Shown here one piece after another: positions 1 to 64,000 of a stretch of 64,000 nucleotides of DNA; the first letter of the stretch is position 1; every line of letters begins with the position of its first letter. The translations under genes and the position numbers were made by a program. This stretch comes from Prevotella sp. (GTDB lineage: Bacteria > Bacteroidota > Bacteroidia > Bacteroidales > Bacteroidaceae): contig JAGAXW010000010.1 in the NCBI GenBank assembly GCA_017847725.1, forward strand, positions 1-64,000, given 5' to 3'. The notes beneath the pieces were generated by a model that saw only the letters and a program-made list of their open reading frames with translations, was not told the DNA's origin and searched no databases.

Positions 1-87
1 AACGGAGCATCAAAGTTTGGAACACTATACCAACTGATGATTGAGGACAATCCTGACAGCAGCTTTATCGAAACTATCACTTCTTAG
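1..87 (+). CDS. C-terminal end of an unidentified protein (5' cut by window)
   Basis: The first frame is open from base 1 and stops with TAG at 85-87, giving the last 28 residues of a protein that ends FIETITS. The tail has no recognisable motif, so I cannot name it. The stop codon lies inside the left arm of a strong terminator hairpin, which supports this frame as the true end of a gene. Frame assignment is likely; function is unknown. Confidence 0.55.
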   Translation, partial: NGASKFGTLYQLMIEDNPDSSFIETITS

Positions 88-113
88 GGGCATGCTTGGT
101 ACCCCCTAAGAAG
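80..113 (+). terminator. Hairpin terminator overlapping the stop codon of the partial gene
   Basis: The 11-bp perfect arms CTTCTTAGGGG (80-90) and CCCCTAAGAAG (103-113) enclose a 12-base loop. The TAG stop of the upstream gene lies within the left arm. There is no long T-run after the right arm, so termination strength is uncertain. Confidence 0.65.
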
Positions 114-224
114 TCATGGGTACATGACTGAGTAGTTACACAAAACAGAGCGCAATACGTATACGTTTACGTAAGATTTAACAAAATTTAATGTGTACTT
201 TTACAACCGTATATACTTTTTTAT

Positions 225-232
225 TACTTTTG
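225..232 (+). promoter_or_regulatory. Bacteroidota -7 box for the LruC-type lipoprotein
   Basis: TACTTTTG matches TAnnTTTG about 43 bases before the ATG at 275. No clean TTTG -33 box is seen at the expected distance. This promoter lies inside an in-frame N-terminal extension to 191, which argues against that longer start. Confidence 0.5.
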
Positions 233-274
233 CAGCACAATCATATACGATACATTAAAATTACAACCGTAAAG

Positions 275-1876
275 ATGAAAAAGATTTTTATGTTTGCTAT
301 CGCAGCACTGGCACTGGCCGGCTGTGGCAAGAATGACCTGTCGGGGACTGCTGTCGTGCCCACTGAGCACGACTCACAGGTGGCAGCGTACACGTCGGCC
401 TTCATCCAGAAGTTCGGCATCATCGACAAGAACCAGACATGGGGCTTCGGCGACGTCACCCGCAGCCACAACGTGAACGGAAACCTATGGTATCAGAACT
501 GGGAGCGCCCCGTCAACGAGGTCATTCCCGAGGAGGAGGAACTCGTACTGAAAGAATTCAGCAAGAAGCGCGAGAACCAAGTCAACGAAATCTCGCTGCC
601 CTGGAACAACTACTGGGTACACCAGATTCACCAGAGCAACAACAGATATAAGGACGCCAACAATCAGGACACTGGCGACATCCACGAGAAGATGAACAAA
701 ATCATCGCCTACAACGCCGAGGAGTTCACATACGTAGTGAATGGCGTGCAATACAAGTCGCACTACGAGCACGTCAACAACTTCAACAACGGCACCAACA
801 CCACCGAATACACAGACGACGTGACGGGACAGAAGTACAAGGGCACCACGCTGATGGTCAACATGGGCGAGACGGAGACCAACGTGCAGTTCGGCTACCA
901 CAACACGATGGACAGCAAGGACCACTTCGAATACTACGTCATCGCCGGCGAGGATATCGACCCCAGACTGGCAGGCTACTACTACGTAGGCTTCGACTTC
1001 AAGGCCAACGACGACAAGGTTCAAACTACCTTCCGCTATGTAGGCAACGGCATGAACGATCCTATCACCGTCGACGGATATTACAAGACTGTTGCTGATG
1101 CTGCCGGAGTAAAAGTAAAGGTCAACAAGACCGAATGGGTTAGGGACTATCCCGGAACAGACAACTGGGCTGGCCACAACGAGACCAGAGAAGTGGAGTT
1201 GACCGTCGGTCAGGACGGCACGTGGAGCATCGAAAGTTACCAGCACGGCAACATGTGGGTGGAGCGCGACTGGATCTACAACGACTGGATTGTACGCATC
1301 TCGCCCGCCATACCCGCGGGAGGCAACGTTGACCGCGTGAAGGAGCAGGGCATCATCATCGCCGAAGACCTGGGCAGCATCGGTGACTTCGACTTCAACG
1401 ACGTCGTCTTCGAGGCATACGTCTGGGAGAGCGGCAAGACCGAGATTACACTGCTCGCCGCCGGAGGCACACTCGACCTGGAGGTGGCCGGCGTAGAGGT
1501 GCACGGACCCCAGGGATTCAACGTCGAGAAGCAGGGCAACAGCAACAGCTGGCAGATGGTGAACACAGGCCATGCATCAGGCGTGGTCAACAACATACCC
1601 TACGTCACCTTCACGGCCGCCGACACCTACAACAGCCTGAAGGACATCCCCATCGTCGTGAAGCGGACCAACGAGGCCGGCGAGGTGACCTCGTACACCC
1701 TCACCGCCGAGATGGGCAGGGCTCCGCAGAAGATTTGCGTACCGCTGGGCTTCAGCTGGTGCAAGGAGCGCATGTCGCTGGCCGATGTCTACCCGGGCTT
1801 CAAGGCATGGACCACCGGCGCCGCCAGCACTTGGGCCAACGGCGAGTGTCAGACGGAGAACGTCATCAGCAAGTGA
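275..1876 (+). CDS. LruC/DUF4842-domain lipoprotein
   Basis: This 533-residue protein begins MKKIFMFAIAALALAGC, a lipoprotein signal with an LAGC lipobox, so it should be lipid-anchored in the envelope and may be surface exposed. An in-frame Met exists at 191, but that extension would bury the lipoprotein signal and contain the promoter, so 275 is chosen. The C-terminal half carries the EDLGSIGDFDFNDVVFE signature typical of the LruC/DUF4842 family, with its acidic Asp-rich FDFNDV core. The N-terminal half (about residues 25-330) is rich in Asn, Tyr and acidic residues and I cannot assign it. The gene is monocistronic: promoter in front, hairpin behind. The family occurs in Bacteroidota surface lipoproteins of unknown biochemical role; cell-envelope adhesion or stress function would be a guess. 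Confidence 0.8.
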   Translation: MKKIFMFAIAALALAGCGKNDLSGTAVVPTEHDSQVAAYTSAFIQKFGIIDKNQTWGFGDVTRSHNVNGNLWYQNWERPVNEVIPEEEELVLKEFSKKRENQVNEISLPWNNYWVHQIHQSNNRYKDANNQDTGDIHEKMNKIIAYNAEEFTYVVNGVQYKSHYEHVNNFNNGTNTTEYTDDVTGQKYKGTTLMVNMGETETNVQFGYHNTMDSKDHFEYYVIAGEDIDPRLAGYYYVGFDFKANDDKVQTTFRYVGNGMNDPITVDGYYKTVADAAGVKVKVNKTEWVRDYPGTDNWAGHNETREVELTVGQDGTWSIESYQHGNMWVERDWIYNDWIVRISPAIPAGGNVDRVKEQGIIIAEDLGSIGDFDFNDVVFEAYVWESGKTEITLLAAGGTLDLEVAGVEVHGPQGFNVEKQGNSNSWQMVNTGHASGVVNNIPYVTFTAADTYNSLKDIPIVVKRTNEAGEVTSYTLTAEMGRAPQKICVPLGFSWCKERMSLADVYPGFKAWTTGAASTWANGECQTENVISK

Positions 1877-1890
1877 TAAAAGGGATATGA

Positions 1891-1928
1891 AAAAAAAGGC
1901 GGCCACGCGATGCGGGTCGTCTTTTTTT
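1891..1928 (+). terminator. A-tract/T-tract hairpin between lipoprotein and LOG genes
   Basis: AAAAAAAGGCGGC (1891-1903) can pair with GTCGTCTTTTTTT (1916-1928), allowing two G-U pairs, which gives a stem followed by T residues. It ends just before the -7 box of the next gene, so terminator and promoter are packed together. Confidence 0.6.
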
Positions 1929-1931
1929 TCG

Positions 1932-1939
1932 TACCTTTG
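1932..1939 (+). promoter_or_regulatory. -7 box immediately upstream of the LOG gene
   Basis: TACCTTTG ends 8 bases before the ATG at 1948. Transcription from such a box usually starts about 7 bases downstream, so the mRNA would be leaderless or nearly so. Confidence 0.6.
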
Positions 1940-1947
1940 CAGCCACG

Positions 1948-2484
1948 ATGAAGATTTGTATTTTCTGCTCAGCCAACAACAGCATTGCCCCGCGCTACTT
2001 CACACTGACCGAACAGCTCGGACAGTGGGCCGCCCGACAGGGGCACACCATCGTCTACGGAGGCGTCAACCAGGGACTCATGGAGTGCGTGGCCAAGGCC
2101 GCACACGACGCCGGAGGACATACCGTGGGCGTCATACCCCGCATCGTGGAGAAGAGTGGGCGCATCTCCGACTACGTCGACACCGAAGTGCTCTGCGAGG
2201 ACCTGACCGACCGCAAGGCGCTCATGGAGGCCCACGCCGACGCCTTCGTGGCCCTGCCCGGCGGCATAGGCACCCTCGACGAGGTGTTCACCGTGGCGGC
2301 GGCGCACACCATCGGCTACCACCACAAGCTGGTGATTCTCTATAACATGGATGGATTCTGGGACGGCCTCGTCGCCCTGCTCGACGACCTGCAGGCCAAG
2401 GGCATGGTGCGCGGCAACTGGCGCGAATACATCGCCGTAGCCCAGTCGCTCGACGACGTCTGCCGACTGCTAACGCAGTGCTAA
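1948..2484 (+). CDS. LOG-family protein (TIGR00730 type, Rossmann fold)
   Basis: This 178-residue cytosolic protein has the family hallmarks: an N-terminal beta strand MKICIFCSAN, then YGGVNQGLMECVA, and PGGIGTLDEVFT, the PGGxGTxxE motif that binds the nucleotide ribose-phosphate. Characterised members cleave nucleoside monophosphates (cytokinin riboside or AMP) to the base plus ribose 5-phosphate; in gut bacteria the physiological substrate is often unknown. The start is fixed by the first beta strand of the fold. The -7 box lies only 8 bases upstream. The 3' end overlaps the convergent ybeY gene by 15 bases, with no terminator between them. Confidence 0.88.
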   Translation: MKICIFCSANNSIAPRYFTLTEQLGQWAARQGHTIVYGGVNQGLMECVAKAAHDAGGHTVGVIPRIVEKSGRISDYVDTEVLCEDLTDRKALMEAHADAFVALPGGIGTLDEVFTVAAAHTIGYHHKLVILYNMDGFWDGLVALLDDLQAKGMVRGNWREYIAVAQSLDDVCRLLTQC

Positions 2485-2880
2485 GGCGGCATTTTCGGCA
2501 GCCTCCATCTGCTCGCGCTCGCCGGGTCCCTTGTCGTTCAGCCCGCAGAGGTGCAGAATGCCGTGGATGATGACGCGGTGCAGCTCCTCGTCGTACGGCT
2601 TGCCGAACAGCTCGGCATTGGAGCGCACCGTGTCCAGCGAGATGACCAGGTCGCCGTTCAGCACATCGCCCTCGTCGTAGTCGAAGGTGATGATGTCGGT
2701 GTAATAGTCGTGACCCAGATACTCGCGGTTCACTTCCAGGATGTGCTCGTCGTCGCAGAACAGGTAGCCCACCTCGCCGACGCGCTTACCATAGCCGGCG
2801 GCTACTCGCCGAATCCATGCTGTGGTCTCACGGCGCTTGATCTTGGGAAAGCTGACATGCTCAGCACTGTAGGTAATCAT
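2470..2880 (-). CDS. ybeY: Endoribonuclease YbeY, rRNA maturation factor
   Basis: The 136-residue product matches YbeY, a single-strand endoribonuclease acting in 16S rRNA 3' maturation and ribosome quality control. The metal site is HGILHLCGLND: the first two His ligands are present, while the usual third His of HxxxHxxxxxH is replaced by Asp, which I believe is common in Bacteroidota. The downstream GPGEREQMEAAEN helix is typical. It is the last gene of a minus-strand run ruvB-coaD-ybeY; its ATG overlaps the coaD stop (ATGA), indicating translational coupling. The 3' end overlaps the convergent LOG gene. Confidence 0.92.
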   Translation of the reverse strand: MITYSAEHVSFPKIKRRETTAWIRRVAAGYGKRVGEVGYLFCDDEHILEVNREYLGHDYYTDIITFDYDEGDVLNGDLVISLDTVRSNAELFGKPYDEELHRVIIHGILHLCGLNDKGPGEREQMEAAENAALALR

Positions 2881-3344
2881 AGGCTTTTCTCTATTCTTGA
2901 TGGTTCTGGAATGTAGGGCGACACGTCGACACCGAAGTGTCGCAGCTCGCGCACCATCGTAGACGACACGCTCGACAGGCCGGGCTCGGCGTAGAGCAGC
3001 ACCGTCTCGACACCGCTCAGCTGGCGGTTCACGTCGGCCTGCTCGCGCTCGTACTCGAAGTCGCGCACACTGCGCACGCCTTTAACAATGAAGCGGGCGC
3101 CCTCCCTGCGTGCCAGGTCGACGGCCAGCCCGTCGTAGCTCTTCACCTCGATGCGGGGCTCGCCGGCATAGAGGGCGGCAATGGCCGCACAGCGCTCGGC
3201 GGCAGGCGGCAGGTCGGGCTTGTGCACCTGATCGCCGACGACGCCGATGACCAGGCGATCGAACAGGGGCAGCGCACGGCGCACAATGCTGTCGTGGCCT
3301 ACGGTGAAGGGGTTGAACGACCCCACGAAGATACCGGTTCTCAT
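2877..3344 (-). CDS. coaD: Phosphopantetheine adenylyltransferase
   Basis: This 155-residue enzyme transfers AMP from ATP to 4'-phosphopantetheine, the penultimate step of coenzyme A synthesis, in the cytosol. It starts MRTGIFVGSFNPFTVGH, which contains the nucleotidyltransferase (H/T)xGH motif as TVGH; the C-terminal signature is present as VSSTMVREL. The frame is open upstream for 30 more residues, but the family always begins at this strand, so ATG 3344 is used. It lies 1 base after the ruvB stop and overlaps ybeY by 4 bases, so the three genes form one transcription unit. Confidence 0.93.
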   Translation of the reverse strand: MRTGIFVGSFNPFTVGHDSIVRRALPLFDRLVIGVVGDQVHKPDLPPAAERCAAIAALYAGEPRIEVKSYDGLAVDLARREGARFIVKGVRSVRDFEYEREQADVNRQLSGVETVLLYAEPGLSSVSSTMVRELRHFGVDVSPYIPEPSRIEKSL

Positions 3345-3345
3345 G

Positions 3346-4383
3346 TCAGTCAAACAGATTGGGTTCCATAATATTGCCACTGTAGGGGTTGCGTCCGAAG
3401 TGGCGGTAAGCCAGCTCGGTGACCATGCGGCCACGGGGCGTGCGCTTGATGAAGCCCTCCATGATGAGGAAGGGCTCGTAGACTTCCTCTACCGTGCCCG
3501 CATCCTCGCCGATGGCGGTGGCGATGGTGGTGATGCCCACAGGACCGCCGCGGAACTTGTCGATGATGGTGAGCAGGATGCGGTTGTCTATCTCGTCCAG
3601 TCCGTACTGGTCGATGTTGAGGGCCGTGAGGGCCACCTTGGTGATGGCGGTGTCAATGCGGCCGGTGCCCTTCACCTGCGCAAAGTCGCGCACACGGCGC
3701 AGCAATGCGTTGGCGATACGGGGCGTGCCGCGTGAGCGCCGCGCTATCTCCAGCGACGCATCGGTGGTGATGGGCACGCGCAGGATGCCAGCCGAGCGCT
3801 CGATGATGCGCTGCAGCGTCTCGGGGTCGTAATACTGCAGGTGCATGTTGATGCCGAAGCGCGCACGCAGCGGCGCCGTCAGCAGACCGCTGCGCGTGGT
3901 GGCTCCCACCAGCGTGAAGGGGTTGAGGTCTATCTGGATGGAGCGTGCCGAGGGCCCCTTGTCTATCATGATGTCGATGCGGTAGTCCTCCATGGCCGAG
4001 TAGAGATACTCCTCGACGACGGGCGACAGGCGGTGGATCTCGTCGATGAACAGCACGTCGTTCTTCTCCAGGGAGGTGAGGATGCCAGCCAGGTCGCCGG
4101 GCTTGTCGAGCACGGGGCCGGAGGTAATCTTGAAACCTACGCCCAGCTCGTTGGCGATGATGTTGGACAGCGTCGTCTTGCCCAGTCCCGGAGGACCGTG
4201 CAGCAACACGTGGTCGAGGGGCTCGCCACGGTACTTGGCGGCCTCGACGAACACTTCGAGATTCTCAACGATCTTCTGCTGACCGCTGAAGTCGCCGAAG
4301 GCCAGCGGGCGCAGCGCATTCTCGAAGTCCTTCTCGCTGCCGGTGGCCTGCTCTTGCCGGATGTCGAAATCTTCGTCCATCAT
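3346..4383 (-). CDS. ruvB: Holliday junction branch-migration ATPase RuvB
   Basis: At 345 residues this is a full-length RuvB, the hexameric AAA+ motor that drives Holliday junction branch migration with RuvA. Walker A is GPPGLGKTT near residue 65, Walker B is LFIDEIHRL, sensor 1 is GATTRSG, and the C-terminal winged-helix region ends with [17 protein letters not shown]. RuvA and RuvC are not in the window. The gene lies 26 bases downstream of gpmI on the same strand and 1 base upstream of the coaD start, so it is probably cotranscribed with both neighbours. Confidence 0.96.
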
Positions 4384-4409
4384 GTTCTGTCAGAGAATGG
4401 GGGAGCAGA

Positions 4410-5930
4410 CTAATCGGTTATCAGGTTCTCGCCCGTCATGTCGGCTGGCTGCTCCAGACCCATGATGTGCAGGATGCTGGGAGCCACGTCGGCCAGACGG
4501 CCGTCACGAACGGTGGCCGAGTTGTTGTCGGTGACGTAGATGAAGGGCACGGGGTTCAGCGAGTGGGCCGTGTTGGGCGTGCCGTCGGCGTTGATGGCGT
4601 TGTCGGCGTTGCCGTGGTCGGCTATGATGATGGCCTCGTAGTCGTTTTTCTTAGCAGCCTCGATGACCTCGCGCACGCAGTTGTCGACAGCCCAGACGGC
4701 CTTGGCGATGGCGTTGTAGACGCCGGTGTGGCCCACCATGTCGCCGTTGGCGAAGTTGACGACGATGAAGTCGTACTCCTGGGTGTTGATGGCGCCGACG
4801 AGCTTGTCCTTCACCTCGTAGGCAGACATCTCGGGCTTCAGGTCGTAGGTGGCTACCTTGGGTGAGGGCACCAGGATGCGGTCCTCGCCCTCGAAGGGCT
4901 GCTCGCGGCCACCGTTGAAGAAGAAGGTCACGTGGGCGTACTTCTCCGTCTCGGCGGTGTGCAGCTGCTTCTTACCCTGGCGGCTGAGGTACTCGCCCAG
5001 CGTATCCTCTACGTTCTCCTTGGGGAAGAGGATGTGGACGCCCTGGAAGGAGGCGTCGTAGGGTGTCATGCAGTAATACTGCAGACCGGGGACGGTCTGC
5101 ATGCCCTGCTCGGGCATGTCCTGCTGGGTGAGCACGATGGTGAGCTCCTTGGCGCGGTCGTTGCGGAAGTTGATGAAGATGACGACGTCGCCCTCCTCGA
5201 TGCAGCCGTTGACGGTGCTGTTGTGGATAGGCTTGATGAACTCGTCGGTGACGCCCTCGTCGTACGACTCCTGCATGGCCTGCACCATGTCGGTGGCCTG
5301 CTTGCCGGTGCCCTTCACGAGGAGGTCGTAACCCTCCTTGACGCGCTCCCAGCGCTTGTCACGGTCCATGGCATAGAAGCGGCCTACGATGCTGGCGATA
5401 GCGGCAGCGTTGTCGGCACACACCTTGCTGACCTGCTCGATGAAGCCCTTGCCGCTCTTGGGGTCGGTGTCGCGACCGTCCATGAAGCAGTGGACGAAGG
5501 TCTGGCCGCTCAGGCCGTAGTGCTTGCCCACCTCGATAAGCTTGAAGAGGTGGTCGAGGCTGGAGTGTACGCCGCCGTCAGAGCAGAGGCCCATCAGGTG
5601 CAGCTTCTTGCCCTTCTCCTTGGCGTAGGTATAGGCGGCCTTCACCTGGGCGTTCTCCACGATGCTGCCGTCCTGGCAGGCGCGGTTGATTTTCACCAGG
5701 TCCTGATACACGATGCGGCCGGCACCGATGTTCAGGTGGCCCACCTCCGAGTTGCCCATCTGTCCGTCGGGCAGTCCGACGTCCTCGCCGCTGGCCTGCA
5801 GCTGCGAGTGGGCCGAGACGGCCGTCAGATAGTCAAGATACGGTGTCGGCGTATTGTAGATTACGTCTCCTTTTCCATGTTTTCCGATTCCCCATCCGTC
5901 GAGAATCATCAGTAATGCTTTCTTTGCCAT
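4410..5930 (-). CDS. gpmI: 2,3-bisphosphoglycerate-independent phosphoglycerate mutase
   Basis: The 506-residue enzyme interconverts 3- and 2-phosphoglycerate in glycolysis and gluconeogenesis through a Mn-dependent phosphoserine intermediate. The start [11 protein letters not shown] provides a metal-binding Asp and the nucleophile is Ser61 in [10 protein letters not shown]. Further metal motifs are [19 protein letters not shown] and the C-terminal DHGNADN. Length and motif order are normal. A full Bacteroidota promoter precedes it, and ruvB-coaD-ybeY follow on the same strand. Confidence 0.97.
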
Positions 5931-5970
5931 AATGTTTATATGCTTTATACTCTTTTACTGTTTACGCGTG

Positions 5971-6001
5971 CAAAGGTACGAAAAGTCGGGGGAAATACAA
6001 A
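5971..6001 (-). promoter_or_regulatory. gpmI promoter (TTTG-N19-TACCTTTG)
   Basis: On the minus strand the -7 box TACCTTTG (complement of 5971-5978) and a -33 TTTG (complement of 5998-6001) are 19 bases apart, the ideal Bacteroidota spacing. The -33 box abuts the palindrome AAAACAAAC-CC-GTTTGTTTT at 5999-6018. The whole 50-base stretch resembles the promoter of the ABC ATPase near 43.8 kb. Confidence 0.75.
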
Positions 6002-6066
6002 ACAAACCCGTTTGTTTTTATCTCCCGAGAACTAAGATAAAGCAGGGGCAGCCCTGCGGAGCGGCT

Positions 6067-8268
6067 TTACAGTCGGATGAGGGTCGAACCGGTGGTGGCG
6101 CGCTGACCGGTGGTGAGCTGTACGGCATAGACGCCGGTCGGCAGTGCAGAGAGGTCGACGGTGGTGTCGGTGGTCTGCAGCAGCTGGCGGCCGTCTACCG
6201 AGAAGATGCGCACAGTGGCGGCCGACTGGCTGCCGTCGGCGAAGCTGACGGTAAGGCGGCGACCGTCGAGGCGGAAGCTGGCGCGCTGCGGCTGATGGTC
6301 GGACAGTTCCTCAATGGCCGTCAGGTTCAGCAGATAGAGCAGTCCCTTGTAGGCATCAATCTCGCCGTAGCCATATTGGTTGTTGGGGTATGTGAGGCCA
6401 CTGTCGGGCTGGCGGCTGGAGTGGGCGATGACGTCCTTGATGCGCTCTGTGGTCAGCGTGGGATCGGCCTGCATCCACAGGGCGATGGTGCCGGCAACAG
6501 CCGGAGCCGACATGCTGGTGCCCGTCTGGGCCATGACATGGAAGTAGCCGACTGCCGTTCCCCATATCTCACTCTCCGTATCGAGGGCAGCGATATCCCA
6601 TGCGGCTACAGAGTAATAGGCATCGTCGCTGATGAAGAAGTTCTCGGCCGACACGATGTTGACACCCGGCGCACAGACGTCGGGCTTCATGCCGCCAGCC
6701 AGCGTAGGACCTACCGACGACGAGCGGGCCAGATAGCCTTCGCCCTTGGTGCTCTCCATCTCGGTCAGGTCGGTGGGTGTCGCCTGCCCGCCCTGTGAGG
6801 CATACTTGTTGGCCAGCGTGAGTATCTGGAAGCGGTGGGCGATATTGCCTACGCTGACCACCTCGTCCATCACGGCCGGCCAGCACACGCTGTAGCCCTG
6901 CTCGGCCAGCTGATGGTTCTCCACGCTGCTCACGTTCTCCAGCTGGGCACACAAGGCGTCGGCATAGAGCCAGGCCTCGCCGTCGCCACTGATGGTGACG
7001 AGCACGCGGTCGGAGGTGGTGAAGGCGCTGTTGCAACCGACGTAGATGACCTCGTAGCCGTCGGCCTGTCCGCGGTGCTGCACCTTCAGCAGTTTGCTGC
7101 CCATACCCAGCGAGCTGGCGGCCACCAGCTCGGCTACCGTCTTCGTTACCGTTGCCTTGTTGGTGGTATAGCCAGTGTCCGTATAGCGCAGGGTCACCGT
7201 CTGGCCGCTCTTCACCTTCAGCTCAATGCCGAAGTAGGTGCCATACGACTCCCAATCGTTGAAGCAAACGCCGGCACCGCCTGCCGACATGGCGGCTGTC
7301 TTATGAGCCAGGCGTGCCGTACCGCCTGAATTGCCCGAAGCCACCACCAGTGCGCGACCAGGCTTCTGCAGCAGCGTGCGGATGGCCTGTTCCTCCAGTT
7401 GGCGACCGTCATAGAAGCTCTGGGTGTCGCCCATGCTGTAGTTGATGACGCAGGGCTGTCCGTGGGCCTCGGCGTAGGCAAAGATGTCGCTGAAGGCCTG
7501 CACCGTCGTGGCCGACGACAGACCACCCTCCGTGATGCTGGCATCGACAGCACCTTCGGCAATGTCGGCCTCAGAGGCAATGCCCTGATAGGCGGTAGGC
7601 GTGTCCCAGTCGGCATCTTCCACGCGGCTGCCGGCAGCGATACCTGCCACGTGGGTGCCATGATACATCTCAGCGGCATCGCTGCTGTGCATGGCAGCGG
7701 TCACGGCCGTCTTGCCGTCGTACAGCTGACCGTTCAGATAGTCCTTGGCCCACACGATGCGGGTTTCTCCGTTGGAATCGCGAAAAAAAGGATGGATATA
7801 GTCGAAGCCGGAATCGACGATGCCCACGACGACACCCTTGCCGGTATAGGCCTGCGGCAGCTGGTTCTGCGTGCCGCTCCACACCTTGTCAGCACCAATC
7901 TGGCCAGCCACCCGGTCGAGCATGGGGCGCGGCATGCGCTCTGCCTCTACACGCTCCACCCGGGCGTCGGCAGCCAGCGCCGTCACCTGCTGCAGGGGCA
8001 GGCGGACGATGAGTACACGACCAATACGCGACAGCAGCGCGGCCTCATAGCGGCTCAAAACCTCCGTTTCATCGGCATCGACCGTCAGTTTCAGCAGCAC
8101 ATCGACCGGTCGGCTCATGACTGGTGCACGGCGCACGCCGTCGACCGTCGCCTGCCGCACCTGTGCGGCCAGCCACGGCGATATTTTGGAAGACTGATTG
8201 ACACTTTGTGCTGCCACGGCGACAGTGAGCAGCAGCAGGGCAGCTATGCCTACGATTCTTTTCATCAT
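6067..8268 (-). CDS. Secreted subtilisin-like serine protease (S8) with type IX-like C-terminal sorting domain
   Basis: This 733-residue protein has a signal peptide (MMKRIVGIAALLLLTVAVAAQ), a propeptide-like region to about residue 140 and an S8 catalytic domain. The triad is visible: Asp152 in GIVDSGFDYIHP, His203 in HGTHVAG, and Ser near 585 in GTSMSAPAVAG. An insertion domain lies between His and Ser, as in many Bacteroidota S8 proteases. The final 80 residues form a beta domain with RIFSVDGRQLL and LPTGVYAVQL, matching a type A sorting domain of the type IX secretion system, so secretion to the surface or medium is expected. It is divergent from the TPR-AraC regulator gene at 8423, a plausible controller. 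Confidence 0.9.
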   Translation of the reverse strand: MMKRIVGIAALLLLTVAVAAQSVNQSSKISPWLAAQVRQATVDGVRRAPVMSRPVDVLLKLTVDADETEVLSRYEAALLSRIGRVLIVRLPLQQVTALAADARVERVEAERMPRPMLDRVAGQIGADKVWSGTQNQLPQAYTGKGVVVGIVDSGFDYIHPFFRDSNGETRIVWAKDYLNGQLYDGKTAVTAAMHSSDAAEMYHGTHVAGIAAGSRVEDADWDTPTAYQGIASEADIAEGAVDASITEGGLSSATTVQAFSDIFAYAEAHGQPCVINYSMGDTQSFYDGRQLEEQAIRTLLQKPGRALVVASGNSGGTARLAHKTAAMSAGGAGVCFNDWESYGTYFGIELKVKSGQTVTLRYTDTGYTTNKATVTKTVAELVAASSLGMGSKLLKVQHRGQADGYEVIYVGCNSAFTTSDRVLVTISGDGEAWLYADALCAQLENVSSVENHQLAEQGYSVCWPAVMDEVVSVGNIAHRFQILTLANKYASQGGQATPTDLTEMESTKGEGYLARSSSVGPTLAGGMKPDVCAPGVNIVSAENFFISDDAYYSVAAWDIAALDTESEIWGTAVGYFHVMAQTGTSMSAPAVAGTIALWMQADPTLTTERIKDVIAHSSRQPDSGLTYPNNQYGYGEIDAYKGLLYLLNLTAIEELSDHQPQRASFRLDGRRLTVSFADGSQSAATVRIFSVDGRQLLQTTDTTVDLSALPTGVYAVQLTTGQRATTGSTLIRL

Positions 8269-8298
8269 TTGCGTTTTGTGTTAATGTTAAACAGGGTG

Positions 8299-8329
8299 CA
8301 AAGGTAGCCGTTCCGCCAAAAACGGCAAA
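8299..8329 (-). promoter_or_regulatory. Promoter of the S8 protease
   Basis: On the minus strand TACCTTTG (complement of 8299-8306) has a TTTG (complement of 8326-8329) exactly 19 bases upstream. The box is about 31 bases before the protease ATG. Confidence 0.75.
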
Positions 8330-8351
8330 GAAAACGGTATGCCAAAGGTGC

Positions 8352-8386
8352 GCTAATTCAAAAATTAGCACAAATCCTTCGGATTT
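8352..8386. promoter_or_regulatory. Two adjacent palindromes in the divergent protease/regulator spacer
   Basis: GCTAATT-CAAA-AATTAGC (8352-8369) is followed by AAATCC-TTC-GGATTT (8372-8386). They lie between the two divergent promoters, where a regulator could bind and affect both directions. Operator function is inference from position and symmetry. Confidence 0.45.
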
Positions 8387-8401
8387 CTCGGGATTTTCGC
8401 T

Positions 8402-8409
8402 TACCTTTG
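8402..8409 (+). promoter_or_regulatory. -7 box of the TPR-AraC regulator gene
   Basis: TACCTTTG lies 13 bases upstream of the first ATG (8423) and 25 upstream of the second (8435). The -33 region overlaps the second palindrome of the spacer and has TTCG rather than TTTG. Confidence 0.6.
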
Positions 8410-8422
8410 CAGTCGTAAAAAG

Positions 8423-9919
8423 ATGACAAACGTTATGAAGCATCCGGCCCGCTACATCCTGCTGCTCACCCTCGCCGCCGTCTCCCTCGGCATGCAGGGC
8501 GCCGACAGCCCGGCGACAGACTCGCCGGACCGCTACACGGCCGAGCAGCTCATGGAGCAGGGGCGCACCTACTTCGAGCAGCGTAAGGCCGACGAGGCGC
8601 TGCGCTGCTTTACGGCTGTCACCAAACACTACGAAAACGGCGATTCCATCGGAAAAACAAAGCTTACTATCCGCGCACTGAACAACATCGCCTGCGTATA
8701 CAAATACTTCTACTACGACTATATCAAGGCCTACGACTACTTCACCAAGGCCTACCGCCTGTGCGAAGCTACTGGGGACGAGGAGTTTCTGCCCATCGTC
8801 ATGGTCAACCTGGGCGACCTTCTCAACGACTACGGCATCAATAGCAGTTCGCAGGTCATGTCGCAGCAGGCCCAGGAGATTTTCGACAAGTGCATGGAGC
8901 ATGCTGCCGCCAGCGGCAACTGGGAGCTGATGGTGACGGCCTTCTTCAACCTGTCGAACCAGAACTACACACTCGACCTGAAACGCTACGAACGCCTGTT
9001 AGACAGCCAGATACCCGACTCTACACCCGACCTTGAATACGTACGGCTGCAATACCGCGGACTGGAGCAGCTGCAGCAGGGGAACTACGCCCGAGCCCGC
9101 GAATACTTCATGCGCCAGCTGCCCGCCGTCAGCGCCCGCTGGGAGCCAGAGCGCGACACGCTGGCCACCTACATGAACATCGCCTACACCTACCGCATGG
9201 AAGGCGACTACCGCCGCGAGACGCTCTACCTCGACAGCGCCCTGCAGCTGGCCGTGGCCAGCAACGTCAGCGACCAGGCCGCCGGCATCCGCCACCAGAT
9301 AACCGAGGCACAGGCTCACGAGCTCAGCGAGCGCCAGCTCATCCAGCAGATGGCCATCCTCTTCATCGGCATCGTGCTGCTCATCGTCATAGGCTCCGCC
9401 ATCCTCCTGTGGCGCAAGAACCGCCAGCTGAGCAGTCGCAACCGCAGCCTCTACGAGAAAAACCGCCAGCTGCTGTACGCCGAACAGCAGGAACAGCAGT
9501 TGCGCAAGGAGTACGAAACCGGCAAGTACAGCCGCAGCAGCCTGAACGACGAGCACCGCTCCACCCTCCTTTCGCGCATCCAGGATCTGCTGAGCGACCC
9601 CGAGGTGTTCTGCCAGCCCGACTACACACTGGCCAAACTTGCAAAAATGGCCGATTCCAACACAACCTACGTGTCGCAGGCCGTCAACCAGCGCTACGGC
9701 ACGGCATTCAGCAACCTGCTGGCCAGCCTGCGCATCAAGGAGGCCTGTCGCCGCATGGTCGACGAGCAGGGCCACTACAGCCAGCTCACCATCGAGGCCA
9801 TTGCCACCAGCGTGGGCTTCAAGTCGCGTACGGCTTTCATCAACGCCTTCAAGCGGGAGGTCGGACTGACGCCCTCGGAATACCTGCGCATCGCCCAAAG
9901 CCAGAAAAACGAACTGTAA
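8423..9919 (+). CDS. Transmembrane TPR sensor with cytoplasmic AraC-type DNA-binding domain
   Basis: The 498-residue protein has an N-terminal signal (RYILLLTLAAVSLGM), tetratricopeptide-like helices from about residue 30 to 300 (for example MEQGRTYFEQRKADEALRCF), one membrane helix near 306-332 (MAILFIGIVLLIVIGSAILL), a short basic and coiled segment, and a C-terminal AraC/XylS helix-turn-helix (about 400-495, with TIEAIATSVGFKSRTAFINA). The topology suggests a periplasmic TPR sensor controlling DNA binding on the cytosolic side, a one-component design frequent in Bacteroidota. The ligand is unknown. The start may be 8423 or 8435; the latter gives a more typical signal peptide (MKHPARY). Likely targets are the divergent protease gene or the large surface-protein genes downstream. 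Confidence 0.85.
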   Translation: MTNVMKHPARYILLLTLAAVSLGMQGADSPATDSPDRYTAEQLMEQGRTYFEQRKADEALRCFTAVTKHYENGDSIGKTKLTIRALNNIACVYKYFYYDYIKAYDYFTKAYRLCEATGDEEFLPIVMVNLGDLLNDYGINSSSQVMSQQAQEIFDKCMEHAAASGNWELMVTAFFNLSNQNYTLDLKRYERLLDSQIPDSTPDLEYVRLQYRGLEQLQQGNYARAREYFMRQLPAVSARWEPERDTLATYMNIAYTYRMEGDYRRETLYLDSALQLAVASNVSDQAAGIRHQITEAQAHELSERQLIQQMAILFIGIVLLIVIGSAILLWRKNRQLSSRNRSLYEKNRQLLYAEQQEQQLRKEYETGKYSRSSLNDEHRSTLLSRIQDLLSDPEVFCQPDYTLAKLAKMADSNTTYVSQAVNQRYGTAFSNLLASLRIKEACRRMVDEQGHYSQLTIEAIATSVGFKSRTAFINAFKREVGLTPSEYLRIAQSQKNEL

Positions 9920-10003
9920 ACCTACACCACCAGCTATCCGCCAGAGCGTGCTATTGCTGGGGCACGCCATCTTATTAATGTGCGCGTAAAACCCCTTGTT
10001 TCG

Positions 10004-10087
10004 CCCAAATTTGTAAATGTGAACAAATTGGGATATGTACGTATGCGCGTGGTATCTTACCGTTTTTGTATTTTTGCACCCAATTTG
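10004..10087 (+). promoter_or_regulatory. Promoter region of the giant secreted protein with three CCCAAnTTTG-type half-sites
   Basis: The -7 box is TATTTTTG at 10069-10076; no clear -33 TTTG is present. Three copies of one motif surround it: CCCAAATTTG (10004-10013), the inverse CAAATTGGG (10024-10032) and CCCAATTTG (10079-10087), the last at the expected transcription start. The region 9920-10159 holds no gene. The absent -33 box and repeated sites suggest an activator- or repressor-controlled promoter. Confidence 0.5.
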
Positions 10088-10159
10088 ACTTTAATCCGAA
10101 AGCAAAACGTCAAAATTTAGATAAAAACAAAACTAAAAACATAATAAAAATAAACGATT

Positions 10160-13100
10160 ATGCAGTATTTTACACAACGAATCAAGAGCACCTGGGTGCT
10201 CACCCTGCTCCTCGCCTTTGTCATGAGCATCGGCGGAGCCAGTCCGACACGGGCAGCCATTCAGACAGACTACAGCACCGACTTTTCCGGTTGTTCTTCC
10301 GACAACCTCCCAATCGGCTGGAGCACATCAACCAACGGAGAGAATGCAGGCACTACAGCCTGGACCTATTCCTCATACTACGGATATTACATCTCGTCTT
10401 GGGCTTCCACCAACAGCAAAGCCATGATTACGCCAGCCGTCTCCGGTCAGGTAACAATCAAGACTGCCATCTATAGTGGTGACAGCTACACATTCAAGGT
10501 CTACAAATACACTGAGAATGCAGGCGACTACGTACAAGGAGACGAAATAGCCATCAGCGAGGCCATCACAACGAGTGAGACAACCATCTCGTTTAACGTT
10601 GATGAACAGACGCACCTTGGTATCATAGCCAAGAACATTGAGTTGCACAGCTTTGCCGCTGCGTCGGCAGAGATTCCCGAAGTAAGAGCACTGTCGATTA
10701 CGGCGTTCTCCCGTACATCAGCTTACTCTGTTACTGCCGGAGAGGGTAACGTATTTGATGCAGATTTCTCTGTCACCGTGAAGAACAACGGTAATGTAGC
10801 GTTGACTGCCGAAGAGGTGAGCGTCAGCATCCAGAACTCCGACGGCAGCATTGTATATGCCACAGCCAATGCAACCGAAGCTCTGGCTGCCGGCTCGTCA
10901 GTCAGCATACCCGTATCTGCCACTGGCATCGACGCTGGTGCAGGCGGGTACATCTATTTCTATGCGAAAGAGAATCTCACCAACACCAAATACTCGAATT
11001 CTGCATACATCAGCGTGACAGCCTACATAGCAAAATTTGCTTTCTACTATGGCAGTTCGCAGATATCTGAAGGAACGTTGCAGAACTACGGTTTCATAAA
11101 AGCCAGTTCGGCTGGCACTTATACCATCAAGAATACCGGAACGGCACCGCTGCACGTCACGAGTATTACAGCACCAGAGGGATGGACCGTCAGTCCCTAT
11201 GCAGATTTTGATATAGCCGCTGGAGCCCAAACAGATGTCACCGTACAACTCAACGTAACCGAAGGAAACTACGACAGAAGGAATGGCGATCTTACCATTA
11301 CACATGATTTAGGCACCTATACAGTTCCTGTCGACGGTGTAGCTATAAATCCCGACAAACAATATTTTGACTTTAGCGACAATCAATTCCCTACCGGATG
11401 GACGGCAGGCTCAAACTGGAGTGCCTCCAATGGCTATGCCAACCAGTCAAGCTGGAATACCGCTACCGATCTCGTCACAAGCAACATTCAGGTAGAGGCA
11501 GGCGAGAAGTTCTATATTGAGGCAAGATCTAAAGGCTCATCTTATGATGGACTGAAGATTTCATACAAAAAGAGTGGAGAAACCGACTGGACGGAGGTGC
11601 TTGACTTGAGCGACGCACTTACTACGACAAAAGCTATCTATGAATTCTCAATTGCCACTGCTGGCACATATACCATTCAGTTTGCCGGCAAATATGTTGA
11701 AATCCATAAGATATACGGAGGCGAACAGCCCAATGAGCCTATCTTCGACTTCACGGCTGCCGACTACGACTTCGGCATCATTACAGAGAACACTTCAAAA
11801 ACATTTACGATTCAGAATCTTGGCAAGGCAGACTTGACGGGTCTGACAGCCGAAGTGACAGGTAACTTCACCGCCGACGTAGCCGCCAGCATCGCAGCCA
11901 AAGGCAGCACAGACCTGACGATTACAGCAAAAGCAGAGGCCAAGGGAGCACAGACTGGCGTTGTCACCATCAAGGTGCTCGGCGAGGAGAAGGCTACATT
12001 CAACGTCAGCAGCTTTATCACCGACGACAGCAAGTTCTTCGAAAACTTCAGCGGCAACTCACTGCCTAACGGCTGGGAGGTAACAGGAAAAGCAGAGGCA
12101 TGGTCCTTTGATGAAGGAACAGCCAAGAGCTCTTACTCTTCTACCAAAGGCTATCTTGTCACACCCGCACTAAGCGTGGAGGGGACTACTGATGCGCTCG
12201 TATTCCAAGCCAAGTCAACTTATAACGGTTCTGTAACCATTAAAGTAGAAAAATCAAAAGATGGCCAAACATGGACTGCATGTAAATCCATTAGCCTGAC
12301 AAGTGCAGACAAAGACGTTCTTAAATTACACACTATTGACGGATTAGAGGCCGGAAGCTACCAGTTCCGCTTTGAAAATGAAGACTACACCATCACCTTC
12401 ATCAATGGCTTCCACCTCAACAACAATGCCCCGAAGCTGAGCATCTTTGCCGACGAGGCTGCTACAGAGGCCATCACGGGCGATGTGACGAAGGACTTCG
12501 GCTGGACGACCACCGACCAGACGGCCACCTATTATATTAAGAACACGGGTACGGGCACGCTGAGCCTGACACTGGGCGAGCAGCCTGCCGGCTTCACCGC
12601 CGTACTGGGCCGCAACACGTTGGCCAAGAACGAGCAGACCACGCTGACCGTCAGCATGGCCGCAGAGAACAATGAGGGCTACCACACGGGCGACATCACG
12701 CTGACCGCTGCCGACGAGGCAGGCTCGTTCAAGGTGACTGCCAACGGCGTGGTAGTGAACAACGAGAAACTGTACGTCAACTTTGCCGGACAGGACACCG
12801 ATGTGCCCGCCGGCTGGACGAAGAACAACTGGTCGGTAACGGCTAACGCCAACGGCTACATCGCTTCCGGTTCGAGCAGCAACGACCTGATAACGGGCAA
12901 GCTGACCGTCACGGAGGGCGAGCAGCTCATCATCTCCGCATCGGGCGACGTAAGCAGCTACTATAGTCCCACCACGCTGACCTACAGCACTTCTGAGGAC
13001 GGCGAAACATGGTCGGAGGCACACGACATCGCCTCGACGCTGAAGTCTACCAGCACCTGGTACACCATCGCCATCAAGGACATCCCCGCCACCACCAAGT

Positions 13101-16100
13101 ACGTCAAGTTTACTGGTAAGAACGCCTACATCCAGCGCATCTACGGCTTCAAGGCCTTCACGCAGGCCATCATGACCACCGACGCCGCCGACTATGACTT
13201 CGGCAACGTAACGGAGGCCACGGAGAAAGTCTTCAAGGTGAAGAACGAGGGCAGCGCCCCACTGACGAACCTCGCCGCCGTGCTGACCACCGGCACCGAC
13301 TATGAGGTGGCCGTCGGCAAGACGACGCTGGACATCAACGAGGAGACAACCGTCACCGTCACCCAGAAGTTCGACATCGAGCACCTGGGTGCCAAGAGCG
13401 ACGTGCTGACCATCTCGGCCGACGATCAGACCGACGTCGTCATCAACCTGAGCGGTCAGACCCGCGACGGCTCGAAATACTATGCTGCCGCTCCCACGCT
13501 GACGGCAAACAAGTTCAGCGCTCCTGCCCTGAAGATTGCTGCCGGCGAGACGATAACCTTCGACGTGAAGGGTACCACCATGACCGAATTCTCCGTAGAG
13601 TACACCACCGACGGCGGCCTCACCTGGCAGAAGAAGGACGACTATAACATCGCGTATGGCGACAACAAGGGACTGAGCCTCTCGCTCGGCAATACCGAGG
13701 AGGTGACCGCCTGGATAGTGTTCAACGTCCACGTAGCAACGCTCACCAACGTCTATGGCGGCACAGAGACCACCGCTCCGCTAATCAGCATCACGAAGGA
13801 CGGCAACGCCATCGTGAACGACTACACCTACGACTTCGGTACCCTGACTACCGCCGACGCCACCATGACCTTCACCGTGAAGAACGAGGGTTCGGCAGCA
13901 CTGCAGTCGACCGTCGAGGCCACCGGCGACATCAATGCCACGCCTGCCACGCTCAACGTGGCTGCCGGCGAGACACAGGACATCATCGTGACCCTGCCCT
14001 ACGCAGCACCCTACGGTGTCAAGACGGGCAGCATCGTCATTACCTCTGAGGGCGGCGTGGGCACCGTGACACAGAAATTCAAGGGACGCACCCTCGACGA
14101 GACGGCTTTCGACCAGGACTTCGCCGCAGGCAGCATACCTGCCGGCTGGTACAACGGCGGCTGGACCATCGCCACCGACGGCTACGCCCAGAACATGAGC
14201 GAAACCATCTACGACCTCATCAGCGAACAGCTGGAGGTGAAGACCGCCGACGAGGTGCTGACCTTCGACGCCAAATACCTCTCCGCCTACGGCAACAGCC
14301 TGGAGGTGAGCTACTCTACGAATCGCAAGGAGTGGACGCCGACCAGCGCTATCACGCTGGCCAGCAACTTCCAGACTGTCAGCATCGAGGGTGTGCCCGT
14401 AGGCAAATACTACCTGCGCTTCCGCGGTGTCTGGGCAGCCATCGACAACCTGAAGGGCTGGCACAAGACCGCAGCTCCTGAGCACGACATCTACGTAGCC
14501 AAGAGCAACATCCCCAATGGCGACCTGACACCGGGCGAGCAGGTGGAGCCCACCATCGACGTGGCAGCCCTGCGCTCCAACGAGACCGTCACCGCCGAGC
14601 TATACTTCGGCGAGGAGAAGGTAAAGGAGACTACCGTTGACGTGGCCGTCGGCAAGACCGAGACCATCACCATCGCAGCCAACGCTCCCGCTACGGAGGG
14701 CAACTACGACGTATATATTAAGGTAAGTGCCTCGGGCCTCAGCGACGAGACCGAGAAGACCACCATCAAGGTGGCCCACCGCCATGAGCTGGCCATCAAC
14801 GCCTTCACCCGCGACGGCGAGGGCAACATCGAGGCCAACGGCGAGAATAAGTTCGACGCTACGTTCAAGGTTACTGTCAAGAACAACGGCACGGCTACTG
14901 AGAACGCCACTGTCAACATCATGCTGGACGACGTACTGGTAGGTACGACGACCCTTGAAAACCTGGCTGCCAACGCGGAGCAGGAGGCTATCGTCAACGC
15001 CACAGGCATCCATGCCGGAGAGGGCGGCGAACTGACCTTCAAGGCCGTCGCCAAACTGGGTGAGACAACATTCACCACGGAGACCGTGGTCACCATCAAC
15101 GTGATTGCCGCCGCTCCGAAGTTCGCACTCTACAAGAATGAGACCACTGTCGAGAACAACACTGTTGTCGACTTCGGCATCACGAGCGCTGCGGCTGCCG
15201 AGACCTACACCATCAAGAACGAGGGCAACGCCGCACTGACCCTGAACAGCATCACGGCTCCCGAGGGCTTCACCGTAACACCTGAGCTGACCGCTGACAA
15301 CAAGACCATCACCGTCGGCGCATCGCTCGACATCACCGTGACGATGACGACCGCCACCGGAAAGAAGTCGGGCAACGTCGACATCAAGTACCAGGTGGCC
15401 GGCGAGGAGAAGACCTTCACACTGGCCGTCAAGGGCCGCACCGTGCCCGAGGGCACCTGGGTGGAGACCTTCGACGCCGACAACATGCCGGAGGGCTGGA
15501 TGAACAGCGGCTGGAGAGTATCAATAGACAACAGCATCTACAGCAGCGACGCCACCAGCACGCTTATTACGCCGCGCCTGTCAGCTACCAAATATCAGAC
15601 GTTGAACTTCGACATCGTCAAGAACAACGACAATGCCGAGCTGACGGTGGAGATTTCTACCGACCGCCAGAACTGGACGATTGTCACCGGCATCGCCAGC
15701 ACCGTCGGCGAGAAGAGCATCCAGGCTCCTGCCACCGGCAACTACTACATACGCTTCACGGGCAGGTACATCTATCTGGACAACTTCATCGGCTGGAAGA
15801 AGACCGTCGTTGACCACGACCTGATGATTACCACGTCGGACATCCCCGCCACAGCTACGGTGAACAACAGTTACTCGGCTACCGTCAACGTGAAGGAGCT
15901 GGCCGGCAAGAACGAGCACGTAGTAGCTACGCTGTACGTCGACGGCCAGGCCGTGGCCACAAGCGAGACGACCGACATCAATGCCGGCAGCACAGGCTAC
16001 TTCACGCTGAAGTACACACCATACGAGGCTACCGAGACTGCCGTCAAGGCATACGTCGAAGTGAAGGTGGCTGACACCGACTACAGCGTGAAGACCGCCG

Positions 16101-16522
16101 AGCAGGACCTCACCGTAGAGGCTGAGAGCGGCGAGTATGAGACGCTGACGGGTACCGTCACCGACGAGAACAGCCAGCCTGTGGCCGATGCCATCATCAC
16201 CGTAACGGCCACCAAGTCCGACGGCACCGTGGTGAAGTACACCACTACGACTGGTGCCGACGGTAAGTTCTCGGTCGACATCTATCAGACCAGCCTCAGC
16301 TACACCGTCAAGGCGGTGAAGGGCGAAAAGTCTGTGGAGAAGGACATCAACAACTTCGACGAGGTGTCGCTGATGTTCGACTTCGGTACCGGCATCCGCG
16401 CCATCCTGATGGAGAAGGGCCTCGACGGCACCGTCTACACGCTCGACGGCCGCCGCGTAGAGAACCCCGTGAAGGGCCGACTCTACATCGTCAATGGAAA
16501 GAAAATCATATTCAAGAAATAA
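10160..16522 (+). CDS. Giant secreted multi-domain repeat protein (2120 aa)
   Basis: A signal peptide (about 1-34, cut near TRAAIQ) is followed by an alternation of two beta-domain types. Jelly-roll, cleaved-adhesin-like modules with an F-x(2-9)-P-x-GW core begin near residues 39, 402, 626, 871, 1315 and 1767. Ig-like modules of the 'YDFG..T......F.VKNEGSAPL' type begin near 290, 528, 757, 1002, 1205 and 1651. A CARDB-like stretch lies near 1440-1650 and a carboxypeptidase-regulatory-like domain near 2000-2070. The C-terminus (TLDGRRV, then GRLYIVNGKKIIFKK) is a type IX-like sorting tail. No catalytic motif is seen, so adhesion or glycan binding is the likely role. Bases up to about 12,420 are clearly AT-richer than the rest. 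The next gene follows after 13 bases. Confidence 0.82.
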   Translation: MQYFTQRIKSTWVLTLLLAFVMSIGGASPTRAAIQTDYSTDFSGCSSDNLPIGWSTSTNGENAGTTAWTYSSYYGYYISSWASTNSKAMITPAVSGQVTIKTAIYSGDSYTFKVYKYTENAGDYVQGDEIAISEAITTSETTISFNVDEQTHLGIIAKNIELHSFAAASAEIPEVRALSITAFSRTSAYSVTAGEGNVFDADFSVTVKNNGNVALTAEEVSVSIQNSDGSIVYATANATEALAAGSSVSIPVSATGIDAGAGGYIYFYAKENLTNTKYSNSAYISVTAYIAKFAFYYGSSQISEGTLQNYGFIKASSAGTYTIKNTGTAPLHVTSITAPEGWTVSPYADFDIAAGAQTDVTVQLNVTEGNYDRRNGDLTITHDLGTYTVPVDGVAINPDKQYFDFSDNQFPTGWTAGSNWSASNGYANQSSWNTATDLVTSNIQVEAGEKFYIEARSKGSSYDGLKISYKKSGETDWTEVLDLSDALTTTKAIYEFSIATAGTYTIQFAGKYVEIHKIYGGEQPNEPIFDFTAADYDFGIITENTSKTFTIQNLGKADLTGLTAEVTGNFTADVAASIAAKGSTDLTITAKAEAKGAQTGVVTIKVLGEEKATFNVSSFITDDSKFFENFSGNSLPNGWEVTGKAEAWSFDEGTAKSSYSSTKGYLVTPALSVEGTTDALVFQAKSTYNGSVTIKVEKSKDGQTWTACKSISLTSADKDVLKLHTIDGLEAGSYQFRFENEDYTITFINGFHLNNNAPKLSIFADEAATEAITGDVTKDFGWTTTDQTATYYIKNTGTGTLSLTLGEQPAGFTAVLGRNTLAKNEQTTLTVSMAAENNEGYHTGDITLTAADEAGSFKVTANGVVVNNEKLYVNFAGQDTDVPAGWTKNNWSVTANANGYIASGSSSNDLITGKLTVTEGEQLIISASGDVSSYYSPTTLTYSTSEDGETWSEAHDIASTLKSTSTWYTIAIKDIPATTKYVKFTGKNAYIQRIYGFKAFTQAIMTTDAADYDFGNVTEATEKVFKVKNEGSAPLTNLAAVLTTGTDYEVAVGKTTLDINEETTVTVTQKFDIEHLGAKSDVLTISADDQTDVVINLSGQTRDGSKYYAAAPTLTANKFSAPALKIAAGETITFDVKGTTMTEFSVEYTTDGGLTWQKKDDYNIAYGDNKGLSLSLGNTEEVTAWIVFNVHVATLTNVYGGTETTAPLISITKDGNAIVNDYTYDFGTLTTADATMTFTVKNEGSAALQSTVEATGDINATPATLNVAAGETQDIIVTLPYAAPYGVKTGSIVITSEGGVGTVTQKFKGRTLDETAFDQDFAAGSIPAGWYNGGWTIATDGYAQNMSETIYDLISEQLEVKTADEVLTFDAKYLSAYGNSLEVSYSTNRKEWTPTSAITLASNFQTVSIEGVPVGKYYLRFRGVWAAIDNLKGWHKTAAPEHDIYVAKSNIPNGDLTPGEQVEPTIDVAALRSNETVTAELYFGEEKVKETTVDVAVGKTETITIAANAPATEGNYDVYIKVSASGLSDETEKTTIKVAHRHELAINAFTRDGEGNIEANGENKFDATFKVTVKNNGTATENATVNIMLDDVLVGTTTLENLAANAEQEAIVNATGIHAGEGGELTFKAVAKLGETTFTTETVVTINVIAAAPKFALYKNETTVENNTVVDFGITSAAAAETYTIKNEGNAALTLNSITAPEGFTVTPELTADNKTITVGASLDITVTMTTATGKKSGNVDIKYQVAGEEKTFTLAVKGRTVPEGTWVETFDADNMPEGWMNSGWRVSIDNSIYSSDATSTLITPRLSATKYQTLNFDIVKNNDNAELTVEISTDRQNWTIVTGIASTVGEKSIQAPATGNYYIRFTGRYIYLDNFIGWKKTVVDHDLMITTSDIPATATVNNSYSATVNVKELAGKNEHVVATLYVDGQAVATSETTDINAGSTGYFTLKYTPYEATETAVKAYVEVKVADTDYSVKTAEQDLTVEAESGEYETLTGTVTDENSQPVADAIITVTATKSDGTVVKYTTTTGADGKFSVDIYQTSLSYTVKAVKGEKSVEKDINNFDEVSLMFDFGTGIRAILMEKGLDGTVYTLDGRRVENPVKGRLYIVNGKKIIFKK

Positions 16523-16535
16523 CAAACAACAAACT

Positions 16536-19103
16536 ATGAACAAGAAAAAAATATTTGCAGGGGCGCTGGCAACAATGCTGGCCCTCCCTGCCATCGCTCA
16601 GGAGCCGGTGACCATCATCGGTAACCTCATCAACTCCTACAGCTTCGGCAGCGACCCCAGCGGCAGCCAGAGCGGCAACGGCTGGCACCAGACCTCTGTA
16701 GGCAATGGCGCCACCATCGGCGAGGAAGGCTCAGCCACCTCGACAGGTCCGGCCAACATCGGCCTGATGTCTATTAAGACCTCGCCAGTGACAACAGCAG
16801 AAATCGGACGCTGGTCGAAGACAGAAGCGGCCCTGGTAACGGAAAACACACAGGCCATCAGCGACTTCGACTGGCACATCCGCGACCACGTGATGTACGG
16901 CAACGCCGGCGGCGTGTATGTCGGCGGCAACACCTACTATTCGTTCTTCATGACCGAGTCGGATGCCGGCGCCGTCAACGACAGCGAGTATGGCAGTGAG
17001 ACCTACATCGTCAAGGTGCGCAAGTACACATGGGACGGCGTCGATGCCAACGGCCTCTACACCAACGTCAAGCGACAGGAGGTGGGCACCATGACCACAC
17101 AGCCCCTCGACCTGACCTACGACCCGCTGAACGACATCATCTACGGTATCTTCTACGACGGCAATGCCTATAAGATAGGTACCCTCGACATCGACGAGAC
17201 CGCCAAGAAGTTCACCATCAGCTACATCTCAAAGGAAGGCATCGTATGGGGTGCCCCCCAGTGCATCGCCATCAACTCGCAGGGCGAGCTGTATGCCATC
17301 GATGCCAGCGGCAACATCTACCGCGTCAGCAAAATTGACGGAGCGCTGACCACCATCGGCAACTTAGGCTTCAAGAGCCAGCAGATGCGCATGTCAGCCA
17401 CCTTCGACCTGCGCACCGACAAGCTCTACTGGATAGGTTTCCTCAACGACGGCAAGAACAGCAACGACACCAGCGGCACCAACACCGTGCTGCTGCCCTC
17501 ACAGGGCGGCCGTGACACGGGCCTCTATGAGATAGACACCAATACCGGCACTGCCACGCTGGTGGGCGAGCTCTATCAGCCCATCAATATAGTAAGCGTT
17601 GATCAGGCCAGCGGCAAAGTTGTCTATGGCGGCTACCGCGGCCTGCAGATGACGGGCATCTACGTCGACGGCAGCTTCACCCGCAAGGACGTTGACCAGC
17701 GCATCATCATGCGCAACTATCCCGCACAGCTGACGGCCGGCCAGCAGGGCACCGTCAAGGTGAACATCAAGAATATCGGTAACAACAAGGTGCTGGCCAA
17801 GAACTACAAGGTCAACCTCTATGTCAACGACCAGCTGGTAGCCACCATCGACCGCGACGACGACACTCAGCCCGTCAACAACCTGGAGGTCAACGACAGC
17901 CAGGAGCTGGAGTTCACCTTTACCGCTCCCTCCACGGGCAATGTGGTGCGCGTCTATGCAGAAGTGGTGAACGAGGGCGACGAGGAAGCCCGCAACAACA
18001 AGACCGAGGTGGCAGAAATCGTGCTGCTGAGCGGCAAACTGCTGCCCACCGTCGTGCTGAGCGGCGAGCAGCAGGGCAACGGACTGACCATCACATGGCA
18101 GGACCCCAAGGGCCATATACTGGACGGTGCTGAAGACTATGCCGCCTTCACCTACAACGGTCTGAACAAGTGGACCATGGTAGACGGCGACAAGGGCTAC
18201 ACCCAGAAGCCCAGCAACAGTTTCTCGACCATCGACTATCCCAACTGGAACACGCCGAAGGCCTTCATCGTGATGGATCCCGTAAAGGCCGGCTTCGGTC
18301 GCCAGTCGGAAGCCGACGGACAGCGCTTTGCGCCCCATAGCGGCAACCAATACTTTGCCGGTTTCCTGACCGCCAAACCCGAACTGGGAGAGGTAGACTG
18401 TGACGACTACATGGTATCGCCCGAACTGAGTGGCGAGGCACAGACTATCTCGTTCTGGGCCAAGGGCTACAAGGGCACCGTAACAGCAGGCTACGACACC
18501 GACATGCGCTTCAACGAGACCATAGAGGTGCTCTATACCACCGATGCCGACAACCTGGACCCGACGACCTACACGGTAGCCAAAGAGACCTTCACCATCA
18601 ACGAAGATGCCTGGGAGCAGTACACCGTCAGCCTGCCGGCCGGCGCCAAGCACTTTGCCCTGCACCGCAACACGAAGAAACGTGAGACCATAGAACAGGA
18701 GGGCAACCTCGTCGAGGTTCCCGGCACCGGCAGCTTCGTGATGATGATTGACGACATCGAGTTCCAGAGTCTGCCCCAGACCGTGACAGGCTACAAAATC
18801 TATCGCAACGGCACACAGATACAGACCGTCGGCAGCAACGTGCTGACGTACACCGACGACCATGCCAGCGACACCGACACCTACACCGTCACAGCCATCT
18901 ACGGCGAGGACGAGTCGAATCCCTCGAACCCCGTGAGCATCAACACCCTGACCGACATCCGTGAGGCTATGGTGAGCAGCGCCGTGACAAGCGAAAAACC
19001 AGCCTACTTCAACCTGCGCGGCCAGCGTGTTCAGCACATGGACCGTCCGGGTCTCTACATCATCCAGCAGGGTGGCAAGACCCGCAAGGTGGTGGTGAAG
19101 TGA
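16536..19103 (+). CDS. Secreted propeller/jelly-roll protein with sorting tail
   Basis: The 855-residue protein starts MNKKKIFAGALATMLALPAIAQ, a signal peptide; an upstream in-frame start inside the previous gene is rejected. Residues about 130-400 show repeated propeller-like strands (LDLTYDPLNDIIYGIFY, IAINSQGELYAID, FDLRTDKLYWIGF). A CARDB-like domain follows near 410-500 (KVNIKNIGNNKVLAKNYKV), then a jelly-roll domain near 530-760, a fibronectin-like segment (VTGYKIYRNGTQI), and a C-terminal tail (FNLRGQRV, then GLYIIQQGGKTRKVVVK) resembling type IX sorting signals. It lies 13 bases after the 2120-aa gene and is surely cotranscribed, so the pair likely acts together at the cell surface. 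No enzyme motif is visible; a carbohydrate-binding or adhesion role is inferred. Confidence 0.78.
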   Translation: MNKKKIFAGALATMLALPAIAQEPVTIIGNLINSYSFGSDPSGSQSGNGWHQTSVGNGATIGEEGSATSTGPANIGLMSIKTSPVTTAEIGRWSKTEAALVTENTQAISDFDWHIRDHVMYGNAGGVYVGGNTYYSFFMTESDAGAVNDSEYGSETYIVKVRKYTWDGVDANGLYTNVKRQEVGTMTTQPLDLTYDPLNDIIYGIFYDGNAYKIGTLDIDETAKKFTISYISKEGIVWGAPQCIAINSQGELYAIDASGNIYRVSKIDGALTTIGNLGFKSQQMRMSATFDLRTDKLYWIGFLNDGKNSNDTSGTNTVLLPSQGGRDTGLYEIDTNTGTATLVGELYQPINIVSVDQASGKVVYGGYRGLQMTGIYVDGSFTRKDVDQRIIMRNYPAQLTAGQQGTVKVNIKNIGNNKVLAKNYKVNLYVNDQLVATIDRDDDTQPVNNLEVNDSQELEFTFTAPSTGNVVRVYAEVVNEGDEEARNNKTEVAEIVLLSGKLLPTVVLSGEQQGNGLTITWQDPKGHILDGAEDYAAFTYNGLNKWTMVDGDKGYTQKPSNSFSTIDYPNWNTPKAFIVMDPVKAGFGRQSEADGQRFAPHSGNQYFAGFLTAKPELGEVDCDDYMVSPELSGEAQTISFWAKGYKGTVTAGYDTDMRFNETIEVLYTTDADNLDPTTYTVAKETFTINEDAWEQYTVSLPAGAKHFALHRNTKKRETIEQEGNLVEVPGTGSFVMMIDDIEFQSLPQTVTGYKIYRNGTQIQTVGSNVLTYTDDHASDTDTYTVTAIYGEDESNPSNPVSINTLTDIREAMVSSAVTSEKPAYFNLRGQRVQHMDRPGLYIIQQGGKTRKVVVK

Positions 19104-19113
19104 GATTTTAGTT

Positions 19114-19236
19114 CTATTGTATAAAGAGACAAAGCATCGTGAGGTCGTCGTTAGAATCGGCGCCGTCACGATGCTTTTCGATTTTCTGGTTCAGTGAATC
19201 CACCAGTTCGCGGGCACTGTCGTCAATGTATATGGC
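19114..19236 (-). pseudogene. Possible C-terminal remnant of a SpoIIE/PP2C-type phosphatase
   Basis: On the minus strand a 40-residue open segment ends in SNDDLTMLCLFIQ before TAG. The DD(I/L)T(M/L)L pattern is the metal-binding C-terminal signature of SpoIIE-type serine phosphatases, and the preceding ARELVDSLNQKIEKHRDG looks like the helix that normally precedes it. There is no in-frame start codon upstream and the rest of the domain is missing. The segment shares bases with the terminator hairpin, so similarity by chance cannot be excluded. Confidence 0.35.
19131..19177 (+). terminator. Terminator after the secreted-protein operon
   Basis: Perfect 12-bp arms AAAGCATCGTGA (19131-19142) and TCACGATGCTTT (19166-19177) enclose a 23-base loop, and the right arm runs into TTTTCGATTTT. 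It lies 28 bases after the stop of the 855-aa gene. Confidence 0.75.
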
Positions 19237-19331
19237 AGCAAAGATACAAATTAATCCTGAAAATAAAGTTAATTGCTGATGACATTTTTTCTATACGCAC
19301 ATCTTTAAGTAAAAGTATATACTTAGAAAAC

Positions 19332-20168
19332 ATGATGAACGTAAGAGATTTGGAACTGCTTGCCGAGAAAAACCGCAAGCGGTTAGTAGAGGTGGTATAT
19401 GCCGCCAAAGCCGGCCACATCGGTGGCGACTTGTCGTGCCTGAACGTGATGACGGCACTCTATTTTGAGGTCATGAGAAACATCGACCCCGCCCAACCCA
19501 AGAATCCTGAGCGCGACCGCTTTGTGCTGTCGAAGGGCCACTGCGTGGAAGCGCTCTACGTCACGCTGGAGGCCAAGGGCTTCCTGGCTCCCGAAGTGCT
19601 CGACACGCTGGGCAAGTTCGGCTCGATACTGAGCGGACACCCCACCATCGAGGTGCCGGGCATCGAGGTCAACAGCGGTGCACTGGGCCACGGACTGCCC
19701 ATCGGTGTCGGCATGGCCATTGCCGCCAAGATGGACAAGAAGGCATGGCGCACCTACGTGATGATGGGCGACGGCGAACAGGGCGAGGGCTCTATCTATG
19801 AGGCTGCCATGGCTGGCGGCAAGTATAAACTGGACAACCTGGTGGCCATCATCGACCGCAACCACCTGCAGATCTCGGGCAATACGGAGGACGTGATGCC
19901 CATCGACTCTATCCGCGAGCGCTGGAGTGCCTTCGGCTGGGATGTCATCGAACTGAACGGTGACTCGATGGAGGACATTCTGCGGGCTTTCCACAGCATC
20001 GACTACTCCAACAGCAAACCACACCTGATGGTCAGCAACACCACCAAGGGCAAGGGCGTCTCCTTCATGGAGGGCATCGCCAAGTGGCACCACGGCGTAC
20101 TGAACGAGGAACAGTGCAAGGAGGCCGTGGCAGAGATAGAGAAAAGAATTGAAGGACTGAAAAATTGA
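19332..20168 (+). CDS. Transketolase N-terminal subunit (thiamine diphosphate-binding half)
   Basis: At 278 residues this is the first half of a split transketolase. It carries the ThDP/Mg motif GDGEQGEGSIYEAAMAGG...NLVAIIDRN (about 145-178), an early substrate-binding His in AGHIGGDLS, and SKGHCVEALY. The start is the ATG at 19332 (an alternative is 19335). The upstream frame is open further, but that part is AT-rich leader. The C-terminal subunit follows after 4 bases. A two-subunit transketolase next to an FGGY kinase and an isomerase suggests a specialised pathway rather than the central pentose-phosphate enzyme; D-apulose-4-phosphate transketolase (AptA-like) is my leading hypothesis. 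Confidence 0.9.
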   Translation: MMNVRDLELLAEKNRKRLVEVVYAAKAGHIGGDLSCLNVMTALYFEVMRNIDPAQPKNPERDRFVLSKGHCVEALYVTLEAKGFLAPEVLDTLGKFGSILSGHPTIEVPGIEVNSGALGHGLPIGVGMAIAAKMDKKAWRTYVMMGDGEQGEGSIYEAAMAGGKYKLDNLVAIIDRNHLQISGNTEDVMPIDSIRERWSAFGWDVIELNGDSMEDILRAFHSIDYSNSKPHLMVSNTTKGKGVSFMEGIAKWHHGVLNEEQCKEAVAEIEKRIEGLKN

Positions 20169-20172
20169 AGTT

Positions 20173-21096
20173 ATGATAGCTTGTAGAAAACAATTTACCG
20201 ACACGCTGCTGGAACTGGCACGTGAAGACAAGAATATCGTTGCCGTCACCACCGATGCACGCGGCTCAGTGACACTGGGCGACTATGCTGCCGCACTGCC
20301 CGAGCAGTTTGTAGAGTGCGGCATCGCCGAACAGGATGCCGTGGGCATCTCGGCCGGACTAGCCCATTCGGGCAAAAAGGTGTTCTGCTGCGGACCAGCC
20401 TGCTTCTATGTGGCCCGTTCGCTGGAACAGGTCAAGGTAGACTTGGCTTACTCGGAGAATCCCGTCACCATCCTGGGCGTGTCGGGCGGTGTGGCCTATG
20501 GTGCGCTGGGTGCCACTCACCACTCGCTGCACGACATCGCCGTGCTGCGCACCTTCCCCGGCATGACGGTATGCCTGCCCAGCGACTGGCGCGTCACCAA
20601 GAAACTCGTCAAATTCCTCGTCGACTACGACAAGCCGTGCTACGTCCGTGTGGGGCGTGCCGCCGTGCCCGACGTCTATGCCGACGACGACTTCCACTTT
20701 GAGGTGGGCAAGGCCATCCAGATTCTCGACGGCAAGGACGTGACCATCGTGGCCACGGGCGAAACCGTCTACCACGCTTGGCAGGCAGGCCTGCAACTGA
20801 AAGAAAAAGGTATCTCGGCCCGCGTGCTCGACATGTCGTGGATCAAGCCCTTCGACACCGAGGCCATCCTGAAGGCCGCCCGCGAGACGGGGCGCATCGT
20901 CACCGTCGAGGAACATTCGCAGTTTGGCGGTCTGGGAGCCATGGTCTGCGAGGCACTGTCGGAACAGCCCGTTCCCGTCCGCATCATCGGCATTCCCGAC
21001 GAGAACGTCGTCCACGGCACCAACGCCGAAATCTTCCACCACTACGGCATGGATGCCGAGGGCATTGTCAAATCCACACTCGACTTCATCCGATGA
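20173..21096 (+). CDS. Transketolase C-terminal subunit
   Basis: The 307-residue partner contains the pyrimidine-binding domain with the catalytic Glu53 in CGIAEQDAVGISAGLA, the conserved GATHHSLHDIAVLR loop, and the C-terminal transketolase domain (ARVLDMSWIKPFD). Together with the preceding subunit it should form an active alpha2beta2 enzyme transferring a two-carbon ketol unit in the cytosol. It is 4 bases from the first subunit, and its stop overlaps the kinase ATG (ATGA), indicating tight coupling. Donor specificity cannot be read from sequence. Apulose 4-phosphate is inferred from the neighbouring kinase and isomerase, with 1-deoxy-xylulose or ordinary pentose phosphates as alternatives. 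Confidence 0.9.
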   Translation: MIACRKQFTDTLLELAREDKNIVAVTTDARGSVTLGDYAAALPEQFVECGIAEQDAVGISAGLAHSGKKVFCCGPACFYVARSLEQVKVDLAYSENPVTILGVSGGVAYGALGATHHSLHDIAVLRTFPGMTVCLPSDWRVTKKLVKFLVDYDKPCYVRVGRAAVPDVYADDDFHFEVGKAIQILDGKDVTIVATGETVYHAWQAGLQLKEKGISARVLDMSWIKPFDTEAILKAARETGRIVTVEEHSQFGGLGAMVCEALSEQPVPVRIIGIPDENVVHGTNAEIFHHYGMDAEGIVKSTLDFIR

Positions 21097-22574
21097 ACAG
21101 AATCATTGCCATCGACCAAAGCACGTCGTCGACCAAGGCGCTGCTATTCGACGAGCAGTGCCGCCTGGTGGCGCGCACCAACGTAGACCACCAGCAGCAC
21201 TATCCACAGACAGGGTGGGTGGAGCACGATGCCGTAGAAATCTACGACAACATGATTGAGGCCATACGCCAACTGATGGCCAACAGCCAAGAGCCTGTAG
21301 CCGACACGCTGTACTCCCTCGCCATCACCAACCAGCGCGAGACGGCGGTGGTATGGAACAAGCGGACCGGCAAGCCCATTGCCAACGCCGTGGTGTGGCA
21401 GGACACCCGCGGTGCCGAACTGTGCCGCGAGCTGCGTGCCCTGGGCTATGGCAAACTGGTGATGGACAAGAGCGGACTGCTCATCGACCCTAACTTCTCG
21501 GCAACAGGCATCAAGTGGCTGCTCGACAACATCCCCGGAGCCCGTGAGACCGCCAACGACGGCGAACTGCTGCTGGGTACCATCGATACGTGGCTCGTCT
21601 GGAAACTGACAGGCGGCAAGGTACACGCCACCGACTATACCAACGCCTCGCGTACCATGCTGTTCAACATCCACACCATGCAGTGGGACGACGAACTGCT
21701 GCAACTGTTCGACATCCCGCGCTCGATGCTGCCCGAGGTGAAGCCCTGCGATGCCCTCTACGGCGAGACCACCGCGGAAGGCATCTTCCCCACCCCCATC
21801 ACCATTGCCGGTGTCCTGGGCGACTCGCATGGTGCCCTCGTCGGACAGATGTGTTTCCAGGAAGGCTCTGGCAAGGTGACCTATGGTACTGGCAGCAGTG
21901 TGATGGTGAACATCGGCGAGAAGCCGCTGCCTGCCCCCGAAGGACTGGTGACCAGCGTAGGCTATTCGGCCTTTGGCAAGACATACTACGGCTACGAGGG
22001 TAACATCTACAGCACGGGAGCCACCCTGAAATGGATGGCCGACCAACTGCAGCTGGTGGGTCACCCAGCAGAGATGGAGGCCCAGGCCGTCAGCGTCAGC
22101 GACAACGGCGGCGTATACATCGTACCGGCCTTCTCCGGACTCGGCGCACCCTGGTGGCAGTCGGATGTGAAGGGTGCCGTCTTCGGACTGACCTTTGCCA
22201 CCACCAAGGCACACTTCCTGCGGGCCGCACTGGAAAGCATTGCCTATCAGATTCGCGACCTGGTAGACGTGATGGCCCACGCCACCGGCGGACAACTGAA
22301 AGAGATATGCGCCGACGGCGGTCCCACCAAGAACAAGTTCCTGATGCAGTTCCAAGCCGACATGCTCGACACCCCCGTGGTATGCACAGAAGTCGACGAT
22401 GCCTCGGCCCTGGGTGCCGTCATCATGAACGGCTTCGCCCGTGGCCTATGGAAGAGCTTCGACGAGGTCAAGGACTTCCGCAAGGTGACACAGGTGTTCA
22501 AGCCGCAGCCGACGGCAGCCACGGCACAGCTCTACCAGGGCTGGCGCGAGGCGGTCGGTCAACTCATTAAATAA
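21093..22574 (+). CDS. FGGY-family carbohydrate kinase (glycerol-kinase-like)
   Basis: The 493-residue kinase starts MNRIIAIDQSTSSTKALLFD, the ASKHA phosphate-1 motif, and has TGWVEHDA, TNQRET, VTYGTGSSVMVN (phosphate-2), the FGGY signature GLGAPWWQSDVKGAVFGLT near 350 and an adenosine motif near ADGGPTKN. It phosphorylates a sugar or polyol with ATP in the cytosol. It resembles glycerol kinase overall but has STSSTK where GlpK has GTTSSR. Its place between a split transketolase and a sugar isomerase, without any glycerol genes, points to a ketose such as D-apulose. Start is the ATG overlapping the previous stop. Confidence 0.88.
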   Translation: MNRIIAIDQSTSSTKALLFDEQCRLVARTNVDHQQHYPQTGWVEHDAVEIYDNMIEAIRQLMANSQEPVADTLYSLAITNQRETAVVWNKRTGKPIANAVVWQDTRGAELCRELRALGYGKLVMDKSGLLIDPNFSATGIKWLLDNIPGARETANDGELLLGTIDTWLVWKLTGGKVHATDYTNASRTMLFNIHTMQWDDELLQLFDIPRSMLPEVKPCDALYGETTAEGIFPTPITIAGVLGDSHGALVGQMCFQEGSGKVTYGTGSSVMVNIGEKPLPAPEGLVTSVGYSAFGKTYYGYEGNIYSTGATLKWMADQLQLVGHPAEMEAQAVSVSDNGGVYIVPAFSGLGAPWWQSDVKGAVFGLTFATTKAHFLRAALESIAYQIRDLVDVMAHATGGQLKEICADGGPTKNKFLMQFQADMLDTPVVCTEVDDASALGAVIMNGFARGLWKSFDEVKDFRKVTQVFKPQPTAATAQLYQGWREAVGQLIK

Positions 22575-22601
22575 AAGACAGAAACTCTAAACTGAACAAA
22601 T

Positions 22602-24026
22602 ATGAAAAACGGAAAGACCTGTTTTGGCGTAATCATCGGAACACGCGCCTATTTTAACTCCGAACTGGCCAAGGACGTGCGCAAGCAACTCCTGAAAACC
22701 CTCGAAGAGGGCGGCTACGAGTATGTCATCCTGCCTGAAGACGCAACGCCCACCGGCAGCAGCAGTATCGAGACCCGCGAAGACGGACTGAAGGTCAGCA
22801 AGCAGTTTCGCGCCCACCGCGACGAGATAGACGGCATCATCGTCTCGCTGCCCAACTTTGGCTTCGAGATTGGTATCATCAATGCCATCAGCGATGCCGA
22901 CCTAAACGTTCCCGTCCTGGTGCAGGCCTGCGACGACGAGAACGACAAGGTAGACCTCGACTCACGCCGCGACGCCTTCTGCGGCAAGATCAGCGTCTGC
23001 AACAACCTCTACCAGTATGGCATCCCCTTTACGGACACCACCCTGCACACCTACTCCATCTACAGCCCTCTGCTCCGCCAGGACATCGACCGCTTTGCCG
23101 CCATCTGCCGTGTCGTCAATGGTCTGCGCCACTGCCGACTGGGACAGATTGGTACGCGTCCGCTGGGCTTCAACACCTGCCGCGCCAGCGAAAAGCTGCT
23201 GCAGCGCAGCGGCATCACCGTCGTTCCTGCCGACCTGAGCGAAATTCTCTTTGCCGCACAGAAAATCAGCGACGACGACCCGAAGTTCATCGAGATGTGC
23301 AACCGCACCTGCAACTATGCCAAGGTGCCCGACAACTACAAGGACAAGCTGGCCATCCAGGCTAAGTTCAGCGTAGCCGTCGAGAACTGGATTGAGGCCA
23401 ACGACGTGCAGGCCGTGGCCATCCAGTGCTGGGACTCGCTGGAGCAGAACTACGGCTGCGCTCCCTGCGTGACCATGTCCATGCTCAGCGACAAGCTCAT
23501 CCCTGCCGCCTGCGAGACCGACCTCGCCGGTGCCGTATCAATGTACGCCCTGACGCTGGCCTCGGGCAAGGCTTCTGCCCTGCTCGACTGGAACAACAAC
23601 TTCGCCGAAGACCGCAACAAGTGCGTCTGCACCCACTGCGGCAACTACGCCAAGTCGTTCGTTGGCAACGACGACCTGAAGCTCGGTCCCCTCGGCGTGC
23701 TGGGCCGCACCCTGGGCAAGGTGAAGACCTTCGGTGCCGTCTATGCCAAGGTTTCTGAAGGCCCGTTCACCTTCTTCCGCATCTCCACCGACGACCCGAA
23801 GGGCTGCATCAAGGCCTACCTCGGCAAGGGTCAGCTCACCAACGACCCCTACGGCATGGACGGCTGCATCGCCGTCACTCAGGTGGACAACCTGCAGAAG
23901 CTGATGAAGTATATCTGCAAGAACGGCTTCGAGCACCATGTCGCCATGTGCCGCACCGATGTCGTAGACATTCTCAACGAGGCCATCGAGACTTACCTCG
24001 GCTGGCAGCTCTACGTACATGAGTAA
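22602..24026 (+). CDS. L-fucose/L-arabinose-isomerase-fold sugar isomerase
   Basis: The 474-residue protein matches the fucose-isomerase C-terminal family. Probable Mn ligands are the Glu of AACETDLAGA, the Asp of ALLDWNNN and the His of CTHCGNY, in the usual order. The segment QCWDSLEQNYGCAPC is also family-typical. N-terminal Rossmann-like domains (GVIIGTRAYF) precede these. It should interconvert an aldose and a ketose in the cytosol. It is neither a canonical L-fucose nor L-arabinose isomerase by its surroundings: no fuculokinase/aldolase or araB/araD follow. The kinase and split transketolase just upstream make a branched or uncommon pentose such as D-apiose a reasonable substrate. The operon ends with a terminator hairpin. 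Confidence 0.82.
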   Translation: MKNGKTCFGVIIGTRAYFNSELAKDVRKQLLKTLEEGGYEYVILPEDATPTGSSSIETREDGLKVSKQFRAHRDEIDGIIVSLPNFGFEIGIINAISDADLNVPVLVQACDDENDKVDLDSRRDAFCGKISVCNNLYQYGIPFTDTTLHTYSIYSPLLRQDIDRFAAICRVVNGLRHCRLGQIGTRPLGFNTCRASEKLLQRSGITVVPADLSEILFAAQKISDDDPKFIEMCNRTCNYAKVPDNYKDKLAIQAKFSVAVENWIEANDVQAVAIQCWDSLEQNYGCAPCVTMSMLSDKLIPAACETDLAGAVSMYALTLASGKASALLDWNNNFAEDRNKCVCTHCGNYAKSFVGNDDLKLGPLGVLGRTLGKVKTFGAVYAKVSEGPFTFFRISTDDPKGCIKAYLGKGQLTNDPYGMDGCIAVTQVDNLQKLMKYICKNGFEHHVAMCRTDVVDILNEAIETYLGWQLYVHE

Positions 24027-24050
24027 CAATCGGTGACAAAACACCCCTCC

Positions 24051-24089
24051 GTCCGTCTCATATATAAAATATATAAATATGAGACGGAC
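24051..24089 (+). terminator. Terminator-like hairpin containing the start codon of the next gene
   Basis: Perfect 13-bp arms GTCCGTCTCATAT (24051-24063) and ATATGAGACGGAC (24077-24089) are followed by TTCTTTTT. The right arm includes ATG 24079-24081 and the first codons of the GH2 gene. It can end the catabolic operon and, in read-through mRNA, hide the GH2 start. Confidence 0.75.
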
Positions 24090-26943
24090 TTCTTTTTCCC
24101 TGTTATTCATCTTTTCTTTTCTTTTCAGCGGCGTAGTAGCACAGGAGACCCAGCGCCAATATCTGAGTGGTCACGGTTGTGACGACATGGTGCAGTGGGA
24201 CTTCCGGTGTACGGACGGCAGGAACAGCGGCAAGTGGACCAAGATTGGTGTCCCCTCGTGCTGGGAACTGCAGGGCTTCGGCACCTACCAGTACGGCATG
24301 CGCTTCTACGGCAAGGCGACACCCGAGGGCATCGCCGACGAGAAAGGCCATTACAAACACGAGTTTACGCTTCCCAAAGAGTGGCAAGGCCGGCAGATCC
24401 TGCTCGTCTTCGAGGCTGCCTTTACAGAAATACGTGTCCAGATTAATGGTCGCAAGGCCGGCAACGGTACCTATCAGGGCGGTTTCACACGTCACACCAT
24501 TGACGTCAGCGACCGTGTCTTCTTCGGGCAGAAGAAAAACCGCTTAGAGGTGGAGTGTCTGAAGGAGAGCAGTGTGCCACAGGTCAATCTGGCTGAGCGC
24601 CGTGCCGACTACTGGAACTTCGGTGGCATCTGGCGTCCGGTCTACATCATCGCCAAGCCGGCACAGAACATCAGTCGTGTGGCCATCGACGCCAAGGCCG
24701 ACGGCCACTTTATGGCCAACGTATTCCTCAACCGCGCCCTGCCAGGCACCAGTGTGACCGTAGACTTTGTCGACAACAACGGAAAGAAGGTTGCCACCAG
24801 TCCGGCCGTCACCGTGGCCAGCGACCAGGCAAAGGTGGACTACAGCGTCAAGGGCATCAAGACTTGGAATGCCGAACAGCCCAACCTCTATACAGCCATC
24901 TTTACGCTCAAGGATGCCCAGGGCAAAGCCCTCCATGTGGAGCGTCAGCGCTTCGGTTTCCGCACCATCGAGTATCGCCACAGCTATGCGCAGCCGCTCT
25001 CCCATCCAGGGAAGGGGTCGCCCCACGTCTACGGCTGCCAGGAGGACGGTCTCTTCATCAATGGTCAGAAGGTCATCGTGAAGGGTGCCAACCGCCACTC
25101 GTTCCGTCCTGAGACAGGGCGCACGCTCAGCAAGGCAAAGAATATCGAGGACGTGCTGCTCATCAAGTCGATGAACATGAATGCCGTGCGCCTGTCGCAC
25201 TACCCTGCCGACCCCGAGTTCCTGGACGCCTGCGACTCGCTGGGCCTCTATGTAGAGTGTGAGCAGCCCGGCTGGCACTGGGCTCACGAGACCATCATCG
25301 GCAGTCAGATTGTGGAGGAGATGGTGACGCGCGACGTCAACCACCCGAGCATCATCTTCTGGAGCAACGGCAACGAGGGCGGCTTCAACTACGAGCTGGA
25401 ACCCGTCTTCACGAAGTTCGACCCGCAGCAGCGCGTGGTGCTCTATCCCTGGGCCAACCGCAACGGCTTCGAGACCAAGCACTACCGTTCGTGGGGCGAG
25501 ACGGCAGAGTATATGCGGCAGAAGGAAATCTTCATGCCCACGGAGTTCCTGCACGGCCTCTACGACGGTGGCCACGGCGCCGGACTGAAGGACTACTGGA
25601 AGATGATGATGTCGAATCCCCGCTGTGCCGGCGGTTTTCTGTGGGACCTCATGGACCAGGGCGTGGTGCGCACGGATATGAATAACATCGTAGACTGTAT
25701 GGGCAATTTCGGAGCCGACGGCATCGTAGGGCCGCACATGGAGAAGGAGGGTTCGTTCTATACCATCCGCGAGGTGTGGAGCCCGGTGCAGGTGAAGGAC
25801 TGGGGCAACAAGATAACCCTTAAGAACTGCTACGACTTCACCAACCTGAAGGACTGCCAGTTCAGCTACCGTCTGTTAGACATGCCGGCATACGGTGAGT
25901 CGCAGGTGAAGGTGCTGAAGGAGGGCAAGCTACCGTCACCCGACGTGGCTCCCGGCAAAACCGCCAGGTTGGAGATAGACAAGACCAACGCCGACGTGAT
26001 AGAACTGACAGCCATCGACCCGCATGGACAGGAAATTTTCAAGTGGACCCATAAGCACTTCTACAAAAACGTAGGCAACTTCGGCAAGAACACCCGTCGC
26101 CAGAACACCCAGGCCTATACCACGAAGGAAGATGCCAACCAGTTGGTGGCAACGCAGGGCAACCGCCAGTACACCTTTGACAAGAAGACGGGCCGTTTGA
26201 CGGGCGTCAGCGTTGGTGGCAGGACCATCAGCTTCAGCAATGGCCCGCGCTTCGTCGCTGCCAAGCGTGCCGACCGCTCGCAGGACGGCTTCTACAACCA
26301 CGACGACAAAGAGGCCTTCCAGAAGAAGACCGACTATACAGAGTATGCCGACCAGGGTGCCTTTGTCGGCTTTACCGTCTCCGACTCGACACTGGTGGCC
26401 AACTACCTCCACGGCTCGCTCGAGAAAGTGACCTACCGCTTCCTCAAGGACGGCGGGCTGTATATGAACGCCGACTACTACTTCAACGGCGTGGTAGACC
26501 TGATGGGCATCTGCTTCGACTATCCTGAGCAGCAGGTGAAGAGCAAGACATGGGTGGGCAAGGGCCCGTACCGCGTCTGGCAGAACCGCATGGAAGGTCC
26601 GCAGTATGGCCTGTGGCACAACCAGTACAACGACCCCATTCCCGGCGAGTCGTTCGAGTATCCGGAGTTCAAGGGCTACTTTGCCGATGTCAAGTGGATG
26701 CAGCTTGAGACCACCGAGGGGCGCATAGGCATTGAGACCCAGAACGGCGAGATAGGTGTCTATACCCCACGCGACGGCCGCGACCATCTGCTCTACACCC
26801 TGCCCGAGACGGGCCTCAGCATCCTGAAGGCCATCCCCGCCGTGCGCAACAAGGTGAACACCACTGACCTCAACGGTCCCTCTGCCCGGCCCTACTGGAG
26901 CAAGGGCAAGGGACGTATCAACGCTATACTCCACTTCGAATGA
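24079..26943 (+). CDS. Secreted glycoside hydrolase family 2, beta-galactosidase-like
   Basis: The 954-residue protein has a signal peptide (MRRTSFSLLFIFSFLFSGVVAQ) and the full LacZ-like layout: sugar-binding jelly roll (24-210), Ig-like domain, TIM barrel (about 320-600), and a C-terminal beta domain of the Bgal_small type. The acid/base is Glu433 in WSNGNEGG; the nucleophile is Glu489 in MPTEFLHGLYDG. Note the barrel entry motif NRHSFRPETGRT where LacZ has NRHxHxPxxGR. It likely acts in the periplasm on a beta-linked galactoside, glucuronide or arabinoside; substrate cannot be fixed. Its start codon sits inside a terminator-like hairpin. The GH106 gene overlaps its stop by 4 bases. Confidence 0.9.
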   Translation: MRRTSFSLLFIFSFLFSGVVAQETQRQYLSGHGCDDMVQWDFRCTDGRNSGKWTKIGVPSCWELQGFGTYQYGMRFYGKATPEGIADEKGHYKHEFTLPKEWQGRQILLVFEAAFTEIRVQINGRKAGNGTYQGGFTRHTIDVSDRVFFGQKKNRLEVECLKESSVPQVNLAERRADYWNFGGIWRPVYIIAKPAQNISRVAIDAKADGHFMANVFLNRALPGTSVTVDFVDNNGKKVATSPAVTVASDQAKVDYSVKGIKTWNAEQPNLYTAIFTLKDAQGKALHVERQRFGFRTIEYRHSYAQPLSHPGKGSPHVYGCQEDGLFINGQKVIVKGANRHSFRPETGRTLSKAKNIEDVLLIKSMNMNAVRLSHYPADPEFLDACDSLGLYVECEQPGWHWAHETIIGSQIVEEMVTRDVNHPSIIFWSNGNEGGFNYELEPVFTKFDPQQRVVLYPWANRNGFETKHYRSWGETAEYMRQKEIFMPTEFLHGLYDGGHGAGLKDYWKMMMSNPRCAGGFLWDLMDQGVVRTDMNNIVDCMGNFGADGIVGPHMEKEGSFYTIREVWSPVQVKDWGNKITLKNCYDFTNLKDCQFSYRLLDMPAYGESQVKVLKEGKLPSPDVAPGKTARLEIDKTNADVIELTAIDPHGQEIFKWTHKHFYKNVGNFGKNTRRQNTQAYTTKEDANQLVATQGNRQYTFDKKTGRLTGVSVGGRTISFSNGPRFVAAKRADRSQDGFYNHDDKEAFQKKTDYTEYADQGAFVGFTVSDSTLVANYLHGSLEKVTYRFLKDGGLYMNADYYFNGVVDLMGICFDYPEQQVKSKTWVGKGPYRVWQNRMEGPQYGLWHNQYNDPIPGESFEYPEFKGYFADVKWMQLETTEGRIGIETQNGEIGVYTPRDGRDHLLYTLPETGLSILKAIPAVRNKVNTTDLNGPSARPYWSKGKGRINAILHFE

Positions 26944-29900
26944 AAAGAACAGCACTCTCCATCGCAGTCATGTGCCTTACGCTATTGGCACAAGGAACAA
27001 ACACCTCGAAGCCCTGGACCTTCTGGTACTGGATGTATGGAGCCGTCAGCGAGGAGGGCATCCGTGCCGACCTGCAGGCCATGAAGGATGTCGGACTGGG
27101 CGGCTGCTACCTGATGCCCATCCGCGGGGCTGCCGAGCGCCCCGAATATGGTGGGCAGGCTGATGCCCTGAGTGAAAACTTCTGGCGAATGGTAGACTGT
27201 GCGCTGGTACAGGCCGACTCGCTCGGCCTGGAGATGGGCATTCACGTCTGCGACGGCTTTGCACTGGCTGGCGGGCCCTGGATCAAGCCCGAAGAGTCCA
27301 TGCAGAAGATTGTCTTCTGCGACACGGTTGTCAACGGAGGGCGCCATCACTTCATGATGCAGAAGCCTCAGCACTATCAGGACTATTACCAAGACATTGC
27401 TGCCTACGCAATACCCGTCGGCAACTCCCCTGCCATACGTCAGGAGAAGATGACCTACTCTCCCAACGTCACCATCAATGCCAAAGGTGTCTACTGTGCC
27501 GATACTCCCTGCTGGCTACAATATGAGTTCAACGAACCCACGCTGGTACGGAATGTGGAGATAGAGCCCTCGGGTACCAACATCCAATGTCAGCGACTGC
27601 TCGTGAAGGCCTCTGACGACGGTGTCGTATTCTATCGGGTCAAGCAGTTGGTGCCGCCTCGCCAGGGATGGCAGAACACGGGGTTCAACACCACCTTCTC
27701 CATTCCGCCCACACGCGCCAGGTATTTCCGTTTCGAGTGGACCCCAGAGGGGACTGAGCCAGGTTCCGAAGACTTGGATGCTGCCAAGTGGAAAGCCGTG
27801 CTCCGACTGAAGAGCCTCAAGCTGGGCAGTTATCCGCTTATCGACAACTGGGAGGGCAAGGCAGGATACGTATGGCGCAAAGCCCCTGACACGCCGGAAG
27901 AAGACCTGGGAACAGACGATTTCCTGCGCCCGCAAGACATCATTGTCGCCCAGATGAAGGGCGACATGTTCACATGCCACTTGCCGGAAGGCCGGTGGCG
28001 TATTCTGCGCATGGGGCACACCTCTACCGGTCATACCAATGCCACGGCAGGCGGTGCCAAGGGACTGGAGTGCGACAAGTTCTCACACGAGGCTGTCGCA
28101 AAGCAGATTGACTCGTGGTTTGGCCTCTTCATGCAGCGCCCCAACCATCGCGCTGTCAAATACATGCACGTAGACTCCTGGGAGTGTGGCTCGCAGAACT
28201 GGAGCCCTACCTTTGCACAAGAGTTCGAACGCCGCCGGGGCTACGACATTTTGCCCCTCCTGCCCCTGTACGCCGGTGTACCGATGAAAGGCGGCGAAGA
28301 GGTGCTGCGCGACGTCCGAAAGACCATCAACGAACTGGTCAACGAAGTATTCTTCACCACGGCCGCCCGGAAAGCCCGGGAGTATGGCGTGCTGCTCTCT
28401 TCAGAGAGTGTAGCGCCCACCATGATGTCCGACGGCATCGAACATTATAAATATGTCGATATGCCCATGGGCGAATACTGGCTCAACTCGCCCACCCACG
28501 ACAAGCCTAACGACATGCTTGACGCCATCAGCGGCGCCCACGTCTACGGCAAGAACATCGTGCAGGCCGAAGGCTTCACGGAGGTGCGCGGCGTATGGGA
28601 CGAGACGCCGGCGATGGTCAAGCCCCTGCTGGACCGCAACTTTGCCTTGGGCATGAACCGCCTCTTCTTCCATGTCAACACCCACAACCCCTGGATGGAC
28701 CGCAAGCCCGGCATGACGCTCGACGGCATCGGCCTCTTCTTCCAGCGCGACCAGACGTGGTTCCCAGAAGCCAAGGCCTTCGTCGACTACATCACCCGCT
28801 GCCAGCAATACATGCAACGAGGAACACCCGTTGTCGACATTGCCGTCTATACGGGCGAGGAGATGCCTCGTCGCGCCCTAACGCCCGACCGCCTGGTTCC
28901 GATGCTGCCGGGACTCTTTGGCGCTGAGCGCATAGCTTCAGAACAAAAGCGCCTAGCCAACGTCGGCCAGCCGATGGAGGAATCACCTGTCGGCGTACGC
29001 CACTCCGCCAATATCCTCGACCTGAAAGACTGGATCAATCCCCTGCACGGCTACCACTATGACTCGATGAATCCGGACGGCCTTGCCTGCTGGGTTGCCA
29101 AATACGCAGCAGATCCGCAGCACGTCGTCATGCCTCCCTATCGCGTCCTCGTCATCCCGCAGGATGCAAAGGTGAGCCGTGAGACATGGCAGCGCATCGA
29201 CACCCTGAAGCGCAACGGCATCACCGTGATTACCGAGCCCTACCGCGCTGACACGCTGCCCGGCCTTCCTCCCGATGCCGTACTGCCTGAAGGCATCGCC
29301 TTCGCACACCGCAAGGACCACAGCACGCACTATTTCTTCCTGAGCAACCAGACCGACCGCGAGCAGACCTTCCAGGCCAAACTGCGCACGCGCGATGTGA
29401 CTTCGCTCATCAATCCCGTAACGGGAGAACTGCTGGATTTCCATCAGCACCGTGAAGGCGTGTACAGCTGTGTCGACATCACACTGCCGGCATACGGTTC
29501 GGTCATCGCAGGCTGTGGCCTGATGTTCCTCGACGCCTCTACGGTCAGCCAACAGCCCGACGCGGCCATGCCCATCGGCGAAAACCTGCGGTGGGAGATA
29601 TCCTTTGTGGAGAACCAGGAGCAGGTGAGCACCCGCCAACTGTTCGACTGGAGCCAGAGCAAGAACGACCGCATCCGTTACTACAGCGGACGTGCCCGCT
29701 ATTCCACCACCTTCCACGTGAAGAAGAAAGACATGGAACGACTGACGTGGCTGCAGCTGCCTGGCGTGAAGGACGTGGCCCACGTATGGCTCAACGGTCA
29801 CGACCTCGGAACAGTATGGACAGCCCCCTACATGGTGCCGCTCCAGAAACACCTGCGCAAGGGCAAGAACACGCTGGAGATAGACGTGGTGAACACCTGG

Positions 29901-30149
29901 CACAACGCACTGCGAGGTGCCGACTGCGGGAAAGCACCCTACGACGGCATCTGGACCAACGCCCGCTACCGCACGAAGGCACGGAGCAGCGAGAGCCATC
30001 CGAGCTCGCTTGGGAATGGCCGAGTCGCGACAGAAGCCGACGAAGTCAAGGGCGACGGCCTCCTGCCCGCCGGACTGCTGCAGACGCCCCTGCTGGTGAG
30101 AGACCGCCAGACCTTCTGGAAAGCATTAGAGAAAGTATTAAACAAGTAA
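26940..30149 (+). CDS. Glycoside hydrolase family 106, alpha-L-rhamnosidase-like
   Basis: The 1069-residue secreted protein (signal RTALSIAVMCLTLLAQG) begins its catalytic part with WTFWYWMYGAVSEEGIRADL and GLGGCYLMPIRG, the GH106 entry signature. YMHVDSWECGSQNW (Glu415) and EFERRRGYD are further family hallmarks, as is the QAEGFTEVRGVWDETP segment. A C-terminal galactose-binding-like domain (AHVWLNGHDLGTVW, NTLEIDVVNTWHN) follows near 940-1010. Characterised GH106 enzymes remove alpha-L-rhamnose from pectic rhamnogalacturonans. Glu versus Asp placement should be checked before calling it a rhamnosidase with certainty. ATGA overlap with the upstream GH2 and a 10-base gap to the esterase show one operon. 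Confidence 0.85.
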   Translation: MKRTALSIAVMCLTLLAQGTNTSKPWTFWYWMYGAVSEEGIRADLQAMKDVGLGGCYLMPIRGAAERPEYGGQADALSENFWRMVDCALVQADSLGLEMGIHVCDGFALAGGPWIKPEESMQKIVFCDTVVNGGRHHFMMQKPQHYQDYYQDIAAYAIPVGNSPAIRQEKMTYSPNVTINAKGVYCADTPCWLQYEFNEPTLVRNVEIEPSGTNIQCQRLLVKASDDGVVFYRVKQLVPPRQGWQNTGFNTTFSIPPTRARYFRFEWTPEGTEPGSEDLDAAKWKAVLRLKSLKLGSYPLIDNWEGKAGYVWRKAPDTPEEDLGTDDFLRPQDIIVAQMKGDMFTCHLPEGRWRILRMGHTSTGHTNATAGGAKGLECDKFSHEAVAKQIDSWFGLFMQRPNHRAVKYMHVDSWECGSQNWSPTFAQEFERRRGYDILPLLPLYAGVPMKGGEEVLRDVRKTINELVNEVFFTTAARKAREYGVLLSSESVAPTMMSDGIEHYKYVDMPMGEYWLNSPTHDKPNDMLDAISGAHVYGKNIVQAEGFTEVRGVWDETPAMVKPLLDRNFALGMNRLFFHVNTHNPWMDRKPGMTLDGIGLFFQRDQTWFPEAKAFVDYITRCQQYMQRGTPVVDIAVYTGEEMPRRALTPDRLVPMLPGLFGAERIASEQKRLANVGQPMEESPVGVRHSANILDLKDWINPLHGYHYDSMNPDGLACWVAKYAADPQHVVMPPYRVLVIPQDAKVSRETWQRIDTLKRNGITVITEPYRADTLPGLPPDAVLPEGIAFAHRKDHSTHYFFLSNQTDREQTFQAKLRTRDVTSLINPVTGELLDFHQHREGVYSCVDITLPAYGSVIAGCGLMFLDASTVSQQPDAAMPIGENLRWEISFVENQEQVSTRQLFDWSQSKNDRIRYYSGRARYSTTFHVKKKDMERLTWLQLPGVKDVAHVWLNGHDLGTVWTAPYMVPLQKHLRKGKNTLEIDVVNTWHNALRGADCGKAPYDGIWTNARYRTKARSSESHPSSLGNGRVATEADEVKGDGLLPAGLLQTPLLVRDRQTFWKALEKVLNK

Positions 30150-30159
30150 CAGCATATCT

Positions 30160-31617
30160 ATGAAAAGACTATTCACATGGCTGATGGCCATCGGTGCCGT
30201 CGCACTCATGCAGGCTAAGGTCCGCCTGCCTCAATTCTTCGCCGACAACATGGTGCTGCAGCAGCAGTCGAAATGTAACCTGTGGGGCTGGGCCAAGCCG
30301 GGACAGCAGGTAAGCGTCAGCACCTCGTGGGACAAGAAGACCTATATGGTGACAGCCCGTAAGGACGGACTCTTCAGTCTGACGGTGCAGACACCGGCAG
30401 CAGGAGGCCCCTACTTCATCGGCTTCAAAGACCAGGACTACGTGCAGCTGCAGAACGTGATGATTGGCGAGGTATGGATATGCTCCGGCCAGTCGAACAT
30501 GGAGATGCAGATGAAGGGCTTCAAGCAGCAGCCCGTCGAGGGAACGACAGAGGAACTGCTGCGCTGCAAGGACACACAGCTCAGACTGTTCACCGTGAAG
30601 CGCCACGCCTCGCTGACGCCCGTCGACGATGTGACGGGCCACTGGGACGAGGCCAACGCTGCCAGCGTGCGCGACTTCTCGGCCACAGCTTATTATTTCG
30701 GCAAGGCGCTGCGCTCCACGCTGGGTGTCCCCGTCGGCCTCATCGTCACCTCGTGGGGTGGTTCGGCCTGTGAGGCCTGGATGCAGGCCGACTGGCTCAA
30801 GGCCTTCCCCAAGGTCAACCAGCACGTCACGCAGCAGGATGTCGACAAGCTGAAGCAGCGCTGTCCTACCGCCCTCTACAACGGCCAGCTGAAGCCGCTG
30901 ATAGGCTACACGATGAAGGGCGCCATCTGGTATCAGGGCGAAGACAACATCCCCCGCTACGACTACTATGCCCCACTGCTGGCCCGCATGGTACAGGGAT
31001 GGCGCGAGGACTGGAAGCAGGGCGACTTCCCGTTCTACTACTGTCAGATAGCACCCTACGACTACTCCATCATCGGCTGGAAGGACTCGCAGATGCTGCG
31101 CGAACAGCAGCTCAAGGCAGAGACGCTGATTCCCAACGCCCGCATGGCCGTGCTGATGGACGCCGGCCTAGAGTATGGCATCCATCCGCGCAAGAAGCGG
31201 CAGGCCGGCGAGCGCCTGGCCCTCCTGGCACTGACCAACAGCTACGACGTCAAGGGACTGCCCGACTTTGCCGTATATAAAGAGATGACCATCCAAAACG
31301 ACACCTGCGTCATCGCCTTCGACCGCTCCAAGGAGTGGGTCTACTTCGAGCACGGCACTACGTCAAAGAACTTCGAGGTGGCCGGCAGCGACCGCGTGTT
31401 CCACCCCGCCACCAAGGTGTGGGTGAGCCGCAACCGCGTCTACGTGAAGTGCGACGCGGTGAAACGGCCCGCTGCCGTGCGCTATGCCTGGCACGACTGG
31501 GTGGAGGGCGACCTCATGCACGACGGTCTGCCCGTCTCGTCGTTCCGCACCGACAACTGGGACACGCCAGTTGCCAAGCCCAACGCCACTAAAGGAGATT
31601 ACAACAACCCCAGATAA
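30160..31617 (+). CDS. SGNH-type sialate O-acetylesterase-like carbohydrate esterase
   Basis: The 485-residue secreted enzyme (signal near 1-20, ending MQAKV) has the GDS-like block GEVWICSGQSNMEMQM with nucleophile Ser112, the WYQGEDN block, and the catalytic dyad Asp334/His342 in MDAGLEYGIHPRKK followed by GERLA. These are the landmarks of the sialate O-acetylesterase family, which in plant-degrading Bacteroidota commonly removes acetyl groups from pectic or hemicellulosic sugars rather than sialic acid. Being embedded between GH106 and GH2 genes in an operon supports a plant-glycan deacetylase acting before the glycosidases. Confidence 0.87.
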   Translation: MKRLFTWLMAIGAVALMQAKVRLPQFFADNMVLQQQSKCNLWGWAKPGQQVSVSTSWDKKTYMVTARKDGLFSLTVQTPAAGGPYFIGFKDQDYVQLQNVMIGEVWICSGQSNMEMQMKGFKQQPVEGTTEELLRCKDTQLRLFTVKRHASLTPVDDVTGHWDEANAASVRDFSATAYYFGKALRSTLGVPVGLIVTSWGGSACEAWMQADWLKAFPKVNQHVTQQDVDKLKQRCPTALYNGQLKPLIGYTMKGAIWYQGEDNIPRYDYYAPLLARMVQGWREDWKQGDFPFYYCQIAPYDYSIIGWKDSQMLREQQLKAETLIPNARMAVLMDAGLEYGIHPRKKRQAGERLALLALTNSYDVKGLPDFAVYKEMTIQNDTCVIAFDRSKEWVYFEHGTTSKNFEVAGSDRVFHPATKVWVSRNRVYVKCDAVKRPAAVRYAWHDWVEGDLMHDGLPVSSFRTDNWDTPVAKPNATKGDYNNPR

Positions 31618-31626
31618 CAAAGCCGT

Positions 31627-34194
31627 ATGACAAGAAAAACGATATTCACCCTACTCATCCTCACCATCACGCTCCCCGTGCTGTCACAACCTACCATGCA
31701 GGGAGAATCCGTGGCCGGCCTCTTCCCCCTGGAAGGCAGCGGCCGACAAGTATGGAACTTCAATGCCGGCTGGCGCTTCCACTTAGGCGACCTGGCGGGT
31801 GCTGAACAAAAGGCCTTCGACGACCAGTCGTGGGAGGTCGTCAGCACGCCACACACCGTCCAGCTCATGCCTGCCGAAGCCAGCGGCTGCCGAAACTATC
31901 AGGGAATAGCGTGGTATCGCAAGCACTTCCGCATACCGCAGGAGTGCCAGGGCAGAGACGTCACCCTCCACTTCGAGGCCATCATGGGCAAGCAGACGTT
32001 CTACGTCGACGGGCGCCAGGTGCAATACCATGAGGGCGGCTACCTGCCCGTCACCCTCCGTCTCACAGACCTCGGCTACAAAGCCGGCGACGAACTGGTC
32101 ATCGCCGTGAAGGCCGACAACAGCGACGACAAGACCTTTCCTCCCGGCAAGACACAGATGACGCTCGACTTTGCCTACCACGGCGGCATCTATCGCGACG
32201 TGTGGCTCATCGCCAAGCAGCAGGTGGCCATCACCGACGCCCTTGAGGCCGGCAAGGTGGCTGGCGGCGGCATCTTCGTACACTATGCCAACATCTCCGA
32301 AAAGAACGCCGACGTCTATGTCGACACCGAGATTAAGAACAGCGGCCGGCATGCGCGTACCGTCACGGTGGAGACCACGCTGCAGAAGACCATACGCACC
32401 AGGGTCACCCTGAAGCCCGGTCAGACGCACACGGTCTGCCAGCACTTCCGGGTCAGGAACCCCGTGCTATGGTCGCCCGAGAATCCCCATCTGTATCCAG
32501 TAGCCACACGCGTCATGGACGGACGGCAGTCGCTCGACGGCGGCATCACCCGCATCGGCATCCGCTCGTTCGAGTTCAAGGGCAGCGAGGGCTTCTGGCT
32601 CAACGGCCGTCACTATCCCCAGCTGGTGGGTGCCAACCGCCATCAGGACTTCGCCTATGTAGGCAACGCCCTGCCCAACTCGCAGCAGTGGCGCGACGCC
32701 AAACGGCTACGCGACGCCGGGTTCACCATCATCCGCACGGCCCACTATCCGCAAGACCCGTCGTTCATGGATGCCTGCGACGAGCTGGGGCTCTTCGTCA
32801 TCGTCGCCACCCCGGGCTGGCAGTTCTGGAACAAGATGGAGGGATGGGCCGACAAGGTGCAGCAGAACACGCGCCTCATCATCCGCCGCGACCGCAACCA
32901 CCCCTCGGTACTGATGTGGGAGCCCATCCTCAACGAGACGCGCTTCCCCGAGCAGTTTGCCCTCGACGCCCTGCAGATTACCAAAGACGAATATCCCTAC
33001 CCCTATCGCCCCGTGGCCGCTGCCGACGTCCACTCTGCCGGCGTGAAGGACCACTACGACGTGGTCTACGGATGGCCGGGCGACGACTTCAAGGCCGACA
33101 AGCCCCGACAGTGCATCTTCACCCGTGAGTTCGGCGAACTGGTAGACGACTGGTATGCCCACAACAACCTGAACCGTGCCTCCCGCTCGTGGGGCGAGCG
33201 GCCCATGCTGACACAGGCGCTCAGCCTCTTCCGCAGCACAGACGAGCTCTACCACACTACTGGACAGTTCATTGGCGGCTGCCAGTGGCATCCCTTCGAC
33301 CACCAGCGCGGCTACCACCCCGACCCCTACTGGGGCGGCATCTACGACGCCTTCCGCCAGCCTAAGACCGCCCTGCCCATGTTCCAGGCCACCCTGCCCG
33401 GCCATGCGCCCATGGTGTACATCGCCCACGAGATGACGCAGTTCTCTGAGAAGGACGTGACCGTCTTCTCCAACTGCGACAGCGTGCGGCTGACCCTGTA
33501 TGGCGGAGCGCACTGCTGGACGCTGCCTGTCGTCCGCGAGGCCGGCCACGCCCCCTCGCAGCCCGTCGTCTTCAAGGACGCCTGGGACTTCTTTGAGGCC
33601 CGCAGCTGGAGCTACACCAAGCGCAACTGGCAGAACGTGAAGATGGTGGCCGAAGGTATCGTGGGCGGCAAGGTGGTATGCCGTGAGGAGCGGATGCCCT
33701 CGCGCCGCAGCACCAAGTTGCGGCTGCGCGTCGACGACATGGGGCGTCAACTGGTGGCCGACGGTTCAGACTTCATCGTCGTCGTCTGTGAGGTCACCGA
33801 CGACCTGGGGCACGTGCGCCGGCTGGCCAAGGAATATATCACCTTCAGCATAGAGGGCGAGGGCGAAATCATTGGCGATGCCACCATCCATGCCAATCCG
33901 CGTGCCGTCGAATGGGGCAGCGCCCCCCTGCTGGTACGCTCCACGCGCAAGGCTGGCCGCATCAAGATACATGCCGAGGTGCAGTACCCCGGCACGCATG
34001 CGCCCACTCCGGCCGACCTGGAGATAGAGAGTATTCCCTATGCGGTGCCCATGTGCTACGACGACGCCATCACAACGGGCGGCAGCACCACCGTAAAGCG
34101 CCAAAAGAGCACCCCCACCCTGTCAGAGGCCGAGAAGGCCAAGATGCTGCAAGAGGTGGAGGCCCAACAGGCCGACTTCGGCATACAGAAATAA
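31627..34194 (+). CDS. Second secreted glycoside hydrolase family 2 enzyme
   Basis: This 855-residue protein has a signal (KTIFTLLILTITLPVLSQ), a GH2 sugar-binding domain (HFEAIMGKQTFYVDG), an Ig-like domain, and a barrel with acid/base Glu437 in WEPILNETRF and nucleophile Glu501 in FTREFGELVDDW. The C-terminal part adds further beta domains (VFSNCDSVRLTLYG; VCEVTDDLGHVRRLA). The acid/base context departs from the LacZ GNE pattern (LNE), so it belongs to another GH2 subfamily than the gene at 24079. It is the last gene of the plus-strand cluster and faces sufB, 18 bases away, without an obvious terminator. Confidence 0.87.
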   Translation: MTRKTIFTLLILTITLPVLSQPTMQGESVAGLFPLEGSGRQVWNFNAGWRFHLGDLAGAEQKAFDDQSWEVVSTPHTVQLMPAEASGCRNYQGIAWYRKHFRIPQECQGRDVTLHFEAIMGKQTFYVDGRQVQYHEGGYLPVTLRLTDLGYKAGDELVIAVKADNSDDKTFPPGKTQMTLDFAYHGGIYRDVWLIAKQQVAITDALEAGKVAGGGIFVHYANISEKNADVYVDTEIKNSGRHARTVTVETTLQKTIRTRVTLKPGQTHTVCQHFRVRNPVLWSPENPHLYPVATRVMDGRQSLDGGITRIGIRSFEFKGSEGFWLNGRHYPQLVGANRHQDFAYVGNALPNSQQWRDAKRLRDAGFTIIRTAHYPQDPSFMDACDELGLFVIVATPGWQFWNKMEGWADKVQQNTRLIIRRDRNHPSVLMWEPILNETRFPEQFALDALQITKDEYPYPYRPVAAADVHSAGVKDHYDVVYGWPGDDFKADKPRQCIFTREFGELVDDWYAHNNLNRASRSWGERPMLTQALSLFRSTDELYHTTGQFIGGCQWHPFDHQRGYHPDPYWGGIYDAFRQPKTALPMFQATLPGHAPMVYIAHEMTQFSEKDVTVFSNCDSVRLTLYGGAHCWTLPVVREAGHAPSQPVVFKDAWDFFEARSWSYTKRNWQNVKMVAEGIVGGKVVCREERMPSRRSTKLRLRVDDMGRQLVADGSDFIVVVCEVTDDLGHVRRLAKEYITFSIEGEGEIIGDATIHANPRAVEWGSAPLLVRSTRKAGRIKIHAEVQYPGTHAPTPADLEIESIPYAVPMCYDDAITTGGSTTVKRQKSTPTLSEAEKAKMLQEVEAQQADFGIQK

Positions 34195-34212
34195 AAGTAG
34201 CGTTATTGTCCC

Positions 34213-35664
34213 CTATCCTACCGTGCCCTCCAAGGAGACGCTGAGCAGCTTCTGAGCCTCGACGGCAAATTCCATCGGAAGCTTCTGCAGCACCTCCTTG
34301 GCGTAGCCGTTGACAATGAGCCCCACAGCCTGCTCGGTAGGAATACCGCGCTGGTTGCAGTAGAACAGCTGGTCTTCGGAAATCTTCGAAGTGGTAGCCT
34401 CGTGCTCGAAGACGGCCGTGTCGTTATGCACATCCATATAGGGAAAGGTATGGGCGCCGCAGTCGGACCCGAGCAATAGCGAGTCGCACGACGAATAGTT
34501 GCGGGCACCATCGGCCCCCGACGTGGCACGCACCAGTCCGCGGTAGGAATTCTGCGAGTGGCCCGCCGAGATACCCTTGGAGATGATGGTCGACTTGGTG
34601 TTCTTGCCCATGTGTATCATCTTCGTGCCGGTGTCGGCCTCCTGGTAGTTGTTGGTCACGGCCACCGAGTAGAACTCGGCCTGCGAGTTGTCGCCACGCA
34701 GTATGCACGAAGGGTACTTCCACGTGATGGCCGAGCCCGTCTCCACCTGCGTCCACGACAGCTTGGAGCCCACGCCCCTTAGGTCGCCTCGCTTGGTCAC
34801 GAGGTTCAGCACGCCGCCGCGCCCCTGCTCATCGCCGGGATACCAGTTCTGCACGGTCGAATACTTCACCTCGGCACGGTCCATGACCACAATCTCCACG
34901 ATGGCTGCATGCAGCTGGTTCTCGTCGCGCATCGGAGCCGTACAGCCCTCGAGGTACGAGACGTACGAGTCGTCGTCGGCCACGATGAGCGTGCGCTCAA
35001 ACTGGCCCGTATTGCGGGCGTTGATGCGGAAGTAGCTGCTCAGCTCCATAGGGCAGCGCACGCCCTTGGGTATGTAGACGAACGAGCCGTCGCTGAACAC
35101 CGCCGAGTTGAGCGCCGCATAGAAATTGTCGCGGTAGGGCACCACCGTTCCCAGATACTGCCGCACCAGTTCGCCATGCTCCTTGATGGCCTCGCCGATA
35201 GAGCAGAAGATGACGCCCTTCTCGCGCAGCTGCTCCTTGAAGGTGGTCTTCACCGAGACAGAGTCCATGATGGCGTCGACGGCCGTGTTGCCGCTCAGCG
35301 CCAGCCGCTCCTCCAAGGGAATGCCCAGCTTGTCGAACGTCTTCTCCAGTTCCGGGTCGATGCCCGTCGCCGACTCTGCGGCAGGTTTCTTCGCCGTCGG
35401 GTCTGCATAATAGGAGATGGCCTGATAGTCGACGGGCGGCACGTGTACGTGTCCCCACGTGGGTTCCTGCTGCTGCTTCCAATAGTCGAAAGCCTTCAGC
35501 CGGAAGTCGAGCATCCACTCGGGCTCCCCCTTTTTCTGCGAGATGAGGCGCACCACCTGCTCGTTCAGTCCGCGTTCTATGATTTCGGTATGTACGTCGG
35601 TGGTGAATCCGAATTCATACTTCTGCTCGGCCACCTGGCGCACGAATTGGTTCTTCTCTTGCAT
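34213..35664 (-). CDS. sufB: Fe-S cluster assembly scaffold SufB
   Basis: The 483-residue protein is a full SufB ([32 protein letters not shown]-like and [22 protein letters not shown] segments), the cytosolic scaffold on which SufBCD builds Fe-S clusters. An in-frame extension to 35724 would cross the promoter box, so the Met at 35664, matching usual SufB length, is used. SufC and SufD normally follow in the same operon, but here the next gene downstream is the convergent GH2, so they are not adjacent. Confidence 0.95.
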
Positions 35665-35684
35665 GGTTTTTCGATTGTCGGCTG

Positions 35685-35692
35685 CAAAGGTA
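35685..35692 (-). promoter_or_regulatory. -7 box of sufB
   Basis: TACCTTTG on the minus strand lies 20 bases before the sufB ATG. A possible -33 TTTG (complement of 35715-35718) is 22 bases further, slightly long. Confidence 0.6.
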
Positions 35693-35776
35693 CTCAAAAT
35701 TCTGCACATAATTGCAAAAAACATGAAAACATCTCAGATAGACGGCTTTTATTAACGGCATATTAAAAAAAACTTG

Positions 35777-35784
35777 TACCTTTG
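35777..35784 (+). promoter_or_regulatory. -7 box of the C10 protease
   Basis: TACCTTTG about 50 bases before ATG 35834; no -33 TTTG at the right distance. It forms a divergent pair with the sufB promoter, with the two -7 boxes about 85 bases apart. Confidence 0.55.
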
Positions 35785-35833
35785 TAGATAAAATGCGCAC
35801 AACAAAGGATTATGCCAACCCCTAAAAAATGAT

Positions 35834-38164
35834 ATGATGATAAAAAGAACATGTATGCTCATCGAAAGCCTCATCATCTGCCTGACTATGATGGCAGGAA
35901 GCATTACGACGGAACAAGCTGAAGAGATAGCCCGCAGGTTCGTCAGCAGCAAGGGCACTGCCATGCAGGGTCAGCGCATGCGGATGGCGGCCAGACGGCA
36001 GCTGCCGCTGCATGTGGCACACAACGCCAGTGCCTTCTACGTATTCAACGTGGGCACGGACGACGGCTATGTGATGGTGAGCGGCAGCGATCTGACACCA
36101 CAGGTACTGGGCTATGCCGACCGGGGCAGCTTCGACGAGCAGGCACTGCCTGCCAACATGAAAGCCTGGATAGACGGATATGCCGACCAGATAGCCTATA
36201 TCGAGCAGACGCAGGGCAGCCATGAGGCTCCTGTGCCGCGCCGAAGCCGGACGCCCGTCGCACCGCTGCTGACCAGCACGTGGGACCAGGACGAGCCTTA
36301 TAATAATAGGTGTCCGGAGTATAAGGGCAAGCACTCCATGACGGGATGTGCCGCTACGGCCCTGGCACAAGTGCTGAACTATCACAAATATCCGGCACAG
36401 ACCGTCAGCGCCATTCCGGCCTATACGACTACGACACATAGCATAGCAATGCCGGAGATTCCTGTCACCACCATCGACTGGGACAACATGCTCGACAGCT
36501 ACAGCGGCAGCGAGACAGATGCCCAGAAGAATGCCGTAGCCCAGCTGATGCTCTTGTGCGGACAGTCTCTACAGATGGACTATACACCAGACGAAAGCGG
36601 CACTAAAACAGTATACTATGCCCAGGCATTGACCCATTACTTTGGCTATGAAGACGTGTCGCTCCAGTTACGTGAAGCCTTCAGCACCAGCGAATGGGAG
36701 ACCATGATATACAACGAGATAGCCAACAACCGTCCAGTGCTCTACAACGGACAGACGTCGCGTGGCGGACACGCCTTCGTCGTCGACGGCTGCGATGCCG
36801 ACGGACTGTTCCACGTCAACTGGGGATGGAGCGGCCAGAGCAACGGCTATTTTCTGCTGTCGGTGCTGAATCCCTACAACAACGAGGCCATCGGTTCGAG
36901 CAGCAGCAGAGACGGCTACAGCTTCAGTCAGAATGCCTTGACAGGCATCCGTCACAGTACGGGCGGGAAACTTGAAGAACGCCTCCTCTTGGACGACATC
37001 ACCAACGACGGTGACAAAAGCTACACCCGCACGTCGGCAGCCGCCGACTTCAGCGGTATGAAAGTGACGGTGACGGCATACAACAGCAACAGCGGACAGC
37101 TTGACTGCCAGATAGGGCTGGCCCTGTGTGACGCCAGCGGAAGCATGGTCAAACTGCTGGGCTCGCAGAGCCGTTCGCTGGCATACATCCACGAAGCCAC
37201 GTGCACGTTCAGCAGCATATCCTTCGGCAGTGGACTGTCTGACGGCATCTACTACATAGTGCCCGTCTGCAAGACAGCGACAGTGGACGACTGGAAACCC
37301 TGCTGGGGAAGTTCCGTCAACCGTATCACGGCAACCGTCAGCGGCCTGACGCTGACGCTGACGGAGCCGACGGCCAGTCTGAGCGGAACCATCGCCGCAA
37401 CAGGCAACAAACAGAAGAATACGACGGTGAACCTGCAAGCCCAGATTACCAACAGCGGAACGTATTTCAACGGCTACGTCTACCTCCTGGTGAACAACTC
37501 TCTCGCGGGCGGTCGCATCTTCGAGGCAGAAGTCGGAGCGACGGTCACGTTCGACATCGACTACACCCCCACCACGACAGGCATCAAGCAGCTGACGCTG
37601 GCCTACCGCACAAACACCGACTACGTCCCCATTGCCACCAGCACCATGACAGTCACGTCGGGAGCCGACGACCAGCTGCTGGGCAGCATCACGGTGACCA
37701 ACGCCAACAGCGCGGGAAACATCGAGGGGTCGACGGTCAACTTCACGGCTACCTTCACCAATATCAGCGACAGAGACTTCAGCGGCTATCTGTATGCCAA
37801 GCTATATCAGTATGACAACTCGCTCAACCAGTGGGTCAACAAGGCGACCAAGAATGCCAACACCACCATCGCTGTCGGCAGCAGCGGCACGCTGACCGAA
37901 ACCTTCGGCAGCCTGGAGGCAGGCGGAATGTATTACCTGCTGCAGAGCTATTCAGCGGACGGCATCAAGATTACAGACATCGAGGAGGGCATGGCGATAT
38001 TCAATGTTGTCGCTCCTACAGCCGTCAGAACCATCCGTACCGGCAGCCAGCCCTTTGATGTCTATACGACGACGGGCTATAAGGTGCGCCGTCAGGTAAC
38101 CTCGCTGAGAGACCTGCCTGCCGGCATCTATATCGTGAACGGGAGGAAAGTAGCCGTGAAATAA
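35834..38164 (+). CDS. Secreted C10 (streptopain-like) cysteine protease with sorting tail
   Basis: The 776-residue protein has a signal peptide, a Spi-like propeptide (AFYVFNVGTDDGYVMVSGSD), and a C10 domain with nucleophile Cys172 in MTGCAATALAQVLNYH and catalytic His313 in RGGHAFVVDGCD followed by FHVNWGWSG. Three Ig-like domains follow to about residue 700, and the C-terminus (FDVYTTTGYKVRR, then GIYIVNGRKVAVK) is a type IX-like sorting tail. The enzyme family includes streptopain and Prevotella interpain A, which are made as zymogens. Expected location is the surface or medium. A strong hairpin follows the stop. Confidence 0.9.
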   Translation: MMIKRTCMLIESLIICLTMMAGSITTEQAEEIARRFVSSKGTAMQGQRMRMAARRQLPLHVAHNASAFYVFNVGTDDGYVMVSGSDLTPQVLGYADRGSFDEQALPANMKAWIDGYADQIAYIEQTQGSHEAPVPRRSRTPVAPLLTSTWDQDEPYNNRCPEYKGKHSMTGCAATALAQVLNYHKYPAQTVSAIPAYTTTTHSIAMPEIPVTTIDWDNMLDSYSGSETDAQKNAVAQLMLLCGQSLQMDYTPDESGTKTVYYAQALTHYFGYEDVSLQLREAFSTSEWETMIYNEIANNRPVLYNGQTSRGGHAFVVDGCDADGLFHVNWGWSGQSNGYFLLSVLNPYNNEAIGSSSSRDGYSFSQNALTGIRHSTGGKLEERLLLDDITNDGDKSYTRTSAAADFSGMKVTVTAYNSNSGQLDCQIGLALCDASGSMVKLLGSQSRSLAYIHEATCTFSSISFGSGLSDGIYYIVPVCKTATVDDWKPCWGSSVNRITATVSGLTLTLTEPTASLSGTIAATGNKQKNTTVNLQAQITNSGTYFNGYVYLLVNNSLAGGRIFEAEVGATVTFDIDYTPTTTGIKQLTLAYRTNTDYVPIATSTMTVTSGADDQLLGSITVTNANSAGNIEGSTVNFTATFTNISDRDFSGYLYAKLYQYDNSLNQWVNKATKNANTTIAVGSSGTLTETFGSLEAGGMYYLLQSYSADGIKITDIEEGMAIFNVVAPTAVRTIRTGSQPFDVYTTTGYKVRRQVTSLRDLPAGIYIVNGRKVAVK

Positions 38165-38190
38165 AAGGCGGCAGCGAGCGTATCAAACCA

Positions 38191-38228
38191 ACAACGGGAA
38201 CCGCAACACAGCGTGCGGTTCCCGTTGT
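38191..38228. terminator. Bidirectional terminator between the C10 protease and infB
   Basis: Perfect 15-bp arms ACAACGGGAACCGCA (38191-38205) and TGCGGTTCCCGTTGT (38214-38228) enclose an 8-base loop. Convergent genes on both sides make a two-way terminator likely. Confidence 0.85.
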
Positions 38229-38257
38229 CTTATTAGCCTTATATAACGAATCTCTTG

Positions 38258-41068
38258 TCAGAGCTTCTGCTCCACCTCTATCTCGGTGAAGGTCTCGATG
38301 ATGTCGCCCACCTGGATGTCGTTGAAGTTGACCAGCGAGATGCCGCACTCCAGACCGGTGGCCACCTCCTTGGCGTCGTCTTTGTAGCGCTTCAGAGCGT
38401 CGATGGCGGCGGTGTGGATGACGATACCGTCGCGAACGACGCGGGCCTTGTCCTTCGAGTGCACCTTGCCCTCGATGACGAGACCGCCGGCAACGGTGCC
38501 CACCTTCGATATCTTGAACACCTGTTTCACCTCTATCTCGCCCGTGACAATCTCTTTCTTCACCTTGTCAAGCATGCCCTGCATGGTGGACTTCACCTCG
38601 TCGATAGCGTCGTAGATGATGCTGTAGGTGTTGATTTCGACACCCTCGCGCTCTGCCAGTCGACGGGCCTCGCTCGACGGACGCACCTGGAAGCCTACGA
38701 TGATGGCTTCGGAGGCACTGGCCAGCATGACGTCGTTCTCCGATATCTGACCCACGGCCTTGGCGATAACGTTCACCTGCACCTTCTCTGTAGAGAGCTT
38801 GATGAACGAGTCGCTGAGGGCCTCGATAGAGCCGTCGGTGTCGCCCTTGACGATGATGTTGAGCTCGTGGAACTCGCCCAGGGCAAAGCGGTGGGACAAC
38901 TCGTCGAGCCCCAGCGTCTTGGTGGTGCGCAGCGACTGCTCGCGCTGCAGCTGGGTGCGCTTGTTAGTGATGTCGCGGGCCTCCTGCTCGGTCTCCATCA
39001 CGTGGAAGGAGTCGCCGGCAGTGGGCGCACCGTTCAGTCCCAGGATGATGGCAGGCTCGGCGGGTCCGGCCTTCTCGATGCGCTGGTTGCGCTCGTTGAA
39101 CATAGCCTTGATGCGTCCGTAGCTGGTGCCAGCCACCACGATGTCGCCTATCTTCAGCGTACCGTTCGAGACGAGGACGGTAGAGACATAGCCGCGTCCC
39201 TTGTCGAGCGACGACTCGATGATAGAGCCCGTAGCCTTACGGTTGGGGTTGGCCTTCAGGTCGAGCATCTCGGCCTCGAGCAGTACCTTCTCGAGCAGCT
39301 CGTCGACGCCCACTCCCTTCTTGGCCGAGATTTCCTGGCACTGGTACTTGCCGCCCCACTCCTCGACGAGCAGGTTCATGTTGGCCAGGTCCTCGCGTAT
39401 CTTGTCGGGATTGGCTCCCGGCTTGTCTATCTTGTTGATGGCAAACACCATCGGCACGTTGGCGGCCTGGGCATGGGCGATGGCCTCCTTCGTGGTAGGC
39501 ATCACGGAGTCGTCGGCAGCGATGATGATGATGGCGATGTCGGTCACCTGCGCACCGCGGGCACGCATGGCGGTGAAGGCCTCGTGGCCCGGAGTGTCGA
39601 GGAAGGTAATCTGGCGGCCGTCCTTCAGCTTGACGTTGTAGGCACCGATGTGCTGCGTGATACCGCCGGCCTCGCCCGCGATGACGTTGGTGTTGCGGAT
39701 GTGGTCGAGCAGCGACGTCTTACCGTGGTCTACGTGACCCATTACGGTGACGATGGGCGCACGGCTCACCAGGTCGTTCTCGTCGTCTTCCTCCTCGGTG
39801 ATGGCGTTCTGCACCTCGGCAGAAACGTACTCGGTGGTGAAGCCGAACTCGTCGGCCACGATGTTGATGGTCTCAGCGTCGAGTCGCTGGTTGATGCTGA
39901 CCATGATGCCGATGCTCATGCAGGTGCCGATGACCTGGTTGACGCCTACGTTCATCATCGTGGCCAGCTCGCTGACGGTGACGAACTCAGTCAGCTTGAG
40001 CACCTTCGACTGGGCGGCCTCGGCAGCCATCTCCTCGCTCATGCGCTCCTGGACGGCGTCGCGCTTCTCCTTGCGGTACTTGGCGCCCTTCTTGTTCTGA
40101 TTGGTCTTCGAGGTGAGGCGGGCCAGCGTCTCCTTGACCTGGCGTGCTACTGCCTCGTCGTCCACCTCAAGCGGCTTGACGTTGCGGTTCTTCTTGTTCT
40201 TCTTGCTGCCCTGCTGCTGGCCGCCTTGCTGCTTGCCGCGGCCGTCCTGCTGCCTGCCCTGCTGGTTGGCTTGCTTGGCGGCGGCTTCGATGTCTACCTT
40301 GTCGGTGCGTATGCGCTCGCGCTTGCGGCGCTCTCCGGCAGCCTTCTCTTCGCGCTCCTTGCGGCGCTCCTCCTTCGATTTCTTTTTGGGGCGCGTGCTC
40401 TGGTTCAGGGCCGAGAGGTCTATCTTGCCCACCACGTTCAGCTGCGTCGACGGCTTGATGAAGTCGCCGGGGGTCTTCGCCAGCGACGACTTGGCCGGCT
40501 GTGCAGGTGCGGCAGGTGCTGCGGTTGCTGGCTTGGCTGGCGCTGCCTCTGCGGGTGCTGCAGTTGCTGGCGCCGCCTGTACGGGTGTCTCCACTGTTGC
40601 AGCGGGTACCTCGGGCTTGACGACCTCGGGCTTGGGTGCCGGCTTAACGGGCTCCTCCACCACTGGCGCTGCGACAACAGGCTTTGGCTCTGGTTTTGGC
40701 TCAGGAGCAGGCTTGGCAGCCGGGGCTGCGGCCTTCGGCTTGCCTATCTCGTCGAGGTTTATCTTGCCTAAGGGCTTAAACTGAGGGCGCTGCTCCAACA
40801 GCTCGTCGCTCTTGGTGACGGCCTTCTCTGGCTTCTCAGGCTTCTTCTCCTTTACTTTCTTGGTGAACATCATGTCTGCCTGAGTCTTCACGGCCTTGTC
40901 CCCCTTGAACTCACTCACCAGTGCCTGATACTGTTCATCAGTAATCTTGGTATTGGGGCTCACGTCGTCCTTTACCTCGCCCAGCTCGCTCTTCTTCTTC
41001 AGGAAATCTACTGCCGTCTGAAGTCCTATGTTCAGTTCCGATAATACTTTATTTAATCTAACTCCCAT
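38258..41068 (-). CDS. infB: Translation initiation factor IF-2
   Basis: The 936-residue GTPase brings initiator tRNA to the ribosome. An IF2_N-type segment lies at the start ([20 protein letters not shown]), then a long Ala/Pro/Lys-rich linker (about 100-330), the G domain with [14 protein letters not shown] near residue 441, DTPGHEAF and NKIDKPGAN, and the C-terminal beta-barrel and C2 domains. Length is typical of Bacteroidota IF-2. It is the last gene of rimP-nusA-infB, 30 bases after nusA, and ends at a bidirectional terminator. Confidence 0.97.
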
Positions 41069-41098
41069 CTATTCGATTCGATAATTGATAACTAATAA

Positions 41099-42355
41099 TT
41101 ACTCAAACTCCGCACGCAGCACTTCGAGTACGTGGTCGACGGTCTCTTCCTCCAGGTCGGCCTTTTCGATCAGCATCTCACGCGGAGCATTCAACACGGC
41201 CTTGGCAGTGTCAAGACCGATGGCTTTGATAGAGTCGATAATCCACTGGTCTATCTCGTCGGCAAACTCGTCGAGATAGATGTCCTCGTCGGCCTCGCCC
41301 TCATTGACAACGCGGAAGACATCAATGGTGTATTCGGTAAGCATAGAAGCCAGCTTGATGTTCAGACCGCCCTTGCCGATGGCCAGACTCACCTCCTCGG
41401 GCTGCAGATAGACTTCTGCCTTGTGCTCCTCGGGATTGAGCGTGATGCTGGTAACGCGAGCGGGGCTGAGAGCACGCTGGATAAACAGCTGGGTATTGTT
41501 GGAGTAGTTGATGACGTCGATGTTCTCATTGCACATCTCGCGGACGATGCCGTGCACGCGGCTACCCTTGACACCGACACAGGCTCCTACAGGGTCGATG
41601 CGGTCGTCGTAGCTCTCCACGGCCACCTTGGCGCGCTCGCCCGGCATGCGGGCAATGCGGCGAATCGTGATGAGGCCGTCCTGTATCTCGGGAACTTCGG
41701 CTTCGAGCAGGCGCTCCAGGAACTGAGGACTGGTGCGCGACAGGATGATGCGGGGGTTGTTGTTCTCGTTCTGCACCTCCTTGACGATTGCGCGGACGGT
41801 CTCTCCCTTACGGTAGTTGTCGGCAGGTATCTGCTCCTGCTTGGGCAGGTGCAGCTCGTTGCCCTCGTCGTCGATGAGCAACACTTCGCGCTTCCACATC
41901 TGATAGACCTCGCCGGACACGATCTGTCCCACCTTGTCCTTATACTTGTTGTAGAGCGAGTCGTGCTCCAGCTCCAGTATCTTGGAAGCCAGCGTCTGGC
42001 GCAGGTTCAGAATAGCGCGGCGGCCGAACTTCTGGAAGTCCACCTCCTCAGACACCTCTTCGCCCACCTCATAGTCGGGCTCAATCTTCTGGGCCTCGGA
42101 AAGGGCTATCTCCTTGTTCTCGTCCTTCACGTCACCGTCAGCCACCACGATGCGGTTGCGGTGAATCTCAAAGTCGCCCTTGTCGGGATTGACAATGACG
42201 TCGAAGTTCTCGTCAGAGCCGAACAGCTTGGCGATAACGTTGCGGAAACTCTCCTCGAGCACACTCACCAGGGTAGTGCGGTCGATGTTCTTTGTCTCTT
42301 TAAATTCCTGAAAGGTCTCTATCATCGAGGGACCCTTCTCTTTTCTTGTTGCCAT
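41099..42355 (-). CDS. nusA: Transcription termination/antitermination factor NusA
   Basis: The 418-residue protein contains the NusA N-terminal RNA-polymerase-binding domain, an S1 domain (VGQIVSGEVYQMWKREVLL, about residue 140), and two KH domains (DPVGACVGVKGSRVHGIVRE; EVSLAIGKGGLNIKLAS). It lacks the C-terminal acidic repeats of E. coli NusA, normal for this phylum. It modulates pausing and termination and binds nascent RNA. It sits between rimP and infB in the conserved order. Confidence 0.97.
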   Translation of the reverse strand: MATRKEKGPSMIETFQEFKETKNIDRTTLVSVLEESFRNVIAKLFGSDENFDVIVNPDKGDFEIHRNRIVVADGDVKDENKEIALSEAQKIEPDYEVGEEVSEEVDFQKFGRRAILNLRQTLASKILELEHDSLYNKYKDKVGQIVSGEVYQMWKREVLLIDDEGNELHLPKQEQIPADNYRKGETVRAIVKEVQNENNNPRIILSRTSPQFLERLLEAEVPEIQDGLITIRRIARMPGERAKVAVESYDDRIDPVGACVGVKGSRVHGIVREMCNENIDVINYSNNTQLFIQRALSPARVTSITLNPEEHKAEVYLQPEEVSLAIGKGGLNIKLASMLTEYTIDVFRVVNEGEADEDIYLDEFADEIDQWIIDSIKAIGLDTAKAVLNAPREMLIEKADLEEETVDHVLEVLRAEFE

Positions 42356-42380
42356 TTTCTTATCTGTTTTTATTTATTTC

Positions 42381-42851
42381 TTACTTGAAATTCAGCAGGT
42401 ACTTGCAGTATTTGACGTCGCCGACGGCGTAGGTCTTGTCGACGTCTACCAGGACGGGGCGCTTCTTGCCCTCTACGTGCTGCTTCTCCCGTGTCGCTAC
42501 AACGAAGGTTTCATCGTCGCCGACAGACTTGAGCACGCCCTGCACCTTGATACCATCGCGCTGCAGCACTTCCACTTCCTTGCCGATATGGTTGCGATAC
42601 TGCTGAATGACCTTGAACGGCTGGCCTATACCTGCCGAACCGACTTCCAGCTCGTAGTCGCCAAGCGCGTCGCCCAGCCTCTCCTGCAGAAAACGGCTCA
42701 GGTCGGCACAGTCTTCTATCCACACTCCGTCTGCGTGGTCAATCTCAATAACAATGCGGTCGTCAGGGGTCATCTCAATATCTACCAGATAATAGTCTCC
42801 CTTGGCAAGCCACTCCTCTACTGTTGTCTTGATGACATTCTTGTCTATCAT
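42381..42851 (-). CDS. rimP: Ribosome maturation factor RimP
   Basis: The 156-residue protein acts in 30S subunit assembly. It shows YYLVDIEMTPDDRIVIEID, then WIEDCADLSRFLQERL and YELEVGSAGIGQPFKV, the RimP N-domain, and a C-terminal SH3-like barrel. It heads the rimP-nusA-infB operon. Its mRNA leader carries a near-perfect hairpin at 42875-42902. Confidence 0.93.
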   Translation of the reverse strand: MIDKNVIKTTVEEWLAKGDYYLVDIEMTPDDRIVIEIDHADGVWIEDCADLSRFLQERLGDALGDYELEVGSAGIGQPFKVIQQYRNHIGKEVEVLQRDGIKVQGVLKSVGDDETFVVATREKQHVEGKKRPVLVDVDKTYAVGDVKYCKYLLNFK

Positions 42852-42874
42852 ATCATAACGGTTATTTAAACAAG

Positions 42875-42902
42875 AATGAGAGGCTTCGCAAAGCCCCTCA
42901 TT
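42875..42902 (-). promoter_or_regulatory. Hairpin in the rimP-nusA-infB leader
   Basis: As RNA on the minus strand, AATGAGGGGCTT pairs with AAGCCTCTCATT over 12 bp including one G-U pair, with a 4-base loop (TGCG). It begins within about 10 bases of the predicted transcription start and lies 24 bases from the rimP ATG. No T-run follows, so it is not a simple terminator; a stability or regulatory role is inferred. Confidence 0.5.
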
Positions 42903-42915
42903 CCTCTGAACGCTG

Positions 42916-42947
42916 CAAAATTACGCATTTTCTGCGAATTCTGCAAA
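42916..42947 (-). promoter_or_regulatory. rimP operon promoter
   Basis: The minus strand shows TAATTTTG (complement of 42916-42923) with TTTG (complement of 42944-42947) 20 bases upstream. The -33 box lies just past the end of the ABC ATPase gene. Confidence 0.65.
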
Positions 42948-42953
42948 TATATT

Positions 42954-43763
42954 CTATTTTTTTTCTTCTTCCGACGTGATTTCTTTATAGACGCGGATGG
43001 TGAGGGTGGCGGCGTCGAACGCTATGCCGCTACGCTCTATGAAGCGGTGGAGCACTCCGGCAGCAGCCAACTGGTGGGGTGTGCCGACGTGCAGCTGCTG
43101 GCCGTCCATCAGCCAGATGCAGTCGGCCAGCTGCAGCGACAGCTCGACATCGTGGGTGGACAGGAGGATGGTCTTCTGCTCGTCGTGAGCCAGCCGCCGC
43201 AACAGTTGCATGATTTCCACCTTGCTAGGGAAATCGAGGAAGGCCGTGGGCTCGTCGAGATAGATGATGGGGGTCTGCTGGGCAAGGGTCTTGGCTATCA
43301 TGACCTTCTGGCGTTCGCCATCGCTGAGCGTATGGACCATACGGTGCTGCAGGTCGCTGATACCTACCAGCCGGATGGCCTCGCCGACCTTCTGCTTGTC
43401 GTCGGCCGACAGGGCGCCCCAGAATCCGGTATAGGGCGAGCGCCCCATGCCTACCATTTCGTCGACCGTCATATTGCGCACCTCTGGCTTTTCGGTCAGC
43501 ACGACGCCTATGATGCGGCTCAGTTGGCTGTCGCTATAGTCTCTGAGCGGACGGTGCTCGCTGGTAATCAGGATGTCGCCGGAGAGGGGCGGCTGGAAAG
43601 CTGACAGGGTGCGAAGCAGCGTAGACTTACCCACACCGTTGCGGCCTAACAAGCAGGTCAGCTGCCCACTCTGTACGGCAGCAGACATGCCGTTGGCCAC
43701 CACCTTACGATTGTCTTTGGTAGCATAACCTATACTGAGGTTCTGAAGTATCACATTTTCCAT
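42954..43763 (-). CDS. FecE/HmuV-type ABC transporter ATPase (iron, heme or cobalamin uptake)
   Basis: The 269-residue ATPase has Walker A GRNGVGKSTLL, signature LSDGERQKVMIAKTL, Walker B IIYLDEPTAFLD and the H-loop LLSTHDVE. Sequence type matches the ATPases of FecCD-permease importers of siderophores, heme or vitamin B12, acting at the inner membrane. Neither the permease nor the binding protein is adjacent: the next gene downstream is rimP, and upstream lies a degraded region. It may serve a permease elsewhere, or its partner genes may have been lost when the mobile island arrived. It has a full promoter of its own. Confidence 0.88.
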   Translation of the reverse strand: MENVILQNLSIGYATKDNRKVVANGMSAAVQSGQLTCLLGRNGVGKSTLLRTLSAFQPPLSGDILITSEHRPLRDYSDSQLSRIIGVVLTEKPEVRNMTVDEMVGMGRSPYTGFWGALSADDKQKVGEAIRLVGISDLQHRMVHTLSDGERQKVMIAKTLAQQTPIIYLDEPTAFLDFPSKVEIMQLLRRLAHDEQKTILLSTHDVELSLQLADCIWLMDGQQLHVGTPHQLAAAGVLHRFIERSGIAFDAATLTIRVYKEITSEEEKK

Positions 43764-43771
43764 AAGACTTG

Positions 43772-43802
43772 CAAAGTTACAAAAAGTCGGGAAAAGAACA
43801 AA
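43772..43802 (-). promoter_or_regulatory. Promoter of the ABC ATPase
   Basis: TAACTTTG (complement of 43772-43779) with TTTG (complement of 43799-43802) 19 bases upstream. The palindrome AAAACAAAC-TC-GTTTGTTTT follows at 43800-43819, as at gpmI. Confidence 0.75.
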
Positions 43803-43987
43803 ACAAACTCGTTTGTTTTTTCTTCCGAAACGGAGTAACTTCGCTATCTTTCATAGCGACAGAACCAGGAAAAGATAGTAGTTTTGCAGCCGGGATTTAA
43901 AAACGAACGAGTAAGAAGGGAGGAGTCCGTGATGTTCTTGCTTACTGCAAGCGGCAAAGCCGAGCGGATAACATCGTAGAGGGTACC

Positions 43988-44047
43988 ATGTGCAGAAGCT
44001 CATTTTCGGTATTGTTCTACGTGAACAGAGATAAGGAAAAGAAATGA
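43988..44047 (+). pseudogene. N-terminal stub of a Bacteroidota-type tyrosine recombinase (integrase)
   Basis: The 19 codons read MCRSSFSVLFYVNRDKEKK and then stop (TGA). This is close to the usual N-terminus of Bacteroides and Prevotella phage-type integrases, (M)xSTFxVLFYxxRxKxKKNG. Nothing of the arm-binding or catalytic domain follows in any frame, so it is a deletion remnant. A TAGTTTTG box lies about 100 bases upstream. Confidence 0.5.
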
Positions 44048-44299
44048 TAAGACCAGACCGATGAGCGACAGAAACGATTTCAATACAGAAAGCGGTAAGC
44101 CACGGAAAAAGTTGTTTGGAGGAGAATCCGTTCCCAATGGGCGTAGTTTTCTGAGTTCAACTACTATAGCGAGAAGGCACAGATAATAATAAATAAGATT
44201 TATTGCAATTTTGAAAGGTCGAGACCTGATTCCTTGTCCTTTTTCAGCATTTTACGTTGATTAATATGAAAACATTTGCTTTCCTTGCAACAAATTTTT

Positions 44300-44307
44300 T
44301 ATTTTTG
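44300..44307 (+). promoter_or_regulatory. -7 box of the XRE pseudogene
   Basis: TATTTTTG, 34 bases upstream of the pseudogene ATG at 44342. No -33 TTTG was recognised at the right distance. Confidence 0.45.
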
Positions 44308-44341
44308 CACAAAAACGCCTATAAATAATAGTTTTTTACTA

Positions 44342-44538
44342 ATGAAAGAATATACGACGCATTACAATCTTATCAAGTCAGTCTTGGCAGAGAAAATAAG
44401 ACTGGAATATGGCTCTCTGAATAGATGGGGCGTAATCTAGGAACTGTTTCACAATGGATGACCAACAAAGTGCAACCATCTGTGGAACAACTTTATGATA
44501 TTGCTAAGCATCTTGATGTTGAAGTAAGAGGTTCTTGA
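44342..44538 (+). pseudogene. Broken XRE/Cro-type helix-turn-helix regulator
   Basis: The first frame reads MKEYTTHYNLIKSVLAEK and stops at 44438-44440. A second frame, offset by one base, restores the family sequence: KTGIWLSE, then TAG (44422-44424, where Gln is expected), then MGRNLGTVSQWMTNKVQPS and VEQLYDIAKHLDVEVR, and ends GS-stop where ELL is expected. So there are three lesions: a frameshift in the A-rich stretch near 44391-44400, a nonsense codon, and a 3' frameshift. The gene would have encoded a roughly 66-residue DNA-binding protein, probably a regulator of the neighbouring DUF1016 gene. Confidence 0.75.
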
Positions 44539-44563
44539 TTCATTCAGACAGGTAAATAATCTA

Positions 44564-44593
44564 TTTGGAATTCGAAATAATTGATTAACTTTG
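44564..44593 (+). promoter_or_regulatory. Promoter of the DUF1016 nuclease gene
   Basis: TTTG at 44564-44567 and TAACTTTG at 44586-44593, 18 bases apart; the ATG is at 44617. The -7 box falls inside the in-frame extension that would begin at TTG 44581, arguing for the ATG start. Confidence 0.6.
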
Positions 44594-44616
44594 CAAACGA
44601 AAACGATATTGAAGAT

Positions 44617-45672
44617 ATGGCAAACGAAATAGAGAAAAGAAATGTTGTACTGCCTGATGCAGAGTTGGTAGCTTTAGCTGACAAAATTGTGCAGGTTATT
44701 GATGAGGGCAAGCATGCCTTGGCTATCAGTATCAATGAAACGATAAAGACTACCTATTGGAAAATTGGCAGGCATATCGTGGAGTTTGAACAACAGGGTA
44801 ATACAAGGGCAAAATATGGAACTGCTATGTTGTCGAATCTCGCCAAGTTGCTTAGAACAAAGGTTGGACGAGGATATAGTCACCCCAACTTGAACAATAT
44901 GCGCAAGTTCTACTTAATGTACCCGAATTTTCAGATATCTGACAAATCTGTTCCAATTTTTCAGATGTCTGAAAAATTAACATGGTCGCACATCTGTGAA
45001 TTGGTAACGATTGACGACCAGTTGGAACGCGAGTTTTATGAAAGGGAATGTATCTCTGAAGGATGGACGGTAAATGAATTGCATCGTCAGAAGGAGAGCG
45101 GTCTCTTCATGCGACTGGCGGTCAGTAAGGACAAGCAAGGTGTATTAACTTTGGCACATAAGGGTCAGCAGGTGCAGGTACCAGAGGATGTCGTGAAGGA
45201 CACATACACATTGGAATTCCTTGGTATTGAGGACAAGAAACGTTACAAAGAGAAGGAAATGGAAGATAAGCTGATAGACAATATGCAGATGTTCCTACTA
45301 GAGTTGGGCAAAGGCTTTACGTTTGTCAAGCGCCAGTATGGGTTGACCATCAATAACATTCACTACCATATCGATTTGGTGTTTTACCACAGAATCCTGC
45401 GTTGTTTCGTGCTGATTGACATGAAGCGTGGAGCAGTGAAACACAAGGACATAGGGCAGATGAATATGTATCTTGGCTATTTTGCCAAGGAGGAAAATGT
45501 GGAAGGTGATAATCCTCCAATTGGAATCATCATGAGTCACTACAAAGACGAGCTGATGGTGGAGTATGCCACGTATGGCATGGATTCAAACCTGTTTGTG
45601 TCAAAATATGAACTATTCCTGCCTAATAAGGAAGAACTGCGAAAGATGGTTAAATCGATTATTCGGAAATAA
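44617..45672 (+). CDS. DUF1016/YhcG-family PDDEXK nuclease
   Basis: The 351-residue protein has an N-terminal YhcG-type helical domain (TYWKIGRHIVEFEQQGNTRAKYG; NLNNMRKFYLMYP; LTWSHICELV) and a C-terminal PD-(D/E)xK nuclease domain with IHYHIDLVFYHR and VLIDMKRG. The second motif is DxK instead of the usual ExK. The family is tied to mobile islands and restriction-modification loci, but its biochemical role is little known. It is clearly AT-richer than its neighbours (43% GC in one 60-base line counted), consistent with transfer. An ATG start after the promoter is chosen. A 23-base near-repeat flanks the gene on both sides. Confidence 0.85.
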   Translation: MANEIEKRNVVLPDAELVALADKIVQVIDEGKHALAISINETIKTTYWKIGRHIVEFEQQGNTRAKYGTAMLSNLAKLLRTKVGRGYSHPNLNNMRKFYLMYPNFQISDKSVPIFQMSEKLTWSHICELVTIDDQLEREFYERECISEGWTVNELHRQKESGLFMRLAVSKDKQGVLTLAHKGQQVQVPEDVVKDTYTLEFLGIEDKKRYKEKEMEDKLIDNMQMFLLELGKGFTFVKRQYGLTINNIHYHIDLVFYHRILRCFVLIDMKRGAVKHKDIGQMNMYLGYFAKEENVEGDNPPIGIIMSHYKDELMVEYATYGMDSNLFVSKYELFLPNKEELRKMVKSIIRK

Positions 45673-45748
45673 ATACTCTTGCACAAGAAACGATATTGAA
45701 GTAAAATGGGGCAGTCCGAAAAACCAGTTGTAGACAATCTGCATTTAA

Positions 45749-45860
45749 CTCCCCTCCCATGTAGGGGAGGGGCAGGGGTGGGGTCTGTATCTCTATGAAG
45801 CTGAAAAAGTAACAGACCCCACCCCGCCCTTCAGGCACCCCTCCCCTTGAGGGGCGGGGA
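45749..45860. repeat. GC-rich compound inverted repeat (REP/MITE-like)
   Basis: Three nested symmetries are visible: CCCCTCCC/GGGGAGGGG on the left, a 14-bp perfect pair GGGGTGGGGTCTGT (45775-45788) and ACAGACCCCACCCC (45812-45825) enclosing 23 bases, and CCCCTCCCCT/GGGGCGGGG on the right. I recall similar GC-rich intergenic palindromes as dispersed repeats in Bacteroidota genomes. The right part overlaps the 3' end of the helicase gene. Confidence 0.75.
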
Positions 45861-48800
45861 ATAGCGGCGTATCAACTGACCGAAAATTTCGTTCTGCCGC
45901 AGGATTTCTGCATTGCCCGTCATCAGCAACTGGCGGCGGGCGCGCGTCATGGCGACATTCAGCTTGCGGTCTATCTGGTGCCCGTCTTCTTCAAAACTGT
46001 TACCTGTCAGGAAGTCGAGCTGGTAGGGCCGCTGCACAGTGAATGAATAGATGATGACGTCGCGCTGCGAACCTTGATAGCGCTCTACAGTGTCAATGCT
46101 GACACCCGCCAAGGCGGGAATGTGGAGCTGCTCTATCTCTGCGCGTATCATGGCTATCTGCAGGCGATAAGGGACGATGACCCCTACGCTGCGGGCAGCA
46201 TCGAAACGGTCGCCATATTGTCGGTATATGCGCCTCAACAGGTCGGCTACGATATGGGCCTCGGCCTGATTTGCCTGGTCGGAGAAATAGACCGTCGAGG
46301 TGGCGTCGGAAGGCAGAAACAGGACGCGGCGCGCTTTCAGCAGGTCGTCGAGCGCGTCTTCTGAAGGCTGCCGGTAGTCCAGGGTATCCTCCAACTGGTG
46401 CGGACAGGGGGCCGGCTGGAGCTGCTCGCGCGAATAGAACATCTCATTGGGGAAGACTGCGATGTCGGGATGCATGCGTCCCTGACGGCGCAGTACACCG
46501 ACAAAGTCGGAGCAGCCGGCAGCCTCTTCCTGACGCAACAGTCGCTCGAAAAGCGACAGGCGGCAGGCATGCAGGCGGGGCTCGCTATCGGGCTGCTGTA
46601 CGACGGCGGGCAACTGCTTATGGTCGCCTACCAAGATGAAACGGCCGATGCTGTCGGATGCCAGCAGTCCGATGATACTGGGTTCCAGTATCTGCGATGC
46701 TTCGTCTACGATGCAGAGCGAAAAGTGCTTCACCTGCAACAGAAAGGGGCGTGCCTGCAACGTCGAGGTAGTTCCAACCACCACACGCGTAGATGCCAAT
46801 TGCTGGCGCATGGCGTCGAGCCGCGGGCGTTGGCCGATGACCGTCTCTAACAGGCGGTGGCGGAAGCGCTCGTCACACGAGGCTTCGTGTCCTATGCGCA
46901 AGTAGTCGATGCGGGCGTCCTCCAGCATGCCGCATATCTCGTCGACGGCCCGATTGGTATAGGCGGTCAGCAGGATAGTGCCCTGCTCTTCCTCGACGAG
47001 AAAGCGCAGGGCCATTGATGTCTTACCAGTTCCCGGCGGTCCCTGCAAAAGGAAATAATCGCGTGCCTGGACTGCCTTCAACAGGATGTCGTCATAATGT
47101 GGATGATAGGAGCGCGAGAGGCGGACGGCAGGGTCGCAGACGGGTCGGCGGTGCCCCAGCAGCAAATCACGACGCTGGGGCGAAGCAGTACAGAAGGCCA
47201 GCACAGAGCGGATGGCCGACACCGTTCCGATGTCTGACGACGAATGTTCGATGGCATAAGTACCTTCCTGGAGAATATGTGGATTTTGCTGACGGTCGTT
47301 CAGCCGGACGACCACCTTGTGAGCTTCCATCTGTTCGATGACTCCTTTGTATAGTATATTCGCACAGGCATTGGGCTCTTCAGCGTAGCGGTAGACGTAC
47401 ACCATGTCACCACAACGGAAGTTGGGCGCTGCCGTACACTGCCCACCCTCCTCCACGGCTTCACCATGAGGCCGCAGCACAAAATAGTCGGCACGCAGAG
47501 CGTCATCGACGGGTATGGCGTCGCCCGTGATGATGTTGCCCGTCTGGCGCTTCATGGTCAGCGGCATGTTCCAGAGGTCGGCCACCGACCCTCCCTGACC
47601 TTCCTGCACGCCTGTTTTCTGGGCGAGCTGCTCCCGATAGATGAAGGTGAGCATGCGTTCGGCATAGTCGCGTTCGGCAGTGCTGAGGCGATGCAGGGCG
47701 CTGAGCACCTGTTCCACCTCCGGACGGATATAGCGATTGAAGAAGTCACCCTTCTGGGGATTTTCCAACAACAGGTCGGCCTGCAACTGGGGCATGAGGG
47801 TGGCAAAGCCCTCACGGGCTATCTTGATTTCCTGCGCCACGATGCGGTTGCGCAGACTGATGGCCTCCCGGAACAGCTGCTGATAGAAGTTGACCACCAG
47901 CAGGCCTTGGCGGGCGGGATACTTGGAATAGAGCAGACGGATGTCCACACGGTCGGCAGACAACTGGAAATTGTAGCGCAGCACCCCATAATAGAGCAAT
48001 AGCTGCACATAGTGGTCTTCCTTGTAGAGTCGGGCGCTGGCCGCCGTCGGATGAGCCAGCAGCCAGTTCTTACCCGACTTCTGCTCCACCAGCAGGCGCA
48101 TGTCGTCGGTCATCAGGTCGACACGCCCCTGTACGCCCAGCCGCTCGCAGACGAACGAGGGCTCAAGGATGGCGTGGCTACGGTCGTAGTCGTCGAAAAG
48201 CACCTGTACGGCATCCTGGATGTTGGCCACCTGCTGCTGGGCATCGGCTTTGAAGCACTGACCATTGAAGTCGCGGCAGGTGCAGAACTGGAGAGCCTGC
48301 TCCTTGAAACTGGTGTAGAGCGTGTCGGAAAAACTGAAGGTTGGCTGGTTGATGAGGTCGTCGAGGGCTGAGCCGGCAAAGTTTCCCAACAGGATGGCCT
48401 GTGTGTTGGGCCTCGGCTTCATGCGGTTCACCACATAGCTGAGCGGATGGTGTCCATATTCTTGGAAACAGGCAGCTATCGACGAGATGTCGACGAGGAA
48501 GTCTGGTTCGACCACGATGAGTCCAGCCTCTATCGTGGCACCGTCGCGCACGCAGTCCAGCAGGTTCAGCTGCATGCCCTCCGTCAGGATGGAGGGAAGC
48601 ACAGGGTCCGTAAGACGAACGCTGACGGCTCCCTCGTCAGTGGTGGCATAGATGAGTTGGTTGTCCCAGCCTGTCACGACACAGCGCAGATAACGCTGAT
48701 TGACCGTCTGATAGCTGTCGGCCGACTTTCCCCTGACTGGCAGTCGCGACAACAGGCGCTGGGGTACGGAAGCAGAGAAAACGGCAGCAATGAACAGGAC

Positions 48801-49082
48801 CACAGCCCTTACGTCATAGCGCCAGTCGGCCGGTTCTACCCTGTCATGGCCGTTGGAATGGCGCCGGGCCTGCTGAACAGCGATGCGTTCAGGCATCGCC
48901 ACACCATGCCGCTTGCACAGGAAATCGACCTGTGCGAACAGGTTGCCAAAACCTTGACGGGTGTCTCGCAGACCTTCTGCACAAGCCAATACCAGCGTCT
49001 CGTGCAGATAGCGTAGTGCGGCGGCTGTCGGCTGGGCTTCTGCCAGCTCTACGCAACGGTCAAAAAGCTCGTCTACCTTCAA
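45831..49082 (-). CDS. Dna2-like fusion: PD-(D/E)xK nuclease plus SF1 helicase
   Basis: The 1083-residue protein joins an N-terminal region (1-250), a nuclease-like domain with GRVDLM, then LVEQKSGK, preceded by a Cys cluster (FCTCRDFNGQCF), and a UPF1/Dna2-type helicase: GPPGTGKTS near 680, VDEASQ, GDHKQLPAVVQ, VERYQGSQRDV, and NVAMTRARRQLLMTGN. This suggests DNA end processing or replication-intermediate cleavage; a defence role is possible but unproven. The only upstream start is TTG at 49082, overlapping the stop of the DUF3108 gene as TTGA; the first internal Met lies about 60 residues in. The last nine residues (SPPLKGRGA) come from the GC-rich repeat, so the natural C-terminus was probably replaced. 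Confidence 0.85.
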   Translation of the reverse strand: MKVDELFDRCVELAEAQPTAAALRYLHETLVLACAEGLRDTRQGFGNLFAQVDFLCKRHGVAMPERIAVQQARRHSNGHDRVEPADWRYDVRAVVLFIAAVFSASVPQRLLSRLPVRGKSADSYQTVNQRYLRCVVTGWDNQLIYATTDEGAVSVRLTDPVLPSILTEGMQLNLLDCVRDGATIEAGLIVVEPDFLVDISSIAACFQEYGHHPLSYVVNRMKPRPNTQAILLGNFAGSALDDLINQPTFSFSDTLYTSFKEQALQFCTCRDFNGQCFKADAQQQVANIQDAVQVLFDDYDRSHAILEPSFVCERLGVQGRVDLMTDDMRLLVEQKSGKNWLLAHPTAASARLYKEDHYVQLLLYYGVLRYNFQLSADRVDIRLLYSKYPARQGLLVVNFYQQLFREAISLRNRIVAQEIKIAREGFATLMPQLQADLLLENPQKGDFFNRYIRPEVEQVLSALHRLSTAERDYAERMLTFIYREQLAQKTGVQEGQGGSVADLWNMPLTMKRQTGNIITGDAIPVDDALRADYFVLRPHGEAVEEGGQCTAAPNFRCGDMVYVYRYAEEPNACANILYKGVIEQMEAHKVVVRLNDRQQNPHILQEGTYAIEHSSSDIGTVSAIRSVLAFCTASPQRRDLLLGHRRPVCDPAVRLSRSYHPHYDDILLKAVQARDYFLLQGPPGTGKTSMALRFLVEEEQGTILLTAYTNRAVDEICGMLEDARIDYLRIGHEASCDERFRHRLLETVIGQRPRLDAMRQQLASTRVVVGTTSTLQARPFLLQVKHFSLCIVDEASQILEPSIIGLLASDSIGRFILVGDHKQLPAVVQQPDSEPRLHACRLSLFERLLRQEEAAGCSDFVGVLRRQGRMHPDIAVFPNEMFYSREQLQPAPCPHQLEDTLDYRQPSEDALDDLLKARRVLFLPSDATSTVYFSDQANQAEAHIVADLLRRIYRQYGDRFDAARSVGVIVPYRLQIAMIRAEIEQLHIPALAGVSIDTVERYQGSQRDVIIYSFTVQRPYQLDFLTGNSFEEDGHQIDRKLNVAMTRARRQLLMTGNAEILRQNEIFGQLIRRYSPPLKGRGA

Positions 49083-49885
49083 TCAAGTTTCGAAGTCATG
49101 GGGTTGCGCAGTCCCTTATAGGTCGTCAGATAGGCCTTGGCAGACCCAAAGGAGAGGAACATGTCCAGACGGACGGGCAGATGGTTGGAGTCGTCGGTGA
49201 TATAGAAGCGGATGAGCTCGTGGTTATGACCGTTCTCACGCTCCATGAACGAGAATACCAGACAGCGGTACTTGTCGTCGTTATTCTTCATCTTCACGTC
49301 GGCCTTACCGTTATATTTCAGCCACGTGTTGGCTATCTTATGCCCGTCGGCAATGGGCAGGGGTATCTTGTCGCCTTCCTTGAGCTTCGAGGCATCGAAA
49401 TTGCGGGCACGCAGGTAGACACTCATCATGTCGTAGATGCAGTCCTTATATTCCGACTCCTTCCAGTTGTGCTCACCACTGTTGGTAATCTCGTGCTGCT
49501 TCAGGTGGCAGTTGCCGTTGGGATACTCATACCACAATTCGTCGACATAATAGCGCTTTCCCTCGCGGGCGCCCTTGCGATGATAGAGTGGAGCCACGTC
49601 GAGCGTTGTATAACTTAACAGGGTATCGCGCATCACAAAGACATTGTCCAACTTGCTGTTTCCTCTGGTTATCAGACTGGAGCGGAAGGCCGGCTGACCG
49701 TTGTATCTCGACTGCACCGTCGACATAGAGGCGGTTCCTACCTTCAGCCACACAAATCTCCAGTTGAAATAGAGGTCATAGTTGACAAACTCGCCACTTT
49801 TGAAAGCATTGTTTTCGATGCCACACTGGCCAAAGGCTGCTGTAAAAGTGAGACAGAATATGTAAATGGCAATGAGTCGTTTCAT
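49079..49885 (-). CDS. DUF3108-domain secreted or periplasmic protein
   Basis: The 268-residue protein has a signal peptide (MKRLIAIYIFCLTFTAAFG) and a DUF3108-like beta-rich body: GEFVNYDLYFNWRFVWLKVGTA, then PAFRSSLITRGNSK, and DDSNHLPVRLDMFLSFGSAKA. The family is periplasmic and of unknown function. It lies 10 bases after the lipoprotein gene and overlaps the helicase start, in a minus-strand operon headed by the GH3-type gene. Confidence 0.82.
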   Translation of the reverse strand: MKRLIAIYIFCLTFTAAFGQCGIENNAFKSGEFVNYDLYFNWRFVWLKVGTASMSTVQSRYNGQPAFRSSLITRGNSKLDNVFVMRDTLLSYTTLDVAPLYHRKGAREGKRYYVDELWYEYPNGNCHLKQHEITNSGEHNWKESEYKDCIYDMMSVYLRARNFDASKLKEGDKIPLPIADGHKIANTWLKYNGKADVKMKNNDDKYRCLVFSFMERENGHNHELIRFYITDDSNHLPVRLDMFLSFGSAKAYLTTYKGLRNPMTSKLD

Positions 49886-49895
49886 TGTGATATTT

Positions 49896-51833
49896 TTATT
49901 TGTTAGGTTTTACATAAGTGATGCCAAGCTGGCTTGCACGCTCTATATTCCGATTCTTAATCTGTTTTTTCTCCTTGTCGGGCTGCTGCTTGGTGATGGC
50001 GCCCGGCTTCTGCTGATTACGTGGACGGGCGGTCAGGTTCCATTGCTCGGTGATGTCCCACTTGGCCTTGGCGTCTATGGCTCGCCAGTAGTAGTAGACA
50101 TCCTCAGCCTGCAGGTCTTCATCGTAGTTGCCCGTATCCCAGTGGCCATTGCCGTTGCGGTCGACAAAGGCACGAAGATAGTAGGTGCCCGGCAGTACAT
50201 AGAAGAACTGTGCCGTACCGTCGTCGCCCACGGCAGCCTCCTGGACAGGCTTGTCACCGTTGTCCAGCAGTTGGAGGATGATGTTCTTCTCGTCCAGTCC
50301 GCTGACCTCTATGACGATAGACGCATATTCGTCGAGCGTCTTCACCTTGATGCCCTGTTTGTACTCGCCTGACACCAGTCCGTAGATGTCGACAAAGGCT
50401 GCAGAGTCTACCTCAAAGCTGTACTCCCTGCCAGGATGCCACTCGGCTATCACCTCATACTGCCGCAGCATGGAGTCGCGCTGGTAGAAATTGAAAGGCG
50501 CCCGATACCATAGCGAGTCTATTTTGGAGTAGAGATGAATGGCGGCCGTGTCGAGCCGGGCCAGTGGCGACGGCATTTCTATCTGGATGACACGGTGGGG
50601 GTCCATTGCTTGTGGCGCATTATACTTCGGTTCTAACAGACGGACGGGGTAAATGCTGTCATAAGGCTCGTCGCGCTTCTTTTTCTTGTCCTGCTCCTTC
50701 TGCCACTCGTCCATCTCCTTCTGCAGCGCCTTACGCCGCTTGGCATAAGGTGTCTTGGCCAGTGCCTCGATGGTATCTGTCTGGCTCACCAACTGTCCCA
50801 GTGTGTCCGTCATGAGGTATTCCATCGAGAAGGTCAGGGTGTCCTGATTCACCAGCAGCGTGTCGCGCAACCAGTAGGTGAGGGTATCTTTCTTGGGAGA
50901 AGTTTCCAGGACAAAGGCATTGTCTGCGTCGAAGTTGAGACCGCGGATGACGGGTAGCTGTTCGCTGCCATAACTGAAATAGACACCGATGCGGTCGGGC
51001 TCCTTACGCTCCGTCTTCAGCAGATAGCGTGCCGTCTGCACCTCCTGAAAGGCCATCAGCACAATATCGTCAGGATAGAAATGGATGTAGGGAACCTGCA
51101 TGATGCTGTCGATGTGCAGGGAGTCGCGCCAGAGGGTGTCCTGTCTGGTGTCGGGCTCGGCATGAGGCTTGTATGTCTGATGCGAGAAGGCCAGCATCTC
51201 ACTCTTCTGCGAGAACGTATAGTTGCCGTCGGCGTCCTGCAGGGCATAGACACGATACTCGCCGGGGGCGACACCACGAATCACGAAACGTCCACGGCCG
51301 TCCGTACGGGCTACGCGCAGCATGGGTTTGGTCTGGAAGGCCGAGTCGGCCAAATCGTCGTAAAGGCCCACAAGGATACCCTTGACGGGTTCCAGGTTGC
51401 TGGCGTCGATAACGTGGCCCGACACCTCAAGGGTATCTATCTGCTCACCTGTCGAGAAGGTGTAGGTATAGTTGCCCAGCGGATTATCTTCGTTGTTGTC
51501 AGTAATGGCGTCACTGAAGTCTACGGTATAGGTCATGTTGCTCTTGAGCGTATCCTGCAGCTTGATGACGATTTTCTTGCCTGCCGCCTTGATGTCGGGC
51601 ATCTCGATTTGTGGCGGCGACACGATGACGTTCTGCGTGGCATCAGCCAGCTTGATATATTCGTCGAAGTAGATGGCCATCTTCTTACCCTTCACATTGG
51701 TCGCCTTCTCTGCAGGATAGCTGCCCATGATGCGGGGTGGGTCTTCGTCATACCAGCCACCATCGGGCGAACCCATGCGGGCACACGACACAATAGCACA
51801 GAGGGCTATCAGGAGATACAACAGCTTCTTCAT
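49896..51833 (-). CDS. Ig-like domain lipoprotein (SbsA-type Ig plus carboxypeptidase-regulatory-like domain)
   Basis: The 645-residue protein starts MKKLLYLLIALCAIVSCARMGSPDGG, a lipoprotein signal with a VSC lipobox, so the much longer open frame upstream is rejected. Residues 34-130 form a bacterial Ig-like domain (PPRIMGSYPAEKATNVKGKK, then YTVDFSDAITDNNEDN). Residues 140-215 resemble a prealbumin or regulatory-like beta domain (GRFVIRGVAPGEYRVYALQD). A second such domain lies near 540-600 (YVLPGTYYLRAFVDRNGNG). No catalytic motif is seen. Its ATG overlaps the stop of the GH3-type gene by 4 bases, and DUF3108 follows. Role unknown; outer-membrane location is inferred. Confidence 0.85.
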   Translation of the reverse strand: MKKLLYLLIALCAIVSCARMGSPDGGWYDEDPPRIMGSYPAEKATNVKGKKMAIYFDEYIKLADATQNVIVSPPQIEMPDIKAAGKKIVIKLQDTLKSNMTYTVDFSDAITDNNEDNPLGNYTYTFSTGEQIDTLEVSGHVIDASNLEPVKGILVGLYDDLADSAFQTKPMLRVARTDGRGRFVIRGVAPGEYRVYALQDADGNYTFSQKSEMLAFSHQTYKPHAEPDTRQDTLWRDSLHIDSIMQVPYIHFYPDDIVLMAFQEVQTARYLLKTERKEPDRIGVYFSYGSEQLPVIRGLNFDADNAFVLETSPKKDTLTYWLRDTLLVNQDTLTFSMEYLMTDTLGQLVSQTDTIEALAKTPYAKRRKALQKEMDEWQKEQDKKKKRDEPYDSIYPVRLLEPKYNAPQAMDPHRVIQIEMPSPLARLDTAAIHLYSKIDSLWYRAPFNFYQRDSMLRQYEVIAEWHPGREYSFEVDSAAFVDIYGLVSGEYKQGIKVKTLDEYASIVIEVSGLDEKNIILQLLDNGDKPVQEAAVGDDGTAQFFYVLPGTYYLRAFVDRNGNGHWDTGNYDEDLQAEDVYYYWRAIDAKAKWDITEQWNLTARPRNQQKPGAITKQQPDKEKKQIKNRNIERASQLGITYVKPNK

Positions 51834-53323
51834 TCGTTCAGTTTTAGCAGTTGGTCGATATGTTCGCGCGAATTGTTCAGCCTGGGCACCTTGTTCTGGC
51901 CTCCGAGCTTGCCACGCAGTTTCAGCCAGTCGTTGAAGAGTCCCTGACGAGCCTTGACTATCTCCAGATGCTGCAGGGTGATATCCTTGTAGCGCTTGGC
52001 CTCGTAGTCGCTGTTCAGCTCTTGCAGTCGGCGGTCCAGCAGGTCTGAGAATTGTGCCATGTCGCCGGGGGCCTTGGAGAACTCTATCAGCCACTGGTGG
52101 CGGCACTTGGCATTGGCATCCATGAAGACGGGGGCTGCAGTATACTCCAGCACCTCGGCACCCGTCTGCTCACAGGCATAGGCCAGACCCTGCTCCGCAT
52201 TGTCGACGATGAGCTCTTCGCCAAAGGCATTGATAAAACTCTTCGTACGGCCTGAGATGACAAACTTATAGGGATTGGTCGACGTAAAGCGTACCGTGTC
52301 GCCTATCTTGTACCGCCACAATCCGCACGAGGTAGAAATGAGCATGGCATAGTTCTTGTCTTTCTCTACTCCCCAGAGAGGCACTATCTCACCGCCGTCC
52401 ATGGCCTCAAACTCGTAGAAGACACCGTAGTCGAGCATGAGTAGCATCGACTTGTCGGCTGGGTCATCCTGCAAGCCAAAGAATCCTTCGCTGGCATTAT
52501 AGGTCTCCATATAGTGCATCCGCGGCGAGGTGATAAGCTGTTCGTACTGTTTACGATAAGGCGTAAAGGCCACGCCACCGTGGAAGAAAACTTCCAAATT
52601 GGGCCACACCTCCTCAAGATGCGTCTTGCCGGTTATTTCCATCATGCGGTTGAGCACCGACAACATCCACGAAGGCACACCCGAAATGTTGGTGACGTTC
52701 TTCGTCATGGCTTCATGGGCAATGCGGTCACGCTTCACCTCAAAGTCGCTAAGCAGGGCCGTCGACTTCTTGGGTACGCGCACCAGATTGACCAGCGGAT
52801 TGATGTTCTCAATAAGGATGGCACTGAGGTCGCCCACCAGCGAACCTGGCAGGTTATAGTTGGGGGCATGACTGCCGCCCAGTATCAGGGCCCGCCCGTC
52901 GAACAGGCGCGACTTGGGATTGTTACGTAGGTAGAGGGCTACCGAGTCGTAGCCCCCGGCATAATGTATCTTCTGTAATCCCTCGCTGCTGACAGGAATG
53001 AACTTTGACTTGTCGTTGGTAGTACCGCTCGACTTGGCATACCACTTCACACGACCCGGCCACAGTACGTCGCGCTCACCATGGCGCATACGATCAATGG
53101 CTCCCTTCAGCTCCTCGTAGGTATTGACGGGATTATTCTTCACAAAGTCGTCATAGCCCTTGGTATTGGCAAAGGCATGTGCACGGCCGTACTCTGTAGC
53201 CTTGGCAGCCGTCAGCAAATGGGTCAGCACCATCCGCTGCAGCTGCTCGCCGCCCGTCTGGTGCTGCTCCAGTGCCCGCATACGGGGCACGAAGATATGT
53301 CTTACTAAATCTGTTAAACTCAT
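51830..53323 (-). CDS. GH3-type acyl-adenylate/acyl-acid amide synthetase-like protein
   Basis: The 497-residue protein has the GH3 auxin-responsive family pattern: YAKSSGTTNDKSKFIP (P-loop-like adenylate motif), ALILGGSHAPNYN, FHGGVAFTPY, METYNASEGFFG, and YGVFYEFEAMDGG. Plant GH3 enzymes join carboxylic acids to amino acids via an acyl-adenylate; bacterial members are uncharacterised in most cases. It heads the operon with the Ig-like lipoprotein, DUF3108 and helicase genes. A cytosolic acyl-activating role, perhaps in envelope lipid modification, is inferred from the fold only. Confidence 0.85.
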   Translation of the reverse strand: MSLTDLVRHIFVPRMRALEQHQTGGEQLQRMVLTHLLTAAKATEYGRAHAFANTKGYDDFVKNNPVNTYEELKGAIDRMRHGERDVLWPGRVKWYAKSSGTTNDKSKFIPVSSEGLQKIHYAGGYDSVALYLRNNPKSRLFDGRALILGGSHAPNYNLPGSLVGDLSAILIENINPLVNLVRVPKKSTALLSDFEVKRDRIAHEAMTKNVTNISGVPSWMLSVLNRMMEITGKTHLEEVWPNLEVFFHGGVAFTPYRKQYEQLITSPRMHYMETYNASEGFFGLQDDPADKSMLLMLDYGVFYEFEAMDGGEIVPLWGVEKDKNYAMLISTSCGLWRYKIGDTVRFTSTNPYKFVISGRTKSFINAFGEELIVDNAEQGLAYACEQTGAEVLEYTAAPVFMDANAKCRHQWLIEFSKAPGDMAQFSDLLDRRLQELNSDYEAKRYKDITLQHLEIVKARQGLFNDWLKLRGKLGGQNKVPRLNNSREHIDQLLKLNE

Positions 53324-53345
53324 CGTTTATGCTTAAATCTGTTGG

Positions 53346-53353
53346 CAAAGGTA
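53346..53353 (-). promoter_or_regulatory. -7 box of the GH3-type gene
   Basis: TACCTTTG on the minus strand, 22 bases before the ATG. A short palindrome TAAAC-TTTC-GTTTA (53358-53371) sits just upstream, where the -33 box would be; no TTTG is seen there. Confidence 0.55.
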
Positions 53354-53396
53354 AACATAAACTTTCGTTTAGCGTGCTATTTTACTATTTTTAATA

Positions 53397-54386
53397 TCAG
53401 TTTTGCATTTCAGCAAATGCCGCAGCCTCAGCCTCGGCAATAATATCCTCACGACTTTTCACCTTGGGAGTAGCGGTAATGTCGTCGAGTGTCAACTCGT
53501 CCGCCAGCGAATCAGCCTGTTGAGTTACAGGCTCCTTTTTCTGCTTCTGAACCACTACGACAGGCGGGTCGATGTTAGGCACGGCCATGACAGGCTCCTC
53601 CTCCATCTTGGTACGGTCGCCCTTGGCAGCAAAGATGGCATCGATGAACTGGGGTTCGCGGCGCAACCGCTGCAAGGTTTCCTTGGCCGCTTTCTGCTGG
53701 CTCTCCTTTTTGGAATAGCCTGTACCCAGACAACCCTCAAGACCCTCGATAAACACCTGTGTGGTGAAAATGGGATTGTTGTCGCTGTCGCGTGTCTGAC
53801 TCAGGTCACGGAACTCTGTCTTTACACGGTTCTTCTGGCTCCACTCCAGCAGTTTCGACTTGAAATTAACCTCCTTATAGGCTACCTTGTCAATATTAAT
53901 AAGGTGCGAAAGGATGCGTTTTTCCATGAATCGCATACAGGCGTCATAGCCTCTGTCTATATAGATGGCGCCCACCAGTGCCTCGAAGGCATTGCCGTTC
54001 ATATAGTTGTTGTGCGACGTGGTGTGGCCTGCCGATAGGATGAGTTGCGGAATGCCCATCTCCTTGGACAGCTTTCCCAGCGTGTCACGACTGACCAGCT
54101 TCGAACGGGTATTGGTGAGGAAGCCCTCACGCTTGCCCTCAAAGTGGCGATATACGATGTCGCCCACGACGGCGTCGAGAATGGCATCGCCCAGAAATTC
54201 CAGCCGCTCGTTGTTCAGCAGCTTTCCTTTCTCATTGCGGCGACCCAGACTCTTGTGGAGCAGTGCCTGCTTATAGAGGCTGATGTCGTGGGGATAGAAT
54301 CCGAGAATATCGTAAAGAGCAGAAAAAAGCTCCTTCTCCTTACGGAAAGGGAGCTTGATTCTATCAATAATGTTGTTAACCCACAT
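53397..54386 (-). CDS. rnc: Ribonuclease III
   Basis: The 329-residue enzyme cleaves double-stranded RNA in rRNA processing. The catalytic signature NNERLEFLGDAILDAV lies near residues 58-73, a second acidic motif is GNAFEALVGAIYID, and a double-stranded RNA-binding domain follows (NFKSKLLEWSQKNRV; GTGYSKKESQQKAAKETL). The last 90 residues are a Bacteroidota-style acidic, Pro/Glu/Val-rich extension without known function. The start overlaps the fabF stop by 11 bases, in the conserved acpP-fabF-rnc order. Confidence 0.95.
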   Translation of the reverse strand: MWVNNIIDRIKLPFRKEKELFSALYDILGFYPHDISLYKQALLHKSLGRRNEKGKLLNNERLEFLGDAILDAVVGDIVYRHFEGKREGFLTNTRSKLVSRDTLGKLSKEMGIPQLILSAGHTTSHNNYMNGNAFEALVGAIYIDRGYDACMRFMEKRILSHLINIDKVAYKEVNFKSKLLEWSQKNRVKTEFRDLSQTRDSDNNPIFTTQVFIEGLEGCLGTGYSKKESQQKAAKETLQRLRREPQFIDAIFAAKGDRTKMEEEPVMAVPNIDPPVVVVQKQKKEPVTQQADSLADELTLDDITATPKVKSREDIIAEAEAAAFAEMQN

Positions 54387-55638
54387 ACTTACGGAATACT
54401 ACGCAGGCGTTGTGACCACCAAAACCAAAGGTATTGCTGAGGCCGGCACGCACCTCGCGTTTCTGAGCCTTATTGAAGGTGAAGTTGAGGTTATAGTCTA
54501 TCTCCTCGTCGAGGTCGTCGTCCTCATGGTTGATGGTGGGCGGCACGATGTCGTTCTGCACAGCCAGCACAGTGGCCATAGCCTCTACAGCACCGGCGGC
54601 ACCCAGCAGGTGACCCGTCATCGACTTGGTCGACGAGATGTTCAGTTTATAGGCAGCGTCGCCAAAGACTTCCTTGATGGCCTTGGCCTCAGAGATGTCG
54701 CCTACGTGGGTCGACGTACCATGTACGTTGATGTAGTCGATATCCTCTGGCTTCATGCCGGCATCTTCCAGTGCATTCTGCATCACCAGCTTGGCACCCA
54801 GTCCCTCAGGATGGCTGGCTGTGATGTGGTGAGCGTCGGCACTCATGCCTGCTCCGACCATCTCAGCATATATCTTGGCGCCACGAGCCTTGGCATGCTC
54901 TAACTCCTCCAGGATAAGGCAACCGGCACCTTCGGCCATGATGAAGCCGTCGCGCGAAGCGCTGAACGGACGGCTGGCCTTTTGGGGCTCGTCGTTGCGG
55001 GTTGAAAGGGCCTTCATAGCATTGAAACCGCCCACACCCGACTCACAGATAGCAGCCTCGGCACCACCTGCGACAATCACGTTAGCCTTGCCCAGACGAA
55101 TCAGGTTGAATGCGTCGGCCAAAGCGTTCGACGAAGAGGCACAAGCAGACGACGTGATATAGTTAGGACCATGGAAGCCGTACATGATTGAAATCTGTCC
55201 GGCTGCGATGTCGGCAATCATCTTAGGGATGAAGAAGGGGTTGAACTTAGGACCATCCTCACGATGGGTGCTATAATAGCTTACCTCCTCCTCGAAAGTC
55301 TTGATACCGCCGATACCCACACCATAGACAACACCGATGCGGTTCTTGTCCTCTGCCTCCAAATCCATGCCAGCATCCTCTACGGCCTGCTTGGCAGCGA
55401 TAATGGCAAACTGTGTATAACGGTCCATCTTGCGAGCCTCTTTGCGGTCGATATAAGCGGCAATGTCCAGATTCTTCACCTCACAGGCAAACTGGGTTTT
55501 GAACTTAGAGGCATCGAAAAGCGTAATAGGTGCAGCACCACTCTTACCAGCCACCATTGCCTCCCAAGTCTCTTCAGGAGTATTGCCAAGTGGCGTAACG
55601 GCACCCATACCTGTTACTACTACTCTTTTTAATTCCAT
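54376..55638 (-). CDS. fabF: 3-oxoacyl-ACP synthase II
   Basis: The 420-residue condensing enzyme elongates acyl-ACP with malonyl-ACP in fatty acid synthesis. The catalytic Cys166 sits in ITSSACASSSNAL, and the His pair in HGTSTHVGD and STKSMTGHLLGAAG. Length is typical. It lies 65 bases after acpP; the spacer contains a perfect 16-bp hairpin. Confidence 0.97.
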   Translation of the reverse strand: MELKRVVVTGMGAVTPLGNTPEETWEAMVAGKSGAAPITLFDASKFKTQFACEVKNLDIAAYIDRKEARKMDRYTQFAIIAAKQAVEDAGMDLEAEDKNRIGVVYGVGIGGIKTFEEEVSYYSTHREDGPKFNPFFIPKMIADIAAGQISIMYGFHGPNYITSSACASSSNALADAFNLIRLGKANVIVAGGAEAAICESGVGGFNAMKALSTRNDEPQKASRPFSASRDGFIMAEGAGCLILEELEHAKARGAKIYAEMVGAGMSADAHHITASHPEGLGAKLVMQNALEDAGMKPEDIDYINVHGTSTHVGDISEAKAIKEVFGDAAYKLNISSTKSMTGHLLGAAGAVEAMATVLAVQNDIVPPTINHEDDDLDEEIDYNLNFTFNKAQKREVRAGLSNTFGFGGHNACVVFRKYVG

Positions 55639-55654
55639 TATGTAAAAATTAAAG

Positions 55655-55692
55655 CATAATGGTTGCTTCGGAATTTCGAAGCAACCATTATG
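55655..55692 (-). terminator. Intercistronic hairpin between acpP and fabF
   Basis: Perfect 16-bp arms CATAATGGTTGCTTCG (55655-55670) and CGAAGCAACCATTATG (55677-55692) enclose a 6-base loop. On the transcribed strand it is followed by CTTTAATTTTT. It begins 12 bases after acpP and likely acts as a partial terminator or RNA stabiliser giving more acpP than fabF. Confidence 0.75.
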
Positions 55693-55703
55693 TCAATACT
55701 TAT

Positions 55704-55940
55704 TTATTTTGCGTTCTCCTCGATGTAAGCGATAGCGTCGCCAACGGTACCGATCTTCTCAGCCTTGTCGTCGGGAATAGAAATACCGAACTCCTTCTCG
55801 AACTCCATGATGAGCTCAACAGTATCCAGCGAATCAGCACCGAGGTCGTTGGTGAAACTTGCTTCGGGCTTAACTTCTGCTTCGTCAACACCAAGCTTGT
55901 CTACGATAATTGCCTTTACTTTGCTTTCAATTTCTGACAT
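55704..55940 (-). CDS. acpP: Acyl carrier protein
   Basis: The 78-residue acidic protein carries acyl chains on 4'-phosphopantetheine attached to Ser37 in [16 protein letters not shown]. Size and helix pattern are normal. It heads acpP-fabF-rnc. The upstream -7 candidate, TTACTTTG on the minus strand near 55997-56004, deviates from consensus. Confidence 0.97.
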
Positions 55941-56136
55941 AATTTTCTTCTTTAAAATGTTAATAATTGATTTCTTATTCTGAAAACTTCACGACAAAAT
56001 GTGCCGTTTTGCGGGTGCAAAGTAACACATTTTTATTGACTTACGCAAATTTTATGACCAAAAAAGCGTTTCTTCCTGCACAACCACCCTACATTTGTGC
56101 AGTTTTTCCCCTTTTTATATGGGTTCTTTTACACTT

Positions 56137-57138
56137 TTACTGACAATCATACTGCTCACGCCTCACTGGATATTCGTTGCGCAACTGTTCGAAAAGTGCA
56201 GCATCGGCCTTCAGCTGCCGGCTGTCTGCCATAGGATTATACCAGTCGAGGGGATTGTCTCCGTGCTGTCGACCGTCTGATGGAGCGACGATAAGACCGG
56301 GATGTGGCAGGTGGAAATGGCGACAGAGGGCATCTATGACCATGTTGTCTGCATTCACCTTACCGTCGGCCGAGTAGCCTGCGATGTGGGGAGTACCAAT
56401 CATGACGCGCTCCAGTAGCTGAGGGTCTATCTGAGGCTCGTGCTCCCATACGTCAAGTACGGCATCGGCCACCTTTCCACTGCGTAGTGCGTCCAACAGC
56501 GCTGTGCCGTCGACCACTTCCCCTCTGCTGGTGTTTATTATATAAGGTGCACGCACCAGCCTGCCAAAGAAGGCCACATCAGCCATGTGCCATGTGGCAT
56601 GTGGCCCCTCGCGCGTCAGGGGTACGTGGAAGGTGATGACGTCGGCCTCGCGCTCGATGGTCTCCAGTTCCACAAAGTCGGCCCTTCCCAGCGGAGGGTC
56701 GCACACCAGCACACGCATGCCCAGCCTATGGGCCACATCACATACCTTCGACCCCACATGGCCACAACCCACCACACCCAGTGTGGCTCCCTGCAGCCTA
56801 AGCCCCCGTTCGCGCGCTATCAGTAGCAGCGACGTCTCCACATACTGGGCTACAGAACCCGCATTGCAGCCAGGACAGTTGGTCCAGCTGATGCCGGCCT
56901 GCTCCAGATAGTGTGTATCAAGATGGTCGTAGCCGATGGTGGCTGTCGCCACGAACCGTACGTTACTGCCCTTCAGCAGTTGCTCATCGCAGCGAGTACG
57001 CGTGCGCACCACCAGGGCGTCGGCATCCTTCACGTCAACCGCCTTGATGTCGGTTCCTCTGAGATACACCACCTCGTCAGCCAGCTTCTCCAATTTCTCC
57101 CGAATATACGGAATCTTGTCGTCGACTACAATCTTCAT
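56137..57138 (-). CDS. pdxB: Erythronate-4-phosphate dehydrogenase
   Basis: The 333-residue NAD enzyme oxidises 4-phosphoerythronate in the DXP-independent... that is, the E. coli-type pyridoxal phosphate pathway. It shows GVVGCGHVGSKVCDVA for NAD binding (about 125), the INTSRGEVVDG catalytic Arg motif, a Glu in WEHEPQID, and GTPHIAGYSADGK with the catalytic His followed by the PdxB-type GYSADGK. The C-terminal dimerisation domain is present. It lies 7 bases after the S46 peptidase gene and is probably cotranscribed. Confidence 0.93.
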   Translation of the reverse strand: MKIVVDDKIPYIREKLEKLADEVVYLRGTDIKAVDVKDADALVVRTRTRCDEQLLKGSNVRFVATATIGYDHLDTHYLEQAGISWTNCPGCNAGSVAQYVETSLLLIARERGLRLQGATLGVVGCGHVGSKVCDVAHRLGMRVLVCDPPLGRADFVELETIEREADVITFHVPLTREGPHATWHMADVAFFGRLVRAPYIINTSRGEVVDGTALLDALRSGKVADAVLDVWEHEPQIDPQLLERVMIGTPHIAGYSADGKVNADNMVIDALCRHFHLPHPGLIVAPSDGRQHGDNPLDWYNPMADSRQLKADAALFEQLRNEYPVRREQYDCQ

Positions 57139-57145
57139 TTGTCAT

Positions 57146-59257
57146 TTATCGAGCGTTAATTTCCTTGATCAGCCGGTCGGCATGTCCCCAGTGCTCCATC
57201 AAGTAGAGCATGTAGCGTACGTCGACGTTGATGGTACGGGCCAACTGGCGATCGAAGAATATGTCGGAGGCCAGGGAGTCCCAGTTGCCGTCGAACGCAA
57301 GGCCCAGGAGTTCGCCCTTGCCATTGAAGATGGGCGAACCGGAGTTGCCTCCCGTGATGTCGTTGTTAGAGAGGAAGCATAGCTGCAGCGTTTTCGTCAG
57401 AGGGTCGGCATAACGGCCGAAGTCCTTGGCTGCCATCAGCTGGTGCATCACGGGCTCTGCAAAATACTCGACATTCTTGTCAGCCTGCTGCATCTTCTCG
57501 TATAGCGAGCGGGCTGTGGTGTAGTAGCCGGAAGGACGCCCGCCCAGGGTGTACTCTCCTATCTGTCCATACGTCATGCGCATGGTGAAGTTGGCATCGG
57601 AATAGTTGGGCATATCTTGCTCCATGCGCAATACGGCGGCACAGAGCCACTGCTCCTGCTGGGCGATGGCAGCACTATACTGCTGGAGGTCGGCCTTGAT
57701 TTTGGCGAAAACCTCACTGATGGAGAGTCCGTAGCGTACGCCCAAATCCTTATCGTAGCTTTTCTTGTTGATATAAATGGGCTTACCGCTCTTCATGAGC
57801 ATAGACTTGCGATAGAGGGTCTTGACATAGGCGGCAACATCGCCATGGAACTGGCGATCGATGGTCTGGTAGAAGTCGGGCAAGTAGTTGCTGTCAACCT
57901 GAAGACGGTAGTTGCGGATAAGGGCAGCGAGGAGCTCACAGTCGGTGGCCTCGTCCCACTCCTTCGTATTGTCGTCGAACTTGATATACTGCTTCTTGGG
58001 CTTGTCGGCCGGTCCTTCCACCTTCATGCCCAAGTTGCTGCGCCAGGCACGGGTGGTCAGCTGGTCGTCGAAAGAATAGAAAGTCTCCCTGAAGATGGTA
58101 CGGATGCGGGTAAGTGCCATACGCTTCTGGTAGAGGCTCTGCAGGGTGTCGAAATTGAGTTTGTCCTTGAGGTAGCCTGTAGAGTCCTGCCACTGCCGTA
58201 TTCTGGCTTCGTACTGCTGCTTCTGCCCGATGAGACCGATGCTGTCGATGCACTTGTTCATACCGATGCTGTTTTTCCAATAGTTGGAGGAATGGGCGTA
58301 TTTGGTCTCATACATGATACGGATGGACTCGGCCGACTGCATGCGCCGCCACATGACGCCCTGCTTTACCTCGCGTACCTGAATGCGAGGGGCATTGATG
58401 GCGTCGCGCCGTTCCTGAATGCCGTAGCTGCTAAGATAACGGCTGGTGGAGCCGGGATAGCCCATGATCATGGCAAAGTCGCCGGGCTTGTAACCCTGCA
58501 GCGACACGGGAGCCCACGACTGGGGATGATAGGGCACATTATCCTTGGAATAGTTGGCAGGCCCATTGGTCTTGGGGTTGGCATAGATGCGGAACACGGA
58601 GTAGTCGCACGTCTGGCGCGGCCACATCCAGTTGTCGGTCTCGCCTCCGTACTTACCCATCGACTTAGGCACGGTGAACACGAGACGCACGTCGTTGAAG
58701 TCGCGATAGGTGGTTAGATAGTATTTGTTGCCTTCGTAGAAAGGTTTCAGTTCGACACGAAGCGTAGAGTCCTGCTGGCGGACGGCTTTCTGCCAAGCAT
58801 TTTCGATGGAGTCGACGACGGCCCCTTGCTGGCTCCACTGCACCCCCTTCAGCTGGGACATAATGCTGTCGGTGACGTCCTTCTGCTCTATCATGAAACT
58901 CACGAAGAGGTCTTCGTTGGGCAGTTCGTCCTCATAACGCTTGGCATAGAATCCGTTGAGCATGTAGTCGTGCTCGACGGTGGAGTGCCGGCGGATGGCG
59001 TCGAAACCGCAGTGATGGTTGGTAAATACCAGTCCGTCGGGAGAGACGACGACTCCCGAGCAGAAGCCGCCAAAGTTGACGACGGCATTCTTGACGGCAC
59101 GGTCGCTCTGATACAGTTGTTCCGCAGGCAGCTGGAAGCCATACTGCTTCATCTGCTCATAGACTGCTGTGGGAAGGTTGTAGAGGGTCCACATACCCTC
59201 GTCGGCATGCGCACCGAGTGTGCAGAGGCACAAGAGTGATATCAGTAACTTTTTCAT
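57146..59257 (-). CDS. S46-family dipeptidyl-peptidase, DPP7-like
   Basis: The 703-residue periplasmic exopeptidase has a signal (LLISLLCLCTLGAHA), the catalytic His in VFTNHHCGFDAI (81/82), and the nucleophile Ser near 638 in TGGNSGSPIFNG. S46 enzymes release N-terminal dipeptides. The specificity position in LAFDGNWDS is Gly, as in DPP7 (hydrophobic P1), rather than Arg as in DPP11 (acidic P1). This serves peptide scavenging, typical for asaccharolytic and gut Bacteroidota. It is 8 bases from the flippase gene upstream and 7 from pdxB downstream. Confidence 0.92.
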   Translation of the reverse strand: MKKLLISLLCLCTLGAHADEGMWTLYNLPTAVYEQMKQYGFQLPAEQLYQSDRAVKNAVVNFGGFCSGVVVSPDGLVFTNHHCGFDAIRRHSTVEHDYMLNGFYAKRYEDELPNEDLFVSFMIEQKDVTDSIMSQLKGVQWSQQGAVVDSIENAWQKAVRQQDSTLRVELKPFYEGNKYYLTTYRDFNDVRLVFTVPKSMGKYGGETDNWMWPRQTCDYSVFRIYANPKTNGPANYSKDNVPYHPQSWAPVSLQGYKPGDFAMIMGYPGSTSRYLSSYGIQERRDAINAPRIQVREVKQGVMWRRMQSAESIRIMYETKYAHSSNYWKNSIGMNKCIDSIGLIGQKQQYEARIRQWQDSTGYLKDKLNFDTLQSLYQKRMALTRIRTIFRETFYSFDDQLTTRAWRSNLGMKVEGPADKPKKQYIKFDDNTKEWDEATDCELLAALIRNYRLQVDSNYLPDFYQTIDRQFHGDVAAYVKTLYRKSMLMKSGKPIYINKKSYDKDLGVRYGLSISEVFAKIKADLQQYSAAIAQQEQWLCAAVLRMEQDMPNYSDANFTMRMTYGQIGEYTLGGRPSGYYTTARSLYEKMQQADKNVEYFAEPVMHQLMAAKDFGRYADPLTKTLQLCFLSNNDITGGNSGSPIFNGKGELLGLAFDGNWDSLASDIFFDRQLARTINVDVRYMLYLMEHWGHADRLIKEINAR

Positions 59258-59265
59258 CTTTTATA

Positions 59266-60717
59266 TTATTTCTTAAAATATTTTCCAATAACGGGCAGAC
59301 CACTGAGCGGGAAATCACGGCGCACAATGTATGTGAGGAAGATGCCGACAAGCGCCGTGTTGAGCAGGACAGACATCCAGAGGCTCACCTCACGACGGGC
59401 CCACAGCATGGTGCCCGTCAGCAGGAGTGCCAGCAGGACGTATTTGGCAATCTCGCGGACAGGATAGTTGAGCGGATAATACTTTTGTCCCACAACATAA
59501 GAGGCCACCATGGCGACGCCATAGCCGGCAAAGCCACCCCACGCACAGGCCATATAGCCATAGCGGGGTACGAAGAGTATGTTAACGGCCAACAGCACCG
59601 TGCAGCCGATGCCTGAGAAGACGGCTCCCCAGATGGTCTTGTCGATAAGCTTATACCAAAACGACAGGTTAAAGTAGACACCCATCATAATCTCGGCAGC
59701 CATAACGATAGGCACCACCTTGAGCCCAACCCAGTATTCGGGCTGTCTGACGACGAGGTGTTTGAGGATGTCGAGGTAGGCTATGACCAACAGGAAGGCC
59801 AGCAGGGTGAAGATGACGAAATACTTCATGGCCTGCGTGTACATCTGGTGCTGGTCCTTGTCCTTGACGCCGGCAAAAACGATGGGCTCGTAGGCATAGC
59901 GGAAGGCCTGCGTAATCATGGCCATAATCATGGCAATCTTGGAACAGGCGCCATAGATGCCCAACTGCTCGAGACTGTCGCTGCCCGTGTAGATGTAGGG
60001 AAAGAGCAACTTGTCGGCCGTCTGGTTCAGAATGCCTGCAATACCCAACACCAGGATGGGCCACGAGTAGCTGAGCATGCGCCGCAGCACTGCGGTGTCC
60101 AGTCCGTAGCGGATGGGGAGTATTTCCTTCACCAGGCAGAGTGCCAGCATGGCCGAACAACAGAGGTTGATGTAGAAGGCATAACCCACCTCCTTACCCT
60201 CAAGCAGGGCAAAGTAGACAATGTTGAGCAAGATACTGACGATGATGTTGAGCAACTTCAGGGATGCAAACTTGATGGCCTTCTTCTGCTGTCTCAGGTA
60301 GGCAAAGGGAATACACAGAAAAGCGTCGATGGCCACCGTCACGGCCATAACCCACACATAAGAAGGATGATCGGCATAGCCCATGAGTCGGCTTATGGGG
60401 TCGACAAACAGCAGCACCAGTATGGCGAACAATAGTGCCACCATACCCACACTGATAAGCGTGGTGGAGTAGACGCGCGCAGAGTCCTCGTGAGTTTTGT
60501 TGGTATAGCGGAAATAAGTGGTTTCCATGCCGAAGGTGAGCAGCACCAGTGCCAGTGCTGTGTAAGCATAGATGTTGGTGATGACTCCATAGCCACCCGA
60601 CGCTGCCGACATCTTGGCAGTATAGAGAGGCACCAACAGGTAGTTGAGAAATCGGCCGATAATGCTGGACAGGCCGTAGATGGCCGTATCCTTGGCCAGT
60701 GATGTTAGTTTTGACAT
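59266..60717 (-). CDS. Polysaccharide/lipid-linked oligosaccharide flippase (Wzx/MOP family)
   Basis: The 483-residue membrane protein has about 12-14 hydrophobic segments and starts SKLTSLAKDTAIYGLSSIIGRFLNYLL, typical for O-antigen/polysaccharide flippases of the MOP superfamily. It likely moves a lipid-linked glycan across the inner membrane. No glycosyltransferase genes lie nearby, so the glycan cannot be named. It lies between the SpmAB fusion (13 bases upstream) and the S46 peptidase on the same strand. Confidence 0.85.
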   Translation of the reverse strand: MSKLTSLAKDTAIYGLSSIIGRFLNYLLVPLYTAKMSAASGGYGVITNIYAYTALALVLLTFGMETTYFRYTNKTHEDSARVYSTTLISVGMVALLFAILVLLFVDPISRLMGYADHPSYVWVMAVTVAIDAFLCIPFAYLRQQKKAIKFASLKLLNIIVSILLNIVYFALLEGKEVGYAFYINLCCSAMLALCLVKEILPIRYGLDTAVLRRMLSYSWPILVLGIAGILNQTADKLLFPYIYTGSDSLEQLGIYGACSKIAMIMAMITQAFRYAYEPIVFAGVKDKDQHQMYTQAMKYFVIFTLLAFLLVIAYLDILKHLVVRQPEYWVGLKVVPIVMAAEIMMGVYFNLSFWYKLIDKTIWGAVFSGIGCTVLLAVNILFVPRYGYMACAWGGFAGYGVAMVASYVVGQKYYPLNYPVREIAKYVLLALLLTGTMLWARREVSLWMSVLLNTALVGIFLTYIVRRDFPLSGLPVIGKYFKK

Positions 60718-60730
60718 GGTTGTTTAGATT

Positions 60731-61963
60731 TTATCCGAAAAACAGATAGCAGATGGCGATACCGGCGATGATGCCTGCCAAGTCGGCAATGAGTCCGCAA
60801 GCCACGGCATGGCGCGTGTAGCGGATGCCTACCGAACCGAAGTAGACGGCCAGAATGTAGAAGGTGGTATCCGTGGATCCCTGGAAGATACACGACAGGC
60901 GACCTACGAACGAGTCGGCACCATAGTTGGTCATGGCATCGACCATCATGCCGCGTGCTCCACTGCCCGAGAGGGGCTTCATCAGGGCCGTTGGCATGGC
61001 ATCGACCCACTGCGTATCGACTCCCGTAGCTTCTACGAGCGTGTGCAGCCCGCCTATCAGCAGGTCCATCGCTCCACTGGCCCTGAAGATGCCGATACCC
61101 ACAAGGATGGCCACCAGATAGGGGATGATGCGCACGGCCGTGGTAAAGCCATCCTTGGCACCCTCGATAAAGGCATCATAGACATTGACCTTCTTGCGGA
61201 CACCGGCCAGTATAAAACTGACGATGATGGTCATCAGCAGGATGTTGGCAATGGTCGTGCTCACAAGATTCATCGTCTCGCCATCCAGCTCTGCAAAGCC
61301 CCTGATGACGATAGCCACCACAGTACAGGCCCCGCCCAGGGTGAGCAGCATGGTGCCGTTGAGCAGATTGATGCGCTGATAAAGCGACGTGACAATGACA
61401 CCGGCCAGCGTAGAGAAGAAGGTGGCCAGCAGGATGGGAATAAAAATATCCGTGGGCTGGGCGGCGTGCAACTGTGCACGGTAGACCATGATAGACACCG
61501 GTATGAGCGTCAGACCCGACGTGTTGAGCACCAGAAACATAATCATGGGATTGGAGGCTGTGTCCTTTTTTACATTCAGTTCCTGCAACTGCTCCATAGC
61601 CTTCAGTCCCAAGGGAGTAGCGGCATTGTCAAGTCCCAGCATGTTGGCAGCGATATTCATAAAGATGCTACCCGTCACAGGGTGGCCTTTCGGTATGTCG
61701 GGAAACAGGCGGACAAAGATTGGAGACAGCAGGCGGGCCAGCACATTGACCACTCCGCCCTTCTCGCCAATCTTCATAATGCCCAGCCACAACGACAGGA
61801 CTCCCGTCAGACCGAGTGAAATCTCAAAGGCCGTCTTCGAGGAATCGAATGTTGAATCCATCATGGCAGGAAATACGTCGAAATCGCCCATCAATATGAG
61901 TTTTACGGCAGCAATAAAAAATGCGATAAGGAAAAAAGCAATCCAGATATAATTCAATACCAT
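60731..61963 (-). CDS. SpmA-SpmB fusion, nucleoside-recognition (Gate) domain membrane protein
   Basis: The 410-residue membrane protein joins a SpmA-like half (LSLWLGIMKIGEKGGVVNVL, MLGLDNAATPLGLKAM) and a SpmB-like half (LVAILVGIGIFRASGAMDLL, GSGARGMMVDAM, FYILAVYFGSVGI). In Bacillus these are separate spore-maturation proteins linked to spore core dehydration. In a non-spore-former the transported substance is unknown. A -7 box (TAATTTTG, minus strand, complement of 61989-61996) lies 26 bases upstream. Confidence 0.88.
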   Translation of the reverse strand: MVLNYIWIAFFLIAFFIAAVKLILMGDFDVFPAMMDSTFDSSKTAFEISLGLTGVLSLWLGIMKIGEKGGVVNVLARLLSPIFVRLFPDIPKGHPVTGSIFMNIAANMLGLDNAATPLGLKAMEQLQELNVKKDTASNPMIMFLVLNTSGLTLIPVSIMVYRAQLHAAQPTDIFIPILLATFFSTLAGVIVTSLYQRINLLNGTMLLTLGGACTVVAIVIRGFAELDGETMNLVSTTIANILLMTIIVSFILAGVRKKVNVYDAFIEGAKDGFTTAVRIIPYLVAILVGIGIFRASGAMDLLIGGLHTLVEATGVDTQWVDAMPTALMKPLSGSGARGMMVDAMTNYGADSFVGRLSCIFQGSTDTTFYILAVYFGSVGIRYTRHAVACGLIADLAGIIAGIAICYLFFG

Positions 61964-61988
61964 AAATCAAACATTTTTATTTAAACGG

Positions 61989-61996
61989 CAAAATTA
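61989..61996 (-). promoter_or_regulatory. -7 box of the SpmAB fusion gene
   Basis: TAATTTTG on the minus strand. The nearest TTTG upstream is only 12 bases away, so no proper -33 box is assigned. Confidence 0.5.
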
Positions 61997-62067
61997 CAAA
62001 AACTTTTGCAAACAGCGCTGATTGTTTAGCATATTTTGTATAAATTACGTATTTTCTGACGGAAACG

Positions 62068-62099
62068 TTTGCGCATTTCATTATTTTGTAGTAATTTTG
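62068..62099 (+). promoter_or_regulatory. Promoter of the frdCA operon
   Basis: TTTG (62068-62071) and TAATTTTG (62092-62099) are 20 bases apart; the frdC ATG is 63 bases beyond. Confidence 0.7.
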
Positions 62100-62161
62100 T
62101 ACCCTAAAACTTTTGCACGTGTACTTATTATTGGGTATTTATTAATCAAAATCAATATTTT

Positions 62162-62872
62162 ATGTGGTTATTCAATTCATCAATTGGTCGTAAGGTTGTT
62201 ATGTCTGTCACCGGACTGGCGCTGATTCTGTTCCTGACATTCCATTGTGCCATGAACGTCATTGCCATTTTCTCTGGTGAAGCTTATAACATGATCTGCG
62301 AACTGTTGGGCGCCAACTGGTATGCCGTTGCGGCTACCATGGGCTTGGCTGCCCTGGCGCTCATTCACATTGTGTTTGCCTTTATCCTGACGGCTCAGAA
62401 CCGTAAGGCTCGTGGCGAAAACCGCTACGATGTGGCTACAACAACTAACAAAAACGGCATTCTGGATGTCGCCGAGGGTTGGGCTTCGACCAACATGCTG
62501 GTGCTGGGAATCATCATCCTCTGCGGTCTGATTCTCCACCTGTATCATTTCTGGAGCAAGATGATGCTGGCCGAGATTATCGGTACTACCAGCGGTCATC
62601 TGCCCACAGACGGCTTCGCCTTCATCATCGACACCTTTGGCGACCCCATCAACGTGGTGATCTACATCATCTGGATCTGCGCCATCTGGTTCCACCTGGC
62701 TCACGGCTTCTGGTCGGCACTCCACACACTGGGTGCAAGTGGTAAGATTTGGCAGAAGCGCATCCAGTGGATTGGCCTCTGCTATGTGTCGCTGCTCATG
62801 CTGGGCTTCCTCGTGGTCGTGCTGGCTTTCGCCTTCAAGTGTGCCCCCAGCCTCTATGCGTTCGGCGGTTAA
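62162..62872 (+). CDS. frdC: Succinate dehydrogenase/fumarate reductase cytochrome b subunit
   Basis: The 236-residue membrane protein starts MWLFNSSIGRKVVMSVTGLA and has five hydrophobic segments with His residues (FHCAMNV; LALIHIVFA; LILHLYHF; WFHLAHGF) suitable for diheme ligation. It anchors the complex in the inner membrane and passes electrons from menaquinol to the flavoprotein. The flavoprotein gene follows after 33 bases. In this phylum the complex works mainly as fumarate reductase, making succinate. Confidence 0.93.
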   Translation: MWLFNSSIGRKVVMSVTGLALILFLTFHCAMNVIAIFSGEAYNMICELLGANWYAVAATMGLAALALIHIVFAFILTAQNRKARGENRYDVATTTNKNGILDVAEGWASTNMLVLGIIILCGLILHLYHFWSKMMLAEIIGTTSGHLPTDGFAFIIDTFGDPINVVIYIIWICAIWFHLAHGFWSALHTLGASGKIWQKRIQWIGLCYVSLLMLGFLVVVLAFAFKCAPSLYAFGG

Positions 62873-62905
62873 TTTGTTAAACCTAAATTTACTTTGAAAA
62901 AGATT

Positions 62906-64000
62906 ATGGCTAAAGTATTAGATTCAAAGATTCCTGCAGGACCAGTGCCTGAGAAATGGAAGGAATATAAAGCTCATCAGCGTCTGGTCAACCCGAAGAA
63001 CAAGCTGAAGCTCGACGTCATCGTCGTCGGCACTGGACTGGCCGGCGCTTCGGCTGCCGCTTCACTGGGTGAGATGGGCTTCAACGTCATCAACCTGTGC
63101 ATTCAGGACTCTCCTCGCCGTGCACACTCTATCGCTGCCCAGGGTGGTATCAATGCCGCCAAGAACTACCAGAACGACGGCGACTCTATCTACCGCCTGT
63201 TCTACGACACCGTGAAGGGTGGTGACTATCGTGCCCGTGAGGCCAACGTCTACCGTCTGGCAGAGGTCAGCAACAACATCATCGACCAGTGCGTGGCTCA
63301 GGGTGTTCCCTTTGCCCGCGAGTATGGCGGCATGCTGGCCAACCGTTCGTTCGGTGGTGCCCAGGTGAGCCGTACGTTCTATGCCAAGGGTCAGACGGGT
63401 CAGCAGCTGCTGCTCGGTGCCTATAGCTCGCTGAGCTGTCAGGTGAATGCTGGCAAGGTGAAACTCTATACCCGCTACGAGATGGAGGATGTGGTCATCG
63501 TCGACGGACGTGCCCGTGGCATCATCGCCAAGAACCTCGTAACCGGTAAGCTGGAGCGTTTCTCCGCCAATGCTGTGGTCATCGCCACGGGTGGTTATGG
63601 CAACACCTACTTCCTGTCCACCAATGCCATGGGCTGCAACTGCACCGCTGCCGTTCAGTGCTATCGCAAGGGTGCCTACTTTGCTAATCCTTCTTACGTT
63701 CAGATTCACCCCACCTGTATCCCCGTTCATGGCGACAAGCAGTCTAAGCTGACGCTGATGTCGGAGTCGCTGCGTAACGATGGCCGCATCTGGGTGCCGA
63801 AGAAAATTGAGGATGCCAAGGCTCTGCAGGCTGGTACTAAGCAGGGTTGGGAGATTCCCGAGGAGGATCGTGACTACTATCTGGAGCGCCGCTATCCGGC
63901 ATTCGGCAACCTCGTGCCCCGTGACGTTGCTTCGCGTGCCGCCAAGGAGCGTTGCGACAAGGGCTTCGGCGTGAACAACACCGGTCTGGCTGTGTTCCTC
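62906..64000 (+). CDS. frdA: Fumarate reductase/succinate dehydrogenase flavoprotein subunit (3' cut by window)
   Basis: The first 365 residues are present and the frame stays open to the window end. Seen are the FAD-binding [20 protein letters not shown] (about 38-57), the covalent-FAD His in [27 protein letters not shown], and the substrate-site HPTCIP. It reduces fumarate to succinate with electrons from the cytochrome b subunit through an iron-sulfur subunit that should follow outside the window. The start is the ATG at 62906 ([18 protein letters not shown]), which follows the cytochrome gene by 33 bases. Confidence 0.96.

Follow-up and report, generated by a model that had tools for sequence, protein, structure and literature searches.

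Eight genes in a Prevotella sp. genome appear to join the catabolism of D-apiose to the trimming of rhamnogalacturonan-II (RG-II). They lie in the window, i.e., the whole stretch of 64,000 nucleotides that was analysed (Table 1). We put at about 85% the probability, judged from the sequences, that genes one to four specify the non-oxidative route already known for D-apiose and the next four encode exported RG-II-trimming enzymes, the apiose being freed by an apiosidase encoded elsewhere. In the proposed route, the isomerase would convert D-apiose to D-apulose, and an FGGY kinase derived from GlpK would convert D-apulose to D-apulose 4-phosphate. A two-subunit, ThDP-dependent transketolase would then transfer a two-carbon unit from apulose 4-phosphate to glyceraldehyde 3-phosphate, yielding xylulose 5-phosphate and dihydroxyacetone phosphate. 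This reaction sequence is reportedly the one given by Carter et al. in 2018. The four exported enzymes, which form a recurrent block, would trim RG-II, most likely its side chain B, and the apiosidase that this genome encodes at a separate locus would release apiose, which would then be taken up; no transporter gene is present in the four-gene operon. The pathway is of a known kind, and its isomerase family is already present in other apiose clusters.

Table 1. Positions in the window of the eight genes of the set.
Feature	Position	Strand	Evidence
TkA, AptA-type transketolase N-terminal subunit	19332..20168	+	PF00456, 155 bits
TkB, AptB-type transketolase C-terminal subunit	20173..21096	+	PF02779 and PF02780
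FGGY kinase, AplK (apulose kinase) clade	21090..22574	+	PF00370/PF02782; clade 100/99; S247/S271/N306 pocket
Sugar isomerase, candidate D-apiose isomerase (ApsI slot)	22602..24026	+	PF02952
GH2 glycosidase, beta-galactosidase-like, opens the putative RG-II block	24079..26943	+	PF02836
GH106 alpha-L-rhamnosidase, BT_0986 type	26940..30149	+	5mqm, 1173 bits; six residues conserved
SASA/SGNH-type carbohydrate esterase	30160..31617	+	PF03629
Second GH2 glycosidase	31627..34194	+	PF02836, PF18565

The conserved operon, its kinase and its split transketolase

Inspection of open reading frames and Pfam matches confirms the gene content and order described in the earlier note (split transketolase, FGGY kinase, isomerase, GH2, GH106, SGNH esterase, and GH2), the eight genes being real and lying within 19332-34194. 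The mechanical call of TkA opens with a GTG at 19194; the ATG at 19332 fits most homologues, which consist of 275-305 amino acids. TkB and the kinase gene overlap by 7 bp and the first GH2 and GH106 genes by 4 bp, the intergenic gaps of the set amount to 4-52 bp, and a convergent SufB gene comes after it. The gene order is beyond chance: tkA-tkB-kinase-isomerase is kept in 17/17 neighbourhoods of relatives examined, and GH2-GH106-esterase is a recurrent block in other genomes. An eighteenth neighbourhood (G171), whose locus ends at a contig edge, stands outside this sample; in one locus (L039) TkB reads as two ORFs, and the isomerase of L029 and the kinase of L023 were located by tblastn. Two relatives from the genus have the isomerase gene apart. 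In G471 it is separated from the kinase and transketolase genes, with about 130 kb between it and the kinase. No kinase was found in G464, a genome with 84% completeness and 7% contamination.

Phylogenetic analysis places the window kinase and the apiose kinase AplK of E. coli in one clade (100/99). The 21 GlpK-like rows, seven of them genes from the same family as the window genome, fall outside it. Sixteen enterobacterial loci were chosen by hand for this tree, and the long branches of Monoglobus weaken its fine detail. Relative to GlpK, the AplK clade is distinguished by the pocket changes Q247S, F271S, and A/S306N, all of which are present in the window kinase; Q247 and F271 are glycerol-pocket residues of GlpK. 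The combination S247/S271/N306 is found in 74/74 kinases from the window, other operons, enterobacteria, plasmids, and Monoglobus (one fragment having been dropped for its length), as well as in two Roseateles/Rhizobium kinases and five genus relatives, and 21/21 other kinases have Q, F, and S or A at these positions. A Listeria kinase adjoining the module has I instead of N at 306. At the position of GlpK Y136, the window kinase and five genus relatives have Asn, and Tyr is present in 17 further operon kinases, including four from the same genus. Ent_L088 and Oth_L094 were removed from the pocket alignments for their length and the BacPar rows from the GlpK-like comparison. A residue signature separating apulose kinases from glycerol kinases would predict apiose use from genes labelled "glycerol kinase." The apulose-type kinase of Monoglobus currently carries this label.

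As in the non-oxidative D-apiose (Apt) pathway, the transketolase is encoded by two genes. TkA is 40% identical to AptA of E. coli SE15, and TkB is closer to split transketolases of Listeria (51%) and the Rhizobium group (41-46%) than to E. coli AptB (33%). A split transketolase alone was dropped as evidence for apiose use because such enzymes are found in other clusters too, also without a kinase of this type inside 5 kb. The TkB tree contains 14 enterobacterial loci chosen by hand and was built without L039; among its members, L231 has the length of a full transketolase.

The isomerase and the ApsI slot

The isomerase consists of 474 amino acids and carries the C-terminal FucI domain (PF02952, 110.6 bits). 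Its E305 and D329 are spaced like E337 and D361, two functional residues of FucI. The full-length FucI architecture of about 590 amino acids is absent, comparison with the FucI profile aligning 83 columns at a probability of 17%, and a phmmer search against the PDB gave no match at E 0.001. Homologues 44-47% identical to the window isomerase are encoded in 27/56 enterobacterial apt clusters, and in 24 of these 27 the gene sits between aptB and aplK. The isomerase and an SDR pair nearly exclude each other: 26 clusters have the SDR pair, 26 have the isomerase, one has both, and three are unclear. L073, with a truncated isomerase, and rows outside the length range were left out of the isomerase set. 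For Escherichia, PMC13001218 describes two oxidoreductases in place of a missing apsI, and growth of cluster-bearing strains on D-apiose; among the literature searched, an apiose isomerase is named only there. Matched by exclusion, the enterobacterial PF02952 gene probably fills the slot described for ApsI, and by homology the window operon would contain an isomerase of this kind. Since the family is already present in these clusters, where the others mostly have the SDR pair, the suggestion that the isomerase is a new, non-orthologous replacement is not supported.

The putative RG-II block, the apiosidase and alternative readings

All four glycosidase and esterase products have hydrophobic, signal-like N-termini, as judged by eye, and would be exported. 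By sequence, the GH106 enzyme matches BT_0986 of rhamnogalacturonan-II chain B, and the six active-site and calcium residues published for BT_0986 (PMC6828813) are identical in it, i.e., the acid E461, the base E593, and the calcium residues D458, S459, E538, and E561. A GH106 match occurs in 25 other genomes, and the neighbourhoods of 15 were examined. The esterase has a homologue in 15/15, the first GH2 a close homologue in 13/15, and the second GH2 a close homologue (62-69%) in 6/15; a 74% homologue of the second GH2 is present in three genus relatives. The first GH2 scores 801 bits with the BT4156-type model of NCBIfam, under its cut-off of 1700, and the esterase resembles structures of sialate/carbohydrate O-acetylesterases. 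No SusC/SusD pair was found beside the block among the 28 window proteins scanned with Pfam, which represent the larger ORFs.

A further locus of the genome (C33) encodes a PF13204 apiosidase (371 bits) together with a BT_1020-like protein, a GH95, and two GH78 enzymes, i.e., an RG-II-type locus. PF13204 apiosidase-type genes also occur beside the module or a few genes away in L027/L028 (63 bits), Monoglobus (60 bits), and Listeria (247 bits). A strong PF13204 match is present in 15/19 isomerase-bearing genomes versus 52/380 others (Fisher 1.3e-9, a descriptive value as the groups share ancestry), assuming that both surveys drew the same 399 genomes. Four of the 19 isomerase-bearing genomes are without such a match, and 52 of the 67 sampled apiosidase genomes are without the apiose isomerase operon. 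The kinase clade, the pocket residues, the exchange of isomerase and SDRs, the apiosidase elsewhere in the genome, and the BT_0986-type GH106 together support the earlier note's reading as D-apiose catabolism and its link to RG-II.

It seems improbable that the four genes act, with the same reaction types, on a different sugar that yields a ketose, e.g., another uncommon pectin pentose. The support for apiose is homology to the apiose cluster, with identities of 33-40% to AptA, AptB, and AplK of E. coli, and three genomes of genus g2 have the operon without a strong apiosidase match, two of them with SusC, SusD, and an esterase downstream. In contrast, the pocket change and the clade are common to AplK, whose cluster-bearing strains grow on D-apiose, and three unrelated lineages have apiosidase-type genes close to the module. 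We consider it far less probable still that the cluster is a mixed neighbourhood containing an ordinary glycerol kinase. The kinase is 45% identical to E. coli GlpK and scores above the cut-off of the GlpK subfamily NF000756 (626 versus 498 bits) and just below that of TIGR01311 (583.5 versus 590.35 bits). However, AplK likewise scores best on GlpK models, so these do not discriminate apulose kinases from GlpK, and the kinase stands in a fixed order with isomerase and transketolase. A grouping with glycerol kinases, which the earlier note had regarded as speaking against apiose, is thus seen in the HMM scores but not in the tree or the pocket residues, which separate the kinase even from the seven GlpK-like genes of its own family. 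Similarly negligible is a function in sulfoquinovose catabolism, with an SftI-type isomerase and a sulfo-transketolase, a route that needs no kinase and in which the kinase of the operon would be superfluous. It was raised by the sole NCBIfam match of the isomerase, SftI (NF048012), and dropped at 116 bits against a curated cut-off of 700. The Pfam matches of the 28 window proteins scanned include no sulfoquinovosidase family, although a sulfofructose transketolase pathway has appeared in print.

If D-apiose catabolism is accepted, the glycosidase block might nevertheless be merely a rearranged neighbour that is not co-regulated, to which we give somewhat less than even odds. When the junction DNA was compared with 249 genomes of the genus, 93 matched at least one half, and among the matches listed only the window's genome matched across the junction. 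The direct joining of operon and block probably arose by local rearrangement. In G464, NusA-, IF-2-, and Suf-like genes separate the isomerase from the block, and in the window they are inverted beyond it; RimP, NusA, IF-2, and Suf in relatives are named from translations and order, and NusA, IF-2, and SufB of the window from Pfam. Upstream of TkA, no Bacteroides-type promoter motif was found. Against a mere neighbourhood stand the common strand of the eight genes, which are nowhere more than 52 bp apart, the polysaccharide that both halves would share, and the 11-17 kb distance of the operon half from the block, on one strand, in G464, G471, and G614. Only tentatively do we suggest that in this lineage the RG-II-trimming and apiose genes might form one co-induced transcription unit, and that the RG-II degraders of the family might be divided into genomes that both release and consume apiose and a larger set with the apiosidase but not the operon.

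Implications and comparison with known systems

The borate bridge of RG-II links two apiose residues, as stated in PMC12168206. Gut consumers of apiose are little documented in the literature searched, and according to one report (PMC7939467) apiose was still detectable after wild-type B. thetaiotaomicron had been provided with an RG-II oligosaccharide. If the family is divided as suggested, apiose would become a public good wherever a genome has the apiosidase and not the operon.

The D-apiose transketolase pathway with AptA, AptB, AplK, and ApsI is said to go back to Carter et al. in 2018. The window operon shares with it the split transketolase and a kinase that derives from GlpK and has identical pocket residues. 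Its isomerase has a homologue in the isomerase slot in half of the enterobacterial clusters surveyed. Identity to the E. coli proteins is 33-40%. Compared with the cluster of E. coli SE15 (ECSF_RS02670-RS02715; PMC13001218), the window operon has the order tkA-tkB-kinase-isomerase and is devoid of ABC transporter, regulator, and SDRs. The window kinase has the fold family and length of GlpK and retains R84, E85, W104, and D246, but differs in the three pocket changes, in N at Y136, and in its own clade. Like the Bacteroides RG-II loci with the GH106 BT_0986 and the apiosidase BT_1012, the genome encodes a GH106 conserved at the six residues and, at a separate locus, an apiosidase and a BT_1020-like protein. 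Unlike in those loci, GH2-GH106-esterase-GH2 here directly follow the apiose genes.

The probable apiose operon and its kinase

The eight-gene cluster of the earlier note is confirmed: its genes share one strand, overlap at two points and are otherwise 4-52 bp apart. According to Pfam and NCBIfam, it encodes in order the N-terminal and C-terminal subunits of a split transketolase (TkA, TkB), an FGGY kinase, a protein with an L-fucose isomerase C-terminal domain, a GH2 enzyme (GH2a), a GH106 enzyme, an SGNH-type (SASA) esterase and a second GH2 enzyme (GH2b), beyond which lies a convergent sufB gene. The assembly comprises 2.39 Mb in 56 contigs and is 80.6% complete. The first four genes very likely form a D-apiose operon of known kind, as had been proposed, a reading that draws on the clade and pocket residues of the kinase, the isomerase relatives in apt (apiose) clusters, the conserved gene order and the co-occurrence with the apiosidase-type domain PF13204.

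Coordinates of features in the window and in fetched loci
Sequence	Positions	Feature	Basis
Window	10160-19103	Two long repeat/adhesin-like proteins upstream of the operon	Pfam (first protein); translation (second)
Window	19332-34194	Eight-gene cluster	ORFs, Pfam, NCBIfam
Window	21090-22574	Kinase	
Window	35834-38164	C10 cysteine protease with Spi inhibitor domain, downstream, between sufB and IF-2	
L027 (single-contig genome)	14890-15504	Stand-alone 3,4-dihydroxy-2-butanone 4-phosphate (DHBP) synthase, between operon plus DeoR-like regulator and apiosidase-type gene	
L028 (single-contig genome)	15012-15626	As in L027	Pfam
L200	4696-6183	Kinase of genus g24	
L216 (Listeria, plasmid collection)	4548-13176	Consecutive genes lacking annotation in the record: LacI-like regulator, isomerase, split transketolase, kinase, PTS-like protein, PF13204 apiosidase-type protein	
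L271	10676-12211	Kinase of genome G593	
L274	4364-8397	Ribose-type ABC transporter of genome G485	

An alternative, considered very unlikely, is that the kinase is a glycerol kinase; its HMM scores are high for such models: 626 bits for NF000756 (cut-off 498) and 583.5 bits for TIGR01311 (cut-off 590.35). However, these scores do not discriminate, because the E. coli apulose kinase AplK also scores best on the same two models (490 and 495 bits, below both cut-offs). In an IQ-TREE tree of 70 rows, one clade (100/99) unites the window kinase, 17 other operon kinases, 18 enterobacterial AplK-type rows, a Monoglobus kinase on a long branch and nine kinases of genus g24, and 21 GlpK-like rows fall outside it. 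Residues Q247, F271 and A306 of E. coli GlpK, which presumably have roles in glycerol binding, are replaced by S/S/N in the window kinase. The same S/S/N occurs in every one of the 17 operon kinases and of the 53 enterobacterial ones, in those of Klebsiella, Rahnella and Monoglobus, and in two Roseateles and Rhizobium kinases adjoining split transketolases and SDR genes, whereas Q/F/S is found in 13/13 other GlpK-like sequences and in the seven GlpK-like genes of the window's family (7/7); a Listeria kinase has S/S/I. The grouping with glycerol kinases that the earlier note named as refuting its proposal is thus seen neither in the tree nor in the pocket. Apulose is glycerol with a ketol branch, and therefore a GlpK-derived kinase with an altered pocket for apulose would make chemical sense.

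At the position of GlpK Y136, the window kinase and five relatives from its genus carry Asn and 17 other operon kinases Tyr. Genome G593, a near relative, has an isomerase 99% identical to that of the window but a kinase with only 81-84% identity. The g24 kinases (L200-L208), sister group of the operon kinases and present in 9/9 fetched g24 genomes, have a pocket of S/S/H and Asn in place of GlpK D246, which we take to be the proposed catalytic base; they adjoin an ORF that reads in translation like a lytic transglycosylase, and no transketolase or isomerase match was found near them in the fetched stretches. Perhaps this kinase has been taken over for another role.

Distribution and genomic context

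The isomerase is found in 19 of 399 genomes of the window's family, which is probably Bacteroidaceae, the window's own genome included, and the order tkA-tkB-kinase-isomerase is kept in 17/17 fetched neighbourhoods; at L039, TkB reads as two ORFs. A permease-like gene adjoins the isomerase in six neighbourhoods. Further flanking genes encode a GH28 pectinase (L031), SusC/SusD and esterases (L025, with homologues in L024), or a DeoR-like regulator, a DHBP synthase and a DUF5060/PF13204 apiosidase-type protein (L027, L028). A PF13204 protein also lies near the same module in one Monoglobus and one Listeria cluster. Strong PF13204 matches occur in 67 of 399 genomes, namely in 15 of 19 with the isomerase versus 52 of 380 without it, assuming the same genome sample and uncorrected for kinship; the isomerase genomes without such a match are G001, G031, G106 and the fragmentary G171.

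Some arrangements speak against the apiose reading. In genomes G471 and G464 the isomerase gene is preceded by a GH95-type gene (Pfam on that of G464 only) and not by kinase and transketolase genes; the G471 kinase lies about 130 kb away, and a search of G464 for the operon kinase found none. Kinase and isomerase are also separated in G485, by an ABC transporter and two additional genes. The binding protein of this transporter shares 31-37% identity with its counterparts in the apt clusters of E. coli and Klebsiella, and the transporter may serve this family as an apiose importer.

The glycosidase block and its junction with the operon

The GH106 protein matches PDB 5mqm with 1173 bits, the next-best GH106 structure scoring 327 bits. 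5mqm is BT_0986 of B. thetaiotaomicron, with E461 as acid, E593 as base and D458, S459, E538 and E561 as calcium ligands, and its suggested substrate is a heptasaccharide of rhamnogalacturonan II (RG-II) chain B (PMC6828813); all six of these residues are identical in the window GH106. At E 1e-150, GH106 is matched in 26 of 301 family genomes. Fifteen neighbourhoods were fetched from the 25 other genomes with a match: an esterase homologue adjoins GH106 in all 15, while 13 contain a close homologue of GH2a (54-78%) and six one of GH2b (62-69%). All four genes occur in the window's order in L141, L143, G464, G471 and G614, and the block is predicted to be an RG-II block of known kind. Another locus of the window genome encodes an apiosidase (371 bits) alongside two GH78 enzymes, GH95, a BT_1020-like protein and a PF02952 protein as long as FucI.

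Operon and block are both present in 11 other genomes but never directly joined, being located on separate contigs or, where they share one, at distances ranging from 26 kb to megabases. A 1-kb junction probe matched 93 of 249 genus genomes with at least one of its halves; of the matches listed, only that in the window's own genome spans the junction. In G464, RimP-, NusA- and IF-2-like genes and then Suf genes lie between the isomerase and the block, whereas in the window isomerase and block adjoin, and SufB, IF-2 and NusA are found inverted behind the block. The direct join therefore probably arose by local rearrangement, the two gene sets having been neighbours before. Judging from the spacing, co-transcription of both is plausible; a Bacteroides-type promoter motif was not found upstream of the operon.

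The isomerase and comparison with known apiose clusters

Whole-length similarity of the window isomerase to FucI is very weak. The spacing of the metal site (E337 and D361 in FucI) is kept as E305/D329; the NCBIfam model SftI matches far below its cut-off. Outside the family, relatives with 44-47% identity reside in enterobacterial apt clusters, two plasmid records among them. The linear Klebsiella sequence CP110761.1 (L108, 11,645 bp), called a plasmid, may be a chromosomal fragment instead; of its ten genes, nine resemble an apiose cluster. L054, a contig filed as Sporobacter termitidis, holds an apt cluster of enterobacterial type whose kinase shares 83% identity with E. coli AplK, likely a contamination.

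Among 56 apt clusters, 26 contain only a pair of SDR oxidoreductase genes, another 26 only the isomerase, and one contains both, while three are ambiguous (one cut by a contig end); in 24 of the 27 clusters having it, the isomerase gene lies between aptB and aplK. PMC13001218 (2026) describes Escherichia as lacking the apiose isomerase gene apsI and having two oxidoreductase genes in its stead, which is the same exchange. Therefore, the window isomerase is most likely an apsI-type enzyme, an assignment made by exclusion and not from the Pectobacterium gene. The earlier suggestion of a new, non-orthologous replacement falls, since relatives of the window isomerase occupy the isomerase slot of enterobacterial apt clusters.

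PMC13001218 also reports growth on D-apiose as sole carbon source for four Escherichia strains that carry an apiose cluster, which in E. coli SE15 comprises aplK (ECSF_RS02700), aptA (RS02710) and aptB (RS02715). Identities to the SE15 proteins are 40% for TkA and AptA, 33% for TkB and AptB, and 39% for the kinase and AplK. Two further observations speak against the apiose reading: TkB is nearer to split transketolases of Listeria and the Rhizobium group than to E. coli AptB, and clusters with a split transketolase but without such a kinase exist. What is added to the known systems is the pocket signature of the kinase, the count of the isomerase/SDR exchange and the division of apiosidase genomes by presence or absence of the operon; in the window genome, an operon of known kind is joined to a block of known kind.
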